Assembly: GCF_023111095.1 (NCBI RefSeq)
Contig: NZ_JALGYW010000005.1
Coordinates: 1-64,000 of the forward strand
DNA: 64,000 nt
Direction of reading: 5' to 3'
From: Maribellus sp. YY47
GTDB lineage: Bacteria > Bacteroidota > Bacteroidia > Bacteroidales > Prolixibacteraceae
This document shows, piece by piece, positions 1 to 64,000 of the stretch (position 1 is its first letter; the number at the start of each line of letters is the position of its first letter). The position numbers and the translations under genes are program-made. The notes beneath the pieces are model-generated. The model was given only the letters and a program-made list of their open reading frames with translations, was not told the origin of the DNA and ran no database searches.

Positions 1-39
1 CACAAACAAGATACCATTAAAATTAAAAGCTATAAAAGA

Positions 40-75
40 ACAGACCGTTTCAAAGCTAGCTTTGAAACGGTCTGT
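40..75 (-). terminator. Perfect 36-bp palindrome, likely terminator of the ROK kinase gene
   Basis: The 18 bases at 40-57 are the exact reverse complement of 58-75, so the RNA can form a very stable hairpin. Read on the minus strand, the stem is followed by a U-rich run (complement of 30-39). It lies about 60 bases past the stop of the minus-strand ROK kinase, which fits an intrinsic terminator. A palindromic operator is possible but less likely at a gene end. Confidence 0.7.
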
Positions 76-132
76 GAATCTATTAACTTAGTCCAATAAT
101 CTGTAACGCTTATTTAGGACTAGTCATTCATC

Positions 133-1113
133 TTATTTTTCCAGTTCTTTCCAAACCAGTGCACTTGCTCCAACAATAGCAGCATCGCCAGGTTTCAGTT
201 TCGAAGGAAGGATTTTAATCTTGTTTTTGAAGATCGGGAGCAAGTGTTTTTCCATGCTCTCTTTTGTTGGTTTGAAAATGTATTCACCTGCGGCAGTTGG
301 TCCGCCAAAAAGGAATACAGCTTCAGGACTCAGGTGGTGAACCGTGTCGGCCAAGCCTTGTCCCAACCATTCGCCTGTTTTTTCAAATACTTCCAAAGCA
401 ATTTTATCTCCTTTTTCAGCTGCTTCGAAAATCATTTTTGCATTCAGTTCTTTAAACGATTTGTCAGCAAGCATACTGTCGTTGGCATTATATTGAACCA
501 TCAATTCAAAGGCAGTACGTTTCATTCCGGGTGCAGAGCAATAGGCTTCCAGGTGTCCCAAAGCAGAACATCCGCAAAGTCTTCCATTCGGAATTAAGGT
601 GGTGTGTCCACACTCTCCGGCGAAACCATCGTGGCCATAAACCAGGTCACCGTTAACAACGATACCACTTCCAACACCGGTTCCAAGGGTAAACATCACA
701 AAGTTTTTCATGCCTTTGGCTCCACCATAGATCATTTCTCCCAAAGCTGCTGCATTGGCATCGTTGGTAAGAGCAATGGCTTTCATTTCAGAAAAATGTT
801 TGGTCAGTAATTCCACAAATGGAACCATACCACGGAACGAAAGGTTTGGAGCATATTCGATAGTGCCACTGTAGTAATTACCATTTGGTGCACCTATACC
901 AATTCCCAAAATTTCAATGTCTGCGTTCAGTAGTTTTACCGATTTAATTAATTCTTTGATGGCTGTTGCCAGGTCAGCGATGTAACGGTCGATATCCCCG
1001 TGTGAAGGGGTTGAAATATTATCTTTAACCATTACATTACCTTCCGCATCAACAACTCCGATGGCGGTGTTTGTTCCACCTATATCAACACCTATTGCAA
1101 CTTTTTTCATCAT
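133..1113 (-). CDS. ROK family sugar kinase (glucokinase or N-acetylglucosamine kinase type)
   Basis: Cytoplasmic ROK-fold kinase of 326 residues, normal for a single-domain ROK kinase, expected to phosphorylate a hexose at C6 with ATP. The N-terminus has the phosphate-binding DIGGTN motif (residues 10-15). The central zinc segment starts GHTTLIPNGRLCGC and continues GHLEAYC, so the usual CxCGxxGCxE is modified, with His where the third Cys is normally found. There is no N-terminal helix-turn-helix, so this is a kinase and not a repressor. It opens with two Met codons in a row; either could be the start. It is alone on the minus strand, followed by a strong hairpin. Nearby NagB genes make an amino-sugar substrate plausible, but glucose cannot be excluded. 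Confidence 0.85.
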   Translation of the reverse strand: MMKKVAIGVDIGGTNTAIGVVDAEGNVMVKDNISTPSHGDIDRYIADLATAIKELIKSVKLLNADIEILGIGIGAPNGNYYSGTIEYAPNLSFRGMVPFVELLTKHFSEMKAIALTNDANAAALGEMIYGGAKGMKNFVMFTLGTGVGSGIVVNGDLVYGHDGFAGECGHTTLIPNGRLCGCSALGHLEAYCSAPGMKRTAFELMVQYNANDSMLADKSFKELNAKMIFEAAEKGDKIALEVFEKTGEWLGQGLADTVHHLSPEAVFLFGGPTAAGEYIFKPTKESMEKHLLPIFKNKIKILPSKLKPGDAAIVGASALVWKELEK

Positions 1114-1153
1114 AAATATATTTTTAATTTTTTAGGCTTTTTCTGCAGCTCAG

Positions 1154-1161
1154 CAAATTTA
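1154..1161 (-). promoter_or_regulatory. Possible -7 element for the ROK kinase gene
   Basis: On the minus strand this reads TAAATTTG, a match to the Bacteroidota -7 consensus TAnnTTTG, about 40 bases upstream of the kinase start. I do not see a TTTG -33 element at the right distance, so the call is weak. Confidence 0.3.
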
Positions 1162-1285
1162 AAAATAATATGTAATTCTCCCTGCCTCAATGGCCTTAAT
1201 CATCGAATATTATTGAAATTCCAGTAAGTAAATGGTTATTTTCAGCTCTTTAATCTTTATCTGTGTGAAGTTCGTTCAAGTTCAA

Positions 1286-1300
1286 TAAATTTGCAGGAGG
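1286..1300 (+). promoter_or_regulatory. -7-like element and AGGAGG upstream of yidD
   Basis: TAAATTTG at 1286-1293 matches the Bacteroidota -7 consensus, with no clear -33 partner. AGGAGG at 1295-1300 lies 12 bases before the yidD ATG. It would be an unusually strong Shine-Dalgarno for this phylum, but the spacing is long. If the -7 element is real, transcription would start inside or just after AGGAGG, so the two readings compete. Confidence 0.3.
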
Positions 1301-1312
1301 TAAAAGAAGCTT

Positions 1313-1582
1313 ATGCGCAACCTGGGGAAAAGAATACTGCAGCTACTTGGATGGATATTACTGGTGCCGGTTTATATTTATAAATACGCTATTTCTCCGT
1401 ATACTCCAGCCTCGTGCAGACACGTGCCTACCTGTTCGGAATATGCGGTTCAGGCGATTAAAATTCATGGTCCCTTCCGTGGATTTGTGCTTACCGTAAA
1501 AAGAATCTCAAGGTGTCACCCCTGGGGAACACATGGCTATGACCCGGTTCCTCCAAAAAAAGAAAAGAAGAAAAAGACTTAG
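1313..1582 (+). CDS. yidD: YidD membrane protein insertion efficiency factor
   Basis: Small inner-membrane-associated protein of 89 residues that helps the YidC/Sec machinery insert membrane proteins. The sequence shows the family pattern: a hydrophobic N-terminal helix (residues 10-25), the YKYAISPY segment, conserved cysteines in SCRHVPTCSEYA, and the RISRCHPWG...GYDPVP end. The Lys-rich tail is typical. In many bacteria yidD sits in the rpmH-rnpA-yidC cluster; here it stands alone just upstream of a metal transporter operon that has its own promoter-like element, so a functional link with that operon is not implied. Confidence 0.95.
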   Translation: MRNLGKRILQLLGWILLVPVYIYKYAISPYTPASCRHVPTCSEYAVQAIKIHGPFRGFVLTVKRISRCHPWGTHGYDPVPPKKEKKKKT

Positions 1583-1595
1583 TTCTTTTAGCCGG

Positions 1596-1624
1596 TTGTA
1601 ATCAAAAACATAAAACTAAATTTG
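1596..1624 (+). promoter_or_regulatory. Bacteroidota-type promoter for the metal ABC operon
   Basis: TTG at 1596-1598, an 18-base spacer and TAAATTTG at 1617-1624 match the TTTG / TAnnTTTG promoter of the phylum. Transcription would begin around 1630, leaving a leader of about 35 bases before the ATG at 1666. I see no obvious Zur or Fur-type palindrome in this short stretch. Confidence 0.55.
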
Positions 1625-1665
1625 TAAGAAGTTGTTCTATTGTGAGCATTAAATAACGAAAACAG

Positions 1666-2529
1666 ATGAGAAAAATTTTGTTCATATTGGCCATGGCGTT
1701 TGTTGTGGCGTCTTGTGGGTCAGGGAAGCAGGAAAAAGCAAAGGTGATAACGGTAAGCATATTACCGCAAAAAACATTTGTTCAAAAAATTGTTGGCGAT
1801 GATTTTCCCGTGAATGTGTTGATTCCTCCGGGAGCGAGTCCGGCAACCTACACGCTTTTGCCCTCGCAGTTAAAAGATATTTCGCAGTCGGCCGTTTGGT
1901 TTCGCATTGGTTATATCGCTTTTGAACATTCGTGGAAAGACAAAATTGCGCAGACCAACTCCGACATGAAAGTAATTAATATAGCGGAAGGGCTCGATTT
2001 AATTGCTGATCAGATGGAACAACACGGTGATCATGTTCATATTGACGGTGTTGATCCACATGTGTGGTTGTCTCCGGCAATGGTTAAGCAAATGGCAAAA
2101 GTAATTCTGGATGAAGTGTCAAAGCTTAATCCGGAGAAAGCAGATGAGTACGAAGCCAACTATCAAAAGTTTGTAGAGGAGTGTGATCAGCTGGATGCGG
2201 AACTTAAAAGCAAACTGGAACCCTACAAGGGCAGGAAATTTATTGTCTTTCATCCCAGCCTTGCTTACTACGCCCGCGAATATGGTCTCGACCAGTATTC
2301 CCTCGAAACGGGCGGAAAAGAGCCAACACCGCAGCATATGAAAGAAATAGTCGACATGGCTAACGAGAACGATATCCGGGTTATTTATATTCAAAGTGAG
2401 TTCGATCGCGATCATGCGCGGGTGTTTGCCGAGGAGATCACAGGAAAAGTTATAGAGGTTTGGCCGTTGAATCCGGAATGGGCCGAAAACCTGAGGTCGA
2501 TGACAGACATTCTAATACAGAATTTTTAA
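1666..2529 (+). CDS. Metal ABC transporter substrate-binding lipoprotein (ZnuA/TroA family)
   Basis: Periplasmic, lipid-anchored receptor that delivers a divalent metal (Zn or Mn are usual for the family) to the adjacent permease. A signal peptide ends in a lipobox, VVAS followed by Cys17. The TroA fold is recognisable from SILPQKTFV, GASPATYT, DPHVWLSP and FHPSLAYYAREYGL. The ligand His in DPH (His132) and that in FHP (His196) are present, but the position normally occupied by the first His, in a GADPHTY-like motif, is Ala60. A short His-rich loop (His120, His123, His125) precedes DPH. The stop codon overlaps the start of the ATPase gene as TAATG, indicating translational coupling. Metal identity cannot be read from the sequence. 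Confidence 0.9.
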   Translation: MRKILFILAMAFVVASCGSGKQEKAKVITVSILPQKTFVQKIVGDDFPVNVLIPPGASPATYTLLPSQLKDISQSAVWFRIGYIAFEHSWKDKIAQTNSDMKVINIAEGLDLIADQMEQHGDHVHIDGVDPHVWLSPAMVKQMAKVILDEVSKLNPEKADEYEANYQKFVEECDQLDAELKSKLEPYKGRKFIVFHPSLAYYAREYGLDQYSLETGGKEPTPQHMKEIVDMANENDIRVIYIQSEFDRDHARVFAEEITGKVIEVWPLNPEWAENLRSMTDILIQNF

Positions 2530-3275
2530 TGGAGCCACTCGTTAAAATAGAAAATCTTACCTGCGGGTACGACAAGGTTCCGGTATTGGAAAACGTTAGC
2601 CTGGAAGTAAACGAATGCGATTTTCTGGGAGTAATCGGACCCAATGGCGGAGGGAAAACAACTTTGCTAAAAGCAATTTTGGGCCTGGTTAAACCAATGA
2701 AAGGGAAAATAAAGTTTGGGTACGATTTGCAGGGGCGCAAGAAGCCGATTGGCTATTTGCCACAGGTACGGCACATCGATAAAAAATTCCCGATTACCGT
2801 GTTCGATGTCGTGCTCTCGGGCTCGATAATGACGGGTAATAACCGTCCAAAAGCAGAAGAGCGGAAGAAAGCGGAAGCGCTTCTCGCCGAAATGGGAATC
2901 CTGGACATTCGCCACAAAGCCATCGGTGAACTTTCGGGCGGTCAAATGCAGCGTGTTTTTCTGTGCCGGGCCTTACTGAGCGACCCCAAACTTCTGATTC
3001 TGGATGAACCGGATACCTTTGTGGATAACCGTTTTGAAGGAGAGTTGTACGAGAAACTTCGGGCGCTGAACAAAGAAATTGCTATTATCCTGGTTTCGCA
3101 CGATGTAGGTACAATTTCGAGTTATGTGAAAACGATTGCCTGTGTCAATAATTCGCTTCACTATCATCCGAGTAACATCATTACCCAGGAGCAACTGGAG
3201 GGGTACAATTGCCCGATTCAGGTGATTACACATGGCGAAATTCCTCACACAGTATTAAAGTATCATCAGCATTGA
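2529..3275 (+). CDS. Metal ABC transporter ATP-binding protein (ZnuC-like)
   Basis: Cytoplasmic ATPase of 248 residues that powers metal uptake with the binding lipoprotein and permease on either side. It has Walker A (GPNGGGKTT), the ABC signature LSGGQMQR, Walker B (LLILDEPDT) and the switch His in VSHDVG. I chose the ATG at 2529, which overlaps the preceding TAA and gives the normal N-terminus MEPLVKIENLTCGYD; an upstream in-frame start at 2460 would overlap the binding-protein gene by 70 bases and add residues with no family counterpart. Two bases separate its stop from the permease start. Confidence 0.93.
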   Translation: MEPLVKIENLTCGYDKVPVLENVSLEVNECDFLGVIGPNGGGKTTLLKAILGLVKPMKGKIKFGYDLQGRKKPIGYLPQVRHIDKKFPITVFDVVLSGSIMTGNNRPKAEERKKAEALLAEMGILDIRHKAIGELSGGQMQRVFLCRALLSDPKLLILDEPDTFVDNRFEGELYEKLRALNKEIAIILVSHDVGTISSYVKTIACVNNSLHYHPSNIITQEQLEGYNCPIQVITHGEIPHTVLKYHQH

Positions 3276-3277
3276 AT

Positions 3278-4087
3278 ATGAACGCTATAATCGAACTATT
3301 TAATTACGATTTCTTTCAGAAGGCATTTCTGGCAACTGTTTTTGCGAGTATCTCCTGTGGCATTATCGGGAGTTATATTGTCGCACGCCGGATTGTTTTT
3401 ATCAGCGGCGGTATCACTCATGCTTCGTTTGGAGGAATCGGCCTTGCTTTTTTACTGGGCTTTAATCCTTTACTGGGAGCGGTGCTGTTTGCTGTACTGG
3501 CAGCCATGGGAATCCAGGTATTTACCAAAATTGCCGAAATACGTGAAGATTCGTCGATCGCCATCTGGTGGTCGCTCGGCATGGCGCTTGGGATCATTTT
3601 TGTGTTTATGACTCCCGGTTACACGCCCAACCTGATGAGCTATCTTTTCGGAAATATTCTTACCGTTACCAGCTCCGAGCTTTGGTGGATGTTTATGCTC
3701 AATGTGGTGATTGTTTCGTTCTTCACTCTCTTTTTACGACAGATTCTTTACATTGCCTTCGACGAGGAATATGCCCGGACAGCAGGATTGCCGGTGAATT
3801 TGTTTAATTATCTCATCATGACGTTGATTGCTCTAACGGTGGTGTTAAACATCAGGGTGGTGGGAATTATTCTTATTTTATCGTTGCTGACTATTCCGCA
3901 AGCCTCGGCTAATCTTTTCACCAAAGATTTTAAGAGACTGATTGTTTTGTCGTCGGTATTTGCCTTTTTGGGGACGATGATCGGATTGTTTATCTCCTAT
4001 TTTCTGGATATCCCGTCGGGAGCAGCAATTATCTTCACATTGGTTGTAATGTTTGGTGTGCTTCGGGGAGTTAAGGCATTGTTGTAA
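3278..4087 (+). CDS. Metal ABC transporter permease (ABC-3 family, ZnuB-like)
   Basis: Polytopic inner-membrane permease of 269 residues forming the translocation channel of the metal transporter. Several hydrophobic helices are visible, beginning FLATVFASISCGIIGSYIV, followed by the family segment RRIVFISGGITHASFGGIG. The chosen ATG at 3278 gives the usual short cytoplasmic N-terminus; a start at 3209 would overlap the ATPase gene. The stop codon TAA at 4085-4087 shares its last base with the ATG of the following small cysteine-rich gene, so that gene is probably translated by coupling to the permease. Confidence 0.92.
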   Translation: MNAIIELFNYDFFQKAFLATVFASISCGIIGSYIVARRIVFISGGITHASFGGIGLAFLLGFNPLLGAVLFAVLAAMGIQVFTKIAEIREDSSIAIWWSLGMALGIIFVFMTPGYTPNLMSYLFGNILTVTSSELWWMFMLNVVIVSFFTLFLRQILYIAFDEEYARTAGLPVNLFNYLIMTLIALTVVLNIRVVGIILILSLLTIPQASANLFTKDFKRLIVLSSVFAFLGTMIGLFISYFLDIPSGAAIIFTLVVMFGVLRGVKALL

Positions 4088-4266
4088 TGTTGGGTCAAAA
4101 AAAGGAAAAGTTTTATCAGTGCAAGAACTGTGGTTTTGAATTTTCGAACCTTGAGGTGGATCGTGTTTGCAGTAACTGTTTTGCCTGCACCGGATGCGAA
4201 GTGTATACTTGCCCGTCTTGCAATTCAGAGGTTGTGGTAAAGCCGATCAGAAAAATAGATTCTTAG
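4087..4266 (+). CDS. 59-residue protein with four CxxC pairs, coupled to the metal ABC operon
   Basis: The frame runs from the ATG overlapping the permease stop (TAATG) to TAG at 4264-4266. The product starts MLGQKKEKFYQCKNCGF and carries eight cysteines as four CxxC pairs: Cys12/15, 28/31, 34/37 and 42/45. That is enough for two zinc-ribbon-like metal sites in 59 residues. There is no signal peptide or membrane segment, so it should be cytoplasmic. I do not recognise a named family; short zinc-ribbon proteins are common. Its place as the last gene of a metal uptake operon, with the same TAATG overlap seen earlier in the operon, suggests a metal-binding accessory role such as buffer, chaperone or sensor. 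That role is inference. Confidence 0.75.
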   Translation: MLGQKKEKFYQCKNCGFEFSNLEVDRVCSNCFACTGCEVYTCPSCNSEVVVKPIRKIDS

Positions 4267-4347
4267 TTTGATAAATCCTGATTTTCCGGAATAACGTGTT
4301 TTCTGCGTTTGTTAAGTCTGCAAATTAAATTGAGATTACCATAAACA

Positions 4348-4380
4348 AAAACTGCCCGGCGATTAAGCACGGGCAGTTTT
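4348..4380. terminator. Bidirectional terminator between the metal operon and nagB
   Basis: An 11-bp perfect stem (4348-4358 with 4370-4380, AAAACTGCCCG and complement) around an 11-base loop, flanked by A-rich and T-rich tracts on the two sides. It lies between convergent genes and can stop transcription from both. Confidence 0.85.
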
Positions 4381-4399
4381 ATTTTTTACGATTATGATA

Positions 4400-5179
4400 T
4401 TAATAAGCTTCCTTAAAGTATTTAACCGTTCCGACTTTCAATTCCATGGTAGCTTCTTCGTCGCAAACAATAACCCCGTTTGGGTGAGCCTGCAAAGCCG
4501 AAAGTGTCCACATGTGATTCATGCCGTTTTCAACTACATTCTGCAATGCTCTTGCTTTCTTGTATCCGTTAACAATAATCAGCACTTCGTTGGCATCCAA
4601 AACGGTTTGTACACCCACTGTTAGGGCTTGTTTTGGCACCAGTGTGAGGTCGTTGTCAAAGAAACGCGAATTGGCAACTATGGTGTCGTAGTTCAGGTTA
4701 ACCAGTCGGGTGCGCGACTGCAGCGATGAACCGGGTACGTTAAAGGCCAGGTGGCCGTCGGCTCCCATTCCGCCCATAAACAATTCGATTCCTCCGAAAG
4801 CTTTGATTTTTTCTTCGTAATCTGCGCATTCTTTGTCCAGATCACTTGCATTGCCATTCAAAATATGGATGTTTTCCTTTTTGATGTCGATGTGATCAAA
4901 GAAATTGGTGAACATGAAGCTGTGGTAGCTTTCGGGGTGGTCTTCAGCAATGTTAACGTATTCGTCCATGTTGAACGTAACTACGTTGGCAAACGATACC
5001 CTTCCTGCTTTGTACAGGTCGATCAAAGCTTTATAAGTTCCAAGAGGCGACGAACCGGTTGGTAAACCCATAACAAACGGTTTTTCAGGTGTTGGATGAA
5101 ATTCGTTGATGCGGGTGGCAATATGGTTGGCTGCCCAGGCACTGAGTTCGTCGTAATTGTTATGAATAATAAGTTTCAT
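4400..5179 (-). CDS. nagB: Glucosamine-6-phosphate deaminase (NagB family) with altered active-site residue
   Basis: NagB converts glucosamine-6-phosphate to fructose-6-phosphate and ammonia, joining amino-sugar catabolism to glycolysis. This 259-residue protein aligns without gaps to the E. coli enzyme around the active site: phosphate loop TGSSPLG, FNMDEY with Asp72, then Asp141 and His143 in GADGHLAFN. The Glu148 that completes the E. coli Asp-His-Glu relay is Val148 here (codon GTA). The C-terminal half ([39 protein letters not shown]) is fully conserved. I use the ATG at 5179, which gives the family start [11 protein letters not shown]; a GTG at 5204-5206 would add nine residues. It lies downstream of a NagB/PIG-L fusion and a ROK repressor and has its own promoter-like element. 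Confidence 0.88.
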
Positions 5180-5206
5180 TTTATATGATTTTTGATTTTT
5201 AGACAC

Positions 5207-5261
5207 TCTCCCGTTTGTACGGGAGAAATGTCAAAAGTATTCAAATTAATCTTATCCCAAA
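5207..5261 (-). promoter_or_regulatory. Promoter and 5'-end hairpin for nagB
   Basis: On the minus strand TTTG (5261-5258), an 18-base gap and TACTTTTG (5239-5232) match the phylum's promoter. The -33 element lies within the last codons of the upstream gene. Immediately downstream, TCTCCCGT (5207-5214) and ACGGGAGA (5219-5226) form an 8-bp stem with a 4-base loop, which would sit at or very near the 5' end of the transcript. The hairpin could stabilise the mRNA; it is not followed by a U-run, so it is a poor terminator for the upstream gene. Confidence 0.5.
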
Positions 5262-7558
5262 TCCTCCATTACTTTTCCCAGCTTTTCTGATGCGTCCAGG
5301 AATTCCTGTACGGTCAGCTCGCGGTAATAAATCATTCCGTGAGTTGCTCTAAGCAGTGGTGATTCGTTTTCGTAGAAGAAGTTTTTACCCAGTAACAACT
5401 CAATTTGTTTGTGTTGTTCGAACCATACTTTGCGTGTTACATCACTAAATTTACCATCGAGCTGGTAACTTGGGAACGATGCGTTTACCTGGGTGATATA
5501 GCATTCAGAGAACGACTGATCGAGCGTTGCCAGTGAATTCAGCGATACCGGAACAAGCACTTCCACATCCCATGGATTATATCTGAACCAAACGTTGCGG
5601 TAACCTACAATGCGCAGCTGGCTGAGGTCTTCTTCCTTGCTCCACTCGGCCACTGCTTTACTAACGGCCTGCAATACTTTGTAGTGCGTGTCGGGGCCGC
5701 TTCCCTGCGGATCCATGGCAAGGCTGATAACCGTTGGTTTGTATTTTCTGAAATCGTTAAGAATAGGCAGCACATCGTTTTCGAACGAAGATTCTCCCGA
5801 ATAGAAACCAAGGTGAAGGTGGTGAACGTTTTTCACCATTGTTCCGTAATGCGCCCAAACCAGTTCTTCTTCAAACTCACGGATCATTCCTTTGAGTTTT
5901 CCAATTTTTGGAGGGTTTTTACCTCCGTCGTAACTGTTTTTCAGTACCGTAAGGATTTCATCAATCACTTCGCGTAATTGCGCTTCATTCTTGATATCCC
6001 AGAGAGAAACCAGCGCTCTTACCACCCGGTGGCAAACACCGCGGCGTTTTTCTTCGGCATCCTGAGCTGCGATGTTATCGAGGTAGTGATAAATATCTTT
6101 GTCCCATTTGTACTTGTACCCTTTTTCAAAGAAATCAGGGAAATTGATCATTTCGATTTTTCCGTGATTCATCAGTTCCAATGTATCCAGCAGCACATCG
6201 TTCAGGAAAGTATTGGTAACGGCAGAATACCCTGATGTCATTACAGAGAAGTGCAATTCGTTGCTGGCTTCGCGCGACTGACGGTTAGTGATGGGCATAA
6301 TGCCAAGCATAATGTCGTCGTGGTGAGGACCGGTATGGTAATACACCTGGTTTTTCTGGTGTTCCATTCCCTTTTGAAGTTTGGCCAGGATGGAATCGAT
6401 TACCGACTGAACCGTATTTTCGTTCAGGCCTGGAATCATGCTACAGTATTTGTCGGCTTTCAGATCGGCCAGTTCGAGTTTCGGGCCAAACTTGTTGATC
6501 TTTTTGCACAGATCGATAACCGCACGCTCTGTTTTCTGGTGGTTCCAGGGCGAACACTTGAAGTAGCAGTCGATTGCATCATCGAGTTTTACCGCGGCGC
6601 CATCGGTCAGGTAAAAGCGTGCATTTTCGAGTCCTTGCAACGATGTTGCCGGGTAACAAATGCTTGGTTCGCTTTCGATCGAATGTTTGATCACATCGGC
6701 AATCGCTTCTCCTGCAGCGTATATAATTGCTTTGTTTTTAGCATTGTAAGTTAATGTTCCCAAACCAATGGTAATTACCAGTCGGTTTCTTGAAACCTCA
6801 ATACCTCCCAAATCAACCGCAGTAACGGCCTGTGTTTCGAAGTTGGTTTCAGTAAGTCGGGTAGCTGAGAAATGATCGGTACCACGGGTATTGAAAGCAA
6901 TATGACCATCGGGGCCAATGCCACTCATGAAAAATCCGATTCCACCTTTTTCCCTGATTTTGGTTTCGTAGGCGCGACACCAGTTATCAATTTTAAAAAT
7001 CGAACGTTTTTGCAGCTGCTCCATGTGCGTTTTTGCTTCGCGGTAGCGCAGCGTAAGGTCGATTTTGAAATCAGGGAAAACTTCGCTGAAATGTTTGCCT
7101 TCTGCCAGTTCAATATCTTCCGAATTGATCAGCAATGCCTTTTCGGCATCGAAACCAAAACCTTTAATGTAATGTTCAACAGCGTAGTTGTACAAACTGT
7201 TGTGTTGTTTTGGATCGATGGGGAAGAATTCGCCCATTTGTACAAAAGTCAATCCACTCAGGTCAGGCTTTGCAACTCCGGCCAAACCATATTCTTCCCG
7301 AATCTTAACACCTTTGGGATTATCCCAGTTGTCGAGCAGGAAGTGCGTATAATTCTGAAAAAACGAAGCTGTTTTTGCAATCGGAAGACTGACAACTCCC
7401 TGAGGGTTTTCACTTACCCATTCAAGGAAACTCAACGATGACAATAATCCCAGTTTTGGGAAACTATCAGAAGCTATGTAGGGAACACGAGTAGTAATTG
7501 CTTGAAGTTGGGTTTCTTTCAGAAACGCTTCTTCAACTTTCGTAAAATTATGTTTCAT
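5252..7558 (-). CDS. NagB-like sugar-phosphate isomerase/deaminase domain fused to a PIG-L (LmbE-like) deacetylase domain
   Basis: A 768-residue protein of a two-domain type I know from Bacteroidota, usually annotated glucosamine-6-phosphate deaminase. Residues about 30-330 are a divergent NagB domain, with GIGPDGHIAFN keeping the catalytic Asp217 and His219. The residue equivalent to E. coli Asp72 is Gly109 (FVQMGEFF for FxxMDEY), and the Glu148 equivalent is Thr224. Residues about 405-680 resemble the PIG-L/LmbE zinc deacetylase fold: GPHHDD at 410-415 stands for the HPDD metal motif and a later DPQGSGPDTH supplies possible further ligands. No signal peptide is seen, so it is cytoplasmic. 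It lies between the ROK regulator and nagB. A deacetylation and deamination sequence on an acetylated amino-sugar phosphate is plausible, but the missing residues make the NagB reaction uncertain. Confidence 0.8.
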   Translation of the reverse strand: MKHNFTKVEEAFLKETQLQAITTRVPYIASDSFPKLGLLSSLSFLEWVSENPQGVVSLPIAKTASFFQNYTHFLLDNWDNPKGVKIREEYGLAGVAKPDLSGLTFVQMGEFFPIDPKQHNSLYNYAVEHYIKGFGFDAEKALLINSEDIELAEGKHFSEVFPDFKIDLTLRYREAKTHMEQLQKRSIFKIDNWCRAYETKIREKGGIGFFMSGIGPDGHIAFNTRGTDHFSATRLTETNFETQAVTAVDLGGIEVSRNRLVITIGLGTLTYNAKNKAIIYAAGEAIADVIKHSIESEPSICYPATSLQGLENARFYLTDGAAVKLDDAIDCYFKCSPWNHQKTERAVIDLCKKINKFGPKLELADLKADKYCSMIPGLNENTVQSVIDSILAKLQKGMEHQKNQVYYHTGPHHDDIMLGIMPITNRQSREASNELHFSVMTSGYSAVTNTFLNDVLLDTLELMNHGKIEMINFPDFFEKGYKYKWDKDIYHYLDNIAAQDAEEKRRGVCHRVVRALVSLWDIKNEAQLREVIDEILTVLKNSYDGGKNPPKIGKLKGMIREFEEELVWAHYGTMVKNVHHLHLGFYSGESSFENDVLPILNDFRKYKPTVISLAMDPQGSGPDTHYKVLQAVSKAVAEWSKEEDLSQLRIVGYRNVWFRYNPWDVEVLVPVSLNSLATLDQSFSECYITQVNASFPSYQLDGKFSDVTRKVWFEQHKQIELLLGKNFFYENESPLLRATHGMIYYRELTVQEFLDASEKLGKVMEDLG

Positions 7559-7622
7559 TTTATTTTATATGTTTTCTGCTATCACAGTTACGGATATATT
7601 AACATCCGGTTCTTCTTTTGGT

Positions 7623-8837
7623 TTATTTAGATATTTGCTCCAAAGCATAGGCCGCAGCTCCCATTGTACCAGCCTTTGCTCCCAATTCTGAAAACATGAT
7701 TTCAGAGTCGTTGCTGATGTCGCGGTTGCTGTATGTGTTAATGGCTTGCTGGATAGGAGCCTGTATAAACCGGCTGGCTACTGCTACCTGTCCACTTAAA
7801 ATAATTTGCTCCGGATTAAATATCTGAATAAGCAATGCAATACCGTGTCCGAGCCACTTGCCAGCTTCTGTAAAAAGCGAGATGGCAAATTGGTCGCCCG
7901 AATCGGCCGCTTGAATTACTGTTAATATGTCTATTTTTTCTAAGTCGTTATCAACCAGTTTGTTTATAAGTGATGATTTGCCGTTTCTAATGGCTTCTCT
8001 GGCCTGTCGGGCGATGGCTTTCGCCGAAACCACGGTCTCCAGGCAACCTTGCTTTCCACAAACACAAAGCGGGCCGTCGGGTACAATCGGTACATGACCA
8101 AATTCACCCGAAAATCCTGATTTTCCGCCGTATAATACGCCGTTGACAATTATCCCAAGACCCAGACCCCAGTCTACCTGAAGCATCAATGCGTTTTTCT
8201 TGTTCTTGGCAAGACCAAAATGCTGCTCAGCAAAAGTGCGTAATTTGGTATCGTGGTTAAAGAAAACAGGAATACCAAAAATCTTTTTCAGTTCGGCAAA
8301 CAGATTTTTTACCTCAGGGAAATACGTTTTGTTGGTTCCCTCCTGAAGGTTAATAAGCCCCGGAAGTTCAATACCTGCTACCAGAATTTTATCCCTCGAA
8401 ATATTGCTCTGCTGAAAAACTTCTTCCAGTTTTTCGTTTACCTGACTGAAAATTTCGATGTTCGACTGCATACTGATCGGGAAGACGTGAGGACCACTTA
8501 CTTCCTGATTATTGCTGTTGAAAATTGAAATGATGGTGCGGGTAACATTGATGGTAATTCCTACTACATAAAATCCGTCTTTTACCAGTCCGTAAATGTT
8601 GGGGCGTCTGCCGCCACTCGAATCACCTCGTCCAAGTTCTTCTACCAGACCGTCTTCGATCAGCTCCAGCAGCAAACTGTTTATTTTGGGCGTGCTCAAT
8701 TTAATCTGCTTGGCTAATTCTGAGTTCGATAGAGGACCGTTGAAATAAATGGCACGAAGAATATGTTTTTTTTGTGCACTTTTCTTGACTTCAACAGCTT
8801 GGCTATGATTGACCGGATGTTTAAATAGTTTTTCCAT
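7623..8837 (-). CDS. ROK family transcriptional regulator (NagC/XylR-like)
   Basis: A 404-residue repressor-type ROK protein. Residues about 20-75 form a winged helix-turn-helix (ILRAIYFNGPLSNSELAKQI then INSLLLELIEDGLVEELG). The rest is a ROK sugar-sensing domain with the zinc segment GHVPIVPDGPLCVCGKQGCLE, a complete CxCGxxGCxE. It precedes the two NagB-type genes on the same strand (64 bases to the fusion gene), so it probably senses an amino sugar or its phosphate and controls that operon, as NagC does in enterobacteria. The effector is not known from sequence. The long AT-rich region upstream (8838-9035) is shared with the divergent PHP gene and may hold its operator. Confidence 0.88.
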   Translation of the reverse strand: MEKLFKHPVNHSQAVEVKKSAQKKHILRAIYFNGPLSNSELAKQIKLSTPKINSLLLELIEDGLVEELGRGDSSGGRRPNIYGLVKDGFYVVGITINVTRTIISIFNSNNQEVSGPHVFPISMQSNIEIFSQVNEKLEEVFQQSNISRDKILVAGIELPGLINLQEGTNKTYFPEVKNLFAELKKIFGIPVFFNHDTKLRTFAEQHFGLAKNKKNALMLQVDWGLGLGIIVNGVLYGGKSGFSGEFGHVPIVPDGPLCVCGKQGCLETVVSAKAIARQAREAIRNGKSSLINKLVDNDLEKIDILTVIQAADSGDQFAISLFTEAGKWLGHGIALLIQIFNPEQIILSGQVAVASRFIQAPIQQAINTYSNRDISNDSEIMFSELGAKAGTMGAAAYALEQISK

Positions 8838-9035
8838 AATAGTCTTACAAAAATCTGAATTAATTAGGTTAGAAACAAGTCTCTTTTTAAATATATTAAA
8901 AAGGAATTGGTATTTCTCTTAAAATTAACTATTGCTTTACAATTCATAAAAAAAAATAGTGCAAAAATCTTTTAATCTTGTAGAAATTAGGAGACCTTTA
9001 GAGCCAAAATCTAGTACCAGTTAAAGAGAGCAGGC

Positions 9036-10142
9036 ATGTGGAACAAGAAATTCTGGACGATATTTGTTGTGGTGATCAGCGTTTGTGTGGCAAACGGGCA
9101 ATCGCGCAGAATTATCAATATTCCTGATATCAGCGGATATAAAACACTGAAGTGTGATTTTCATATTCATACCGTATTTTCTGATGGAACCGTGTGGCCG
9201 ACCGAACGGGTAAATGAAGCCTGGGAAGAAGGCCTCGATGCTATCGCCATTACCGATCATATTGAGTACCGTCCGCATTCCACCGATATTGTGTCGGACC
9301 ATAACCGTTCGTACGAAATTGCAGGCCCGCTTGCCAGGCAAAAAAATATTTTGCTGATTCGCGGCGCCGAGATTACACGAAGCATGCCTCCCGGCCATCT
9401 GAACGCCTTGTTCATCAAAAATGCCAATCTTTTGGAACGCGACGAAGTTTTGGATGCCTTGCAGGAAGCGCGCGATCAGGGGGCTTTTCTGATTTGGAAT
9501 CATCCGGGGTGGAAAGCGCAGCAACCCGATTCAACAGTTTGGTGGCCCGAACATTCGAATTTGCTCGCCAACGGGTTATTGCACGGAATAGAAGTGTACA
9601 ACAGCAACGAATATTACCCCGAAGCGCAGCAATGGGCCAAAGGGAAAAAGCTAACCATTTTTGCGAATTCTGATGTACATGGACCAATGAAGGTTTTTGA
9701 AGGCCATCGCCCGATGACATTGGTTTTTGCTAAAAGCCGAACCGAAGGCGGAATCAAGGAAGCGTTGTTTGGCAAACGCACGCTGGCGTATTTCGACAAT
9801 ACACTGGTGGGGCAATCGGCGTTGCTCGAACCCCTGTTTTTTGCCTCGCTCGAATACGATAAAGCGCCTTTGCGACTGGCAAACGGAACCAACAAGGTCT
9901 TGTACCTAAGGAATAATTCCGATCTTGATTATCAGCTCGAACTGGTGCAACCCGGTGTGGGACTGGATGCTCCTGACTACCTCACGTTGAAAGCTCATCA
10001 TGTTACACCCTTGAGCCTGAGTGGCAACTCCGATCAGATTGCAGGAGTCAAAGAAATCAACCTTTATTATGCCGTAAAAAACATGTTCACGGGGCCTGGC
10101 GAAAACCTGGTGGTTACTTTTACACTGAAGAATTTACTCTAA
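9036..10142 (+). CDS. Secreted PHP-domain phosphoesterase (Sb-PDE-like)
   Basis: Exported protein of 368 residues. A signal peptide (hydrophobic residues 6-20, cleavage near ANGQ) is followed by a PHP metal-dependent phosphoesterase domain: DFHIHTVFSDG supplies the first histidines and Asp, then ITDHIEY, GAEITR, WNHPGW and NSDVHG give the other ligands. PHP proteins of this exported type are often annotated as Sb-PDE family phosphodiesterases in Bacteroidota. The C-terminal 100 residues look like a beta-sandwich (YLRNNSDLDYQLEL). The substrate is unknown; a periplasmic phosphodiester or phosphomonoester is likely. The next gene starts 65 bases downstream on the same strand. Confidence 0.8.
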   Translation: MWNKKFWTIFVVVISVCVANGQSRRIINIPDISGYKTLKCDFHIHTVFSDGTVWPTERVNEAWEEGLDAIAITDHIEYRPHSTDIVSDHNRSYEIAGPLARQKNILLIRGAEITRSMPPGHLNALFIKNANLLERDEVLDALQEARDQGAFLIWNHPGWKAQQPDSTVWWPEHSNLLANGLLHGIEVYNSNEYYPEAQQWAKGKKLTIFANSDVHGPMKVFEGHRPMTLVFAKSRTEGGIKEALFGKRTLAYFDNTLVGQSALLEPLFFASLEYDKAPLRLANGTNKVLYLRNNSDLDYQLELVQPGVGLDAPDYLTLKAHHVTPLSLSGNSDQIAGVKEINLYYAVKNMFTGPGENLVVTFTLKNLL

Positions 10143-10207
10143 ATACTGCCGGACGTTGAACAATTTGGTTTCGGCAGAGTTTTTTGCGATGAAACATTTC
10201 ATATCAG

Positions 10208-10876
10208 ATGGCAGGTACCAAAAAAAAAGAACCGCAGCTTTTCCCGCAGATCATTACCGATAATCAGGAAATTTCTCCCGGTGTTCATCTTATCGCTTTT
10301 AAGCGGAATACAACTTTTCATCCCGGTCAGGTGGTGAAAATCGGAATCGACTCCGAACATCCGCCCCGTATTTACAGCATTTGCAGCGGAAATCATGAAG
10401 ATGAGATTCGTGTACTTTTTAATATCAAGGAAGATGGCTTTCTGACGCCCAAACTTTCAGCAGTAATTCCCGGAGACACCATCTGGGTGTCGGAACCGTA
10501 CGGGAGTTTTCTCGGGAGCGACGAAGCGGCCTGGTGGATTGCCACCGGTACCGGAATTGCACCGTTCTACAGCATGTTTCGCTCGGGTATCGATAAAAAT
10601 AAAAAACTGCTACACGGGGTGTCGTACCTAAATCAGTTTTATTTCGAAGATGAACTCGAGTGGGCAATGGGTGAAAATTACGTGCGATGTTGTTCGCGCG
10701 AATCGTCGTGTAATGTTTTCCCCGGACGCGTGACTAATTACCTGACAAATTTGGAAAGCTTCCCCGATGTGAAATTTTATCTCTGCGGAAAAGCGTTAAT
10801 GGTGGTTGAAGTACGCGACTTGTTGATCGAAAAGGGAGTTCCGTACGAAAACATTCTTGCCGAGATATATTTTTAG
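10208..10876 (+). CDS. Ferredoxin-NADP reductase-like flavoprotein
   Basis: Cytoplasmic protein of 222 residues with the FNR fold: an N-terminal FAD-binding barrel with RIYSICSG (the RxYS flavin motif) and a C-terminal nucleotide-binding half with ATGTGIAPFYSM and FYLCGKALMVVEV. The end AEIYF is the usual aromatic-terminated tail of this family. It should move electrons between NAD(P)H and ferredoxin or a flavodoxin. No iron-sulfur cysteine cluster is present, so it is not a PyrK or Hmp-type protein. It may be co-transcribed with the neighbouring PHP and LolA-like genes (65 and 73 base gaps), but I see no functional reason for that. Confidence 0.82.
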   Translation: MAGTKKKEPQLFPQIITDNQEISPGVHLIAFKRNTTFHPGQVVKIGIDSEHPPRIYSICSGNHEDEIRVLFNIKEDGFLTPKLSAVIPGDTIWVSEPYGSFLGSDEAAWWIATGTGIAPFYSMFRSGIDKNKKLLHGVSYLNQFYFEDELEWAMGENYVRCCSRESSCNVFPGRVTNYLTNLESFPDVKFYLCGKALMVVEVRDLLIEKGVPYENILAEIYF

Positions 10877-10949
10877 ACGTAGAATTGCGGAAGCAACCAA
10901 TATTTGTAATTTAGTGAGATTATTATCCAGTTACCTTAAACGTTAAAAA

Positions 10950-11660
10950 ATGAAACGAATATTTGTTGTTACCGCCCTGATGCTGTTTGCATTCATTGGC
11001 ACACAAGCGCAATCACTCGACGATGTACTGAAAAAACACTATGCTGCCACCGGGCAGGAAAAAATCGCCGCAGTAAAAACATTTTATGTGAAAGCAAAAA
11101 TGAGTATGATGGGGATGGATTTGCCCATGACCATTCAAATGAAAAAGCCCGATAAATTCCGCATCGAAATGGAAGTAATGGGGCAAAAGATCATTCAGGC
11201 CTACGACGGGAAAGCCGGATGGGCACAAAATCCAATGGCCGGAGCCGGAATAACCGAGCTGAAAGGGCCGGAGCTGCAGCAGGCCATGAATCAGGCCGAC
11301 ATGGAAGGAGAGTTGTACAATTATGCCAAAAAAGGGCACTCTGCCGAATTAATCGGTAAAGTAAATGCTGATGGCAAGGAAGCCTACAAAATAAAACTAA
11401 CCAACGCCGACGGTACGGTAAAAGATTATTTTATTGATGCCGATTCTTACCTGGTTAGTAAAGTAAAAGCTACGGTTGAGTCGATGGGGCAATCGGTTGA
11501 TGTGGAAACCAAAGTAAGCGAATACAAAGACATCAACGGCATTAAAATGGGCAGCAAAATGGAAGTAAGTACACCAATGGGTGCCCAAACATTGTTAATG
11601 GAAGAGATTAAACTTGATGAGACGATTGACGATTCAATTTTTGTGAGACCAAGCGAATAA
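10950..11660 (+). CDS. LolA-like exported protein (outer-membrane lipoprotein sorting family)
   Basis: Periplasmic protein of 236 residues with a cleavable signal peptide (MKRIFVVTALMLFAFIG, cleavage near AQS). The rest has the alternating beta pattern of the LolA/LolB-like fold, starting with LDDVLKKHYAATGQEK and containing KPDKFRIEMEVMGQKIIQAYDGK, a form common in Bacteroidota proteins of this family. Such proteins bind acyl chains of lipoproteins or other lipids; the true chaperone LolA is usually a separate gene, so this may be a paralogue with another lipid ligand. A good intrinsic terminator follows 24 bases after the stop. Confidence 0.7.
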   Translation: MKRIFVVTALMLFAFIGTQAQSLDDVLKKHYAATGQEKIAAVKTFYVKAKMSMMGMDLPMTIQMKKPDKFRIEMEVMGQKIIQAYDGKAGWAQNPMAGAGITELKGPELQQAMNQADMEGELYNYAKKGHSAELIGKVNADGKEAYKIKLTNADGTVKDYFIDADSYLVSKVKATVESMGQSVDVETKVSEYKDINGIKMGSKMEVSTPMGAQTLLMEEIKLDETIDDSIFVRPSE

Positions 11661-11683
11661 AAAGACAATTGAAAGATACAGAG

Positions 11684-11709
11684 AGGGCGGAATTTTCGCC
11701 CTTTTTTTG
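11684..11709 (+). terminator. Intrinsic terminator after the LolA-like gene
   Basis: AGGGCG (11684-11689) pairs with CGCCCT (11697-11702) across a 7-base loop and is followed by a run of seven T. Confidence 0.85.
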
Positions 11710-11919
11710 TGTCCTGCGGTGGTTGATTTTTAAATTATTAACTTCTGGAAGGGCTATTTTTAACGTCTTTTACAAATAGGCTGGTAATATTTATCAGAGA
11801 TTTGAAAAAACTAAAATCAAATAATATGAAACGACCATGACGAAGATTAGCCACAAAAAAGGATAATTAAAATCATGGGAGTTCCATTGAATACGAACGA
11901 AATAGAAAATTTTAATGAG

Positions 11920-12432
11920 ATGAAAAACCGAATTTTACTTGTTTTTGCGTTTATCACCCTTGGAATAGGTCTGGTTCAGGCACAAACGACTTTAAAAATA
12001 GCACACGTAAATGTGCAGGAGCTGGTGCAAACGCACCCGCTGTTAGACAGTATTCAGGCCGTACTTGATCAGGAAACCAAAGACATGGAACAGATTTATT
12101 CTGATATGCTGACAGAGCAGCAGACTAAAATGGACGCTTTTGAAAAGGAGAGTGCCGGTTATTCCGAACTGATGAAAAAGACCAAACAGGAAGAGCTGCT
12201 GGCGTTGGCACAGAAAGTCCAGAATTACAACCAGACAGCCCAGCAAATGCTGCGTCAGCGAAATATGGAACTGATTCAGCCGGTTTACCAGGATGTAACC
12301 GCTGCCATTAGCGAAGTAGCCAAAGAAAAAAGCATTACCTACGTTTTGGATGTTAGCACCGGCGCTGTTGCCTACATGGCTGCCGATGCCCAGGATATTA
12401 CCGAACTGGTTCGCGAAAAGCTTCAGAAGTAG
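11920..12432 (+). CDS. OmpH/Skp family periplasmic chaperone
   Basis: Product of 170 residues from the ATG at 11920, which gives a clean signal peptide (MKNRILLVFAFITLGIGLVQAQ); an upstream in-frame ATG at 11875 would put 15 polar residues before it. The mature part begins KIAHVNVQELVQTHPLLDSIQ, typical of Skp/OmpH, followed by a long coiled coil rich in Glu, Gln and Lys (residues about 45-125) and a short beta segment. Skp proteins hold unfolded outer-membrane proteins in the periplasm. It is preceded by about 200 bases without a gene and followed after 126 bases by the sensor kinase gene. Confidence 0.88.
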   Translation: MKNRILLVFAFITLGIGLVQAQTTLKIAHVNVQELVQTHPLLDSIQAVLDQETKDMEQIYSDMLTEQQTKMDAFEKESAGYSELMKKTKQEELLALAQKVQNYNQTAQQMLRQRNMELIQPVYQDVTAAISEVAKEKSITYVLDVSTGAVAYMAADAQDITELVREKLQK

Positions 12433-12558
12433 CCGGTTTTTTTTCTACCCCGTAACTCAAATTTTGCCGGAAAATAAGTAAAGTCCGCCGTTTAATAAGT
12501 GGGGCTTTTATTTATCAATAATTCCTGCAAAATTTGGGTAAATCCAAATACCACGGCT

Positions 12559-15500
12559 ATGAAACCAATTATTCTATTCCTGTTAACTCTACTCCCTTTT
12601 TTCGGCTTCGCTCAAACCGACACCCTTTTACTTTTGCCCCAGTTAGGAAAGGAATATATTTACGAATACACCGAGTCGGAATACATCCTATTGAATGATG
12701 ATTCAAGATACAGGCCCTACGACAAGGAGAAAACGATCAAAATTCAGTACAGCAACTTTGAGCCGGGCGAGAAGCCTTTCCTCCGGGTTTCGGTTGAGAA
12801 AAACAGGGAAGTAAAACCCAATAACCGACCCATGGCGATTAGGGATTTTAAATACCCGACATTCTGGGGTGGAAAAGGTTCTCAGCGGAACAGGCAGTAT
12901 TACGAGAGTTTATTATGCCTTGTTAACCCAAAGTACAGCATCAACTCCGAAACCAGTCGGATTACTTTGCTTGACCGTGTCGGCCTTTTATTGGAAGTTC
13001 GAAAAATTCTTAGGGACAAAGGCTTTTCAGAGAAAGACGTGGATTATTTCGCTGAAGAATTTAACGAAAAAGGAATACCGCTGATAACAAAGTTGGTACA
13101 GTCAATTTACAGGGTGCCGATACCGGGCAAAAATGAAACTGACCCGGTCGCATACTTAACCGTACAGCAAAAAAAGGAGGAGGCAGAATTAATTACCTGC
13201 TCGGCAAACAAACCAGAGGCGGGGCTTAATTCTCTGACAATAGAAATCGATAAGGACAGAAATCAGTTGGTTCAGTACAACCGGATTGAGTTAAACGAGC
13301 TTAGATACAATGTTGCCCTCGTTCGAAGCAAATATCAAAACCTGTCGAACAAGGAAACGTATCTTTCTTTGGCTTCGGTAAAGGAAATAGGGAACAATAC
13401 TTTCACCATTTCAGGCAAAGTGGAGAAAGTGCTGGGTAAGAGGGTAATCTTATCAACATTGCAGAAGCCATACGGCGTAAGCATGAGTCAAAAAGTCTAT
13501 GACCTTGGCGAAGATAACTCGTTTAAAATTGAAGAAGAGTTGGAGCAGCCTCAGCTTATATTTCTCCGGTTTGGCTACAATGCGAACCTGAGAGATTTGC
13601 CAACCCTGGTAATATATGCCGAACCAGGCAACGAAGTACACCTTGATGCGAAAGGCGATGCCTTTCCCTGGGATATTACTTTTACAGGCCCTTTGGCCAA
13701 AACCGGGCAAATGATTTATGAATATCGCAAAGCCCATCCTGTTTTCGATGATGACATTAACTCTTATTCTTACCTCAACCGGGGCACGAAATATGCCGAA
13801 TTTGAAAAAGCAAGCAAAGCATTTCCCGAAATTTGCAATAAATACAGGAACGATATGCCCGCTAGTGTATTTCGTTTTATAAAAAAAGAGTTACAAAACC
13901 AGTTGTATTGCGGGGCAAATCAACTGTTAAGTCAATTTAATTCTTTTGATGTTGAAAGGGTATGGAGAGGAGATACCAAGCCTGACGAGATTGATGCATA
14001 TTATTTAATACAATACATCGATCAGTTTAATATTAACCTGGATTATAATTCTTTTGGAATTTTTTCGCGACAAGCAGCAATTTCTTATTTTACGAGAAAT
14101 ATGGAGGCAAGCAGTAAGGTTGTCCCCAGCAATATTTTGTGGGATGTTGATTACAATGAGTTTATCTCAACTTACTATTTTGGTGATCCTCGTTCGAGGA
14201 TAGAATTGGCAAAATTAACACTTGCCGGGCCGCCATTGTACAGTGTGGCAGGCGATATACTTATTCAGGAGAAAAGAGGACAAATCCTTGAATCGAATGG
14301 GGACGATAGCGAACGGGAAGAAGCGGACGAATACCTCGATGACATGCTCCGATATTGTAACGACAAGGACTTTGTCCGGGAAATATCCGGGTTTGTATCA
14401 AACCAGGGAAAATGGAAGGACGAAAACTATGTCCCCGATGTGAGGCTTACAATGCCCGACGGGAAAGAAGTCGTCATGAAAGATTACTTCGGTGAAAAAC
14501 CAACCATCTTTTACGTAAGTTCAGACTGGGCCGGCGAACGCTACTATTTCGACGACCTTTCGAAAGAAAATCCCGACATCAACTATGTTTACATTGTGGA
14601 AGGCAGCAATCTTAATGTGTGGAAAGATTTCCTGAGCCGGGCTGAACCGAAAGCGCACCAGTTGCTGTTGATGAATGACACTATTCGGTTATCAGACATA
14701 TTTCCTTCGGATTGGAAGAATTTCATCCTTTACAATAAAGAGGGGGAACACATAGGAAATGCCAAAAACCCTTTGGAGGCAACAAATTTGATGAAACAAT
14801 ATTTAGTGCAACCGAAGGAGAAAACAATCAATAAGTCGGCGCTGATAACCGTGATCATTGTTCTGGTCGCTTTGCTGGTGTTGGTCGTTTCGGTTTTGTT
14901 GGTTTGGAAATGGCGCGTTCAGCAACAGTTTCGAAAGGAGCAACGCGAACGGCGCTTGCGCGAGCTGGAGCTAACGGCCATCCGTTCGCAAATGAATCCG
15001 CACTTTTTGTTTAACAGTTTAAATTCGGTACAAAACCTCGTTCAGAAAAATATGGGCCGCGAGGCCCATTTGTATTTGTCTGATTTTGCCGGTTTGATCC
15101 GGAAAGTGCTGAATAATTCGGAAAAGGAAGAAGTGTCGCTGGCCGAAGAACTCGAAATGACAGAGCAATACCTGAAGCTCGAAAAATTACGTTTCGATTT
15201 TGACTATTCGATGGAAATAGATTTGGAAATAGATGTGCACAACACGCTGGTGCCTTCCATGTTGTTGCAGCCTTTTGTGGAAAATGCTATTGTTCATGGC
15301 CTGCAAAATAAAACAGCCAACAGACAGTTAAGAATTAGCGTGAAACGAAAGAGCTCGGAAATAAGAATTGTAATCGAAGACAACGGAGTGGGTCGGGAAG
15401 CCGCCAAAGAACTGTCGAAAACCAAAAACGGAAAAGGAACAAAACTCATTACCGAACGCCTGCAACTCCTAAAAGAAAAGCAAGGCGAGAAATATTCGAT

Positions 15501-15561
15501 TGAAACCATTGATTTACAGCAAGGAACGCGTGTTGAGATTATTATTCCGGAAGAAAATTAG
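12559..15561 (+). CDS. LytS-type sensor histidine kinase with a periplasmic thioredoxin-like domain lacking cysteines
   Basis: A 1000-residue membrane kinase from the ATG at 12559, which begins a signal peptide (MKPIILFLLTLLPFFGFAQ). The large periplasmic part has a region like the DUF4369 beta domain (about 280-370) and then an AhpC/TlpA-type thioredoxin-like domain (about 630-755, starting VRLTMPDGKEVVMKDYFGEKP). Where a thioredoxin has WCxxC this protein has SSDWAGERYYF, so no redox disulfide can form there. One membrane helix follows (about 760-785), a short coiled coil, the His_kinase motif with MNPHFLFNSLNS (His815) and a HATPase with ENAIVHGL. The LytTR regulator gene follows directly. 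The signal sensed is unknown. Confidence 0.88.
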   Translation: MKPIILFLLTLLPFFGFAQTDTLLLLPQLGKEYIYEYTESEYILLNDDSRYRPYDKEKTIKIQYSNFEPGEKPFLRVSVEKNREVKPNNRPMAIRDFKYPTFWGGKGSQRNRQYYESLLCLVNPKYSINSETSRITLLDRVGLLLEVRKILRDKGFSEKDVDYFAEEFNEKGIPLITKLVQSIYRVPIPGKNETDPVAYLTVQQKKEEAELITCSANKPEAGLNSLTIEIDKDRNQLVQYNRIELNELRYNVALVRSKYQNLSNKETYLSLASVKEIGNNTFTISGKVEKVLGKRVILSTLQKPYGVSMSQKVYDLGEDNSFKIEEELEQPQLIFLRFGYNANLRDLPTLVIYAEPGNEVHLDAKGDAFPWDITFTGPLAKTGQMIYEYRKAHPVFDDDINSYSYLNRGTKYAEFEKASKAFPEICNKYRNDMPASVFRFIKKELQNQLYCGANQLLSQFNSFDVERVWRGDTKPDEIDAYYLIQYIDQFNINLDYNSFGIFSRQAAISYFTRNMEASSKVVPSNILWDVDYNEFISTYYFGDPRSRIELAKLTLAGPPLYSVAGDILIQEKRGQILESNGDDSEREEADEYLDDMLRYCNDKDFVREISGFVSNQGKWKDENYVPDVRLTMPDGKEVVMKDYFGEKPTIFYVSSDWAGERYYFDDLSKENPDINYVYIVEGSNLNVWKDFLSRAEPKAHQLLLMNDTIRLSDIFPSDWKNFILYNKEGEHIGNAKNPLEATNLMKQYLVQPKEKTINKSALITVIIVLVALLVLVVSVLLVWKWRVQQQFRKEQRERRLRELELTAIRSQMNPHFLFNSLNSVQNLVQKNMGREAHLYLSDFAGLIRKVLNNSEKEEVSLAEELEMTEQYLKLEKLRFDFDYSMEIDLEIDVHNTLVPSMLLQPFVENAIVHGLQNKTANRQLRISVKRKSSEIRIVIEDNGVGREAAKELSKTKNGKGTKLITERLQLLKEKQGEKYSIETIDLQQGTRVEIIIPEEN

Positions 15562-15567
15562 ATCTTC

Positions 15568-15644
15568 CACGCAAAGAAAAGAAGAAGCACCAAGCCTGCA
15601 GAAATCTTTGCTAACTTGGCGATTGGCTTAGTGCCCTTTGCGTG
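15568..15644. repeat. Imperfect inverted repeat of the CTTTGCGTG type between kinase and regulator genes
   Basis: CACGCAAAG (15568-15576) pairs with CTTTGCGTG (15636-15644), and GCACCAAGCC (15587-15596) pairs with GGCTTAGTGC (15625-15634) with one mismatch, around a loop containing further CTTTGC and CTTGGCGA sub-repeats. Short sequences of this CTTTGCG...CTTTGCGTGAAA style recur as dispersed intergenic repeats in many bacterial and archaeal genomes, as far as I recall. It occupies almost the whole gap between the two signalling genes. Confidence 0.6.
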
Positions 15645-15661
15645 AAATAAAGAATAGTAGT

Positions 15662-16414
15662 ATGAAAATCAAATCCATTATAGTTGACGACGAAAAACAC
15701 GGGCGTGAAAACCTCGCCGGATTGCTGCGGGAATATTGCCCCGAAGTGTTGGTGCTGGGAGAAGCAAATTCGGTGGCCGCTGCTGTTTTGTTGATTGAAA
15801 AGCACGATCCTGATTTGGTTTTTCTGGATATTGAAATGCCCAAAGAAAATGGCTTCCGGCTTTTGGAAACGCTTGGCCACGCCCGCTTTGAAGTGATTTT
15901 TGTAACCGCTTTTGATAATTACGCCATCAAAGCAATTCGTTTTTCGGCTGCCGATTACATCCTGAAACCCATTAATTACAACGATTTGGTAGAAGCTGTT
16001 AACCGGGTTTCACATCGGGTTTTGCAGAAACAGGAAAATCAACGTGTCAACGAATTGGCGCGCAACATTCAGCAGCCAGAAAATCCACGGATAGGCTTAC
16101 CAACAGGCGACAGAATTGAATTTATCGAAGTCCGAAAGATCATTCATTGCAAAGGAGACGGGAACTATACGCACATCTGTCTGGAAGACAAAAGGCGTTT
16201 ACTGGTGGCGAAAACGCTGGTCGAGTTTGAAGAACTTTTAAACGAATATTCGTTTATCCGGACCCACAAATCACATTTGGTGAATCTACATCACGTTTCA
16301 GCCTACTTAAAAACCGATGGCGGAACACTCGAACTTTCCAACGGCGATCGTGCCAATATTTCAAGGCGAAGAAAAGATGCAGTTCAGGAAATGTTAAAAA
16401 GCTGGATTCATTAG
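15662..16414 (+). CDS. LytTR-family response regulator
   Basis: Cytoplasmic two-domain regulator of 250 residues, partner of the kinase encoded just upstream. The receiver domain (1-120) has the acidic pair Asp9/Asp10, phosphoacceptor Asp56 in VFLDIEMP, Thr in FVTAFD and Lys in YILKPI. The LytTR DNA-binding domain (about 150-248) has IEFIEVRKIIHCKGDGNYTHI and the FIRTHKSHLVN segment. I use the ATG at 15662, eight codons after a possible TTG, because it gives the normal receiver start MKIKSIIVDDE. Targets are unknown; LytTR proteins bind pairs of imperfect 9-bp repeats. Confidence 0.93.
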   Translation: MKIKSIIVDDEKHGRENLAGLLREYCPEVLVLGEANSVAAAVLLIEKHDPDLVFLDIEMPKENGFRLLETLGHARFEVIFVTAFDNYAIKAIRFSAADYILKPINYNDLVEAVNRVSHRVLQKQENQRVNELARNIQQPENPRIGLPTGDRIEFIEVRKIIHCKGDGNYTHICLEDKRRLLVAKTLVEFEELLNEYSFIRTHKSHLVNLHHVSAYLKTDGGTLELSNGDRANISRRRKDAVQEMLKSWIH

Positions 16415-16463
16415 TTCGTGTGCAGCGCATTATTTATTTTTAGTTGGTAAACAATTGAAAGTC

Positions 16464-16880
16464 ATGAAACTATTAACTCTTTTTCTTTTCCTAAGCTTGT
16501 CGCTAACCGGAGTTTGTCAGGATTCAAAAACATTACAACCGCTTCCCAAGCTTGAATTCTCCGGATTTTTGCACAATTTCAAAACCACTTCTGCTGAAAT
16601 ACCTGTAAGCCTGAAACTCGACTCTTTGACACTTGACGAGTGGAGAGATCCTTATTTGCTGGGGTACGGAAGAATGAAGGAACAGCCGAAACTGGCAATG
16701 ATGCAGCTCCATGTGTCGGAAGAAAAAGGAACCAGTAACAATCCATGGAATATGCCCGTGGCAAAACCTGGAACCGGCAACTGGAATATGCCGGTTGTAG
16801 TTCCTGACTCTACGGTTTTCTATTACCTGAAGATTACGGGAGAAGAAACAGGTAACTACGGCCGTAAAATGCTTAAATAA
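16464..16880 (+). CDS. Small secreted protein with repeated WNMPV motif
   Basis: A 138-residue protein with a signal peptide (MKLLTLFLFLSLSLTGVCQ) starting at the ATG at 16464. I do not recognise a named family. The C-terminal half has two close copies of a short unit, NPWNMPVAKPG and GNWNMPVVVPD, followed by SVFYYLKI-like sequence. Small exported proteins with NMP(V/I)-proline repeats occur in Bacteroidota next to regulatory or envelope genes, as far as I recall, but I know no function. It follows the LytTR regulator on the same strand after 49 bases and could be in the same transcript or be a target of it. Confidence 0.6.
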   Translation: MKLLTLFLFLSLSLTGVCQDSKTLQPLPKLEFSGFLHNFKTTSAEIPVSLKLDSLTLDEWRDPYLLGYGRMKEQPKLAMMQLHVSEEKGTSNNPWNMPVAKPGTGNWNMPVVVPDSTVFYYLKITGEETGNYGRKMLK

Positions 16881-16884
16881 AAAA

Positions 16885-16910
16885 TGGGGCGCATCAAATG
16901 ATACACCCCA
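16885..16910. terminator. Weak hairpin between convergent genes
   Basis: TGGGGCGCATC (16885-16895) and GATACACCCCA (16900-16910) pair with two mismatches around a 4-base loop, with an A-run on the left side. It lies between two convergent genes and could act for the minus-strand gene, where the A-run becomes a U-run. Confidence 0.45.
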
Positions 16911-16933
16911 GGAATGTTTAGTCGTAATAAATA

Positions 16934-17371
16934 TTACTTAATGAAGGGTACGATCAGGTAAGTATAAATAATGCAACCCACACAAATAGCGAGTGCAAAT
17001 TCGAGTGTGGCAAAAAACATAAAAATGCCCCCAACGAACAAAGCAGCCAAATGAAATCCGCTGACAAACAGAATTGCCATTATCAACAATATCAGAAAGC
17101 CTAGCCGGGCCGCAAAAATTTTGGGGGCCTTGTCAACAGCTTTGCCACCAAGATTCAAGGTGTTGGTTAACCAGTGGCTTATATAGCTTATGGGGCTGTG
17201 TTTTGCTTTGGTGAATGCACGAACAAAAAAATCGGCTGCCAGAAAGAAAAGAATTGCCGGCATTTGAAATGCAAACCCAGCTGTAACCAGCACAATTCCT
17301 ATAATCGCATTGAGCCGGGTTATCTGTTCATTAATCTTTTCATTGGAAATCGGACAAATAATTTGTTTCAT
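16934..17371 (-). CDS. DUF4395 family membrane protein
   Basis: Integral membrane protein of 145 residues with about four hydrophobic helices. The N-terminus (MKQIICPISNEKINEQITRLNA) and the following LVTAGFAFQMPAILFFLAADFFVRAF match the DUF4395 pattern, in which an N-terminal CP motif precedes paired helices. The C-terminal helix contains Cys in FALAICVGC. The function of the family is not known; some members lie near thioredoxin-type genes, though none is adjacent here. It is a single-gene minus-strand unit. Confidence 0.7.
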   Translation of the reverse strand: MKQIICPISNEKINEQITRLNAIIGIVLVTAGFAFQMPAILFFLAADFFVRAFTKAKHSPISYISHWLTNTLNLGGKAVDKAPKIFAARLGFLILLIMAILFVSGFHLAALFVGGIFMFFATLEFALAICVGCIIYTYLIVPFIK

Positions 17372-17528
17372 CGTATAATGTTTTTAGCGTGCACTAAAAT
17401 AAATACCAAAATATCTTTTTATTGATCAATGTGATACAGATCACCTAAATACATCACAAAAAATTAACAATTAACCCGTGTACTGCTTAAAAGCGATCGA
17501 TGTGTAATTATCTTTAAGGTTTTCATTC

Positions 17529-17557
17529 AAATCTGTCGTAACCGTTACGACAGATTT
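17529..17557. promoter_or_regulatory. 29-bp perfect palindrome upstream of the X-Pro dipeptidyl-peptidase gene
   Basis: AAATCTGTCGTAAC (17529-17542) and its exact complement (17544-17557) flank a single C. It lies 48 bases before the ATG at 17606 in a 234-base gap. With the T-run that follows it could be a terminator, but no plus-strand gene ends just upstream, so an operator or a leader hairpin is the better reading. No clear promoter is seen in the gap. Confidence 0.5.
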
Positions 17558-17605
17558 TTAAGGATCACGAAATTCAACATAAGAAAACACTAAACATCTG
17601 ATAAA

Positions 17606-19462
17606 ATGAATGGTCGATTTTTTGACAAAACAGTTTTAGGTTTCACGGCTGCATTTATTTTGCAGGGGGTTTTCATCATGCCACTATATGCTCAGGAAGC
17701 CAGGCCCTGGTTTAAAGACGGTGAGGCGCAAATTGTTAAAGCTTTTGAAGACCCGGATCGCTGGATCAGGGAAGATTTGTGGGTAGAAACCGGGTTCGAC
17801 AGCGATGGTGACGGGCATTTGGACCGGATGCATGTAGATGTTACGCGCCAGCGGGAAACCGAAACCGAGGGGCTGAGATTGCCTGTGGTATATAATTCAA
17901 GCCCGTATTTTGCCGGCACCGCCGGAAACGATCCATCCTATTTTTGGGATGTTAACCAGGAATTGGGTGAAGAACCAACACCTCATACACACCCAGCCGA
18001 AATAAAACGAACAGGAGTAAGGCCGATCATTTCAAAAGGACATGTCAGTACCTGGGTGCCGCGTGGCTACATTGTGGTGCATTCGTCATCTCCCGGAACA
18101 GGTTTGTCGGACGGAGTGCCAACCGTTGGCGGAGACAACGAATCGCTGGCTCCCAAAGCGGTGATCGACTGGCTTTGCGGCCGGGCAAAAGGTTATACAA
18201 CACGAACCGGAAACGAAGAAGTGAAAGCTTACTGGTCGACCGGGAAAGTAGGAATGACAGGAACTTCGTACAACGGAACACTTCCCTTGGCTGCGGCAAC
18301 AACTGGTGTCGAAGGTTTGGAGGCGATAATTCCGGTAGCACCAAATACTTCTTATTATCATTACTATCGTTCCAACGGACTGGTGCGTTCGCCGGGTGGC
18401 TATCTCGGAGAAGACATCGACGTTTTGTTCGATTTTATTCACAGTGGTGATGAATCGAAACGCGAATATGCCCGGAAAACCGTACGCGATACCGAAATGA
18501 AAAACGGACAAGACCGAATTACCGGCGATTATAACGATTTCTGGGCAGGGCGCGACTATCTCAATAAAATGGATAAAATGAAAGCCGCCTTGCTGATGTC
18601 GCACGGGTTTAACGACTGGAATGTTGTGCCCGAACACAGTCTGCGTATTTATGAAGCGGCCAAAGCAAAAGGACTTCCGGTGCAGATTTATTACCATCAG
18701 AACGGGCATGGCGGACCGCCACCCGTATCGATGATGAACCGCTGGTTTACCCGTTATTTGTTTGATGTTGAAAACGGGGTAGAGAACGATCCCAAAGCAT
18801 GGATTGTGCGAGAAAACGACGAGCAGGGAAATCCAACACCGTATCCCGATTACCCCAATCCCGATGCCTCGCTGGTAAAACTATATCTTACAAAAGGAGC
18901 ACCTGAAAAGGGAAGTCTGACGGTTGCCAAACCAACATTGCAGGGAATAGAGACCCTGGTTGACAATTATTCTTTTTCTGCAGAAGCACTGGCAAAAGCA
19001 GAGAACACCGATCATCGTTTAATTTACGTAACACCTGTTTTGAAAGAGGATGTGCATCTTTCCGGCAAAACGGTTTTTACGATAAAGGCGGCCAGCAGTA
19101 AACCTGCGGTGAATCTTTCTGTTTACCTGGTGTCATTGCCCTGGAACGACAGGAGCGACGCAAAAATCACCGATAATCTGATTACCCGTGGCTGGGCCGA
19201 CCTGCAGAATTATAAGTCGTTGCGGGAAAGCGAACCCCTTAAACCCGGTAAGTTTTATGAAATGACATTTGAACTACAACCTGACGACCAGGTGATTCCG
19301 GCGGGTCAGCAAATTGGGCTGATGATTTTTTCGAGCGATAAGGATTTCACGTTGCATCCCAAGCCAGGTACAAAATTGACCGTTGATTTGGATGGAACTA
19401 CAGTTTCGTTACCCGTTGTTGGTGGCGTGCAGGCATGGATGAAAGCTACCGGTAAACTTTAA
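17606..19462 (+). CDS. Secreted X-Pro dipeptidyl-peptidase, S15 (CocE/NonD) family
   Basis: Exported alpha/beta hydrolase of 618 residues that should remove X-Pro dipeptides from peptide N-termini. A signal peptide is visible (hydrophobic 10-28, cleavage near YAQ). The S15 catalytic residues are recognisable: Ser221 in GTSYNG, Asp337 in HGFNDWNV and His368 in NGHGG. A calcium-loop-like DSDGDGHLDR (65-74) occurs near the N-terminus, and the C-terminal third is the jelly-roll domain of the family. It lies 13 bases before an Xaa-Pro aminopeptidase gene, so the two form a small operon for proline-containing peptides. Confidence 0.88.
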   Translation: MNGRFFDKTVLGFTAAFILQGVFIMPLYAQEARPWFKDGEAQIVKAFEDPDRWIREDLWVETGFDSDGDGHLDRMHVDVTRQRETETEGLRLPVVYNSSPYFAGTAGNDPSYFWDVNQELGEEPTPHTHPAEIKRTGVRPIISKGHVSTWVPRGYIVVHSSSPGTGLSDGVPTVGGDNESLAPKAVIDWLCGRAKGYTTRTGNEEVKAYWSTGKVGMTGTSYNGTLPLAAATTGVEGLEAIIPVAPNTSYYHYYRSNGLVRSPGGYLGEDIDVLFDFIHSGDESKREYARKTVRDTEMKNGQDRITGDYNDFWAGRDYLNKMDKMKAALLMSHGFNDWNVVPEHSLRIYEAAKAKGLPVQIYYHQNGHGGPPPVSMMNRWFTRYLFDVENGVENDPKAWIVRENDEQGNPTPYPDYPNPDASLVKLYLTKGAPEKGSLTVAKPTLQGIETLVDNYSFSAEALAKAENTDHRLIYVTPVLKEDVHLSGKTVFTIKAASSKPAVNLSVYLVSLPWNDRSDAKITDNLITRGWADLQNYKSLRESEPLKPGKFYEMTFELQPDDQVIPAGQQIGLMIFSSDKDFTLHPKPGTKLTVDLDGTTVSLPVVGGVQAWMKATGKL

Positions 19463-19475
19463 AAACCTAAATGAG

Positions 19476-20858
19476 ATGTTTGGAAAATCTACTTACATAG
19501 AACGCAGAAAAACGCTCAAAGCGAAAGTAGGAAAAGGTCTGATTCTTTTCTTTGGAAACGATGAATCATCGATGAATTATACTGATAATACCTACCATTA
19601 CAGGCAGGACAGTACCTTTCTTTACTATTTCGGGAGTAGTCACCCCGGCCTTGCGGCGGTAATTGATGTGGATAATGATACCGAAACTATTTTTGGAAAT
19701 GATTATACCATCGACGACATTGTCTGGATGGGCCCACAACCTACGATCGCTGATCGGGCAGCGAAATGCGGAGTAAGTTCTGTTAAACCTCTGTCTCAGC
19801 TGGAAGATGTTGTAAGCAAATCAAAAAAATCAGGGCAAGCGCTTCATTTTTTGCCTTTGTACCGGCCCGAGAACAAGATTAAACTTCTGGAACTGGCAGG
19901 TGTTCAGCCAAAAGATGTGGTAGCGAAATATTCACTCGAATTGGTGAAGGCGGTGGTCAGTCAGCGCGAAATAAAAACAGCTGAGGAGCTGGAACAAATC
20001 AACAGGGCGGTAGATGTTTCGGTTGATATGCATGTTGCTGCCATGAAATTTGCTCAACCCGGTATGAGCGAAGCGGAAGTTGCAGCCGAGATTCATAAAG
20101 TAGCGCTTGCTGCCGGTGGAAGCATTTCTTTCCCGATTATTGCTACCATTAACGGACAAACGTTGCACAACCATTACCATGGAAACATAATCAAAGAAGG
20201 CGACCTGTTTCTGGTGGATGCCGGCTACGAAAATGAACTATTTTATGCCGGAGACCTGTCGAGCACTTTTCCCGTGAGTAGAAAATTTACTTCAGAGCAA
20301 AAAGAAATTTACGAAATTACTTTGACCGCTCATCAGGCAGCCATTGATGCGCTGGGCTACCAAAAAGCTTTCAGGGATGCGCATATTGCTGCGTGTTCTG
20401 CCATTTTTGATGGGATGAAAGCAATAGGGTTTACAAAAGGAAATACCGCCGATGCAGTGGAAGCCGGCGCTCACGCCTTGTTTTTCCCCTGCGGAACCGG
20501 TCATATGATGGGCCTTGATGTGCACGATATGGAAGATCTGGGTGAAGTTTGGGTGGGTTACGACGGTCAGCCCAAGAGTACTTTGTTTGGATTGAAATCG
20601 TTGAGGCTCGCAAAGCCTTTGCAGGCCGGACATGTATTTACCATCGAGCCGGGGATTTACTTTATTCCCGAACTGATCGATCTTTGGAGCGGGCAGGGCA
20701 AATTCAACGAATTTATTAATTGGGACAAGGTGAAAACTTATCGTAATTTTGGTGGTATTCGTAACGAAGAGGACTTTGTAATGACCGAAAACGGGGCTAA
20801 ATTACTTGGGAAACCAAAGCCCAAAACAGTTGACGAAGTGGAAGCTTTGCGCGAATAG
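19476..20858 (+). CDS. pepP: Xaa-Pro aminopeptidase (aminopeptidase P, M24B)
   Basis: Cytoplasmic metallopeptidase of 460 residues that removes the N-terminal residue before proline. The N-terminal creatinase-like domain is followed by the pita-bread fold with dimetal ligands in LVDAGYENELFYAGDLSS (two Asp), GTGHMMGLDVHD (His), TIEPGIYF (Glu) and GGIRNEEDFVMT (Glu). There is no signal peptide. The start ATG at 19476 lies 13 bases after the S15 peptidase stop. The pair suggests that exported S15 action and cytoplasmic trimming together deal with proline-rich peptides. Confidence 0.93.
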   Translation: MFGKSTYIERRKTLKAKVGKGLILFFGNDESSMNYTDNTYHYRQDSTFLYYFGSSHPGLAAVIDVDNDTETIFGNDYTIDDIVWMGPQPTIADRAAKCGVSSVKPLSQLEDVVSKSKKSGQALHFLPLYRPENKIKLLELAGVQPKDVVAKYSLELVKAVVSQREIKTAEELEQINRAVDVSVDMHVAAMKFAQPGMSEAEVAAEIHKVALAAGGSISFPIIATINGQTLHNHYHGNIIKEGDLFLVDAGYENELFYAGDLSSTFPVSRKFTSEQKEIYEITLTAHQAAIDALGYQKAFRDAHIAACSAIFDGMKAIGFTKGNTADAVEAGAHALFFPCGTGHMMGLDVHDMEDLGEVWVGYDGQPKSTLFGLKSLRLAKPLQAGHVFTIEPGIYFIPELIDLWSGQGKFNEFINWDKVKTYRNFGGIRNEEDFVMTENGAKLLGKPKPKTVDEVEALRE

Positions 20859-20918
20859 ATGACTGCGTAAGCACAAAAGGTTTTTCAGAGTGCCGGTGTT
20901 GGTTTAAAATTCGTGATT

Positions 20919-23495
20919 ATGATCAGAATATTTAAAAACCGAAAAAGCAGCAGGCCGGTTTGGCAGATTATGCTGGCTGTACTCATGATTTTGATGAGCA
21001 TTTATTTCATCAAAAATGAACACCTTGAGATTGCCCAAATCCGGTCAACGCTGCAAAACGTCAACTCTTTTTACATTATTTTGGGTTTGCTTGTTACTGT
21101 TTTGTATATTCTGCTCCAGGCTTTTATGTATGTTTTTAGTTTCAGTGCGGCGGGTGTAAAAATTACAATAGGCGACACCTTGCCACTGTTCCTGAAACGA
21201 AATCTGATCAGTATTTTTCTGCCGGCCGGGGGAGTTTCGTCGCTGGTGTTTTTTACGAAACCGCTGTCGGGCAAAGGAGTCAGTAATTCCGATATTCATT
21301 ATGGCTCATACATTTATGGGCTCTGTGGGTTTCTATCGGTGGCAGTTGTGGCTTTTCCACTTCTGTTGATGTTGCTTTTACGTAACAAACTTTCATCAGT
21401 TGAATTGGTTCCCTTCATCATTTTAATTGTTCTGATCGGGCTGATTTTATTTATTGTCTGGTCGTTTGCGAAACGTCGTTGGGTATACAGGCTTGTGCAG
21501 CGGTTCAATCCTCAAACTCTGTTAACGCTCGAAAGTATTTTCTCCACCAATCTTCATAACCGGGCTTTTATTTTTGCTTTACTGATTTCAGTATTAATCG
21601 AGCTGGTTGGTGTAAGTCACGTGTATATTTCCATGCTGGCGCTGGGTTTTCACCCTACTTTGTTTACGGCTTTCATGGCTTACATTGTAATGGTGATGTT
21701 GCTGATTGTGTCGCCCTTTTTACGGGGAATCGGCGCGATCGAAGTGTCCATGACCTATGTCTTTATTCAAAGTGGAATAGCCGCTCCGCAGGCTGCCGCC
21801 ATCACTTTGGTATTCCGGTTCTTTGAATTTTGGCTGCCTTTAATCGCCGGATTGGGCAGTTTTCTTTTCTCGCGAAAGAATATTCTGCTGCGCGTTATTC
21901 CGGTGTTTATCATTTTTATTGCAGGGCTGATCAACATTATTTCTGCCATTTCTCCAACCTTGCCCGAACGAATCGTAATTCTTGAAAAACTGCTTCCAAA
22001 GCTGGCGGTTTCCATTTCAAACTTCACGGTGTTTTTTATCGGCTTGCTCTTAATTGCCCTTTCTGTTTATCTTCTGAAAGGGGTGAAACGCGCCTGGCGG
22101 ATCTCGCTGTTGTTGTTAACGCTTTCCGCGATTGGTCATCTTGCAAAAGGAATTGATTATGAGGAGGCGCTCGTTTCGCTGTTTGCCATTGCCAGCCTGT
22201 TATACACTTACCGCTTGTACAATGTGCGATCGTTGCCATTTTTCCTTCAAAACTGGTGGAAAATATGGCTGGCCGCTTTTGCCGCCGTGGTAGCAGGTGC
22301 AGTGGGTGGAACGTATTTTTTGGAGAAGATGCACATGGGAGTTGACTATAATTTTATTGAATCGGTAAAAGCATCTTTTCGTTTGATTTTTCTTTTTGAT
22401 GATTCGGGTTATTTGCCTCAATCGAACTTCGGACAGCATTTCATTTTGCTGGTCCATCTTTTTAGCGGCGGGTTGCTGATTTCGGCTATCGTGCTTTCTT
22501 TGCGCCCTATTTTTGTTACCGACAGTATTGATCAGGAAAATGACATTAACCACGCACGTTTGCTCGTGCAGGATTATGGAAAGTCGGCGCTCGATTATTT
22601 CAAATATTACCCCGACAAGCTTTTTTATTTTAATGAAAATGGTTTTCTGGCATATAAAATTCAGGGAAGTTACGCTGTTGTTCTTGAGTTACCGGTTTGT
22701 GCCAACGAGGAAGCGGCATTGCCACTGCTTCAGGAATTTGAGCGTTATTGTTACGGGAATGGACTGAAAACTTTTTATTATCGTGTACCGGAATCTTCCA
22801 TTGGTGTTTTTCGTCAGCTAAAAAAGAACGTGCTGTTTATCGGGCAGGAAGCTATTCTCAACCTGGAAATTTTTTCGTTGAGCGGCTCTAAGATGCACCC
22901 GCTTCGAAATGCAATCAACAAAGCTAAAAATGCAGGATATACTTTTCATGTGTACGAGCCGGAAGTCAAAGACGGTGTGATTCAGAAGCTGCAGCAGGTG
23001 TCGGATGCGTGGCTGAACAAGCCGGGTAAACACGAAATGGTTTTTTCGCAGGGAATGTTTCTTCCCGAGTTAATTAAAAAGACAACGGTGATGACCATCG
23101 AGAACCCGGAAGAAAAGGTGGTTGCGTTTCTGAATCTTGTCCCCGATTTTGTAAAAGGAGAAGGAACCTACGATTTGATTCGGATTACCGACGATGCTCC
23201 AACAGGGATCATTTATTTTCTGTTGACTGAAATGTTTGCATACTTCAAAAGCAAAAATGTAACGCACGTAAACCTTGGATTGGTCGCATTTGCCGGGATA
23301 GAAGATCCCAAAACCATGGCAGAAAGATCGATGAAAATTGCACTGGAAAGATTAAAGCCACTCCAGCATCTTAAAGGGCAATTTCAGTTTAAAGACAAGT
23401 TCAATCCCGATTGGGAGAAGAAGTACCTGGTCTACGGGAATGACTATGATCTTGTGCAATTTCCGATGATTCTGAAAGGAGTTTCAAAGCCATAG
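20919..23495 (+). CDS. mprF: MprF-like phosphatidylglycerol aminoacyltransferase/flippase
   Basis: Membrane protein of 858 residues. The N-terminal part (to about 530) has many hydrophobic helices of the LPG synthase/flippase (UPF0104) type. The C-terminal part (about 545-850) is a DUF2156 GNAT-like domain seen in MprF, with LLVQDYGKSALDYFKYYPDK and AYKIQGSYAVVLELPVC. MprF transfers lysine or another amino acid from tRNA to phosphatidylglycerol and flips the product, altering surface charge and resistance to cationic peptides. The amino acid used cannot be told. I use the ATG at 20919; a GTG lies two codons earlier. Confidence 0.85.
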   Translation: MIRIFKNRKSSRPVWQIMLAVLMILMSIYFIKNEHLEIAQIRSTLQNVNSFYIILGLLVTVLYILLQAFMYVFSFSAAGVKITIGDTLPLFLKRNLISIFLPAGGVSSLVFFTKPLSGKGVSNSDIHYGSYIYGLCGFLSVAVVAFPLLLMLLLRNKLSSVELVPFIILIVLIGLILFIVWSFAKRRWVYRLVQRFNPQTLLTLESIFSTNLHNRAFIFALLISVLIELVGVSHVYISMLALGFHPTLFTAFMAYIVMVMLLIVSPFLRGIGAIEVSMTYVFIQSGIAAPQAAAITLVFRFFEFWLPLIAGLGSFLFSRKNILLRVIPVFIIFIAGLINIISAISPTLPERIVILEKLLPKLAVSISNFTVFFIGLLLIALSVYLLKGVKRAWRISLLLLTLSAIGHLAKGIDYEEALVSLFAIASLLYTYRLYNVRSLPFFLQNWWKIWLAAFAAVVAGAVGGTYFLEKMHMGVDYNFIESVKASFRLIFLFDDSGYLPQSNFGQHFILLVHLFSGGLLISAIVLSLRPIFVTDSIDQENDINHARLLVQDYGKSALDYFKYYPDKLFYFNENGFLAYKIQGSYAVVLELPVCANEEAALPLLQEFERYCYGNGLKTFYYRVPESSIGVFRQLKKNVLFIGQEAILNLEIFSLSGSKMHPLRNAINKAKNAGYTFHVYEPEVKDGVIQKLQQVSDAWLNKPGKHEMVFSQGMFLPELIKKTTVMTIENPEEKVVAFLNLVPDFVKGEGTYDLIRITDDAPTGIIYFLLTEMFAYFKSKNVTHVNLGLVAFAGIEDPKTMAERSMKIALERLKPLQHLKGQFQFKDKFNPDWEKKYLVYGNDYDLVQFPMILKGVSKP

Positions 23496-23593
23496 TTCTC
23501 TAACAGTTAACGTTCAATTTGCATTGGGCCTGATCGGGGAGACAAGAGTTGGAGAAGGGCTAAATTCTTTTATTTTTACGCGAAATTTAAAGG

Positions 23594-24142
23594 GTGAAAA
23601 AACTACTTGTTATACTCTTGTTTTGCGGTTTTTCTTCGAGTCTCTTCGCTCAGAATGAGGTAGGTCCCGATGGAGATAAGCTCATTTATATCTTTCTGGT
23701 GATTGTCGCCCTGATTGTTGGTTTTATCCTTACCGGCAAATCTTCACGTAAAACAAAAGACAGTGGAGGTAAATCCTTATTTGCCCGGCAAAAGGTGAGC
23801 ATTACGCTGGAAAAAAGTGCAGTGTATTTCCCCGACAGATTAAAGTTAACGGTGAAAAACACCGGTAATGCTGACGTCGATTTGGCCCAGCCGCTGCTTG
23901 TGTTCGATAATTTCTGGATGAAGCGAAAATTCAGGCTGAAGGGAAGTAACAACTACCATTTTTATCCACTTTACCTCGAAAAGGGAAAAACACACACACT
24001 CGATATTGAATTATTACGTTTTTACGGACACGACAGTCGTTTAAAGAAATATCCAAAGGCAAAAATTTATCTGGAAGACGTAAAAGGGAAGAAGCTCGGA
24101 AGCCGGGCTGTTTTTTTGAGAAAAACGGCGTTTAAATTTTAA
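23594..24142 (+). CDS. Membrane-anchored protein of unknown function next to pullulanase
   Basis: A 182-residue product starting at GTG 23594, with no ATG available within the signal sequence (MKKLLVILLFCGFSSSLFAQ). A hydrophobic helix follows at about 30-46, then a basic stretch and a domain of about 120 residues with beta-strand character (SITLEKSAVYFPDRLKLTVKN), which may be an immunoglobulin-like fold. I do not recognise a family. Its stop codon is immediately followed by the pullulanase ATG with no spacer, so the two are probably one transcript with coupled translation, though the pullulanase itself appears cytoplasmic. Confidence 0.6.
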   Translation: MKKLLVILLFCGFSSSLFAQNEVGPDGDKLIYIFLVIVALIVGFILTGKSSRKTKDSGGKSLFARQKVSITLEKSAVYFPDRLKLTVKNTGNADVDLAQPLLVFDNFWMKRKFRLKGSNNYHFYPLYLEKGKTHTLDIELLRFYGHDSRLKKYPKAKIYLEDVKGKKLGSRAVFLRKTAFKF

Positions 24143-26086
24143 ATGAGAAACTGGAAGTTCAACCATATCGATTTTTCAACTTACCCGGATTATGACGGAA
24201 AGGATCTGGGAGTTTTTTGGTCGCCTGAGAAAACAGTGATCAAAATTTGGGCACCCACTGCCCAGTTGGTTGAGCTGCGTTTTTACAAAGACGGATTAAC
24301 GGGAGAAGCTTTTCATAAAACCCATCTGCAGAAATCAGGAAATGGTACCTGGACAACCGTGTTGAACGGTGATTACGAAGGGAAATACTACACCTTCCGT
24401 GTTAACGACGGCGACTGGCTGAATGAAGTTCCGGGCATGTACGCGCGTTGCGTGGGGGTCAACGGGCAACGTGGGCAAATTTATAACCCGAATGCCACGA
24501 ATCCGGAAGGTTGGGTCGAAGATACCGGACCACGATACCACAGTTTTACTGAGGCGATTATTTATGAAGCTCATGTTCGTGATTTTTCTATCGCCGATAA
24601 TTCGGGAATAGAAAATAAAGGGAAGTTTCTGGGATTTACCGAAGAAGGTACCCAATCTCCTCAGGGGCTTAAAACAGGTATCGATCATTTACAGGAACTG
24701 GGGATAACACATGTACATTTGCTTCCGGTAAACGATTTTGCTACGGTTGATGAGGAAAAGCCGCTTGAAAAATACAACTGGGGCTACGATCCGCTGCATT
24801 ATAGTGCACTGGAAGGTTCGTACGCTACCGATCCTTACGACGGCACCAAGCGAATTCAGGAGTTTAAGAAGCTGGTAAAAGCACTGCACGACAAGGGAAT
24901 TGGTGTTATTCTGGATGTGGTGTTCAATCATACGTATTTTACCAAAGAGTCGGTGTTTAACCAGATGGTACCCGGCTATTTTTACCGCCAAAAGCCCGAT
25001 GGTTCTTTTTCGAATGCAACCGGGTGTGGCAACGAAATTGCTTCGGAGCGCCACATGGTAAGGAAATACATTGTTGATACGCTGAAATATTGGGTGGAAG
25101 AATACCACATCGACGGATTTCGTTTCGACTTGATGGGGGTGCTCGACCTGGAGACCATGAAAACGATCCGGAAAGAAATGTCGAAACTAGATAAGGGATT
25201 GTTTCTTTACGGAGAAGGCTGGGCTGCCGATCAGAGTCCGATGTTCGAAGATCAACGGGCCGTAAAAAGAAATACGCCCCAATTACCCGGAATTGCCAGC
25301 TTTAACGACGATTTCAGGGATGGATTAAAAGGAAATCACGGCGATAAAAAATCGAAAGGATTTGTAAGTGGGCTTACTTTGCGGGAGGAAACGATAAAGT
25401 TTGGAATTGCCGGTGCTGTTTTTCATCCGCAAATCAATTTTGGCTACATCGAAACTGTAAAAAGTGCCTGGGCTGCTGAACCGGATCAATGTATCAATTA
25501 TGTTTCGTGTCACGACAATTATACCCTTTGGGACAAGCTCAAACAAAGTTTGCCCAAAGCCACCGATGAAGAACTGCGTAAACGCGTAAAACTGGCGGGG
25601 GCATTGGTGCTTACCTCGCAGGGAGTTCCGTTTTTACATGCAGGCGTTGAGTTTTGCCGCTCGAAAAACGGAAATGGGAACTCGTATAAATCACCTGATG
25701 CCATCAATCAACTGGATTGGACACGCAAGCACGATAATATCGACGTGTTTGAATATTTTCAGAAGTTGATTCAACTTCGGAAAAATCATCCGGCACTGCG
25801 GATTTCCAATGCTGAGGCGATCCGAAGTCATCTGAATTTTTGTACCCAGTATAAAATTGGGGTTGTTGCGTATTGTATTGAAGGGCAACATGTGGGTGAC
25901 AGCTGGGAGCGAGTTATGCTGTTTTTTAACGGGAATAACGAAGTTGTTGAAATGCCGCTGCCGGAAGGTAAGTTTAGGATGGTTGCCAACGGAGTCGAGA
26001 TCAATGAAGCCGGAATAGGGGAGTTGATTCAAAGTACGCTACAGGTTCTTCCGCTTTCAATGGTTGTGCTCGCTTTGGTGAAATAA
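24143..26086 (+). CDS. pulA: Type I pullulanase (GH13)
   Basis: Glycoside hydrolase of 647 residues that cuts alpha-1,6 branches in glycogen or starch-derived glucans. An N-terminal CBM48-like domain (LGVFWSPEKTVIKIWAPTA) precedes the GH13 barrel. The type I pullulanase signature YNWGYDP is present, along with DVVFNHTY, GFRFDLMG (nucleophile Asp), LYGEGW (acid/base Glu) and YVSCHDN. There is no signal peptide, so it probably works in the cytoplasm on glycogen or imported dextrins. A good terminator follows directly after the stop. Confidence 0.95.
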   Translation: MRNWKFNHIDFSTYPDYDGKDLGVFWSPEKTVIKIWAPTAQLVELRFYKDGLTGEAFHKTHLQKSGNGTWTTVLNGDYEGKYYTFRVNDGDWLNEVPGMYARCVGVNGQRGQIYNPNATNPEGWVEDTGPRYHSFTEAIIYEAHVRDFSIADNSGIENKGKFLGFTEEGTQSPQGLKTGIDHLQELGITHVHLLPVNDFATVDEEKPLEKYNWGYDPLHYSALEGSYATDPYDGTKRIQEFKKLVKALHDKGIGVILDVVFNHTYFTKESVFNQMVPGYFYRQKPDGSFSNATGCGNEIASERHMVRKYIVDTLKYWVEEYHIDGFRFDLMGVLDLETMKTIRKEMSKLDKGLFLYGEGWAADQSPMFEDQRAVKRNTPQLPGIASFNDDFRDGLKGNHGDKKSKGFVSGLTLREETIKFGIAGAVFHPQINFGYIETVKSAWAAEPDQCINYVSCHDNYTLWDKLKQSLPKATDEELRKRVKLAGALVLTSQGVPFLHAGVEFCRSKNGNGNSYKSPDAINQLDWTRKHDNIDVFEYFQKLIQLRKNHPALRISNAEAIRSHLNFCTQYKIGVVAYCIEGQHVGDSWERVMLFFNGNNEVVEMPLPEGKFRMVANGVEINEAGIGELIQSTLQVLPLSMVVLALVK

Positions 26087-26120
26087 AAATCCCATTCACT
26101 TTAAAAATGAACGGGATTTT
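26086..26120. terminator. Bidirectional terminator between pullulanase and sulfatase genes
   Basis: AAAATCCCATTCA (26086-26098) pairs with TGAACGGGATTTT (26108-26120) with one mismatch; A-rich and T-rich flanks allow use in both directions between convergent genes. Confidence 0.85.
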
Positions 26121-26147
26121 GGTCTTATCTCAAAATATGTCAAAGGT

Positions 26148-27866
26148 TTACTTATCCCACGGCCAGGGTTTTATTTTGGTGCGAACAGCTTCCTTTTCCC
26201 ACAGGTCAGCTAATTCTTTTACCTTCTCCGGGTGCTTTTCAGCTAAATTGACAGTTTCAGAACGGTCATTCTCCATATCGTAAAGTTCCCAGGTATTTTC
26301 ATCTTCAGAAGTGAATTTTTTGAGCTTTTTTACTTTCGAAACCAATTTCCAGTTCCCCACTCGTATGGCTCGGTTTCCTTCGTGCTCCCAAATGATATAA
26401 TCACGATCGACGGGTTTGTTCTCAAATGCCGGAACCAGGCTTTTCCCCTCGTAGGGTTGTATTTCTCGGCCGTTGTATTCTTTCGGATAATCGAGGTGGG
26501 CCACATCAATACAGGTTGCCATAATGTCGATCAGGTGTGAAGGTTGACTGCGAAGCTCGTTGGTAGCCTTAATGCCATTGGGCCAGTGCACAATCATCGG
26601 AGTGGAAATACCCCCTTCGTGTACCCAGTGTTTGTACATACGGAAAGGAGTGTTACTTACATTTGCCCATTCTTCGCCATAAGCCACCCAGGTATCAGCA
26701 GGACCGGCCATTATTCCGCGTCCCCTGCGGACATATCGTCCGTCGCGGGCATATTCCGGTTTTCTTCCGTAAAGAATCGAGTCTTCGGCATACGGGCGTA
26801 AGATCTTTTGTTCTTCGGTAAGAGGCAAAGCAGGTTTGTTTTCACCTTGTGCTTCGGCACATCCACCGTTATCGTGCAGGTAGAAAATAATCGTATTCTC
26901 CAGCATTCCCCGGTTTTCCAGTGCAGTAATAATCCGTCCTATTCCCTGGTCCATAATATCGACCATGGCAGCATAAACTTCCATTCTCCGGGTCTGCCAT
27001 TCTTTCATTTCCTCGTCTTTCCATTCCGGAATATCAACGCCTCTTTCTGTCAATACACATCTTTCGTCGATAATTCCCAGTCTTTTCAGTTTGGCAAACC
27101 GCTCTTTGCGGGTTTCATCCCAGCCTTTGTCGTAAACTCCCTTGTATTTGGCTATTTCTTCTTCAGGAGCCTGTAACGGCCAGTGGGCGGCAGTGTATGC
27201 AACGTAAACAAAGAATGGCTTTTCGGCCGGATGTTCATTGATGAATTTTACGGTGGTGTCGCTGATTGCTTCGGTATAGTAAAAATCATTTCCGGGAGAA
27301 ATGTAGTGATTGCCACTAACCAGGCCGCTTGGATTGTAAAAGCTGCCCGAACCGGTAAGGGTTCCAAAATGCCTGTCAAATCCGCGCTGGAGCGGCCAGT
27401 TGCTTTTATCGCCGTCAGGTTCAACATCGTAACAAAGATGCCATTTCCCCGCCATGTAAGTGGAGTAGCCATTGGCTTTAAAAAGTTCGGCCAGTGTAAC
27501 CGCATTTTTACTCAAGTCGTCGCGATAGCCTTCTTCTTCATGATTATAAAATGCGAGTTGCCCCATTTCTGCCTGGTGAGGATATAAACCTGTTAGCAGC
27601 GATGCCCGTGTTGGGCTGCAACGGGCAGTGTTGTAAAACTGCGTGAAACGAAGGCCTGTAGCAGCCAGATGATCGATATTTGGAGTATTTATCTCGGACC
27701 CAAAACATCCAATATCGGAATATCCCATATCGTCGGTCAGGATCACAATTACATTAGGTCTTTGTGTTTGCTTTTCTTTTATTGTGCAATTGGTTGTGCC
27801 AATAAATAATATGCCCAGTAGCAGTCCGGTTAACCAGTGTTTTTTTAAAAAGTAATTTTTTCTCAC
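26148..27866 (-). CDS. Exported sulfatase (arylsulfatase family, S1)
   Basis: Formylglycine-dependent sulfatase that removes sulfate esters outside the cytoplasm. The Cys to be converted is in ARCSPTRASLLTG (Cys83 from the chosen start), and metal ligands are in ILTDDMGYSDIG and a later HDNGG. Length from the GTG at 27866 is 572 residues, giving a basic N-terminus and a hydrophobic signal helix (HWLTGLLLGILFIG) ending near Cys27, which could be a weak lipobox. A TTG at 27908 is also possible, and the sequence there has AGGAG. A hairpin separates it from the BACON gene upstream, so it may be transcribed alone or by read-through. Substrate unknown; an anaerobic or oxygen-dependent formylglycine-generating enzyme would have to be encoded elsewhere. 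Confidence 0.9.
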   Translation of the reverse strand: MRKNYFLKKHWLTGLLLGILFIGTTNCTIKEKQTQRPNVIVILTDDMGYSDIGCFGSEINTPNIDHLAATGLRFTQFYNTARCSPTRASLLTGLYPHQAEMGQLAFYNHEEEGYRDDLSKNAVTLAELFKANGYSTYMAGKWHLCYDVEPDGDKSNWPLQRGFDRHFGTLTGSGSFYNPSGLVSGNHYISPGNDFYYTEAISDTTVKFINEHPAEKPFFVYVAYTAAHWPLQAPEEEIAKYKGVYDKGWDETRKERFAKLKRLGIIDERCVLTERGVDIPEWKDEEMKEWQTRRMEVYAAMVDIMDQGIGRIITALENRGMLENTIIFYLHDNGGCAEAQGENKPALPLTEEQKILRPYAEDSILYGRKPEYARDGRYVRRGRGIMAGPADTWVAYGEEWANVSNTPFRMYKHWVHEGGISTPMIVHWPNGIKATNELRSQPSHLIDIMATCIDVAHLDYPKEYNGREIQPYEGKSLVPAFENKPVDRDYIIWEHEGNRAIRVGNWKLVSKVKKLKKFTSEDENTWELYDMENDRSETVNLAEKHPEKVKELADLWEKEAVRTKIKPWPWDK

Positions 27867-27943
27867 AAGTGTTTTTGTTAAAATGATACTCCTGTGATAT
27901 AAACTCAATATATATTAAACTGACTTAATTCTTCCTGTATAAT

Positions 27944-27979
27944 AGAGAGGCCGCCCCAGGAATATCGGGCAGCCTCTCT
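27944..27979 (-). terminator. Hairpin after the BACON-lipoprotein gene
   Basis: AGAGAGGCCGCCC (27944-27956) pairs with GGGCAGCCTCTCT (27967-27979) with one mismatch and a 10-base loop. It is 18 bases past the BACON gene stop on the minus strand. The downstream U-run is weak, so termination may be partial and leave the sulfatase linked. Confidence 0.65.
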
Positions 27980-27996
27980 GTTTATCCGGCAATTTG

Positions 27997-29499
27997 TTAA
28001 TTAGCCTTTACAAGTTTAATATTATCAAGGAACCAGCGGTTGGCTGTAGATACCTGCCATTGGGTCGGATGGATCGTAATCTTGGTGTCATTACTGATCG
28101 TAACACCGGTAAGCTGTACTTCGGCTCTGATCCACTCAAGTACGTGACCGCTCTCGAAACCTGCTTCGGGTATTTCAAATGTTACTTCATCGCTTCCATT
28201 GGTAACGATGACGATCAGGTTGACGGGATCTATTGTTCCCGATCCCTGGCGCATAGGACACCAGTCGAACGACAGCACGGTTGTTACACCAGAAGGAATG
28301 TCTTCAATTGCCGGAAGAATGATACCGGCCTGGTAGCCTGTTTTACCGAACTTCAGGTAGTTGTTCTGAAGATAGATACACTCGCCCGCACTCGTACTCG
28401 TGGGAGTAACACGCAGGAATTGATAACCTTCCTGAAGAAGCGCATCATTGGCAGTAATGCCCTCAACAACTGTAGCCGAAGACGATATCTGAGGGGCGGT
28501 TGCGCTGAGGTTGTCTGTCTCAACTGTCCGGCCGGCTGAGCTTACTTCAGCCCATGGGTTCAACCACTCAAAATCCTCTGCAAAATAGATGATTTCCACC
28601 ACCCCGAGATCTTCAATGGCAGTAGCGTTTAGCTTAATAACAGGAGCGGCCACACCTGCAAAATATCCAGTAACTTTTACCTTATGGCCATTCAACGGAG
28701 CAAGGTCCATATTTTCCGGTGCATCTGTAACAGCAACAGAATAATTAGCGCCTTCCACTGTTACGTTATTGCCATTCAATATGCCGCTGACCGTGATAAA
28801 AGTTCTCGAAGTGGAGGTATAGGTATCCACCTTATCGGTAATATCTGTCGCGGCAGGATAGGTTACCGCACCTCCAGAGGCATTAACGTTTGCTTCGTCG
28901 CATTCTACGTATGGAAGCGAGTGGCTATCGGAGAGCTTTGTGCCTTTTACCGAAACGTTGTCGCCAATGCTTACTGCAGAAGAGCTTTGCATAAAGATAT
29001 TCACAGTTCCATCGCTAACAATGAAGCCTTTTGTTGTGACTGCCGTTACGATGGCCTGGGGCACAATAACGACCGTTTCGTTTTCCAATTCTGCCAATTC
29101 CGCAAGCGTATATTCCTCACAGTCGCGATATTTGTCTCCTTCCTGAGAAATTATCACTTCGGCCCGGCTTGCCAGTGTGCCGCCCTTGAACACAAGTGCC
29201 GCCTTGCGGGGATTGTCAACAGCGCCACCGCGTATATTTTCCGTTACATTAATTGTAACATCCATGGTTCCTGAGCCGGAAACGGGAGTGATTGTTACCC
29301 ATTCGGGAACTTCCGTAATCCAATCGGCATCAGCATAGACGGTGATGGTTTTTTCCGATGTTCCGGTCGCTTCAAAATTCAGCGTGCCAACGCTTGCCAA
29401 AACAGCCCTTGACAGTGCGCTCTCTTCATCGGAGCACCCCTGAAAGAGGCCTGCAAACACCAGCAGAATAGAGAAGATGATATAAGTTATACGTTTCAT
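27997..29499 (-). CDS. BACON- and OB-fold-containing surface lipoprotein of the SusCD locus
   Basis: Lipoprotein of 500 residues from the ATG at 29499, with a signal peptide ending GLFQGC. A BACON domain lies at about 35-120 (ADADWITEVPEWVTITPVSG). Two OB-like beta segments follow: one from about 125 (YTLAELAELENETVVIV and VSIGDNVSVKG) and one from about 225. The C-terminal half (about 330-500) resembles a carbohydrate-binding or choice-of-anchor jelly roll, ending with WFLDNIKLVKAN. It has no catalytic motif I recognise, so it is probably a surface ligand-binding protein. It is 34 bases or more after the susD stop in the same direction and takes the place of the SusE/F-type protein of the system. 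Confidence 0.8.
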   Translation of the reverse strand: MKRITYIIFSILLVFAGLFQGCSDEESALSRAVLASVGTLNFEATGTSEKTITVYADADWITEVPEWVTITPVSGSGTMDVTINVTENIRGGAVDNPRKAALVFKGGTLASRAEVIISQEGDKYRDCEEYTLAELAELENETVVIVPQAIVTAVTTKGFIVSDGTVNIFMQSSSAVSIGDNVSVKGTKLSDSHSLPYVECDEANVNASGGAVTYPAATDITDKVDTYTSTSRTFITVSGILNGNNVTVEGANYSVAVTDAPENMDLAPLNGHKVKVTGYFAGVAAPVIKLNATAIEDLGVVEIIYFAEDFEWLNPWAEVSSAGRTVETDNLSATAPQISSSATVVEGITANDALLQEGYQFLRVTPTSTSAGECIYLQNNYLKFGKTGYQAGIILPAIEDIPSGVTTVLSFDWCPMRQGSGTIDPVNLIVIVTNGSDEVTFEIPEAGFESGHVLEWIRAEVQLTGVTISNDTKITIHPTQWQVSTANRWFLDNIKLVKAN

Positions 29500-29533
29500 A
29501 GTTTTGCATTTTTTATGAATTACCATTTTTCAG

Positions 29534-31342
29534 TTAAAAAGAGAGTCCGTCATTCCAACCCGGGTTCTGAGTAAGATTGTGGTTAAGCGAACGCTCGTTA
29601 ATCGGAATCGGGTAGAGATAATCGCGCCCCTCGTCGAAAGGAGTGCGTTCGATGTTTTTATGATAGTAAACGTAACCTTTATTGCCTTCTGAAAGGATGA
29701 TCTCGTTTCCGATCTCATACGCGACTCCTGAAGTAACGTCAGGTTTGGGTGTTCCATTGGCATAAAGTGTAACATCAGCCTTTCCGTCACCACTTAGGTC
29801 GTAAGCTCCGGGGCCGGGGAAATACATGCCGTAAGTAGACTGGTCGATGCAATAGCCCGCTTTCCAGCGTACCAGGTCGTCGAAGCGAAATCCCTCCTGA
29901 TTTAGTTCAATAGCCCGTTCACGTCGGATTTCAAGGATGACGCCTTTGTTTGCGCCTGTAACATTCGGGTAGCCTGTTTCCGCGTCAGAAAGGTATCTGT
30001 CGGGATTGGCGTTGGCAACGTCCTTGTTAAGGTTAGGCATTCCTGCACGCTGACGGATCAGATTGATAGATTGGTCAAGGTCAGTTTGTGTCAAGGTACC
30101 AAGTTCGGCCTTTGCTTCGGCATAATTGAGGAGCACCTCGGCATAGCGGTAAACCGGCAAGTCGCAAGTAGAACGGTCGTTACGATCGACATTGCCGCCC
30201 GATGCCTTAGGATCCTGTACAAATTTAATGGGCTGATAGCCGGTAACACTTACTGAAAGATCGGGCGCCAGCACGGTTGTTTGACCAATGCGAGTATAGC
30301 CCGGCGTACGGATACTTTGGGCCAGACGGGGATCGCGGTCTGTCATTTCTTCGATGAACGACATCTCCTGCCAGCCCGACTGATTGGTGAATGCCGTACC
30401 GTCTTTTTTCAGATAAGTATTTACCATTTTGCGGGTCAGTCCCGGTCGTCCCTGTGTTGGTACCAAGGTGTGGGCAGTAGCGTTATGATAGATGCTAAGT
30501 CCGTAGTCGAATTTGATAGCGAGAATATACTCGTTCGGATCAGCATTTTCTTGTGCAAAAAGCGTCAGATAGTCGCTTTCCGGATGATTGGTACTGTACA
30601 GGCTGTATGCGCCATCATTCATTAAATTCTGCGCCGCTGTTGCCGCTTGTTCCAGATAATATTGGTAGTCGTGCCCTTCCAGGTTGACAGAGTGATATTT
30701 CCGGTAAGTACCTTCGTACAGGCAAAACTGAGCTTTTAATGCCATAGCTGCATATTTGTTGACACGATAAGGACTGCTTGTTTCCTTTGCCTTGCTGGGG
30801 AGATTGGCAATGGCGTAGTCAATGTCCTCAATCATTTTGGTCATAACAAATTCGCGCGAATCGCGGGCATTGTAGAGTTCTTCATCTGCCGAACCCAGTT
30901 CAGTTTCGTACCAAGGCACATCGCCGAAGCGTTTTATTTTCTCGAAATAAAAATAGGCACGGAAGAACCGGGTTAGTGCTGTATATTTAATAACAGCATC
31001 CTCGTCCTTGCATTGACCGGCATAGGCTATCAATGTGTTCATCCTGCGCAAGTCGGTCCACGACCATCCGCCACCCGAAGCAGGAACGGTGCGCTTGGTG
31101 CCTCCCAGCATTTCGTCCGAAAGGTTTTGGCAAACATAAAGGTCGCTCTGCATATCATAAGGCGATTTGTCCAGCAGGTTATTGTAGAATGGGTTGCTGA
31201 AAAGCTGAAGATCTGTTTCCGTCTGGAAATAATCTGCCTGTGAAATCTGGCTCAATGGCTTCAGGTCAAGAAGATCATCACAAGCCGAAAGCCCCATAAG
31301 CAATGTCATGGCTACTATAGTAAAACGTTTCATCTTAATCAT
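29534..31342 (-). CDS. susD-like: SusD/RagB-family outer-membrane substrate-binding lipoprotein
   Basis: Surface lipoprotein of 602 residues that works as a lid on the adjacent SusC channel. Signal peptide with lipobox GLSAC (Cys21 from the first Met), then the usual DDLLDLKPLSQISQADYF, TPR-like helices (FFRAYFYFEKIKRFGDVPWYE) and the C-terminal RRERAIELNQEGFRFDDLVRWK seen in RagB/SusD. The start could also be the ATG three codons later at 31333. Only 12 bases separate it from the susC stop. The ligand of such proteins cannot be predicted from sequence; here the neighbours suggest a phosphodiester rather than a plain glycan. Confidence 0.95.
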   Translation of the reverse strand: MIKMKRFTIVAMTLLMGLSACDDLLDLKPLSQISQADYFQTETDLQLFSNPFYNNLLDKSPYDMQSDLYVCQNLSDEMLGGTKRTVPASGGGWSWTDLRRMNTLIAYAGQCKDEDAVIKYTALTRFFRAYFYFEKIKRFGDVPWYETELGSADEELYNARDSREFVMTKMIEDIDYAIANLPSKAKETSSPYRVNKYAAMALKAQFCLYEGTYRKYHSVNLEGHDYQYYLEQAATAAQNLMNDGAYSLYSTNHPESDYLTLFAQENADPNEYILAIKFDYGLSIYHNATAHTLVPTQGRPGLTRKMVNTYLKKDGTAFTNQSGWQEMSFIEEMTDRDPRLAQSIRTPGYTRIGQTTVLAPDLSVSVTGYQPIKFVQDPKASGGNVDRNDRSTCDLPVYRYAEVLLNYAEAKAELGTLTQTDLDQSINLIRQRAGMPNLNKDVANANPDRYLSDAETGYPNVTGANKGVILEIRRERAIELNQEGFRFDDLVRWKAGYCIDQSTYGMYFPGPGAYDLSGDGKADVTLYANGTPKPDVTSGVAYEIGNEIILSEGNKGYVYYHKNIERTPFDEGRDYLYPIPINERSLNHNLTQNPGWNDGLSF

Positions 31343-31354
31343 AGCTTAATCGTG

Positions 31355-34300
31355 TTAAAAAGTAATATCTACACCAAACATAATGGTCTTTTGCCAGGGA
31401 TAGAAAGCGTTGTTGTCAACGCCGCTTCTGTCGATGGCTCCTTCAGGATCAAGGTATTTCGTATGTTTCTTAAGGGGCGACCAATAGCAAAGATTTTCAC
31501 CCGAAAAATAGAAACGAAGCACATCAATGCCTACTTTATTCGTCAAACCAGACGGAATAGTGTAACCGATGGTCAGGTTTTTTAAACGCAAATAACGTAG
31601 GTTCTGGAGATAACGGTCATTGACCTTGCTCAAAGGACCGGAAGTGGCTGAATAGGCCATTGGTCGCGTGAAGTATGCATCGCGGTTATCTTCTGCCCAT
31701 ACATCTTTCAGGAAATCTTTCTGCAAATAAGTGAGATAAGGATACGAATAAGGTCCCCAGAATGGCATTGACTGTCCGGTAGGATACCAGTAATGATTTC
31801 CGGTGCCCTGGAAGAATACGGATGCATCGAAACCATACCAGCGAATGCTTGTATTAATTCCGTAAGAAAAACTTGGAAGTGAGTTGCCCAAAATCTTACG
31901 GTCGCCCGGATCGTTAACACTATTGCTGCCGATACCCAGTTTTTTATCCCCGTCAAGATCTAAAAACTTAAGGTCGCCCGCCTGCCAGCCACCAGTAATC
32001 CGGTTGTTGATATAACTCAAATCAACCTCCTGTGCATATGCCTGCGCTTCTTCGGTGCTCTGATACAGTCCGTCGGTAACGAACCCCCAGATTTCTCCCA
32101 GGCGCATACCTTCGTAATAGCTCTTGGCAAAAGTTTTGTCGGCATTATCGTATTTAGTGATGGTACTCATGTAGTTGCTGATATTAACGCCAATGCTGTA
32201 CTCCAGCGGTTTGTTTACCAGGGTTAGCTGATCCCTCCACGAGGCAGACAATTCGTAACCTTTTGTGCGCAAATCGGCGGTATTCATTTTCGGAACGGAA
32301 GCTCCGTACACTGCTGGCAGTTCAATACCGTCGGTCAACATGTCTTTGGTATCGCGAATATAAACGTCGGCCGTAAAATTCAGCCGGTTATTGGCCATAG
32401 TGAGGTCGAACCCAAGGTCCCATTGCGCTGCCGTTTCCCAGGTTAGGTCGGAGGCCACAGGGGAACCCAGCGACGAATACTTACCCATAGTGCTGCCTTC
32501 GTTGAATGAATATCCTGCGAAGTCGTTGATAGAAACCAGGCGCAAATAGGCATAATAGGAAGAAACATTTTGATTACCCAGGCTTCCGAAAGAGGCCCTC
32601 AGCTTCAGGTTGTCGATTGTGCCCCTGGCCGATTCGAAGAAAGGTTCTTCCGAAATGCGCCAGCCTGCCGATGCCGAAGGGAACCATCCCCACCGACTGT
32701 CAGCGTCAAAACGCGATGTTCCGTCGTAACGACCGCTGACCTCAAGGAGATAACGGCCCTTGTAATCGTAGTTGACACGACCGAAAACGCCGGCCAAGGC
32801 ATATTCATTCTGCCCGCCTCCTACTCCTGTGATGGTTTGGCCCTCCGAATTTTGACCCACGAGGTCTAAGTCATCCAGCGTTGAAGAAGAAAGATATTCG
32901 CCGTATGCAGAGAGATTTTTCAGTTTCAGGGTTTCGTAATTGAACCCAACAACACCCGACAGATTATGCTCGCCAAAGGTTTGGGTATAATTGGCATATA
33001 CGTTCGTCGAGTAGTAATTGCGCGTATTAACCGATTCGTCGAGGCGGTTGGCGCCAGCGCCGGTTGCATACTCGCCAAGAGGCGCATCCGGATATTCGCG
33101 GTAAAACATGTTGTTGGATCGGCTTGTATTACGTGTCTGATACTGGCGGTAGGTAAAGTCGGCCGTAATGCTTAACGGTTTGATCGGAGTGGCGACAAGA
33201 CGGGTAGTGTTAGACAAATCAGATGCCCTGTTTACGTTACGGTGCGACCCTTCGCCAAGGATAATGTGGCGGCCGTTACCTATTTTATAGTTCAGGTATG
33301 GCGTACTGTAAAGCCATGACCCGTCAGGGTTTTTCATCGGGAAATTTGCAAGTGCATGCCTTGCACCATAAGCAAGCGTATTCTCTACGCTGCCATCTCC
33401 CTGAAAAGTATATTGCGAAGCATAGAACGAGGTATTATTGGTCATCGTCATCCACTTGTTAATCCGGAAGTCGATCTTCGAACGCAAATTGTATTTATTG
33501 AAAATATCAGGATGAACTTTCAGGATACCCTCCTGGCGATCATATGCTCCCGATACAAGATACTTGACATCCTTCGTTCCTCCACTGATGGATATACTGT
33601 GTTGTTGCACAGGATGGTCATCCCGGTATTGCATGTGCCACCAGTCGTAGTTGCCGTAATAAACCCACTGGTTTCGTCCGTTTCTTACTTCTTCAACTAC
33701 CCAGGGACGATCGGGATTCTCTGTCTTGTCGTTTACACGGGCTAATAGCTGCTGCATATCACGGTCGGTATAGTTGACGTAGAGCGTTCCCGAGTCAGCC
33801 TTCCAAAACTTGTTGATGGTATAAACCGACCAATATCCGGTAGTTTCATAATCGGTAGAAGTTGTCGGGCTTTCCCATCCATAGCGGCCGCTGTAACGAA
33901 CGGTCGCTTTATTGTCTTGCGCTGATCCCGATTTTGTTGTAACCAGGATAACCCCAAAAGCCGCACGCGCACCGTAAACTGCAGCAGCTGACGCATCTTT
34001 AATGACCGAAATTGATTCTACGTCGTTTGGGTTAACACGGTTCAGGTCGCCCACAGCACCATCGATCAGCACCAGGGGCGAAGCGCCGTTGATGGAAGTT
34101 ACGCCACGGATATTGATGTCGGGCGAACTGCCGGGTACCCCCGAAGAAGTAGTGATGTTAAGTCCCGATACAGAGCCTTGCAACATATTCGTCAGCGAAT
34201 GCGACACACGGTTTTCAAGCCCTTTGCTTTCTACCGTTGTAACGGCGCCGGTCAGGTTAACCTTTTTCTGTGTTCCATAGCCGACAACCACCGTTTCATT

Positions 34301-34618
34301 AATTAAAATGACGTCTTCCTGCATATAAACCGTGATGTCATTTTGATCCGGGGCAACATTAACTTTCTGTGTCAGGTAGCCCACATAAGAGATATTTAAA
34401 ACAACAGCCTCTGATGGAACCAGAAGATTGAAAGATCCATCTGCAGCAGTAACCGTACCTTGAGTGGTACCATTAAGTTGAATGGTTACTCCTACAAGGG
34501 CTTCTTGCTGGGTATCAAAAACTTTTCCCGATACCTTTCTATTCTGGGCGGAAAGAGCCGAAAAGCCCTCCACCGCAAATAATAATAGCAATAAAATGAA
34601 TGATTTGAACGCTTTCAT
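31355..34618 (-). CDS. susC-like: SusC/RagA-family TonB-dependent outer-membrane transporter
   Basis: Outer-membrane beta-barrel of 1087 residues that imports the ligand bound by the SusD-like protein, driven by TonB. A signal peptide (1-24) is followed by a carboxypeptidase-regulatory-like domain (about 27-110, starting RKVSGKVFDTQQEALVGVTI), the TonB-box-like region near ETVVVGYGTQKK and a plug domain (LQGSVSGLNITTSSGVPG, then VESISVIKDASAAAVYGARAAFGVI). The barrel ends in a C-terminal aromatic (VDITF). There is no N-terminal STN anti-sigma-interacting domain, so control by a dedicated ECF sigma factor is unlikely. The gene lies 30 bases after the metallophosphoesterase and is likely co-transcribed with it. 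Confidence 0.96.
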   Translation of the reverse strand: MKAFKSFILLLLLFAVEGFSALSAQNRKVSGKVFDTQQEALVGVTIQLNGTTQGTVTAADGSFNLLVPSEAVVLNISYVGYLTQKVNVAPDQNDITVYMQEDVILINETVVVGYGTQKKVNLTGAVTTVESKGLENRVSHSLTNMLQGSVSGLNITTSSGVPGSSPDINIRGVTSINGASPLVLIDGAVGDLNRVNPNDVESISVIKDASAAAVYGARAAFGVILVTTKSGSAQDNKATVRYSGRYGWESPTTSTDYETTGYWSVYTINKFWKADSGTLYVNYTDRDMQQLLARVNDKTENPDRPWVVEEVRNGRNQWVYYGNYDWWHMQYRDDHPVQQHSISISGGTKDVKYLVSGAYDRQEGILKVHPDIFNKYNLRSKIDFRINKWMTMTNNTSFYASQYTFQGDGSVENTLAYGARHALANFPMKNPDGSWLYSTPYLNYKIGNGRHIILGEGSHRNVNRASDLSNTTRLVATPIKPLSITADFTYRQYQTRNTSRSNNMFYREYPDAPLGEYATGAGANRLDESVNTRNYYSTNVYANYTQTFGEHNLSGVVGFNYETLKLKNLSAYGEYLSSSTLDDLDLVGQNSEGQTITGVGGGQNEYALAGVFGRVNYDYKGRYLLEVSGRYDGTSRFDADSRWGWFPSASAGWRISEEPFFESARGTIDNLKLRASFGSLGNQNVSSYYAYLRLVSINDFAGYSFNEGSTMGKYSSLGSPVASDLTWETAAQWDLGFDLTMANNRLNFTADVYIRDTKDMLTDGIELPAVYGASVPKMNTADLRTKGYELSASWRDQLTLVNKPLEYSIGVNISNYMSTITKYDNADKTFAKSYYEGMRLGEIWGFVTDGLYQSTEEAQAYAQEVDLSYINNRITGGWQAGDLKFLDLDGDKKLGIGSNSVNDPGDRKILGNSLPSFSYGINTSIRWYGFDASVFFQGTGNHYWYPTGQSMPFWGPYSYPYLTYLQKDFLKDVWAEDNRDAYFTRPMAYSATSGPLSKVNDRYLQNLRYLRLKNLTIGYTIPSGLTNKVGIDVLRFYFSGENLCYWSPLKKHTKYLDPEGAIDRSGVDNNAFYPWQKTIMFGVDITF

Positions 34619-34648
34619 TGATTCATAGGTATTTAATTAGAATAATTT

Positions 34649-36637
34649 TTATTTAGTTTTATAAGCATCCGTAGAGAAGGCTTTGGGACGTTGCATATTC
34701 TCTGTCCAGATGTGCCCAAATTCATCTTTGACGGTGATGGACAGGTCTGTATCTGCATCGTCGGCTTTCACCTTGAAGAAGTGCGTGAACTTTTCGGTAA
34801 TAAAGCTGGGAGTCGACGTAAGACTAGCCGAGTTGAAGCGCTTCACGGAAAGGGCGGCAATATGCAGCGGGTCGTATGCCCAGACTTCTTCAGGAGTCAG
34901 GCACTTTCCGGATTCGTCAGTTACGGTCAGCGTCCAGCGCGGATTCCAGTTCCAGATGTTTATCAGCACTTCGTTATTGTTGTTTGCCGGGTAGGCATCA
35001 ACATACTGCATGTACTTATTCTTAACCGAAGCAGAAACAGAGGATGGCATCAGCGGAACATCTGCCAGCGAAAAGCTGACATTGTTTAGGTCGTAACTGC
35101 GGAATTGGTAATCTTCCGGCCATCCGGTGGCTTTATAAACATATTGCAAATCTTTCCCCGAAACATCCCAAATCGAATATCCGCCTGGCGTACCGTCAGG
35201 ACTGATATGAACACCCGGCGTTAAGTTACCCGACCACCACCAGGAGGCGCAAACCGCTCCGGCGTTATGTTCATAGAAATCATTTCCGCCTGTAACGGCA
35301 GCTTGCGGCGTAACGTTGAAAGTCATGTGCGTATGCCCCGTCACAAAATGCACTTTATAGCCATTCAGAATGTTGAATAGTTGTTCGGTGCTGGTTATAT
35401 CGTGGTCTATCTTAAATTCGGCAGTTTCCGTCGGATAATATACTTGTGCGTGCATCGCAACAACCAAAGGCGTTGATTTGTCGACATAAGCGAGGTCTTT
35501 TTCAAGCCAGCTCAACTGTTCAGCAGAAGTCAGTTTTTTGTATTTGCGGGAGGTTGTTCCGTCGTACTCACTGCAATCAATATCGTCCATAACAACATAA
35601 TGAACTTCACCTATATTAAACGAGTAATAGGTAGGGGCAATGTGGTTCATGTATTTGAGTTCCGCCGTAAAATCGGAAGTTGCCTGGTAATCGTAGTCGT
35701 GGTTACCGATGGTATGGAATATTTGCAAATTTTTAACCTGACTGTTTATGGTGTTCAGGTATTCGGGTAAGCCAAAGTTATTTGAATACCAGTACAAATC
35801 CCAGGTCATGTCGCCCAGGGCAATTGCATACATTTTTTCAGAAGCGTTGGCGTTCATGTAGGTGTTCAGGTCGGAGGTAAAAGCCGAAAACTGGCTAAGG
35901 TCGTTGGTTCGGGCGGCAAGGTGCATGTCGCCAAGCATGAATACTTTGTAGGCATCCTGTCCGTTAACCTTCTGAAGTGTAAAGTCTACTCGCTCTACGG
36001 TGTTGGCGCTGGCTTTTAATGTTTGAAAGAACTGTGGAAGCACTCCCGAAGAGGGCGCTTCGTAATTTGCAGGCACAGAAATAAAAACGTAGTTTCTTTT
36101 CTTTGCAGACTTGAGTTGGTAGATGCCTTCTTCATTTGTGGTGGTTACTTCCACACCGTCTGAAACCACGACGCCTTCAAGGCCGCCTTCTTCCGATTTA
36201 ACGATGCCGTATACCGTAGTGCCTTCGTCAGGCGTAAATAAAAAATCAACAATATTGAGGTATATCTTTCCTACAGACTTTTTTCGCTCATCGCGTTTAA
36301 CGGAAACATTGTAAGTGCCGGTTTTACATTCATTCGAAATCTGCACGGTGAAGCCTGTGGAGGAGACAGCGGTGACAGGACAAACGTAAGATATGCCACC
36401 AGACTCCAGGATGAATGAATCGGACGTTTTGAGTCCGCCTCCACCTTGCGCCGTAAAAACATATTCACCGCCCTTGGTTATATCGATGGTGGACGGGAGG
36501 CTAATCTGTATATTAAAATCATCTACAGGCTCTTCGTTGTCGTCCCCGCCTTCGCAACCATACAGCGATGAAATTACAGCAAAAACTAAATACAATAAAA
36601 TTTTATTGTATTTCAGGTTCGTTTTCATTTTTCTCAT
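34649..36637 (-). CDS. Surface-exposed calcineurin-like metallophosphoesterase lipoprotein
   Basis: Lipoprotein of 662 residues (signal peptide ending SLYGC) in the three-part family with a MetallophosN domain, a calcineurin-like phosphoesterase core and a MetallophosC domain. The N-terminal part includes a carboxypeptidase-regulatory-like fold (TVYGIVKSEEGGLEGVVVSDG). Dimetal ligands are visible in the order GDMHLA, GDMTWD, GNHDYD, AMHAQV and TGHTHM. It should hydrolyse a phosphomono- or diester at the cell surface. It is the first gene of the susCD unit and lies downstream of glpQ, glpT and glpD on the same strand, so an organic phosphodiester such as a glycerophospho-compound is a reasonable substrate (inference). 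Confidence 0.88.
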   Translation of the reverse strand: MRKMKTNLKYNKILLYLVFAVISSLYGCEGGDDNEEPVDDFNIQISLPSTIDITKGGEYVFTAQGGGGLKTSDSFILESGGISYVCPVTAVSSTGFTVQISNECKTGTYNVSVKRDERKKSVGKIYLNIVDFLFTPDEGTTVYGIVKSEEGGLEGVVVSDGVEVTTTNEEGIYQLKSAKKRNYVFISVPANYEAPSSGVLPQFFQTLKASANTVERVDFTLQKVNGQDAYKVFMLGDMHLAARTNDLSQFSAFTSDLNTYMNANASEKMYAIALGDMTWDLYWYSNNFGLPEYLNTINSQVKNLQIFHTIGNHDYDYQATSDFTAELKYMNHIAPTYYSFNIGEVHYVVMDDIDCSEYDGTTSRKYKKLTSAEQLSWLEKDLAYVDKSTPLVVAMHAQVYYPTETAEFKIDHDITSTEQLFNILNGYKVHFVTGHTHMTFNVTPQAAVTGGNDFYEHNAGAVCASWWWSGNLTPGVHISPDGTPGGYSIWDVSGKDLQYVYKATGWPEDYQFRSYDLNNVSFSLADVPLMPSSVSASVKNKYMQYVDAYPANNNNEVLINIWNWNPRWTLTVTDESGKCLTPEEVWAYDPLHIAALSVKRFNSASLTSTPSFITEKFTHFFKVKADDADTDLSITVKDEFGHIWTENMQRPKAFSTDAYKTK

Positions 36638-36796
36638 TCGTTTAAAGTGTATTTATTCTTGTTAGGCAAGAATTTTCTGTAAATGTTTCGGTTAATTCAT
36701 TGTAAAACAATTCACTTTCTTTTCGATGAAATACTTCTGGTCTTCTTCCTTATTCTCTCCGTCCAGACATTCACTTCCGATCCCAGCTTGTGCGTA

Positions 36797-36843
36797 CCTC
36801 ACCCCATTCGGGGTGTTGTTGAAAGGCCGTAAACGGGGTGAGG
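36797..36843 (-). promoter_or_regulatory. Alternative-hairpin element in the glpQ to metallophosphoesterase gap
   Basis: In the 328-base gap (36638-36965) the minus strand reads CCTCACCCC at 36843-36835, CACCCC at 36815-36810 and GGGGTGAGG at 36805-36797. The last segment can pair with either of the first two, giving a 9-bp stem with a large loop or a 6-bp stem with a GAAT tetraloop. No U-run follows, so it is not a plain terminator. A weak -7 match, TATTTTTG, lies upstream at 36935-36928. I see no gene in the rest of the gap. Confidence 0.45.
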
Positions 36844-36965
36844 AGTTGTGCACAATTATAAATTTTCATCTGGTTGGTGTCAGAAGTAATTCAATAAGAC
36901 GAATTGTTATTTTAGGCTGAGCTGATCCAAAAATATTTCATAGCTGGCTTGGTCTTTTGTGTGGT

Positions 36966-37733
36966 CTATTTCAACTGTTCGCGTAACCAGCCCGGACGGT
37001 TGGTGGTGATGGAACTTACGCCAAGGTCGGCAACTCGTTTTGCTTCTTCGGGGCTGTCTACGGTCCAGCACCAAACATCCAACCCGAGTTCTTTGGCTTT
37101 GGCCATATTTTCCGAAGTAACGAGTTTCGAGTTTACATCAACTCCTTTAAGACCAACGGCAGCACATTCGCTAATTTTTGCGTCCAGGTCTTTCTCCACC
37201 GATGTGAGCCAGTAGCAGTCATTTTTCGGGAATGCCTTTTGCGCGGCAACAATCGACTCCCAGTTAAAAGCGATGAATTTTACCTGCTTGGCTTTGCCTG
37301 ATTTTTTGATGGCTTTTTCCAGGACCGGCATGATTTCCGGACCGGTTTTAATTTCGATTACCAAATATCTTCCTTTAGGGATGTTTTTGAGAACTTCTTC
37401 AACAAAAGGAATCTTTTCGCCGGTATATTTTTCATCTTTCCACTTACCGGCATCTAATTTACGCAGTTCCTTAGACGTTGTTTCCGGCACAATATGATCG
37501 GCTCCGGTTGTTCTTTTCGTGTTTTTGTCGTGTATGGCCACAATTCGGTTATCGGGAGTCAGGTAAATGTCAATTTCAACTCCGTCAGCACCAAGTTCCC
37601 ATCCCAGTTTCGCTGCTGCAACCGTGTTCTCCGGAGCCAGATATGACGCTCCTCTGTGACCTACAAACTCCACCTGGGCCAACACGGACAGGCTGGCTGC
37701 GATGAAGAAAAATAATAGAAATGTTGTTTTCAT
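36966..37733 (-). CDS. glpQ: Exported glycerophosphodiester phosphodiesterase
   Basis: Periplasmic GDPD-family enzyme of 255 residues that splits glycerophosphodiesters to glycerol-3-phosphate and an alcohol. A signal peptide (MKTTFLLFFFIAASLSVLAQ) precedes the family motifs FVGHRGASYLAPENT, GADGVEIDIYLTPDN with its Glu-Asp metal pair, and VAIHDKNTKRTT; the end SITTNRPGWLREQL is also typical. It lies 147 bases after the glpT-like gene on the same strand, placing a phosphodiesterase, a glycerol-3-phosphate transporter and a glycerol-3-phosphate dehydrogenase in a row. Confidence 0.93.
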   Translation of the reverse strand: MKTTFLLFFFIAASLSVLAQVEFVGHRGASYLAPENTVAAAKLGWELGADGVEIDIYLTPDNRIVAIHDKNTKRTTGADHIVPETTSKELRKLDAGKWKDEKYTGEKIPFVEEVLKNIPKGRYLVIEIKTGPEIMPVLEKAIKKSGKAKQVKFIAFNWESIVAAQKAFPKNDCYWLTSVEKDLDAKISECAAVGLKGVDVNSKLVTSENMAKAKELGLDVWCWTVDSPEEAKRVADLGVSSITTNRPGWLREQLK

Positions 37734-37880
37734 TCGTTTGAATTTTTAATCATTTAATTTTATAAGACTGATCATCAGGTATTGCTTTCAGCCAATTTAA
37801 TTTTTGTTCTAACTGTTTCATTTTATTTCGGGAACGAAACTGTAAATAGAATCTTTCCCATTTCGTTAACAGGTTTTGGT

Positions 37881-39224
37881 TTACACTGCCAGCCTCTGTT
37901 TTTCCTTGTTCCAGGTAAATACAGTGAAAATAATGGAGACTACGCAGGCTGCCAGCATTAAAATAAATGCAGCATCCCAGCCCCAGGAGTCAACAATAAA
38001 ACCAATGGCAATGTTTGCAAGCAGCGCTCCGCCCAGGTAGCCAAACAGACCGGTTAATCCGGCTGCAGTACCCGCAGCTTTTTTGGGAACCAAATCCAGG
38101 GCCTGTACGCCAATCAGCATTACTGGTCCGTAAATCAGAAAGCCAATGGCAATCAGAGCGATGTTATCGATAACAATTTGCCCGGCAGGATTTTGCCAGT
38201 AAACGTAGATGGCCACCATTACCAAAAGCATGTAGATCACGATGGCTGGCGCCCTTCTTCCTTTAAATACTTTATCTGAGATCCATCCGCATAATAAGGT
38301 TCCAGGTATTCCGGCGTATTCGTAGGCGAAATAGGCCCATCCTGATTCAGTAATGGAAAACCCTTTGGCCTCATCGAGGTAGGTCGGTGCCCAGTCAAGT
38401 ACTCCGTATCGCACCAGGTAAATCATGGCATTGGCAAAAGCAATCAGCCATAAAAACTTGTTTTTGAAAACATAGGTAAAGAATATTTCTTTTGTTGAAA
38501 ATTCCTTTTCATAGCTTTCGTTGTAATCACTCGGATAATCGTTTTTATGTGCTTCTATATTTGGAAGGCCACAAGATTGAGGTGTATCCCTGATTAGAAG
38601 GTAGGCAATAAATGCGATTCCCATGGCGATCAGAGCCGGGAAATATAATTTACTGTGCCAGTTCCCAAAAATTGCGACTCCCACCACGGCGAGTGGGCCG
38701 ATTAGTCCGCCGCCAACGTTGTGTGCGACGTTCCATATCGACATCTTGGTACCGCGTTCTTTTGTCGAAAACCAGTGAACCATTGTACGTCCGCAGGCAG
38801 GCCATCCCATTCCTTGGAACCATCCGTTAATGAAAATTACAATGAACATGATGGTTACGGAAGAAGTGAGAAATGGTAGTGTTCCCATGCTGAAAATGGT
38901 GACTGCTGAAAGCAACAAGCCTAAGCTCAGAAACACGCGGGCGTTGCTTCGGTCGGAAACACCTCCCATTAAGAATTTGCTCAACCCGTAAGCGATTGAA
39001 ACGGCTGAGGCCACAATGCCCAGCTGGCCTTTGGTGTATCCCTGGTCGATAAGATCGGGCATAACCAGCGAGAAGTTTTTTCGAACCAGGTAATAACCAG
39101 CATAACCAATGAAAATTCCCAAAAAAACCTGGAGGCGTAATTTTTTATACGTTGGATCAATTTTCTCCTTGGGTAATAGTTCTTTATGTGCAGGAGGTGC
39201 TAAAATATTTTTTAAGCTAAGCAT
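37881..39224 (-). CDS. glpT: GlpT-type glycerol-3-phosphate (organophosphate:Pi) antiporter
   Basis: Major facilitator protein of 447 residues with about 12 membrane helices. It belongs to the organophosphate:phosphate antiporter group: LRLQVFLGIFIGYAGYYLVRKNFSLVMPDL is the characteristic first helix with the YxxRKN segment, followed by LGIVASAVSIAYGLSKFLMGGVSDRSNAR. Hexose-phosphate transporters (UhpT) share this core, but the flanking glpQ and glpD genes favour glycerol-3-phosphate. It would import glycerol-3-phosphate released in the periplasm in exchange for phosphate. It lies 85 bases after glpD. Confidence 0.88.
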   Translation of the reverse strand: MLSLKNILAPPAHKELLPKEKIDPTYKKLRLQVFLGIFIGYAGYYLVRKNFSLVMPDLIDQGYTKGQLGIVASAVSIAYGLSKFLMGGVSDRSNARVFLSLGLLLSAVTIFSMGTLPFLTSSVTIMFIVIFINGWFQGMGWPACGRTMVHWFSTKERGTKMSIWNVAHNVGGGLIGPLAVVGVAIFGNWHSKLYFPALIAMGIAFIAYLLIRDTPQSCGLPNIEAHKNDYPSDYNESYEKEFSTKEIFFTYVFKNKFLWLIAFANAMIYLVRYGVLDWAPTYLDEAKGFSITESGWAYFAYEYAGIPGTLLCGWISDKVFKGRRAPAIVIYMLLVMVAIYVYWQNPAGQIVIDNIALIAIGFLIYGPVMLIGVQALDLVPKKAAGTAAGLTGLFGYLGGALLANIAIGFIVDSWGWDAAFILMLAACVVSIIFTVFTWNKEKQRLAV

Positions 39225-39309
39225 TTAATTTTTTGAGTTTTATTATGGTGTGTAAAAATATATTTCCAGTATTTATGTTTTGTTACATTTTCTTTACAAT
39301 TAAGTTGTT

Positions 39310-40878
39310 TTACGGCAAGTAGCTTTTGGCAATTTCATTGTAGGTTTCGATTTGCTCATTTTCCCATATTTTGTCTTTCTGAAGTTCGTATGCCATAATG
39401 CTGGCAACTTTAGGGGCGACTTCAATCGATGCTTTCGCATCCAGATAGAGGATTCTTATTCTGCGAGCCAATACATCATCAACAGTGCGTGCCATTTCCT
39501 TGCGTACTGCCCATACCACTTCGCCAACAGTAAAATCGTATTTGTCAATTAGCTTGGTTGCGTACTCCGGATTTTCTTTCTGAAGAAGAATAATCTCGTC
39601 CTGGTCGCTGCCGTATACATAAAGCCAGTGATTGTAGTCGGGGTTTTCGCGGTATCCATGTATTTTCAGCTCTTTGGTTTTACAAGACTTTGACTGAAGT
39701 TTCTTCCTTTTAATGGCCAGATCAACGGTTTCTTCTGCCATAATGCGATAGGTGGTCCACTTGCCTCCTGTGATGGTGATCAGGTCCGAATCGGAAACAA
39801 TCAGCTTGTGGCTACGCGAGATTTCTTTGGTTTTGGTTTCGTCTGCATGTTTCTGTGGTGCAGCCAGAGGTCGCAAGCCTGCAAAAACACAAAGCACGTC
39901 GTTGCGCGTAGGTTTTCGGGTAAGGTAGCGGCCCGCTGTTTCGAGAATGAAATCAATTTCTTCCTGAAGTGCTTTGGGCTCCAAAACAAAGTCTTTTACC
40001 GGCGTGTCTGTTGTTCCCAGAATCACCCGGTTGTGCCACGGCACGCCAAACATTACCCGTCCGTCGCTGGTTTTCGGGATCATGATCGCGTCATCTCCAC
40101 CCAGAAAGGATTTGTCGACAACCAGGTGGACTCCCTGACTGGGCCTGACCAGCGGCTTTTCTTCCGGAGCATCCATCTTTATCATATCGTCAACGAAGAT
40201 TCCGGTTGCATTAATAATGCATTTCCCTTTCAGGGTAAATTTATCGCCAGTTATTTCGTCGCGCGCAACAATGCCGGAAACTTTACCGTCGCTGTCTTTT
40301 GTTAGTTCGATAACCTTTGCATAGTTTACAACGGTTGCGCCATTTTCAGCAGCGGTCTGTGCCAGATTTACAGCAAGGCGGGAATCATCGAACTGGCCAT
40401 CCTGATAAGCAACTCCTCCTTTTAGGTTCTTCTGCTCAATCTCCGGAACATGTTTTATTACTTCCTTTTTACTCATCGGAATGGAATGCCCAAGACCCAT
40501 TTTCCCGGCGAGGAAATCATAAACCGTAAGACCGATCGTATAAAACGGTTTCTCCCACCATAAATAGTTTCCGATAATAAAGCGTTGGTTTTTTACGAGA
40601 TGAGGCGCGTTTTTTCGAAGATAGCCTCTTTCGCGCAGCGCTTCTCTAACCAATGCTACGTCGCCTTTTTGCAGGTAACGAACTCCTCCGTGTACCAGCT
40701 TCGTGCTTCGGCTCGATGTCGCTTTTGCAAAATCTGACTGTTCCAGCAAAACGGTTTTGTAGCCCCGGGTAGCAGCATCCACTGCAATTCCCAGTCCCGT
40801 AGCTCCTCCTCCCACAACAATGAAATCCCATTCTTCTTTTGATGATTTCAATTGTCTTATAAAGCCCTCTCGGTTCAT
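39310..40878 (-). CDS. glpD: FAD-dependent glycerol-3-phosphate dehydrogenase
   Basis: Flavoprotein of 522 residues that oxidises glycerol-3-phosphate to dihydroxyacetone phosphate and passes electrons to quinone at the membrane. The N-terminal dinucleotide fold reads FIVVGGGATGLGIAVDAATRG, followed by the family motif SSRSTKLVHGGVRYLQ, GQFDDSRLAVNLA and, later, the FAD end TGGKWTTYR. The C-terminal domain shows the helical cap of GlpD. It is the first gene of the minus-strand series that continues with glpT and glpQ. Confidence 0.95.
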   Translation of the reverse strand: MNREGFIRQLKSSKEEWDFIVVGGGATGLGIAVDAATRGYKTVLLEQSDFAKATSSRSTKLVHGGVRYLQKGDVALVREALRERGYLRKNAPHLVKNQRFIIGNYLWWEKPFYTIGLTVYDFLAGKMGLGHSIPMSKKEVIKHVPEIEQKNLKGGVAYQDGQFDDSRLAVNLAQTAAENGATVVNYAKVIELTKDSDGKVSGIVARDEITGDKFTLKGKCIINATGIFVDDMIKMDAPEEKPLVRPSQGVHLVVDKSFLGGDDAIMIPKTSDGRVMFGVPWHNRVILGTTDTPVKDFVLEPKALQEEIDFILETAGRYLTRKPTRNDVLCVFAGLRPLAAPQKHADETKTKEISRSHKLIVSDSDLITITGGKWTTYRIMAEETVDLAIKRKKLQSKSCKTKELKIHGYRENPDYNHWLYVYGSDQDEIILLQKENPEYATKLIDKYDFTVGEVVWAVRKEMARTVDDVLARRIRILYLDAKASIEVAPKVASIMAYELQKDKIWENEQIETYNEIAKSYLP

Positions 40879-41353
40879 TTTTATGTCGTTTTAATCTCTA
40901 AAAAATACTTCTACGTTTTGGTTCGTAAAAGTTTGGAATAAAAATAGATCAGCAAACGGAAAAAACAAAACAAAAAGAAAGAAAAGAAAATAAAACGAAA
41001 TATAATTTAGAAAAATGTGATTTCAGAGCTGATGTGTTTGTTTCTGTTTGAGAGGATATGGCTTTGCCGCAAAATTTTTAGTTACATAACCACACGGTTA
41101 AAATAATTTCATAGGAGGATGAAAAGAAAGGGGTAATTCTCCCGAATATAAATGAGTGTTGATATCCCGTCGTTGGATAATGTACTTATTTGAAAATCAA
41201 ATGTAAGCAGGGGCGAAGAATATCACAAACTGCTATGCAACGAATTTTCACCATAGCAGAAGTATAAGGGCAAGGATGAATTATCTAAAGCGATTGCTGT
41301 TATAAGTGGAAAGGAAGATTGTTCTGGATTTGATATCAGCGTTGAGCTATTAT
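40879..41353 (-). promoter_or_regulatory. 475-base gap upstream of glpD with a possible distant promoter
   Basis: No convincing gene is present. On the minus strand TTTG (41229-41226), a 20-base spacer and TACATTTG (41205-41198) match the phylum's promoter; transcription from it would give glpD a leader of about 310 bases. Nearer to glpD I see only AT-rich sequence. A plus-strand open frame of about 58 codons running to about 41445 lacks a start codon and overlaps the next gene. Confidence 0.35.
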
Positions 41354-41881
41354 TTAGTCAAGAACAATCTGTAGCCGTTTTCGGAAGCTTCCCGAAAAAT
41401 CAAATAACGAATATTCTGAGTTTCCGATATTTTGTTTTGTTTTAATTCTTGTGTCCAGATAGCCATCCAGGAAACTGTTGTCGAACAGATTGTTTACGAT
41501 TTCGCTGAAATTCGAATGCGAACGCTGTTCGGTGCTCCAAACCGGAGATTCGTCCAATTCTCCCTGAACGATGATTCTTTTGTCAAAAACACTGCATTGC
41601 AGAACGATGGAGTTGACCGATTCGATTTGGTTGCTTTGTGCCTTTATAATGATGAAGTCTGCCCAGAGAATGTCTTTTCTGCGTAGTTTATTTTCGTTCA
41701 AGTCGATTAATTTCTTTTCCCATGTTATCGGTAACTCAATCGACAGTTCCAGCAGTTCGAGTGGCGTTGAATGTTCTTTTCTGGTGTTTATCCCCAGCTT
41801 GTTGAGCCAGCTTTTTGTGCTGTTGCTTTTTTCCGGATAGAGCAATAATGTTTTCATGGTGTCTTTTATTTCAGCGTTCAT
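41354..41881 (-). CDS. Stand-alone domain resembling the B12-binding part of a radical SAM protein
   Basis: A 175-residue protein (or 167 from the second Met). The first 110 residues resemble the N-terminal cobalamin-binding-type domain of DUF4070/B12-binding radical SAM enzymes: STPLELLELSIELPITW and KLIDLNENKL, then WADFIIIKAQSNQIESV and RIIVQGELDESP. In those enzymes this is followed by a CxxxCxxC radical SAM barrel; here the reading frame ends soon after and no such motif is present. It is therefore either a decayed remnant or a free-standing domain. It is a single minus-strand gene between the LytTR gene and glpD. The family link is from memory and needs a profile search. Confidence 0.5.
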   Translation of the reverse strand: MNAEIKDTMKTLLLYPEKSNSTKSWLNKLGINTRKEHSTPLELLELSIELPITWEKKLIDLNENKLRRKDILWADFIIIKAQSNQIESVNSIVLQCSVFDKRIIVQGELDESPVWSTEQRSHSNFSEIVNNLFDNSFLDGYLDTRIKTKQNIGNSEYSLFDFSGSFRKRLQIVLD

Positions 41882-42057
41882 GTAAGCAAAGAAAATGTGT
41901 GAGCAGAAGTATAAAAAGAACTTGGGGTAGGAGTCAAATAAATGTGATCAGATGCCCGAAAATGGTAGGAAAGCCGCTTATTTGGGATAAAGGTCATTTG
42001 TCCCATGGCGAAAAATGCACCTGGTGGGCGGCGAGTATAATTAACTTTTGTGAAATA

Positions 42058-42909
42058 TTAGTGTTGCCGAAGCGCTTCTTTTACTTTTAGTGCGTACTGA
42101 CGCGATACGTGAATTTGCTGTGGATAATTGAAGAGTGAAAGTTCAAGTCCGTAGTTTCCACGGGTTAGTTTCTGAACTTGCTTTCGATTGACAATGTACG
42201 ACCTATGGCAACGGATCATGTCTTCGTAATTGGCTAATTGCTCTTCTGTATTTTTCAGGGTGTTGCGAATAAGTTTCTTATTGATTTTGCCAGCGTCCTG
42301 ATACAATACCTCGATGTAATTGTTGGCCGATTTGATGAGTAAAACCTGACTCGATGGAATTTGAAAAAATTCTGTTTTGTTTTCCGATTCAAAGTCGATC
42401 ATTTCATCTTTAGACGATTCTTGCTTTTGTTTTAGATCATCAGGCAAATATTGGCTGAATTCTTCAATCTGTTTCTTCAGCATGTAGATTCGGTTAATGG
42501 TTACCAAAACTGCAGCTGCAGATATCGAGAGGATAACAATGTTTATAGCAATCGGGAAATTGATCCGAACCCCACCAACATATCGGGCAAAAAAGGAAAA
42601 GGCCACCGAGTTGGAAATCACAAAAAGGAGGTCGATAATAATCTCTTTTTTTATGGTCCAGCGTTCTTCCGAAAAGGTTTGAATAAAAATCGAGGGAATC
42701 ACCAGCCGAAATATACTCAGCAGCACCAGTGTTATCGCTCCGAAAGTTGCCAAAATGATGAGGCGGTTGTCGAAGTCAGGATTTTGAATCTCGAACGGCT
42801 GAAAAAAGAGCAGAAATAAAAATATACCCAAACTGACCGAACTGATGGTTCTCGCATTGATTTTGAGATTATCGTTAAACGGGTATTTCTTGTTAAGTGA
42901 AGCTAGCAT
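42058..42909 (-). CDS. Membrane-bound LytTR-domain transcriptional regulator
   Basis: Product of 283 residues from the ATG at 42909, twenty bases after the alanine dehydrogenase stop; longer in-frame starts would lie inside that gene. Four hydrophobic helices occupy about residues 18-150 (SLGIFLFLLFFQPFEI first), then a linker and a LytTR DNA-binding domain (about 185-283) with ANNYIEVLYQ and MIRCHRSYIVNRKQV. There is no receiver domain, so it is a one-component regulator that may sense a membrane signal. Close linkage to alanine dehydrogenase suggests joint transcription. Confidence 0.85.
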   Translation of the reverse strand: MLASLNKKYPFNDNLKINARTISSVSLGIFLFLLFFQPFEIQNPDFDNRLIILATFGAITLVLLSIFRLVIPSIFIQTFSEERWTIKKEIIIDLLFVISNSVAFSFFARYVGGVRINFPIAINIVILSISAAAVLVTINRIYMLKKQIEEFSQYLPDDLKQKQESSKDEMIDFESENKTEFFQIPSSQVLLIKSANNYIEVLYQDAGKINKKLIRNTLKNTEEQLANYEDMIRCHRSYIVNRKQVQKLTRGNYGLELSLFNYPQQIHVSRQYALKVKEALRQH

Positions 42910-42928
42910 GCTCTGGTAGTTTTGAGGG

Positions 42929-44140
42929 TTAAAAAACCGCGAGCAACAAATTAATGTCTTTCGATGGAATATTGAACAGTCGCCCAATGTTGTGGTTGGT
43001 AAGTATTCCCTGGTAAATGTACACACCCTTCCGGAATCCTTTCGAAACTTTTATGTAATTATCCACTCCGCCGTTATCGCCGACGGCCAGAAGAATAGGA
43101 ATGAGGATATTGCTCATTGAAATGGAAGCCGTTCGCGCAACCATTGCCGGAGAGTTAGGCACACAATAATGTACTACTCCGTGTTTTACAAATGTTGGAT
43201 TGTTGAAGTCGGTACATTCCGAAGTTTCAAAACATCCTCCCTGGTTCATATTGAGGTCGATAATGACTGAACCTTCTTTCATTTGTTTGATCAATTCCTC
43301 AGAGACCTTGAATTTGGGCGGAGTATTAAACGAAGCGGCGCCAATTACGGCATCAGCTGATACCAGTGCTTTCTTTAAAACTTTGGGATAAAATACCGAT
43401 GTAAAAATCCGGCGCCCCAGTTTTTCTTCCAGTTTGCTAAGTTCGTAAACCGAAGTGTCGAAAACCTTTACAAAAATCCCAAGCCCCAGGGCAGCGCGGG
43501 CGGCGTATTCTGCAGCAGTGCTGGTGCCGATAATTACAAGTTCGGCAGGTGTAACACCGGTAACTTCACCGAACAAAACACCCTTGCCATTTCTTGATTT
43601 ACTCAAATATTCGCTGGCAACTGTTATGGAAGTAACTCCTGCTATTTGGCTCATTTGATGCACAAAGGGTAAGAAACCATCTTCGTTTTCCAAATATTCG
43701 AAAGCAATGGTAGTTACCTTCTTCTGCATGAGTTTTTGGATGGATTCCATGCAGTAAGCCTGAATTTGCATACTCGAGATGATCACCTGGTTGCCGCGCA
43801 GAGCGTCAATTTCCTCGTTGCTAAAGGTGGCCAGACGCAAAATGATGTCGCACTGAAAAGTTTCTTCCTTGGTTTCAACAATAATGGCACCTGCTTTTTG
43901 GAAATCCTCGTTGCTGTAACTGGCCGATTTTCCGGAATCTTTTTCAATGTATATTTCGTGGCCGTACGATACCAGCAAATCAACTGCCTGTGGTGTTAAA
44001 GGCACGCGGTACTCCACCTTGGAAAAATCGGAAGGTATCCCAATTTTTAATTTCTGCCCTTTCTTTCGAACCTCCAGCATTTCCTCCTTTGGCAGTAACA
44101 TTGACTTGGGTATTGAAACCTTTTCTTTTGCTTTTTCCAT
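42929..44140 (-). CDS. ald: Alanine dehydrogenase / PNT-family NAD-binding enzyme
   Basis: Cytoplasmic enzyme of 403 residues that interconverts L-alanine and pyruvate with ammonia. The N-terminal domain has KIGIPSDFSKVEYRVPLTP (the E-x-R-V-x-L/P-T-P motif), and the catalytic pattern MSQIAGVTSITVA follows. The Rossmann motif reads VIIGTSTAAEYAARAALG, a variant of the usual GxGxxG/A. VPNSPAMVARTAS matches the C-terminal NADH region. The enzyme is about 30 residues longer at the N-terminus than the Bacillus type. It follows tsaE by 148 bases. Confidence 0.85.
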   Translation of the reverse strand: MEKAKEKVSIPKSMLLPKEEMLEVRKKGQKLKIGIPSDFSKVEYRVPLTPQAVDLLVSYGHEIYIEKDSGKSASYSNEDFQKAGAIIVETKEETFQCDIILRLATFSNEEIDALRGNQVIISSMQIQAYCMESIQKLMQKKVTTIAFEYLENEDGFLPFVHQMSQIAGVTSITVASEYLSKSRNGKGVLFGEVTGVTPAELVIIGTSTAAEYAARAALGLGIFVKVFDTSVYELSKLEEKLGRRIFTSVFYPKVLKKALVSADAVIGAASFNTPPKFKVSEELIKQMKEGSVIIDLNMNQGGCFETSECTDFNNPTFVKHGVVHYCVPNSPAMVARTASISMSNILIPILLAVGDNGGVDNYIKVSKGFRKGVYIYQGILTNHNIGRLFNIPSKDINLLLAVF

Positions 44141-44288
44141 TGTCGAAACGTAGAGTTATTAACCGGTGTTTTTTGACATCAGCAATTTACAAGCAAAAGC
44201 GGATTTTTCAAAATGAAGAACTGAATTTGTCGCTTGGCCGCAAGAATGGGATAAGTGGAGGTGTCGTTTGTGGTTATGTGTCAGTCAA

Positions 44289-44711
44289 TCAGATGGTTTG
44301 AGCTGTTATTTGCCGAAAACCCTCTTCCGAAACTTCGATTCTCACTTCAACCATTTTTTGCGGCAGCAGCGGTTCAATCATTTCGGGCCATTCAATTAAG
44401 CAGTAACTGCCGCTGTAAATGTAGTCTTCATAACCCAGGTCAAAGGCTTCTTCAATGTCTTTTATCCGGTAGAAATCGAAATGAAAAATCGATTCCATAT
44501 TGGCGGTGTTGTATTCGTTGATCAGCGCAAAAGTAGGACTGGTAATGTTGTCGCTACTTCCCAATTCGCGGCAAATGGATTGAATAAATGTCGTTTTTCC
44601 GGCTCCCATTTTTCCGTAAAATGCAAATACTCTTTCGCTGGGGAAAGTGCTGATTAATTCTTTCGCAACTGCGGGCAGAGCGGATAATGATTCTACTTTT
44701 CTTGAATACAT
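44289..44711 (-). CDS. tsaE: tRNA threonylcarbamoyladenosine biosynthesis ATPase TsaE
   Basis: ATPase of 140 residues needed with TsaB and TsaD for the t6A37 modification of ANN-decoding tRNAs. Walker A is GKMGAGKTTFIQ (about residues 34-45), followed by the family motifs ITSPTFALINEY, FHFDFYRI and LGYEDYIYSGSYCLIEWPE. It is a short, normal-length form. It begins the minus-strand series with alanine dehydrogenase and the LytTR regulator. Confidence 0.95.
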   Translation of the reverse strand: MYSRKVESLSALPAVAKELISTFPSERVFAFYGKMGAGKTTFIQSICRELGSSDNITSPTFALINEYNTANMESIFHFDFYRIKDIEEAFDLGYEDYIYSGSYCLIEWPEMIEPLLPQKMVEVRIEVSEEGFRQITAQTI

Positions 44712-44813
44712 ATTACTGCGGTAATTTTTTGCAATAATACAAAAAGAGTCAAAACTATCTTATATCGATGCTAAAATTGGGTAAAAATCAGGGAAATGGT
44801 TGTTTTTTGTGGG

Positions 44814-44843
44814 TTCGTATTTCGGCAAAATATCTTAATTTTG
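44814..44843 (+). promoter_or_regulatory. Promoter-like element for gcvH
   Basis: TTCG (44814-44817), an 18-base spacer and TAATTTTG (44836-44843) resemble the phylum's promoter with an imperfect -33. Transcription from about 44850 would give gcvH a leader of about 110 bases. I do not see a glycine riboswitch in that leader. Confidence 0.4.
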
Positions 44844-44868
44844 ACGAGAATCTAGGAGATCTTTCATT

Positions 44869-44937
44869 ATGAAGCGAGCCGGAATGATTTTCGCGAACAA
44901 GAAGATCTTCATTGGCGAGTTCCATATTATACATTGA
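44869..44937 (+). CDS. Possible 22-residue leader peptide before gcvH
   Basis: An ATG at 44869, ten bases after AGGAG (44854-44858), opens a short frame for MKRAGMIFANKKIFIGEFHI plus two residues, ending 21 bases before the gcvH ATG. The Shine-Dalgarno is stronger than that of most genes here. The frame overlaps GAAGATCTTC, a self-complementary 10-mer. No function is known; it could be a chance frame. Confidence 0.3.
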   Translation: MKRAGMIFANKKIFIGEFHIIH

Positions 44938-44958
44938 AATAATTTAAAATTTAATAAT

Positions 44959-45339
44959 ATGAATATTCCTGCTGAATTGAAATACACGCAAGACCACGAA
45001 TGGGTACGCGTTGAAGGCGACGTTGCAGTGGTTGGTATCACCGATTTTGCACAGGGTGAATTAGGCGATGTAGTTTTTGTTGAAATTGAAACTGAAGGAG
45101 AAGAACTGGGAAAAGGCGAGACTTTTGGTACCGTAGAGGCAGTTAAAACAGTTTCTGATTTGTTTATGCCGGTTGGCGGTGAAGTTACAGAAGTTAACGA
45201 AGCACTGGCCGACGATCCGGAGCTGGTAAACAAAGATCCCTACGGTGATGGTTGGATGATTAAAGTTAAAGTTTCGGATGCTGGAGAACTGGCTGAACTG
45301 ATGGATGCCGAAGCTTACAAAGCAATGCTTGAAGCATAA
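44959..45339 (+). CDS. gcvH: Glycine cleavage system H protein
   Basis: Lipoyl carrier protein of 126 residues that shuttles the aminomethyl group between the P and T proteins of the glycine cleavage system. The start is MNIPAELKYTQDHEWVRVEG, and the lipoylation site is Lys63 in TVEAVKTVSDLFMPV. The end, WMIKVKVSD...LMDAEAYKAML, is typical. The other glycine cleavage genes are not in the window. Two terminators follow. Confidence 0.97.
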   Translation: MNIPAELKYTQDHEWVRVEGDVAVVGITDFAQGELGDVVFVEIETEGEELGKGETFGTVEAVKTVSDLFMPVGGEVTEVNEALADDPELVNKDPYGDGWMIKVKVSDAGELAELMDAEAYKAMLEA

Positions 45340-45361
45340 GCGATAAAATCGAGAATATTTG

Positions 45362-45390
45362 AAGGCGTAACTTTTTAGTTGCGCCTTTTT
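45362..45390 (+). terminator. Intrinsic terminator after gcvH
   Basis: AAGGCGTAACT (45362-45372) pairs with AGTTGCGCCTT (one G-U pair) across a short T loop and is followed by a T run to 45390. Confidence 0.8.
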
Positions 45391-45442
45391 CGTATGATCC
45401 AGAAATAGATTTCTTTCAAAACAGAAAGATGAAAGCATAAGA

Positions 45443-45468
45443 AAAGCCCCGCCAATCGGCGGGGCTTT
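45443..45468. terminator. Terminator after the ribonucleotide reductase gene, possibly bidirectional
   Basis: A perfect 11-bp stem, AAAGCCCCGCC (45443-45453) with GGCGGGGCTTT (45458-45468), with an AATC loop. It lies 65 bases past the minus-strand reductase stop, with a T-rich flank in that direction, and could also catch gcvH read-through. Confidence 0.85.
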
Positions 45469-45532
45469 GTATTTGAATCGTAATTGCGTATCTGTTTTTT
45501 AGGCCCGATTATTAATCAGGGGCGCATGTGCG

Positions 45533-48085
45533 TTAACCGCATTTAGATGAGCCACAGGAAATGCAGGTAAGACATCCTTCCTGATAAATTACTTCGTCTG
45601 ATCCGCATTCACCACACTTGGTTCCATCGGCGATTGTTCCGTCGGGAATGTACTTTTTAAGTGCGCGGGCAACTCCTGCTTTCCACGAGTTAATGGTTTC
45701 GTTGTCGAGTTGCAGACTGGTTACCAATTCTACAACTTTATGGATTGGCATGCCGTGGCGCAAAGTTCCTGAAATCAGTTTTGCATAGTTCCAGTACACC
45801 GGGTTAAACTTGTGCGACAATCCTTCGATGGTGGTTTTGTAGCCACGTTTATTCATGTATTGGAAATCGTAACGCGAATTCTCTTCGTCAATCCGGCTTT
45901 TGATGATGTAGCCCTTGCCCACCGAGCGCGGCAGCAAAATTCCGTCTTCATCGTCGTGCAACCCGGTGAAAATCTCGTAGGGTTTACCGTCGGCCAAGCC
46001 AATGAAGGCGATCCATTTGTCTTTGTTGTTCTGGAAACGAACCACATCGGCTTCCAGTTTTTCCGGACGGTGAGTAGGAAATGCACCGCTTGTTTTCTTC
46101 TCCGGTTTATCATTCGAAATCAGCACTCCCGAGCGCGATCCGTCGCGATAAACGGTAACTCCTTTACAACCGCTTTTCCAGGCTTCAAAATATAGGTCGC
46201 CCACCAATTCTTCTTTTACATCGCTGGGTAAGTTGATGGTAACCGAAATGGAGTGGTCTACCCATTTCTGGATGCGACCCTGCATGCGTACTTTGTTTAA
46301 CCAGTCAACGTCGTTTGAAGTAGCTTTGTAATAAGGCGATTTTTCGACCAGTGCATCCAGTTCTTCCTGGCTGTATTCGCGGCTGGTGTCGTAACCGTTG
46401 GTTTTCATCCAGGTTTTGAAGTGGTGATGAAATACCGTGAATTCTTCCCAGTGATCGCCCACCTCGTCAATAAAATCAACACGAACATCCTTGTCGTTTG
46501 GATTTACTTTCCGGCGGCGTTTGTATACTGGCAGGAACACGGGCTCGATTCCCGAGGTAGTTTGGGTCATCAAGCTGGTAGTTCCGGTTGGTGCAATGGT
46601 AAGCAGTGCAATATTCCGGCGACCGTACTTGGTCATTTTTTCGTATAAAGCAGCGTCTTCTTCTTTAATCCGGTTAATAAGCGGATTGTTTTTTTCGCGT
46701 TCTGCATCGTAGATGGTGAACGGTCCACGTTCTTTGGCCAGGTGAACAGAAGAGCGGTAAGCTTCTATTGCAATGGTTTTGTGGATTTCAACCGAGAAGT
46801 CGGTTGCATTTTCGCTTCCATAACGCAAACCAAGAGCTGCAAGCATGTCGCCTTCGGCAGTGATGCCAATACCGGTTCTGCGGCCTTCTTTAGCTTTGCG
46901 TTGAATGTTTTCCCACAATTTCCTTTCGGTGTATTTAATTTCCTCAGCCTCCGGATCGGCGTCTATTTTTTCAATAATGGCATCAATCTTTTCCAGTTCA
47001 AGATCGATAATGTCATCCATCAGGCGTTGTGCGTAATGAACATGTTCTTTGAACAATTCGAAATTGAATTTAGCCTGCGGAGTAAATGGATTTTCAACAT
47101 AGGAATACAGGTTAATGGCCAGCAATCGACAACTGTCGTATGGGCACAATGGAATTTCTCCGCAAGGGTTGGTCGATACGGTACGGTATCCAAGGTCGGC
47201 ATAACAATCCGGAACCGATTCTTTTATGATCGTATCCCAGAATAAAATACCGGGTTCGGCCGATTGCCAGGCGTTTTTAACAATCTTTTGCCAAAGACGC
47301 ATAGCATCTGTTTCTTTACTATATATTGCTTTCCCTGTTACCGGATATTGCTGTACGTAGGGTGTGCCTGCTTCTACGGCTTGCATAAAGTCGTCCTGGA
47401 TTTTAACAGAAACGTTTGCTCCGGTTACTTTGCCCTGTTCCATTTTCGCGTCGATAAAGCTTTCGGAGTCGGGATGTTTGATTGAAACCGACAACATGAG
47501 AGCACCACGACGTCCATCCTGGGCTACTTCGCGTGTCGAGTTTGAATAGCGTTCCATAAAAGGAACAATGCCGGTTGAAGTAAGTGCCGAATTCTTAACC
47601 GGAGAACCTTTCGGACGAATGTGAGAAAGATCGTGTCCAACACCACCGCGGCGTTTCATTAACTGAACCTGTTCCTGGTCAATCTTCATGATTCCGCCAT
47701 AAGAGTCGGAATTGCCATCGTTTCCAACCACAAAGCAGTTTGATAGGGAGGCAATTTGATAATCGTTACCAATACCTGTCATGGGGCCACCCTGTGGTAC
47801 GATGTATTTAAAGTCTTTTAATACGCCATAAATCTCCTCTGCTGTCAGAGGGTTGGGATAGCGCTCTTCAATTCTGGCAATTTCTTTCGCCAGTCTTCGG
47901 TGCATATCGTCAGGGGTAAGTTCAAAAATATTTCCGAAAGAATCTTTCAGTGCATATTTATTTACCCAGACCCTTGCAGCCAAGTCATCTCCTTTGAAGT
48001 ACTCTAGCGAGGCTTTTACCGCTTCTTCCTGAGCGTAAATTTTTTTGCCCGCCGGGGCCTTTACAGATACTTCGTTTAATGCCAT
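45533..48085 (-). CDS. nrdJ: Adenosylcobalamin-dependent (class II) ribonucleoside-diphosphate reductase
   Basis: Cytoplasmic enzyme of 850 residues that makes deoxyribonucleotides using a B12-generated radical, so it works with or without oxygen. The ten-stranded barrel signatures are present: SLSNCFVVGND, MKRRGGVGHDLSHIRPKGS, the NPCGEIPLCPYDSC active-site loop and APTGTTSLMTQTTSGIEPVF. A C-terminal TSCPD-type segment (about 690-800) is followed by a Cys-rich tail (CGECG, then GCLTCISCGSSKCG) that carries the reducing thiols and probably zinc. It is a single gene with no small subunit nearby. No B12 riboswitch is visible upstream. Confidence 0.95.
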   Translation of the reverse strand: MALNEVSVKAPAGKKIYAQEEAVKASLEYFKGDDLAARVWVNKYALKDSFGNIFELTPDDMHRRLAKEIARIEERYPNPLTAEEIYGVLKDFKYIVPQGGPMTGIGNDYQIASLSNCFVVGNDGNSDSYGGIMKIDQEQVQLMKRRGGVGHDLSHIRPKGSPVKNSALTSTGIVPFMERYSNSTREVAQDGRRGALMLSVSIKHPDSESFIDAKMEQGKVTGANVSVKIQDDFMQAVEAGTPYVQQYPVTGKAIYSKETDAMRLWQKIVKNAWQSAEPGILFWDTIIKESVPDCYADLGYRTVSTNPCGEIPLCPYDSCRLLAINLYSYVENPFTPQAKFNFELFKEHVHYAQRLMDDIIDLELEKIDAIIEKIDADPEAEEIKYTERKLWENIQRKAKEGRRTGIGITAEGDMLAALGLRYGSENATDFSVEIHKTIAIEAYRSSVHLAKERGPFTIYDAEREKNNPLINRIKEEDAALYEKMTKYGRRNIALLTIAPTGTTSLMTQTTSGIEPVFLPVYKRRRKVNPNDKDVRVDFIDEVGDHWEEFTVFHHHFKTWMKTNGYDTSREYSQEELDALVEKSPYYKATSNDVDWLNKVRMQGRIQKWVDHSISVTINLPSDVKEELVGDLYFEAWKSGCKGVTVYRDGSRSGVLISNDKPEKKTSGAFPTHRPEKLEADVVRFQNNKDKWIAFIGLADGKPYEIFTGLHDDEDGILLPRSVGKGYIIKSRIDEENSRYDFQYMNKRGYKTTIEGLSHKFNPVYWNYAKLISGTLRHGMPIHKVVELVTSLQLDNETINSWKAGVARALKKYIPDGTIADGTKCGECGSDEVIYQEGCLTCISCGSSKCG

Positions 48086-48405
48086 TTTATTCCTATATGT
48101 GAGTTAAATATTAATAAGATAATCTTCCTTGATTGCTCTAGTTTTCGGCTTGTGAATTTGTGTAATGCAATATAGATACGAAAAGAAGAATTTGGAATAT
48201 TTTCTCCAATAAATTCATTAAAAGTTATCAACTTCAAAAAGTTATATCACATAATGGCAGTTAGTTACATGTTTGATAGCGAAGAAAAGTTTACCAAAAA
48301 TGTAATTTTAACATACAATGAAGATGTATTTTTCTATAGAATCTTTGGGGAAATAATTCAATTTTTTGAGAGATTTTTTTCTAACAAAAAGCATGCAAAA
48401 TTAAC
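48086..48405. other. 320-base AT-rich gap between nrdJ and waaA
   Basis: No convincing gene, hairpin terminator, cobalamin riboswitch box or clear NrdR box pair was found. The nrdJ promoter should lie here on the minus strand; TAATTTTG (48403-48396) is the only -7 match I noticed, about 300 bases before nrdJ and without a good -33. A plus-strand open frame from 48254 runs into waaA antisense and is not believed. Confidence 0.4.
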
Positions 48406-49641
48406 TCACGTGTTAAAAACTTTATTCATGATAAGCTTTGTCGATCCCACGTTTTTTTCTACATATTTTTCGCAGATTCCGGAGGCTTTTTTGAGCTCGG
48501 TTTCGTTATCGAGAAGCAGGTTTAATACCGTGTTTAGCGAGTCGGAGTTTTTGATCGGAAACGCTCCCTTTTGTTCGACAAGGTCAACCGCTTCTTTAAA
48601 CTTAAGGTAGTTTGGTCCGAAGATAATGGGTAGTTTAAATGTAGCTGCTTCCAGTATGTTGTGGATGCCAACTCCAAAGCCACCGCCTATGTAGGCTATG
48701 TTTCCGTACTGATAAAGCGATGATAAAATGCCAATCGAATCAATTATTAACACCTCGTAATCGTCGATTGCCGTATTTTGTACTTTACTAAACGAAATGG
48801 CCTTCTTTTTCAACAATTGGTGGATTCTGTTAATATTGGCAGGGGCAACTTCGTGTGGCGCAATTATGAACTTAACTCCTTTGCTGCTGTTAATAAACGG
48901 CGCAAGCAGCTCTTCATCAGGCTTCCAGGTGCTCCCGGCAATAATTAGCGGGGAGTCGCCTTTGAACTTTTCAACATTTTCAAACTTTTTTGCACTCTTT
49001 GCAATGGCAGCTACACGGTCGAAACGAGTGTCGCCGGCAATCGTGTAATTGTTGATGCCAATTTTTTCCAGCAATTCCGCCGATTTTTCATTCTGAATAA
49101 AAATGTGCTCGAAACGGAACAGCATTTTTCTGTACCATTTTCCCCACAGGCCGTTTTTAAAGAACGACTGGTTTTCGCGGAAAATCGCCGATACAATATA
49201 AAGTGGAATGTTTCGCTGCTTTAACTGGTGGATGTAATTGTACCAGTATTCGTACTTTACAAAGAATGCTTTTTGGGGATTAAGAACATCCAAAAAGTAT
49301 CTGACATTGCTTTTCGTATCCATCGGTAAATAGGCGATCAGGTCGGCGCCATCGTAGTTTTTGCGGATCTCGTAGCCCGACGGAGAAAAGAAAGTCAGTG
49401 CAATTTTGTAGTTGGGAAACTGCTTTTTTACTTCTTCAATAACCGGTCTGCCCTGTTCGAATTCTCCCAGCGACGCACAGTGAAACCAGAGATAGTCGGC
49501 TTGGCTGTCGACTTTTGATTTTAGTTGCTGTTTCCAGTTTTTTCTGCCCGCTACAAAAAGTTTGGCTTTGGGATTAAACAAGGCGGCCACGCGTGTGGCA
49601 AGTGCATAGAAGTATATGCCTAAATTATAAAGGAATGTCAT
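48406..49641 (-). CDS. waaA: 3-deoxy-D-manno-octulosonic acid (Kdo) transferase
   Basis: Inner-membrane-associated GT30 enzyme of 411 residues that adds Kdo to lipid A precursor. One N-terminal hydrophobic anchor (YNLGIYFYALATRVAALF) is followed by the acceptor domain with the catalytic Glu60 in WFHCASLGEFEQGRP, and a C-terminal CMP-Kdo binding half with VIAGSTWKPDEELL and AYIGGGFGVGIHNILEAA. It shows the organism makes lipopolysaccharide. The start overlaps the stop of the lycopene cyclase-domain gene by four bases (ATGA), so the two are translated together. Confidence 0.93.
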   Translation of the reverse strand: MTFLYNLGIYFYALATRVAALFNPKAKLFVAGRKNWKQQLKSKVDSQADYLWFHCASLGEFEQGRPVIEEVKKQFPNYKIALTFFSPSGYEIRKNYDGADLIAYLPMDTKSNVRYFLDVLNPQKAFFVKYEYWYNYIHQLKQRNIPLYIVSAIFRENQSFFKNGLWGKWYRKMLFRFEHIFIQNEKSAELLEKIGINNYTIAGDTRFDRVAAIAKSAKKFENVEKFKGDSPLIIAGSTWKPDEELLAPFINSSKGVKFIIAPHEVAPANINRIHQLLKKKAISFSKVQNTAIDDYEVLIIDSIGILSSLYQYGNIAYIGGGFGVGIHNILEAATFKLPIIFGPNYLKFKEAVDLVEQKGAFPIKNSDSLNTVLNLLLDNETELKKASGICEKYVEKNVGSTKLIMNKVFNT

Positions 49642-50342
49642 AACTTGAAGTCTAAGAAATACCGGCGTTCACTTAAATATTCGTAAATCGTAATATGAAT
49701 TAAAAGCATTAAAAACAGGTAGGCAAACTTCTCTACCGGGAAATCGGCCAAATAGATGTTCATAATGTGCTTTGTGTTGTAACTTATTATTCCGAGCCGG
49801 CTTATTACTGAAGAAATGATCGTGAAGGGGAGAAGCATGATAAAAAACGCCAGGTAAAACTTGGTCATATTTTTCCTGAACCGGTTTCGGAATACGGTGT
49901 ATCCGAGATAAATCGCAGCGAGGAAAAAGGTAAAAAAGCTGAACATGTTTCTTCGGTAGATATAAGCAAGAAGCGCCAGAACAAGGAAGCCAACCAGGCT
50001 CAGGATCACAAAAATTCTGGGTTGTTCAAAGTTTTCGAAGCGGATTTTCAGCCACTCGTAAATATACACAGCCGACCATGGAATAACGATGAAGGAAAGC
50101 CATTCTTCGGCAGGTACTTGTAGCCATTGGATGCCGCTCATGTATTCCGGATTAAAACTCCAGATATCGAGTTCGATAAAACTGCGGTCCCACATGATGA
50201 AAATAGCGCCGGCAAATAAGGTTGCCGGAATAAGGTAGCGCAAACGGAAAACAAAGCGCACTTTATTCCGGTAACCCAGGATGAATGGGATCACCAGATA
50301 GCCCGCAAGCAGTAAAAAGTAGCTAAGATTTTTGAATTCCAT
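49638..50342 (-). CDS. Lycopene cyclase-domain membrane protein (CrtYcd type)
   Basis: Integral membrane protein of 234 residues holding two halves of the CrtYc/CrtYd type lycopene beta-cyclase fold. The first half has IMWDRSFIELDIWSFNPEYMSGI and the PxEE motif in PAEEWLSFIVIPW; the second has IISYNTKHIMNIYLADFPVEKFAYLF, with PVEK where PVEE/D is usual. It would cyclise lycopene ends if active. No other carotenoid gene lies nearby. The stop overlaps the waaA start (ATGA), an odd partner for a carotenoid enzyme; use in another lipid role cannot be excluded. Confidence 0.75.
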   Translation of the reverse strand: MEFKNLSYFLLLAGYLVIPFILGYRNKVRFVFRLRYLIPATLFAGAIFIMWDRSFIELDIWSFNPEYMSGIQWLQVPAEEWLSFIVIPWSAVYIYEWLKIRFENFEQPRIFVILSLVGFLVLALLAYIYRRNMFSFFTFFLAAIYLGYTVFRNRFRKNMTKFYLAFFIMLLPFTIISSVISRLGIISYNTKHIMNIYLADFPVEKFAYLFLMLLIHITIYEYLSERRYFLDFKL

Positions 50343-50393
50343 TTGTCTGAATTTGCGCCAAAGTTATTTAAAAATATGGAGGTATTGTAACAA

Positions 50394-50434
50394 AAAAAGT
50401 CATGCCTTCGGATAAGTTGAAAGCATGACTTTTT
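50394..50434 (-). terminator. Intrinsic terminator after the GH2 gene
   Basis: A perfect 12-bp stem, AAAAAGTCATGC (50394-50405) with its complement (50423-50434), followed on the minus strand by a run of seven T. Confidence 0.88.
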
Positions 50435-50450
50435 GTATTAAAGAGCCGGA

Positions 50451-53660
<3,210 letters not shown>

Positions 53661-53684
53661 TTACTAGGCCAAGTTAATATGTAG

Positions 53685-53702
53685 AAGGGCACTTTTGCCC
53701 TT
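53685..53702. terminator. Hairpin between the GH2 gene start and the threonine synthase-like gene end
   Basis: AAGGGC (53685-53690) and GCCCTT (53697-53702) with a 6-base loop. It lies 5 bases past the minus-strand stop at 53707. The T-run is on the plus side, so it looks better as a plus-strand terminator, but no plus gene ends here. Confidence 0.5.
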
Positions 53703-53706
53703 TTTT

Positions 53707-55017
53707 CTATACCTGCTGAACCGGATGAAAAAGCTTTGATACCTGTTCTTTTACTTCTTCTTCGCTCGGATGGATATCAAAAACAATTTCAGGTTTCAGA
53801 TAAAACAATTCGTTTTCTTGCTTGAATTTTTCTTCGCCACCACCGGTAATGTTCAGCATGATCAGGTCATCTGCCTTTACCGTTCCGTTTTTGGCTGCGG
53901 CAATTAAAGTAGCGGTTGCCACCGCCGACGCCGGGTGAATGTCGTTACCCTCGGTTTCGAGGAAGAGTTTTCCGGCCTCTGCCGCTTCCTGGTTGGTTGC
54001 CAGAAGCACATCGCCGCCTGCATCCATCATGGCATCGTACAGGCCGCCGGTTATCGGGTACGGAGGTTTGCGGTTCGATAACACCTTGGCTACAATTTCT
54101 TCTACCTGCGTCCGTGCGTGATGATCGTCAAACGGAAGCATGGCTCTTGATCCGGCTTTCCATGCATCGTGGATCGGTTTAAACGGGAGGTTTTGCGAAA
54201 CCATCAGTTTCATTTTGTTGGAACCAAAACGTCCGTCTTCAATTAAACGGAGGTTGGCTTCCCAGGCCGCAATCGCTCCTGTTCCGCTCCCAATGGCCTG
54301 AAAATAATAATCAGGAATACGTCCGATGGTAGTAGTGGCCGAAAGCATGGTTGTAGCCATTCCGTCGCGGCGTGCAACGTTTTTGGCTCCGCCTTCAGCT
54401 ATAAATCCCGGAGTGGCCGCCACAATGTTCGATAAATGGATGGCATCGAAATAATCGCTGCCCGAGCGGCTGCAGATCAGTTTTACGCAATCGTTGATGG
54501 GTTGATCGAACCACAGCGCTTTGATGTTGTCTTCGGGAACACTTATTAAGAGCGGAATATTGTTATCGGAACAAACTTTAGCAAAGGCTCTTGATGTATT
54601 TCCTGCCGAAGCTACCACGAGAATCTTGTCCATATCATCGCCCATTCTTCCGCAAACCGAATACGCTTCCGTTTCTTTGAACGAACAAGTTTTCATGTTG
54701 GCGCCCTTTTCGGGCCAGTATCCGCTAAAGGTAATCCAAAGATTTTTGAGACCCAATGCCTGGGCAAGCCCTTCACTTTTGTAGGTTACAGGAGCAGAAG
54801 ATCCTTCCAAAGTCCGGTTGATGGGTAACCAGTCGGCAAATTTGTACAAGCCCCACGAGTCGTCTTTTACTTCAATTTGCTTCTTCTCATACATCGCCCT
54901 GATGAGCGTTGGCTCCACTTCTCCCGGTGCATCCAGCAACCAACCGGTATCTTTAAAAGTTTTACCTGTTTTAATCGATTTTAGCTGGTACCCGGTTTTT
55001 TCAAAAGTTTTACTCAT
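53707..55017 (-). CDS. PLP-dependent threonine synthase-like enzyme, possibly cysteate synthase
   Basis: Fold type II PLP enzyme of 436 residues from the ATG at 55017 (MSKTFEKTGYQLKSIKTGK); an earlier in-frame start would add 49 residues without family match. The PLP lysine is probably Lys114 in MKTCSFKETEAY and the phosphate loop is GSGTGA. It is unlike the usual Bacteroidota ThrC and lacks the N-terminal zinc cysteines of archaeal threonine synthase. Its overall form recalls the cysteate synthase family (phosphoserine plus sulfite gives cysteate), known from methanogens and reported for sulfonolipid-forming Bacteroidota. The choice between cysteate and threonine synthase is from memory and should be tested. 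Confidence 0.6.
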   Translation of the reverse strand: MSKTFEKTGYQLKSIKTGKTFKDTGWLLDAPGEVEPTLIRAMYEKKQIEVKDDSWGLYKFADWLPINRTLEGSSAPVTYKSEGLAQALGLKNLWITFSGYWPEKGANMKTCSFKETEAYSVCGRMGDDMDKILVVASAGNTSRAFAKVCSDNNIPLLISVPEDNIKALWFDQPINDCVKLICSRSGSDYFDAIHLSNIVAATPGFIAEGGAKNVARRDGMATTMLSATTTIGRIPDYYFQAIGSGTGAIAAWEANLRLIEDGRFGSNKMKLMVSQNLPFKPIHDAWKAGSRAMLPFDDHHARTQVEEIVAKVLSNRKPPYPITGGLYDAMMDAGGDVLLATNQEAAEAGKLFLETEGNDIHPASAVATATLIAAAKNGTVKADDLIMLNITGGGEEKFKQENELFYLKPEIVFDIHPSEEEVKEQVSKLFHPVQQV

Positions 55018-55378
55018 TGTCTCAAAATTGAACAGAGCACAAAAATAATATTTTGAGCGGGCTTTAAAATAACCTTTGGGCATTTTCGTGAAACAGGCGG
55101 CGAGGATTAATATAATGACTGCTAACCTTTTTTTATCAGCGAATTGAATGGTATGCGCAATCAATCCTTTATTTACACTGAACTGGCTGTGTTAAAGGTT
55201 TGGCTGTTTCGACCGCAGGAAAAGCGATACTTAACAGCTTTTTTTGTCCCCGTTCTTTGCTTATTTGGATTGATTATTTTTAGGGTTCTATGCTTTTAAA
55301 AATGAATGAGATACATTTATTTTAGGATGAGTAAGGAATTTCATGAAAAGCTTTACGTACACGGATCAAAACTAAACC
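55018..55378. other. 361-base divergent gap before the DoxX/TIM gene
   Basis: No gene is supported. On the minus strand TATTTTTG (55047-55040) is a possible -7 element about 16 bases from the threonine synthase-like start, without a clear -33. On the plus strand TATTTTTA after TTTGGATTGA is close to, but not a match for, the promoter consensus of the 55379 gene. Confidence 0.35.
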
Positions 55379-56875
55379 ATGAACTGGATAAAACTCGCAA
55401 TTACTGCCTTTCGGATGATCATAGGCTGGCATTTCCTTTACGAAGGAATATCGAAATTGTTGGTAGAAAACTGGAGTGCCGCCTCTTATCTGGCGAATTC
55501 CACCGGGCCGTTTTCCGGATTTTATCACTGGATGGGGAGTTCAGACTTTTTGATGAGCGTTATTGATCCTTTGAATGTTGCCGGCTTGATACTGATCGGT
55601 CTTGGATTGTTTTTGGGACTTGCTGTCCGCGTTTCTTCTTGGTCCGGAATTCTTTTACTCCTGCTTTATTACTTTGCATATCCTCCGTTTGGCGGGACTT
55701 TTACTGCCGGCATGGAAGGAAACCTTTTTATCGTAAACAAAAATTTAATTGAAGCAATTGCCCTTGCAGTCCTGATTGTTTTGCCTGAAAATGGATGGGG
55801 CTTGCATGCTCTTTCATTCAAATTTAAAAAGGAAAAGAAAGAGGAAGCAGCGGCTAGTTATTCACGGCGGGAGGCGATTAAAAACCTGGCCACCATTCCT
55901 GCACTTGGAGTTCTGGGAATAGGAGCGCTTCGCGATCAGAAAACCTATGGAGTGGATGCACTTTCGGGAGCTACTGTTCAGATTGGCGGTGTTGACATCA
56001 AAGAATTAAAAAAAACTGTGCCGATGGGGAAAATCGGGCCACACGAGATTAGCCGTTTGGTGGCAGGGGGAAATTTAATCGGAGGCTGGGCTCATTCGCG
56101 CGATCTGCATTATGTGCCTTCTCTGTTCAGGGCGTACAACACCGAACGCAAAATCTTCGAAACCCTGATGTTGCTCGAAAAAACGGGTGTAAACACCATC
56201 AATATTGGTTTCCCGACGAATGAGCTGATGGCAAAATATAAGAAAGTTACGGGCAGTAAGATTAAAGTTATTTCGCAGGTTCATCCCGATATGGAGAAGA
56301 ACGACTACTACGTAAACATCGATAAAGCAATTGATTTTGGGGTTGATATTGTCCAGGTGCAGGGAAATTGGTGCGACTGGCTGGTGCGCGACAATCGGTT
56401 GGATGTGATTGAAAAGATGCTGGATCGTATTCGCACTCAGGGATACACCGCCGGACTGGCCTCACACACGGTGGACTCGCTGATGACCTGCGAAGAAAAC
56501 GGAATTATTCCGGACTACTACATGAAAACCATGCACCACGATAATTACTGGTCGGCGCATCCGCGTGAAAACCGTGTGCCTTTTGAAGTGGACGGTAAAA
56601 AGTACGCCGATCACAACCGGTTTCACGACAACTGTTTTTGCTTGTTTCCAGATAAAACTGTAGAATTTGTTGAACGGGCGAAGGTGCCGGTGATGGGATT
56701 TAAAGTACTGGCGGCAGGAGCCATTCAGCCCGAAGATGGTTTTGAATGGGCCTTTCGTAATGGTGCAGATTTTATTTGCGTGGGAATGTTTGATTTCCAG
56801 GTGGTGCAAAATGCAAACGTTACCAACGATGTGCTTGATAAATTGCAGGGACGTACACGTGCGTGGTACGGCTAG
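55379..56875 (+). CDS. DoxX-like membrane domain fused to an exported TIM-barrel domain
   Basis: A 498-residue fusion. Residues 1-140 form a four-helix DoxX-type domain (FRMIIGWHFLYEGISKLL is its signature start). A basic linker follows, then SRREAIKNLATIPALGVLGIG (from 162), which looks like an internal twin-arginine signal. Residues about 215-498 resemble an aldo/keto reductase-type barrel (PMGKIGPHEISRLVAGGNLIGGWAHSRD), though later motifs differ and contain several Cys and His (CFCLFPDKT). The fused arrangement puts the barrel in the periplasm, tied to a small quinone-linked-type membrane module. Its reaction is unknown. It is divergent from the threonine synthase-like gene and convergent with the DUF72 gene only 14 bases away. 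Confidence 0.75.
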   Translation: MNWIKLAITAFRMIIGWHFLYEGISKLLVENWSAASYLANSTGPFSGFYHWMGSSDFLMSVIDPLNVAGLILIGLGLFLGLAVRVSSWSGILLLLLYYFAYPPFGGTFTAGMEGNLFIVNKNLIEAIALAVLIVLPENGWGLHALSFKFKKEKKEEAAASYSRREAIKNLATIPALGVLGIGALRDQKTYGVDALSGATVQIGGVDIKELKKTVPMGKIGPHEISRLVAGGNLIGGWAHSRDLHYVPSLFRAYNTERKIFETLMLLEKTGVNTINIGFPTNELMAKYKKVTGSKIKVISQVHPDMEKNDYYVNIDKAIDFGVDIVQVQGNWCDWLVRDNRLDVIEKMLDRIRTQGYTAGLASHTVDSLMTCEENGIIPDYYMKTMHHDNYWSAHPRENRVPFEVDGKKYADHNRFHDNCFCLFPDKTVEFVERAKVPVMGFKVLAAGAIQPEDGFEWAFRNGADFICVGMFDFQVVQNANVTNDVLDKLQGRTRAWYG

Positions 56876-56889
56876 ACAACAACCGGGTC

Positions 56890-57771
56890 TCAGAATAATT
56901 TACCATTCAGATGCGGACCTCTTACCGAGAAACCGAGTTTTTCATTTAAATTCTGAATAAAATGTGCTGCCAGTTTTGGCGATTCTTCTTCGATATTTTG
57001 ATGCACAAAAAAGTAAAGATTTTCAAGTCCGTTTTCAACCCAATCTTCAATGCGTGTCACCCATTCGTCGAGGCGAGTGTAATCGGAAGAGTGATTCGCG
57101 CCGACATAACGAATAAAGGCTGACGGTGTTGTTAGCCGCATGTGAAGCATGTCGCGCCTGCCGGCTGTGTCGACAATAATATTGGTGACATTATTTTCTT
57201 CCAGAAAAGCATAAAGTTCGCTGCTGATCTTTTCATCGTCGAACCACGATTGGTTTCTTAGTTCAACAGCCAACGGAATCCCCACGGGAAAAGAAGTGAC
57301 GAATTCTTTTAAATACTTGAAATCTTTGTAGGTAAAATTATCATTCAGCTGCAAAAATACCATTCCCAGTTTCGACTCAAAATTGCTGATGTGCAGGCAA
57401 AATTCATCTGCAAGGTATTTTACATCCCTTAAGCGTTTAAAATGGCTGATCGTTCTGGTTATCTTCGGAAAGAATTTAAAATCATCCGGAGTTTTTCTGT
57501 GCCAGGCAGTAACCTGCTCAACTCGTGGAGTGCCATAAAAGGAGGCATTTAATTCAATGCTGTTGAATTGTGATGCGTAATAAGCCAATTCATCTCTAAT
57601 CCCTTTTGGATAAAATCCCTTTAACTCTGTTCTGTTCCATTTGGCGCAACCAACGTATACCTCAGGTTTTCCGTTTTTTCCCGCCTGTTTCAACACTTTC
57701 TCCGTGTCTTTGTGGTCCGGGGGGAGCTCAAAGTTAACCTCCGAGAGATTATCAACATTTCCAAAAATCAT
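56890..57771 (-). CDS. DUF72 family protein
   Basis: Cytoplasmic TIM-barrel-like protein of 293 residues from the ATG at 57771; a TTG at 57801 would add ten residues. DUF72 motifs are clear: VYVGCAKWNR...FYP, FNSIELNASFYGTP, FKFFPKITRTISH, VFLQLNDNF, VELRNQSW, IRYVGANHSSDYTRLDEWV and LYFFVHQN. The function is not established for the family. It lies 95 or more bases after the PNGase-type gene on the same strand and ends 14 bases from the convergent DoxX fusion; no terminator is visible between them. Confidence 0.9.
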   Translation of the reverse strand: MIFGNVDNLSEVNFELPPDHKDTEKVLKQAGKNGKPEVYVGCAKWNRTELKGFYPKGIRDELAYYASQFNSIELNASFYGTPRVEQVTAWHRKTPDDFKFFPKITRTISHFKRLRDVKYLADEFCLHISNFESKLGMVFLQLNDNFTYKDFKYLKEFVTSFPVGIPLAVELRNQSWFDDEKISSELYAFLEENNVTNIIVDTAGRRDMLHMRLTTPSAFIRYVGANHSSDYTRLDEWVTRIEDWVENGLENLYFFVHQNIEEESPKLAAHFIQNLNEKLGFSVRGPHLNGKLF

Positions 57772-57896
57772 TCCGCGCGTTTTTAAATTCTGTAAGAACA
57801 AAATTCGCGCTTATTTAACTCAAACGCAAATTTCCGGAAATGTTGATATGTAAAAGATAACTGGTTATCAATTATTTATTGTTAATCTGAAATTTG

Positions 57897-59825
57897 CTAA
57901 CGTCGTCTTCCTCTTTCGGGTACTTTGTTAAATCTACGGTTCATTTTGTGTTCGCCATCCACATAAATTTCCATCACATAACGTCCTTCTTCCAGGTGTC
58001 GCAGGTCCAGGCCGGTTTGCGCATCTTTAATGTTGGTAAATTCATGGGTTTCGATGTACCCGCCGTCTTTTGTGATTCTGATTTTTAGTGTTGATGGTTT
58101 GTTGGTTGTGGTGTACACGGTGGCGTAATCGCGAACCATGCGCGGATAAATATTCACCGAAAGATGAGGAACCGATGGATCGACTTTTGTTTCATTATCG
58201 GCTCTGAATGCATAAAACTGTCCGTTTCCGCAGTCGCTTTCAAACAAATGAACGAGGTTTCCTTCGGTGTCTTTCAAACGAAGCCGTCCGTAACCGGCTT
58301 GTGCCAGAAACCAGAATTCCAGCCCATCTCCGGCGGTGTCAACCAGCTGCATGTAATAGTTTCCTTCAGGAAGCTGGATTGTATCGAGATAGGTGGTCGC
58401 AGAGTCAAGCATTTCAGGAGTTTTGGCATATACTGTGTCGTATTCGCTGTTCACAATATAAAGCGAGTTGTCTTTTGGGCGATTGTTGGTCATAAAATCA
58501 ACCACAAATGTTGATGGAATCTTAGGAATGTCTTCGAAACTTGCTTCAAGACTGTTGTCTGCATCCCATTCGTCAGCCACACCGTTCGGATCGGTAAGTG
58601 TTACTGCGAAAGTGTTGGTGCCGGGATTGGCATCTATTTCTCCGGGCAGGGTAATTACAGCGCCTTCATAAAAGCCGAGGTTGCCTTCCCATTTGTAGGT
58701 TTTTTCTGCAAACCCCACTGTTTTGTAGACAATGTCGAGGCTGGTCAGGTCCTGTTTCCCCAGGTTTCTGATTTTTATGATCGGACTGAATCCTCTCGGA
58801 TTAAAACGGTTGTAATTGTCTTTACTGTTGGGCGCAATAATTTCTTCGATAATTACGTCGTTCGTGTGGTTGGGCTCTCCGTATTGGAAAAAATAGGAAG
58901 TGATCTGCTCTTTGGGCTGATCGATATTATTGGCGGTGAGTGGCTCCATGTTCAGATCGAGGGTGTGTTTCGATTTGGAGAGCTGAATGTCGATTACATC
59001 GGGCACTTGCAAATCGCCGGGGCACCAATAGGCGCGGTCAAAGATCCACGTTCCGCCCTGCGGGTAAAGTGGGTTATTTCCACAGTCTTTCCACATATCG
59101 CGATGATCAACCACCTGGTCATCAAAAACTAGCTCGCGCCAGCGGCTGCAAAACTCGCTACATCCACTGGGTTCGTCCATTCCATGCCCCGTATGTTGAA
59201 TCCGGAATCTTCCAAAAGCTGCATTTTTAGCTGTTTTAACTTTTATTGGAGTTAACTGCGTTTCGATGTTGTTGGCCGGGTTTCCGTATTGATAGTTTCC
59301 GTCCCACATTTTCTGAACGGTAATAAAGTCAGCTACCTGAGGGCCATACGTGATGTCGAAATCAATACTCAGGTCCCAGCCTAGCTCCGGTGATTCGTAT
59401 CCCGAGTGAATGTATTCCAGTTCCACGCTGTCGCGCAAAAAGGTCTGAAAGTCGGTAACGTCGATGCTCCAGGTAAAGCTCCATCCCTCTTTAAAATTGC
59501 TTCCGTAGGGTGTTAGCATGCGGCCGATTTCAAAATTTACTGCTTTGCCGTTCTTCCCGCCCTGACGCAGAATTTTTACGCGGTCCATGTAGTCCCAGTG
59601 TGCAATCGCCCTGTCTTCAGGATATGCCAGGGTGAGATTCATAACCACCCGCCGAACGTTTTCACTGGCTGAAGGAAATTTGCCCCAGTTGACAAAGCTT
59701 TTCACTCCTTGCGAAGGATCGGTGACTATGGTTACTTTGTCGAACACTTTAACATTGGAAGGTTGGGAGAAAGCGAATTGTCCGCAAAACAGGACAATGA
59801 GCAGAAGGATAAGTTTCTTATTCAT
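57897..59825 (-). CDS. Exported PNGase F-type peptide:N-glycosidase
   Basis: Secreted protein of 642 residues with a signal peptide (MNKKLILLLIVLFCGQFAFSQ). Residues about 40-275 match the two jelly-roll halves of PNGase F: AIAHWDYMDRVKIL (Asp78 region), SVELEYIHSG, and the diagnostic HTGHGMDEPSGCSEFCSRW with Glu224, followed by WKDCGNNPLYPQGGTWIFDRAYWCPGD. PNGase F cuts the asparagine-GlcNAc bond and frees whole N-glycans from glycoproteins. The C-terminal 350 residues have Ig-like and secretion-signal-like beta sequence (EIYVDGEHKMNRRFNKV). It lies 25 bases after the transglutaminase-like gene on the same strand. Confidence 0.88.
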   Translation of the reverse strand: MNKKLILLLIVLFCGQFAFSQPSNVKVFDKVTIVTDPSQGVKSFVNWGKFPSASENVRRVVMNLTLAYPEDRAIAHWDYMDRVKILRQGGKNGKAVNFEIGRMLTPYGSNFKEGWSFTWSIDVTDFQTFLRDSVELEYIHSGYESPELGWDLSIDFDITYGPQVADFITVQKMWDGNYQYGNPANNIETQLTPIKVKTAKNAAFGRFRIQHTGHGMDEPSGCSEFCSRWRELVFDDQVVDHRDMWKDCGNNPLYPQGGTWIFDRAYWCPGDLQVPDVIDIQLSKSKHTLDLNMEPLTANNIDQPKEQITSYFFQYGEPNHTNDVIIEEIIAPNSKDNYNRFNPRGFSPIIKIRNLGKQDLTSLDIVYKTVGFAEKTYKWEGNLGFYEGAVITLPGEIDANPGTNTFAVTLTDPNGVADEWDADNSLEASFEDIPKIPSTFVVDFMTNNRPKDNSLYIVNSEYDTVYAKTPEMLDSATTYLDTIQLPEGNYYMQLVDTAGDGLEFWFLAQAGYGRLRLKDTEGNLVHLFESDCGNGQFYAFRADNETKVDPSVPHLSVNIYPRMVRDYATVYTTTNKPSTLKIRITKDGGYIETHEFTNIKDAQTGLDLRHLEEGRYVMEIYVDGEHKMNRRFNKVPERGRRR

Positions 59826-59850
59826 CAGACTTGAATGTTTTCAATGGTTT

Positions 59851-61134
59851 TTATTTCGAAAGGATGAGTTGAATATCTTGTTGTGCATTGTTGCCGGTCG
59901 TAACAGCGAATGTTTTGTCGACGTTTTGTTCCGGATTGCTGACCAAAAACTGGTAGCTTGTATTTTTCTTCAACTTAAATTGAAGGAAGTGATTCAGGTC
60001 GTCGGTTTTGCGTGGAGAATATCCAAAATTAACGTTCTCGCCGTCTTTTTGAACATCTACCCGGCAGCTCAGACGCGACTCACTGGAACTTGTGTTTTCG
60101 TCGGCAAAAACAACCACGTTGACCAGCAGTTCATCTTCGGCAAGCTGGCTGTTTTGTACTGATTTCTCGTACAAATCGATGTAGCGTTGAGTAACGTTGT
60201 GTCCCCAAATATAAGGCTTCACTTCCTGAGCCCGTTGTTTCATTCGTTGGTAACGCGGGCGCATCTCTTCGGGGAGTTTGGAAAGGTCTACCACGTTGGC
60301 AACATATGGGCCGTCGACTGCCGCATAATAAGGAAGTCCGGTTGGTTTATAAGACGTGGCATAGATCCAGTGGAGCATGTTATCGGGATCGGCCTTGCCT
60401 GCATCTGCCACAAACCACGATTGATCCAAGGTGTCTACATAATATTCGATAAACTTCCAGTCTCCGTCGATCCATACTTCGCTCCAGGTGTGATTGCCTT
60501 TGTAGTTGGTCCACATGGCAGTTCCGGCCAGGCGCGATGGGATTCCCACGGCCCGGTAGGCATCGGTGAGTAAAATGGAGAGTCCGGTGCAGGTTGCCAT
60601 GTGTTCCTTCATGGCCTGTAACGGACTTATATCGACCCGCGAACGATTGGTGTTGTACTCTACATCCACTTCTTTGGGAATGTTGTGTGCAATGTCCATC
60701 AAAACTTCCACCATATCGTCTTTCCCTTTTGCATATTTCGAAAAGCGTTCGTAAAAGCCGGGTCTCCAGCGATCCCTGTCTTCCGAAATATTGGCGTAGG
60801 GCAACACTTCATTCAAAAAAACAGAATCGGGTAAAGCTGCGCACCAGGGGAATTCCTTGCGGGCTTTATACGCATATTCGTTGTTCTCGAGCAGAAAATC
60901 AGCGGTTAAAGTGGTCAGGTCGCGCTCGGGCATGTAGCTGATAAGAAAGGCCATTCCTTCTTTCTCTTCTGAAGGAGCGTCGGTAAGGGCCTTCTGCAAT
61001 TCTGTCGCATTTTCACCGGCTTTTACCAAAGCCGAATCAAGCAGGGTATAATATTCTTCTGGAATTCCGGGGTACTTCGACTGACAGGCAATCGCCAGCA
61101 TAACAGTCGCAACGAGTAGTAGCAGCTTATTCAT
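59851..61134 (-). CDS. Transglutaminase-fold lipoprotein
   Basis: Lipoprotein of 427 residues (lipobox LAIAC, Cys17). Residues about 140-235 form a transglutaminase-like core with Cys182 in ATCTGLSILLTDAYRAVGIPSRL and His215 in GNHTWSEVWIDGDW; the third catalytic position, usually Asp, appears to be Glu230 in WKFIEYY. The rest is a beta-rich C-terminal domain (VNVVVFADENT). Enzymes of this fold can be proteases, cross-linkers or, in eukaryotes, peptide:N-glycanases. It is the upstream partner of the PNGase F-type gene in one operon. Confidence 0.82.
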   Translation of the reverse strand: MNKLLLLVATVMLAIACQSKYPGIPEEYYTLLDSALVKAGENATELQKALTDAPSEEKEGMAFLISYMPERDLTTLTADFLLENNEYAYKARKEFPWCAALPDSVFLNEVLPYANISEDRDRWRPGFYERFSKYAKGKDDMVEVLMDIAHNIPKEVDVEYNTNRSRVDISPLQAMKEHMATCTGLSILLTDAYRAVGIPSRLAGTAMWTNYKGNHTWSEVWIDGDWKFIEYYVDTLDQSWFVADAGKADPDNMLHWIYATSYKPTGLPYYAAVDGPYVANVVDLSKLPEEMRPRYQRMKQRAQEVKPYIWGHNVTQRYIDLYEKSVQNSQLAEDELLVNVVVFADENTSSSESRLSCRVDVQKDGENVNFGYSPRKTDDLNHFLQFKLKKNTSYQFLVSNPEQNVDKTFAVTTGNNAQQDIQLILSK

Positions 61135-61245
61135 CTTTTTGAGTTATTAAAATATTTTAATAATAAACAAAACTAACACAAAAAAATGAACAATAAACTT
61201 GTGGAGGGAAAAAATCCCTGAAAAAATGAAGGGAGTGAATGAATG

Positions 61246-61282
61246 AAGCCGGCTGATAATTAAATGATTAATCGGCCGGCTT
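61246..61282 (-). terminator. Hairpin after the DFR-like reductase gene
   Basis: AAGCCGGC with following TGATAATT (61246-61261) pairs with GATTAATC and GGCCGGCTT (to 61282), with one G-U pair and a bulge. It is 38 bases past the minus-strand stop. The U-run is poor, so efficiency is uncertain. Confidence 0.6.
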
Positions 61283-61319
61283 ATTACGTATTAATGAGAT
61301 AAAGGTCGGTGTCCGTTTC

Positions 61320-62378
61320 TTAAATCAAACCGTTGTCGATGAGTTGCTGAAACATCTCGTTGAGCGATTCGTCTACAGAGCGGTAATTCATTTTCAGTTC
61401 GTTGATGCTTTTTGAATTATCCGCTACAAAAGGGAGCCCCATGTTGCGTGAAATGTATTTTCGTGTCACGGCTTTGTTGATCATTGGTCCCATCAACCAG
61501 ATCAGCCATTTGGGCATTTCCTTTTTCGGGATGGGGTATTTGTCGCCGTATTTGGGTTGAAGGGCTTTGGCCATGTCGATAAACCAGGTATTGTGGCCTG
61601 AAATGATGTAACGGCCACTTGCGTCGGGTTTAAATCCGGCCAAAAAATGTGCCTCGGCTACATCGCGTACATCCACCAAACCCATGCCCAGTTTGGGAGC
61701 ACCCATTTTGAGTTTGCCATCGCCAAAGGGCTGGATGATCCGGAAACTCTCGGAAGTAACCTGCGTGGGGTTAATTGCCGGGCCAATCACCAGGCTGGGA
61801 TTTATCACCACCAACTCCCACTGCAGTTGTTCTTCACAAATTTTCCAGGCTTCTTTTTCTGCCAGTGTTTTGGAATACGAGTAAGGTTGGTGTTCGAGCG
61901 AAGAACTGGTGTTCCATACTTCTTCAGTAAAAACCTTGCCGGGAGCGTGGTTCAGGTCGGCATTGTCGCCATAAATGGCAGCCACGCTGCTGGTAAGAAC
62001 CACCCGCTTCACCGATTCCGTTTGGTTGGCTTGTTCCAGTACATTGCGGGTTCCCAGTTTGGCCGGGTTGATGAGGTCTTTCTGCGGATCTTTTACATCG
62101 GTAACAAAGGGCGATGCCGTGTGGAAAACCAGCTCACAACCGGTCATAGCTTCGGCATACGATCCTTCTTCGAGTAAATCGGCCCTGAAATAGCGGATCT
62201 CACCCGGTGTGTTTTGGGCAATCCCGTCGAGGTATTTTAGTTTTTCCTTATCGTCCGGATTCCGAACTGCTGCATGCACCGTTAATCCTTCTTCAAGAAG
62301 TTTTTTTACCAGCCAGCCTGCCACATAACCGGTGGCACCGGTAACCAGTACGGGTTTTGATTTATCGATCGTCTTCAT
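61320..62378 (-). CDS. Dihydroflavonol-4-reductase-like NAD(P)-dependent reductase
   Basis: Extended short-chain dehydrogenase of 352 residues. Rossmann motif VTGATGYVAGWLVKKLL, then VFHTASPF, VLTSSVAAIYG, catalytic YxxxK in QPYSYSKTLAEKEAW and NPSLVIGP are the DFR/cinnamoyl-CoA reductase pattern. It should reduce an aldehyde or ketone with NADPH. The bacterial substrate is unknown. It is a single gene, divergent from the flavoprotein downstream. Confidence 0.88.
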   Translation of the reverse strand: MKTIDKSKPVLVTGATGYVAGWLVKKLLEEGLTVHAAVRNPDDKEKLKYLDGIAQNTPGEIRYFRADLLEEGSYAEAMTGCELVFHTASPFVTDVKDPQKDLINPAKLGTRNVLEQANQTESVKRVVLTSSVAAIYGDNADLNHAPGKVFTEEVWNTSSSLEHQPYSYSKTLAEKEAWKICEEQLQWELVVINPSLVIGPAINPTQVTSESFRIIQPFGDGKLKMGAPKLGMGLVDVRDVAEAHFLAGFKPDASGRYIISGHNTWFIDMAKALQPKYGDKYPIPKKEMPKWLIWLMGPMINKAVTRKYISRNMGLPFVADNSKSINELKMNYRSVDESLNEMFQQLIDNGLI

Positions 62379-62609
62379 AATCTATTGGTTCATAAAGTTA
62401 GTTTTCTATGCCGTAACGGGGCTTGTCCGGAAAATTCGTTGCCCCTAAGAATTTTGTTTGCAAGTATAGTTTTACTTGATCTAATAATCCCTGATTCATC
62501 ATTAATAAAATGTAAAATCAACCTTTCTTTTGGCATTAAAGATGCTTAAGAGGATAAAATTCGATAGCCTTGCGACACCTATAATATTTACCAACTAAAA
62601 AACCGAAAT

Positions 62610-63956
62610 ATGGCCATTAACCGACGGAGATTTCTCTTGAACGGGGCATTGGGTCTTGGTGGGCTCATTGTTGCTGAGAGAACTTACGATTTTTTTTCAG
62701 AGAGTAAAGCAAAGGCGAAGATACTGATTGTGGGGGGAGGTGCTGCCGGAATAACCATGGCCGCCTACCTTACCGATAAGTTGCGAACGCCTGATATTAC
62801 CATTGTTGAGCCCAACGAAACACATTTCTACCAACCGGGCTATACCTTGATTGCATCGGGAACTTTTTCTCCCGAGCAGGTCACAAGATCTACCGAAAAG
62901 CTGATTCCCAGAGGCGTGAAGTGGATAAAAGATTCGGTGGCCGAACTGGTGCCGGATGCCAACTATGTAAGCACAAAGAAGAGCGGGAAGATTGATTATG
63001 ACTTTTTGGTACTGACACCGGGTTGTCAGATGAACTTCGATTTGATTGAAGGAATTTCGCGTGAAACGCTGGGCGAAGGAAACGCGCACTGCATCTACGA
63101 TTACCAGGGAGCCATAAAATACCACCGGGCCATGGAGAAACTTACCTCCGGCCGCAAAGATGCCCGCCTGGTGTTTACCGACACCTACACAAAACTGAAA
63201 TGCGGCGGCGCGCCTAAAAAGATCTGTTTGATTACCGAAGATTTTCTGCGTGACAAAGAGATCCGGGACGGGTTTGATATTCAGTATTTCGGGAATTCGA
63301 CCAACCTGATGACGCCCGTGGTTTTTGGTGACCGCCTTCAGGAAATTTATGATGAACGAAACATTGGGATATCTTACAAACACCGCTTGGTATCGGTGGA
63401 TACTTCAGCAAAAAAGGCTGTTTTTCAGCAGATAGAGGAAGCTACGCTGGCTCCTTTGCCGGTGGACGATACAAAATTGATCACGGTGGATTATGATTTG
63501 CTTCATTTTATCCCGCCGATGAGTGCGCCCGATTTTGTGAAAAATTCTCCGCTGGCCATAACAACAGGCGATTTGCGTCACGGTGGCTGGGCCGATGTAG
63601 ACAATGCCACACTGGTTCATACGCATTATAAAAACATTATGGTGGTTGGCGATGCGGGCGGACTGCGTACCAGCAAAACAGGGGCGGCCATTCGCATGCA
63701 GGCCCCGGTGGCTGCTGCCAACCTGGTTTCGATTATGGAAGGCAACGAGCCCGAAGAAACGTACAACGGTTACTCTGCGTGTCCGATCGTAACGGAGTAC
63801 GGAAAGGTGCTGATGTGTGAATTTGGTTACGAGAAAGAGCTGATGCCAACCATTCCGTGGCTGGACCCTGCGGTAGAGCGCGGAATGTGGTGGATGTTGA
63901 AAGTGCACGGGCTGGAGCCAATGTACTATCATGGCATGTTAAAAGGCCTGATGTAA
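62610..63956 (+). CDS. Sulfide:quinone oxidoreductase-like flavoprotein
   Basis: FAD-dependent oxidoreductase of 448 residues of the SQR/FCSD type. An N-terminal twin-arginine-like signal (MAINRRRFLLNGALGLGG) is followed by the FAD fold ILIVGGGAAGITMAAYL and the SQR features YQPGYTLIASG and KLKCGGAPKKI, whose Cys matches one of the catalytic cysteines; further Cys occur in ACPIVTEYGKVLMCEFGYE. VVGDAGG is the second FAD motif. It would oxidise sulfide or polysulfide to sulfur with quinone reduction. Divergent from the reductase gene across 231 bases, in which no clear promoter is seen. Confidence 0.85.
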   Translation: MAINRRRFLLNGALGLGGLIVAERTYDFFSESKAKAKILIVGGGAAGITMAAYLTDKLRTPDITIVEPNETHFYQPGYTLIASGTFSPEQVTRSTEKLIPRGVKWIKDSVAELVPDANYVSTKKSGKIDYDFLVLTPGCQMNFDLIEGISRETLGEGNAHCIYDYQGAIKYHRAMEKLTSGRKDARLVFTDTYTKLKCGGAPKKICLITEDFLRDKEIRDGFDIQYFGNSTNLMTPVVFGDRLQEIYDERNIGISYKHRLVSVDTSAKKAVFQQIEEATLAPLPVDDTKLITVDYDLLHFIPPMSAPDFVKNSPLAITTGDLRHGGWADVDNATLVHTHYKNIMVVGDAGGLRTSKTGAAIRMQAPVAAANLVSIMEGNEPEETYNGYSACPIVTEYGKVLMCEFGYEKELMPTIPWLDPAVERGMWWMLKVHGLEPMYYHGMLKGLM

Positions 63957-64000
63957 CCGATGCCGCGATCTGCTTGCCAGACTTTACTTTGCCAGAATAA

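Follow-up and report, generated by a model that had tools for sequence, protein, structure and literature searches.

A SusCD-type locus of Maribellus with glp genes and a possible role in the use of glycerol-phosphate diesters

SusCD genes are routinely annotated as glycan uptake. Sus-type polysaccharide utilisation loci contain SusC, SusD, surface lipoproteins and a surface hydrolase, and the block of eight genes described here, located in a window of 64,000 nucleotides (the whole stretch of Maribellus sp. YY47 DNA that was analysed), resembles them in these components; it differs in that no CAZyme was found, the hydrolases are phosphodiesterases and the inner-membrane carrier is GlpT. The glp regulon of E. 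coli comprises periplasmic GlpQ, GlpT and GlpD; the block shares this set and adds an adjoining TonB-dependent outer-membrane importer and a surface enzyme.

SusCD systems of Pi starvation (PusCD), lying beside phosphodiesterases and inner-membrane organophosphate transporters, have already been published (PMC8115612), and the block is for this reason not new in principle but new as a variant. Like the block, PusCD of Flavobacterium are SusC/SusD pairs with phosphodiesterases in place of CAZymes, and some of the clusters also carry inner-membrane organophosphate transporters (PMC8115612). Lipid head groups and nucleic acids are put forward there as the substrates, and the PusD proteins are described as polyphyletic; Pi induction is demonstrated for PusCD (PMC8115612). 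The main text of that paper does not mention GlpQ or GlpT. Our search of the literature, which covered part of the field, found PusCD and, among the papers listed, none joining SusCD with GlpQ, GlpT or GlpD. Phosphodiesterase or phosphatase genes beside SusCD, one mark of a Pus-type system, are present in the block (a metallophosphoesterase, MPE, and a glycerophosphodiester phosphodiesterase, GDPD), and the association is clade-wide.

Gene content of the block

The eight genes lie on the minus strand in the order glpD, glpT, glpQ, surface MPE, SusC, SusD, a weakly BACON-like lipoprotein and a sulfatase. All eight ORFs were located and assigned to families with Pfam and NCBIfam, which bears out the order given in the initial annotation; coordinates and strand agree for all eight. 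That annotation had also noted that glycoside hydrolases are missing from the block, and the Pfam and NCBIfam scan of the eight proteins, which is not CAZy-specific, likewise detected no such family. The carbohydrate-active enzymes beside SusCD by which a polysaccharide utilisation locus is recognised were not found in the block by these scans.

GlpD (39310..40878, minus strand) is an FAD-dependent sn-glycerol-3-phosphate dehydrogenase with Pfam domains DAO and DAO_C; its best NCBIfam match, PRK12266, scores 297 bits, below the cut-off of 360. A second GlpD of the same genome (G000:C4:92234-93784) is 62% identical to it, and 28 of 37 genus genomes carry a GlpD of 54–62% identity at another site, while the block GlpD is 89% alike across its own genome and two sister species (G032 and G004). 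Judged by these sequences, the block GlpD is an extra paralogue dedicated to the block. Its equation with the common GlpD of the genus was rejected, the block copy being a separate paralogue. GlpT (37881..39224, minus strand), the inner-membrane sn-glycerol-3-phosphate:phosphate antiporter, matches the equivalog model TIGR00712 with 717.8 bits (cut-off 632.6) and has Arg, His and Arg in the alignment columns of what we take to be the binding set known from E. coli GlpT. GlpQ (36966..37733, minus strand; PF03009, E 4e-38) belongs to the GDPD family by its domain and by the HR, E-x-D and HD motifs, which we presume to be those of the family. It carries a signal peptide, identified by eye, and is therefore predicted to be periplasmic; the solved structures closest to it are GDPDs. 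When the stretch between glpT and glpQ was aligned with both sister species, the scar of a HAD-IB phosphatase gene emerged (37841..37861, minus strand), consisting of the first seven codons, at the site which the complete gene occupies in both of them (L062:4359-5288). From the alignment, we take this gene to have been deleted from the YY47 genome, where a search run without a positive control gave no match for it. Compared with solved structures, the sister-species HAD protein gave weak HAD matches only and no hint to choline phosphate.

The surface MPE lipoprotein (34649..36637, minus strand) has MetallophosN, Metallophos and MetallophosC domains; a lipobox and an acidic stretch following the Cys were seen by eye. 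D237, D276, N312, H396, H435 and H437 are invariant in all 19 aligned rows, and H239 is present in 10 of the 19, with Gln in nine short paralogues. These residues form a complete predicted set of metal ligands. The model (pLDDT 86.3) superposes on GpdQ of Enterobacter aerogenes, a class III phosphodiesterase, with Z 20.1 (225 residues, 2.9 Å, 14% identity), tied with Rv0805 and Lmo2642. The class III phosphodiesterases emerged only on a second look at the structure matches; the plain Foldseek list was weak, with a modelled YydB chain and 5′-nucleotidases at the top, followed mostly by antibody chains. In its modelled catalytic fold MPE resembles GpdQ, as it does Rv0805 and Lmo2642; it differs from GpdQ as a surface lipoprotein with MetallophosN/C domains. 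Such a likeness of fold shows no function.

The susC gene (31355..34618, minus strand; TIGR04056, 879 bits) encodes a TonB-dependent outer-membrane channel and adjoins susD (29534..31342, minus strand; PF07980, E 6e-52), which encodes a substrate-binding surface lipoprotein; this pairing identifies a Sus-type importer. The next gene (27997..29526, minus strand) encodes a beta-rich surface lipoprotein that is probably a binding protein. The BACON/OB label it had been given is weak: its N-terminal domain matches BACON (PF13004) at E 0.013 and 15.9 bits, below the cut-off of 25, and the OB part was not confirmed. Its model (pLDDT 69.9) was too weak for a structure search. The gene is kept behind susD in five other genomes (G032, G004, G061, G144 and G403). 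The sulfatase lipoprotein (26148..27908, minus strand; PF00884, E 1e-61; C-S-P-T-R motif by eye) had been counted as a pathway member, which did not hold up: no copy is present at the block in Maribellus luteus (G032), and in G004 it lies 336 bp apart. The sulfatase was rejected as part of the pathway and is probably accessory, outside the core.

Intergenic gaps are 7–30 bp within MPE-SusC-SusD-lipoprotein, 88 bp before the sulfatase, and 85 and 147 bp in the glp part. The gap between glpQ and MPE (36638..36965, minus strand) measures 328 bp, by alignment some 135 bp more than its counterpart in the sister species, and is possibly an internal promoter region. Consensus scans of the window showed little or no gain over shuffled sequence: 37 matches to a Bacteroidetes-type promoter consensus against 34.2 expected, 36 sigma-70-type sites against a mean of 26.9 (sd 5.2), and 15 terminators against 17.8.

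Linkage of the glp genes with SusCD

The order from glpD to the lipoprotein is kept in three of 37 genus genomes (YY47, G032 and G004). The linkage is more than chance, since the order is kept in the two sister species with proteins 81–97% identical to those of YY47; as close relatives, the three blocks were counted as one event. The GlpT (92%) and MPE (93%) orthologues are without counterpart in the rest of the 37 genomes. The initial annotation had proposed adjacency of the glp genes and susCD in related genomes as a test, and the two parts were not found separate in all relatives. In three Bacteroidales metagenome-assembled genomes (L174, L179 and L185), GlpT stands upstream of the MPE-SusC-SusD-lipoprotein module, and in L169 it lies further off, its start 9.3 kb ahead of susD and two ORFs intervening before MPE. 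The order GlpD-GlpT-SusC-SusD occurs in G244 and G391, and GlpD-GlpT-MPE-SusC in G259. The GlpTs beside MPE/SusCD in other families belong to different lineages. Among 27 GlpT-type matches in the taxonomic order, seven lie less than 8 kb from SusC/SusD of the same strand and 20 do not; in one of the seven (G325), regulator-sized ORFs separate GlpT from SusC/SusD. The MPE-SusC-SusD-lipoprotein module is found in G061, G144 and G403 without glp genes nearby (within about 9 kb); in the first of these it adjoins a PUL-type hybrid two-component regulator, which points to a glycan-like inducer.

Both sister species have a second locus with related SusCD, an MPE, a glycerol-1-phosphate-dehydrogenase-like enzyme, another GlpT relative (L064:16139-17476) and a rhamnosidase-type (GH78-like) enzyme. 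A version of this locus without SusCD is present in YY47 on contig C4.

Neighbours of the SusD relatives

A phosphodiesterase or glp gene lies on the same strand within 8 kb of 18 of 20 SusD relatives, compared with 2 of 34 other SusDs of the YY47 genome. The 20, which include the SusD of the window, were picked by SusD similarity alone, and homologue scoring, for this set too, considered the best three to four candidates per genome; contig ends truncate both loci that missed, L109 and L117. Such neighbours were also found at 59 of 80 named loci, these being the best 80 of 588 confirmed stretches, of which at least two (L155 and L216) repeat genomes already included. Fisher tests against 2/34 gave p values of 3e-10 (18/20) and 6e-12 (59/80, best 80 of 588), both ignoring shared descent. 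The phosphodiesterase profiles were built from proteins of the same loci and used in the same way on the 34 controls. The figure of 59 (best 80 of 588) comes from a six-frame count with thresholds of 1e-15 for MPE, 1e-12 for EEP and 1e-15 for GDPD, rather than 1e-20; at these looser thresholds, the controls still gave 2/34. Weak sub-threshold matches among the controls were to an MPE-like protein in L146 (5e-12) and a carrier in L141 (3e-9). With picked ORFs, the best 80 of 588 yielded 52, some genes being hidden by long antisense ORFs. SusD ORFs shorter than 380 aa were left out of the counts.

Among the best 80 of 588, 21 SusD relatives showed no MPE, EEP or GDPD; five of these are near contig ends (L168, L183, L192, L193 and L196), and at nine of the other 16 the scanned neighbours were NAGPA (three), PHP (one), a Metallophos enzyme (one) and no phosphoesterase (four). 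A GlpT-type gene lies within 8 kb at only 6 of the best 80 of 588. For L072 (the locus of L110), L108, L115, L116, L118, L119 and L120, the EEP assignment was confirmed with Pfam; assignments for L111, L112, L114 and L121 come from BLAST or a home-made profile. The SusD tree was built quickly, drew long-branch warnings and omits the duplicates L072, L152 and L153; several of its rows were fetched for MPE or GlpT and are biased, and the 18/20 count is free of such rows. On this comparison, the SusD of the block falls in a clade that mostly has phosphodiesterases as neighbours, and this branch probably feeds on phosphate-linked molecules.

Proposed function and alternatives

On balance, we lean towards reading the block as a nutrient locus of SusCD type that serves glycerol-phosphate diesters; we infer the substrate, the order of steps and the co-expression of the genes from sequence. 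The surface MPE would trim a substrate containing a phosphodiester, and the product would be bound by SusD and the lipoprotein and taken in through SusC on TonB energy. Periplasmic GlpQ would free sn-glycerol-3-phosphate, a step that in the sister species may be assisted by the HAD phosphatase, which has a signal peptide. GlpT would bring glycerol phosphate in, in exchange for phosphate, and GlpD would oxidise it to dihydroxyacetone phosphate. Signal sequences, judged by eye, agree with the succession of compartments, from surface MPE and outer-membrane SusCD through periplasmic GlpQ to inner-membrane GlpT and then GlpD. Candidate substrates are a lipid head group, a teichoic-type polymer or a phospho-decorated glycan. 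Joint use of the genes, as first proposed, draws support from linkage, recurrence, the dedicated GlpD and the compartments; the sulfatase does not belong to it, and tying the surface module to glycerol phosphate was too strong. The module need not be so tied, because it occurs without glp genes (G061, G144 and G403) and a GlpT-type gene accompanies so few of the best 80 of 588. In favour of the glycerol-phosphate reading, the neighbours of the SusD clade weigh most; the GpdQ-like fold of the MPE model and the second locus of the sister species were also counted for it. The 21 of the best 80 of 588 SusD relatives without MPE, EEP or GDPD, the 7 of 27 GlpT matches near SusCD, the 328-bp gap and the G061 regulator were counted against the glycerol-phosphate reading.

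We consider it doubtful that the true substrate is a phospho-decorated glycan (with glycerol phosphate, phosphoethanolamine, phosphocholine or GlcNAc-1-phosphate links), from which MPE would remove groups at the surface, or which it would open, with the glp genes using one released part. Glycosidases do occur in related loci: GH13 and GH31 in the SusCD locus of G042 (order GH13-SusC-SusD-GlpT-MPE-GH31-MPE), the GH78-like enzyme of the second locus in the sister species, GH3 with a GDSL esterase in G055, and NAGLU-type, GH20 and GH2 enzymes in L114 and L120. The phosphodiester glycosidase NAGPA adjoins GlpD-GlpT-SusCD in G244 and occurs in L194, L202 and L220, and a GlcNAc-specific EEP phosphodiesterase has been published (PMC10704324). 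Against this, no glycoside hydrolase was found in the block itself, and GlpQ substrates, from what is known of the family, are glycerophosphodiesters and not sugar phosphodiesters.

The glp genes seem not to have come next to the SusCD part by accident, because of the three genus genomes, the dedicated GlpD and the GlpTs beside MPE/SusCD in other families. A glp scavenging operon lying by chance upstream of a separate MPE-SusCD system that serves some unrelated ligand (nucleic acid, inositol phosphate or cyclic nucleotide) would account for the 328-bp gap, the many relatives with the module free of glp genes and the 20 of 27 GlpT-type matches in the order without SusC/SusD nearby; it is nonetheless improbable, as GlpT or GlpD recurs near SusCD or MPE in other families in varied order, GlpD is not the common genus copy, and the order is kept in three species despite gain or loss of the HAD gene and the sulfatase. 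A general phosphate-starvation system, drawing phosphorus from mixed organophosphates with the carbon part incidental, would match the Pi-induced Flavobacterium PusCD with its phosphodiesterases and organophosphate transporters, and the PUSI table includes a pf00149 enzyme (PMC8115612). We regard it as very improbable: by family knowledge, GlpT is an exchanger of glycerol phosphate and phosphate, and GlpD supplies carbon and electrons and would not be needed in a pure phosphorus role; the G061 module, moreover, adjoins a PUL-type regulator.

Beyond the glycerol-phosphate reading of the block, we offer a speculative and rather unlikely extension. A phylum-wide Bacteroidota SusCD clade would import phosphodiester-linked molecules and not plain glycans, with its glycerol-phosphate members in two mirror-image versions: one (the block) for sn-glycerol-3-phosphate, with a GlpQ-GlpT-GlpD end, and one for sn-glycerol-1-phosphate, with a carrier from a distinct GlpT-like clade and a glycerol-1-phosphate dehydrogenase end (the second locus of G032 and G004, and the C4 locus without SusCD). 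If so, the two versions would suit wall-teichoic-type versus lipoteichoic-type or archaeal-lipid-type material.

Were the whole branch to serve phosphodiesters, many predicted polysaccharide loci of gut and environmental Bacteroidota would be misnamed, and these bacteria would own a dedicated feeding route to the phosphate-linked polymers or lipid head groups of other organisms.

Outside the block and on the opposite strand, a 647-aa ORF (24143-26086) is alpha-amylase-like, as judged by eye.

Gene content and conservation of the block

The block comprises eight genes on the minus strand (26148-40878), in the order glpD, glpT, glpQ, a metallophosphoesterase gene (MPE), susC, susD, a lipoprotein gene and a sulfatase gene. 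The gene names of the initial annotation are upheld by Pfam and NCBIfam, except for the BACON label of the lipoprotein, which scores under the Pfam cut-off. GlpT exceeds the NCBIfam equivalog cut-off for glycerol-3-phosphate transporters and retains, in the alignment, the Arg, His and Arg that make up the binding site of E. coli GlpT. The GDPD motifs of GlpQ, read from the sequence, are intact. The alignment of MPE shows a complete set of presumed metal ligands; six do not vary across 19 relatives, whereas H239, the seventh, is present in the 10 long forms and replaced by Gln in the 9 short paralogues. Lipoboxes were recognised by eye in MPE, SusD, the BACON-like protein and the sulfatase, with acidic residues behind the lipobox Cys in MPE and the BACON-like protein; acidic residues in this position are a mark of surface export in Bacteroidota. 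GlpQ has an ordinary signal peptide (by eye), and together these features make the compartments compatible with a surface-to-cytoplasm route.

Sixty-one genomes were searched, 37 of them from the same genus (own genome counted), which belongs to the Prolixibacteraceae. Among the other genus genomes, orthologues of MPE (93%) and GlpT (92%) are found only in the sister species G032 (Maribellus luteus XSD2) and G004. Both keep glpD through the lipoprotein gene in identical order (protein identity 81–97%); the adjacency of the glp genes to this susCD, which the initial annotation had singled out for checking, is conserved in these two. The block copy of GlpD is confined to these three genomes of the 37 (89% alike among them), and the glp part thus differs from the common genus set; a GlpD of 54–62% identity is located elsewhere in 28 of the 37. 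The sulfatase, initially listed as part of the locus, is absent from the G032 block and lies 336 bp past the lipoprotein gene in G004; we count it as an accessory gene. A HAD-IB phosphatase gene (signal peptide by eye) is located between glpT and glpQ in both sister species. It is deleted in the window, where the first 7 codons are left at 37841-37861; no match was obtained in the own genome, which was searched with no positive control. Between glpQ and the MPE gene the window has about 135 bp more than the two sister species; this extra stretch contains a perfect 6-bp inverted repeat around GAAT (36800-36815).

Phosphodiesterases beside the SusD clade

The test that bears on the ligand is that of the SusD neighbours. 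Relatives were picked by SusD similarity alone (E ≤ 1e-100, 3 best candidates per genome scored), giving 20 matches in 16 of 393 genomes. Eighteen of them are accompanied, on the same strand and no more than 8 kb away, by an MPE, an EEP-type phosphodiesterase, a GDPD, a GlpT-type carrier or GlpD; the remaining two loci are truncated at contig ends. The genome from which the window comes has 34 further SusD genes, of which 2 have such a neighbour; p values for this comparison are a guide only, as SusD rows share descent. Mapped on the SusD tree, having a phosphodiesterase or glp neighbour requires 10 changes versus 23 in shuffles. The association has persisted while the SusDs diverged to about 36–66% identity with the window SusD. 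Of the two controls linked to phosphodiesterases, one, on contig C14 (L066:823-12717), has an MPE of another type close to a different SusCD, as do L076 and L077.

A genome scan by SusD confirmed 588 stretches. Among the best 80, 59 carry MPE, EEP or GDPD (MPE 32, EEP 29, GDPD 4), and the taxa include Bacteroides, Phocaeicola, Alistipes, Cryptobacteroides, Dyadobacter, Spirosoma and Flavobacteriaceae. For nine of the 21 misses the adjoining genes were scanned; five of these loci contain NAGPA phosphodiester glycosidase, PHP or Metallophos enzymes, and the other four yielded none. The clade-wide phosphodiesterase association is a more general result than the block. NAGPA lies beside SusCD of the clade at L086:17648-19900, L194:13530-14774, L202:13594-16881 and L220:11740-13797; in L202, His_Phos_2 and NAGPA domains are fused in one protein.

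Linkage of glp genes to SusCD

Across the 393 genomes of the order, 27 GlpT-type matches (E ≤ 1e-60, best 3–4 candidates per genome scored) occur in 24, and 7 of the 27 have a same-strand SusC or SusD no more than 8 kb away. The order is GlpD-GlpT-SusC-SusD in G244 and G391, GlpD-GlpT-MPE-SusC in G259, where a HAD-IB gene (63%) and a DeoR-type regulator lie close by, and GH13-SusC-SusD-GlpT-MPE-GH31-MPE in G042. Also among the seven, the carrier of G325 may be separate, since two ORFs sized like a sigma/anti-sigma pair lie between it and the Sus genes, and that of G403 is more distant (36%). Among the best 80 loci, GlpT also lies upstream of the MPE-SusC-SusD-lipoprotein module in L174, L179 and L185, and slightly farther away in L169. 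GlpTs near SusCD elsewhere do not group with the window GlpT, which suggests that glp and SusCD were joined more than once, in a tree that cannot separate gain from loss. The same module stands with no nearby glp gene in G061, G144 and G403, and a GlpT-type gene lies within 8 kb in 6 of the best 80 loci; the surface module is therefore broader than its glp link. The initially proposed joint use of glp and SusCD is partly supported by the recurring neighbourhood, but the module often occurs on its own.

In G061, a PUL-type hybrid two-component regulator (L079:11493-15515; Reg_prop, kinase, receiver and AraC-type HTH domains) is divergent from the module. About 3 kb ahead of GlpT-GDPD pairs lie TonB-dependent receptors with poor SusC scores (L096:3851-6379, scanned with Pfam, and L097:751-3393), which may represent an alternative outer-membrane answer to these nutrients.

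Proposed route and a second type of locus

The block is best read as a route that takes glycerol-phosphate diesters from the surface to the cytoplasm. MPE would cut the diester at the surface, SusCD would import the product, GlpQ would liberate sn-glycerol-3-phosphate, and GlpT would carry it inward for oxidation by GlpD. The MPE model (pLDDT 86) matches class III phosphodiesterases, with Rv0805 (Z 20.6), Lmo2642 (20.3) and the glycerophosphodiesterase GpdQ (20.1) tied; the predicted fold permits, and does not prove, cutting of such diesters. Phospholipid head groups would fit GlpQ directly. Teichoic-type polymers would fit the enzyme mixtures of related loci, which combine phosphodiesterases with GH3, GH20, GH31, NAGLU-type and NAGPA enzymes; a Bacillus GlpQ specific to sn-glycerol-3-phosphate is described as degrading wall teichoic acid (PMC7086022).

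Sus-type loci are defined with CAZymes, whereas none was found in the block, in keeping with the initial statement that it has no glycoside hydrolase; by content it is no polysaccharide utilisation locus. It resembles the PusCD loci of Flavobacterium in that SusCD adjoins phosphodiesterases. These are described as Pi-starvation SusCD loci with neighbouring phosphatases, phosphodiesterases, phosphonate enzymes and inner-membrane organophosphate transporters, for which the authors proposed lipid head groups and nucleic acids as substrates (PMC8115612); SusCD beside phosphodiesterases and organophosphate transporters is thus already published. None of the literature matches listed, with most subscription journals outside their scope, joins SusCD with GlpQ, GlpT and GlpD.

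G032 and G004 have a second locus (L064:810-18189 and L065), with GlpD, GDPD, a 496-aa ORF, SusC (37%), SusD (40%), a rhamnosidase-type enzyme, MPE, a Big/propeller protein, an RbtT-type carrier, a glycerol-1-phosphate-dehydrogenase-like enzyme, a HAD phosphatase, a GlpT-like carrier (38–39%) and a GDSL esterase. The dehydrogenase-like enzyme matches PDB 9h4x (E 1e-43) and scores 173 bits with NCBIfam PRK00843, under the cut-off of 413. The own-genome version, on contig C4 beside its other GlpD (L151:4800-15122), has neither SusCD nor the long MPE, and gives weak MPE-like and carrier-like matches. A clade of 6 that is supported in the carrier tree includes all 5 carriers found within 6 kb of such a dehydrogenase-like enzyme (two are near-identical orthologues, and one is also beside GlpD); the 15 carriers found beside GlpD alone all fall outside it. 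These gene neighbours suggest two stereochemical versions of one kind of locus. The dehydrogenase-like enzyme, a GlpT-like carrier and GDPD are also clustered on contig C28 of the own genome (L068:9297-13024) and in L069 and L071, where the carriers form a clade separate from GlpD-linked GlpTs and are possibly sn-glycerol-1-phosphate carriers.
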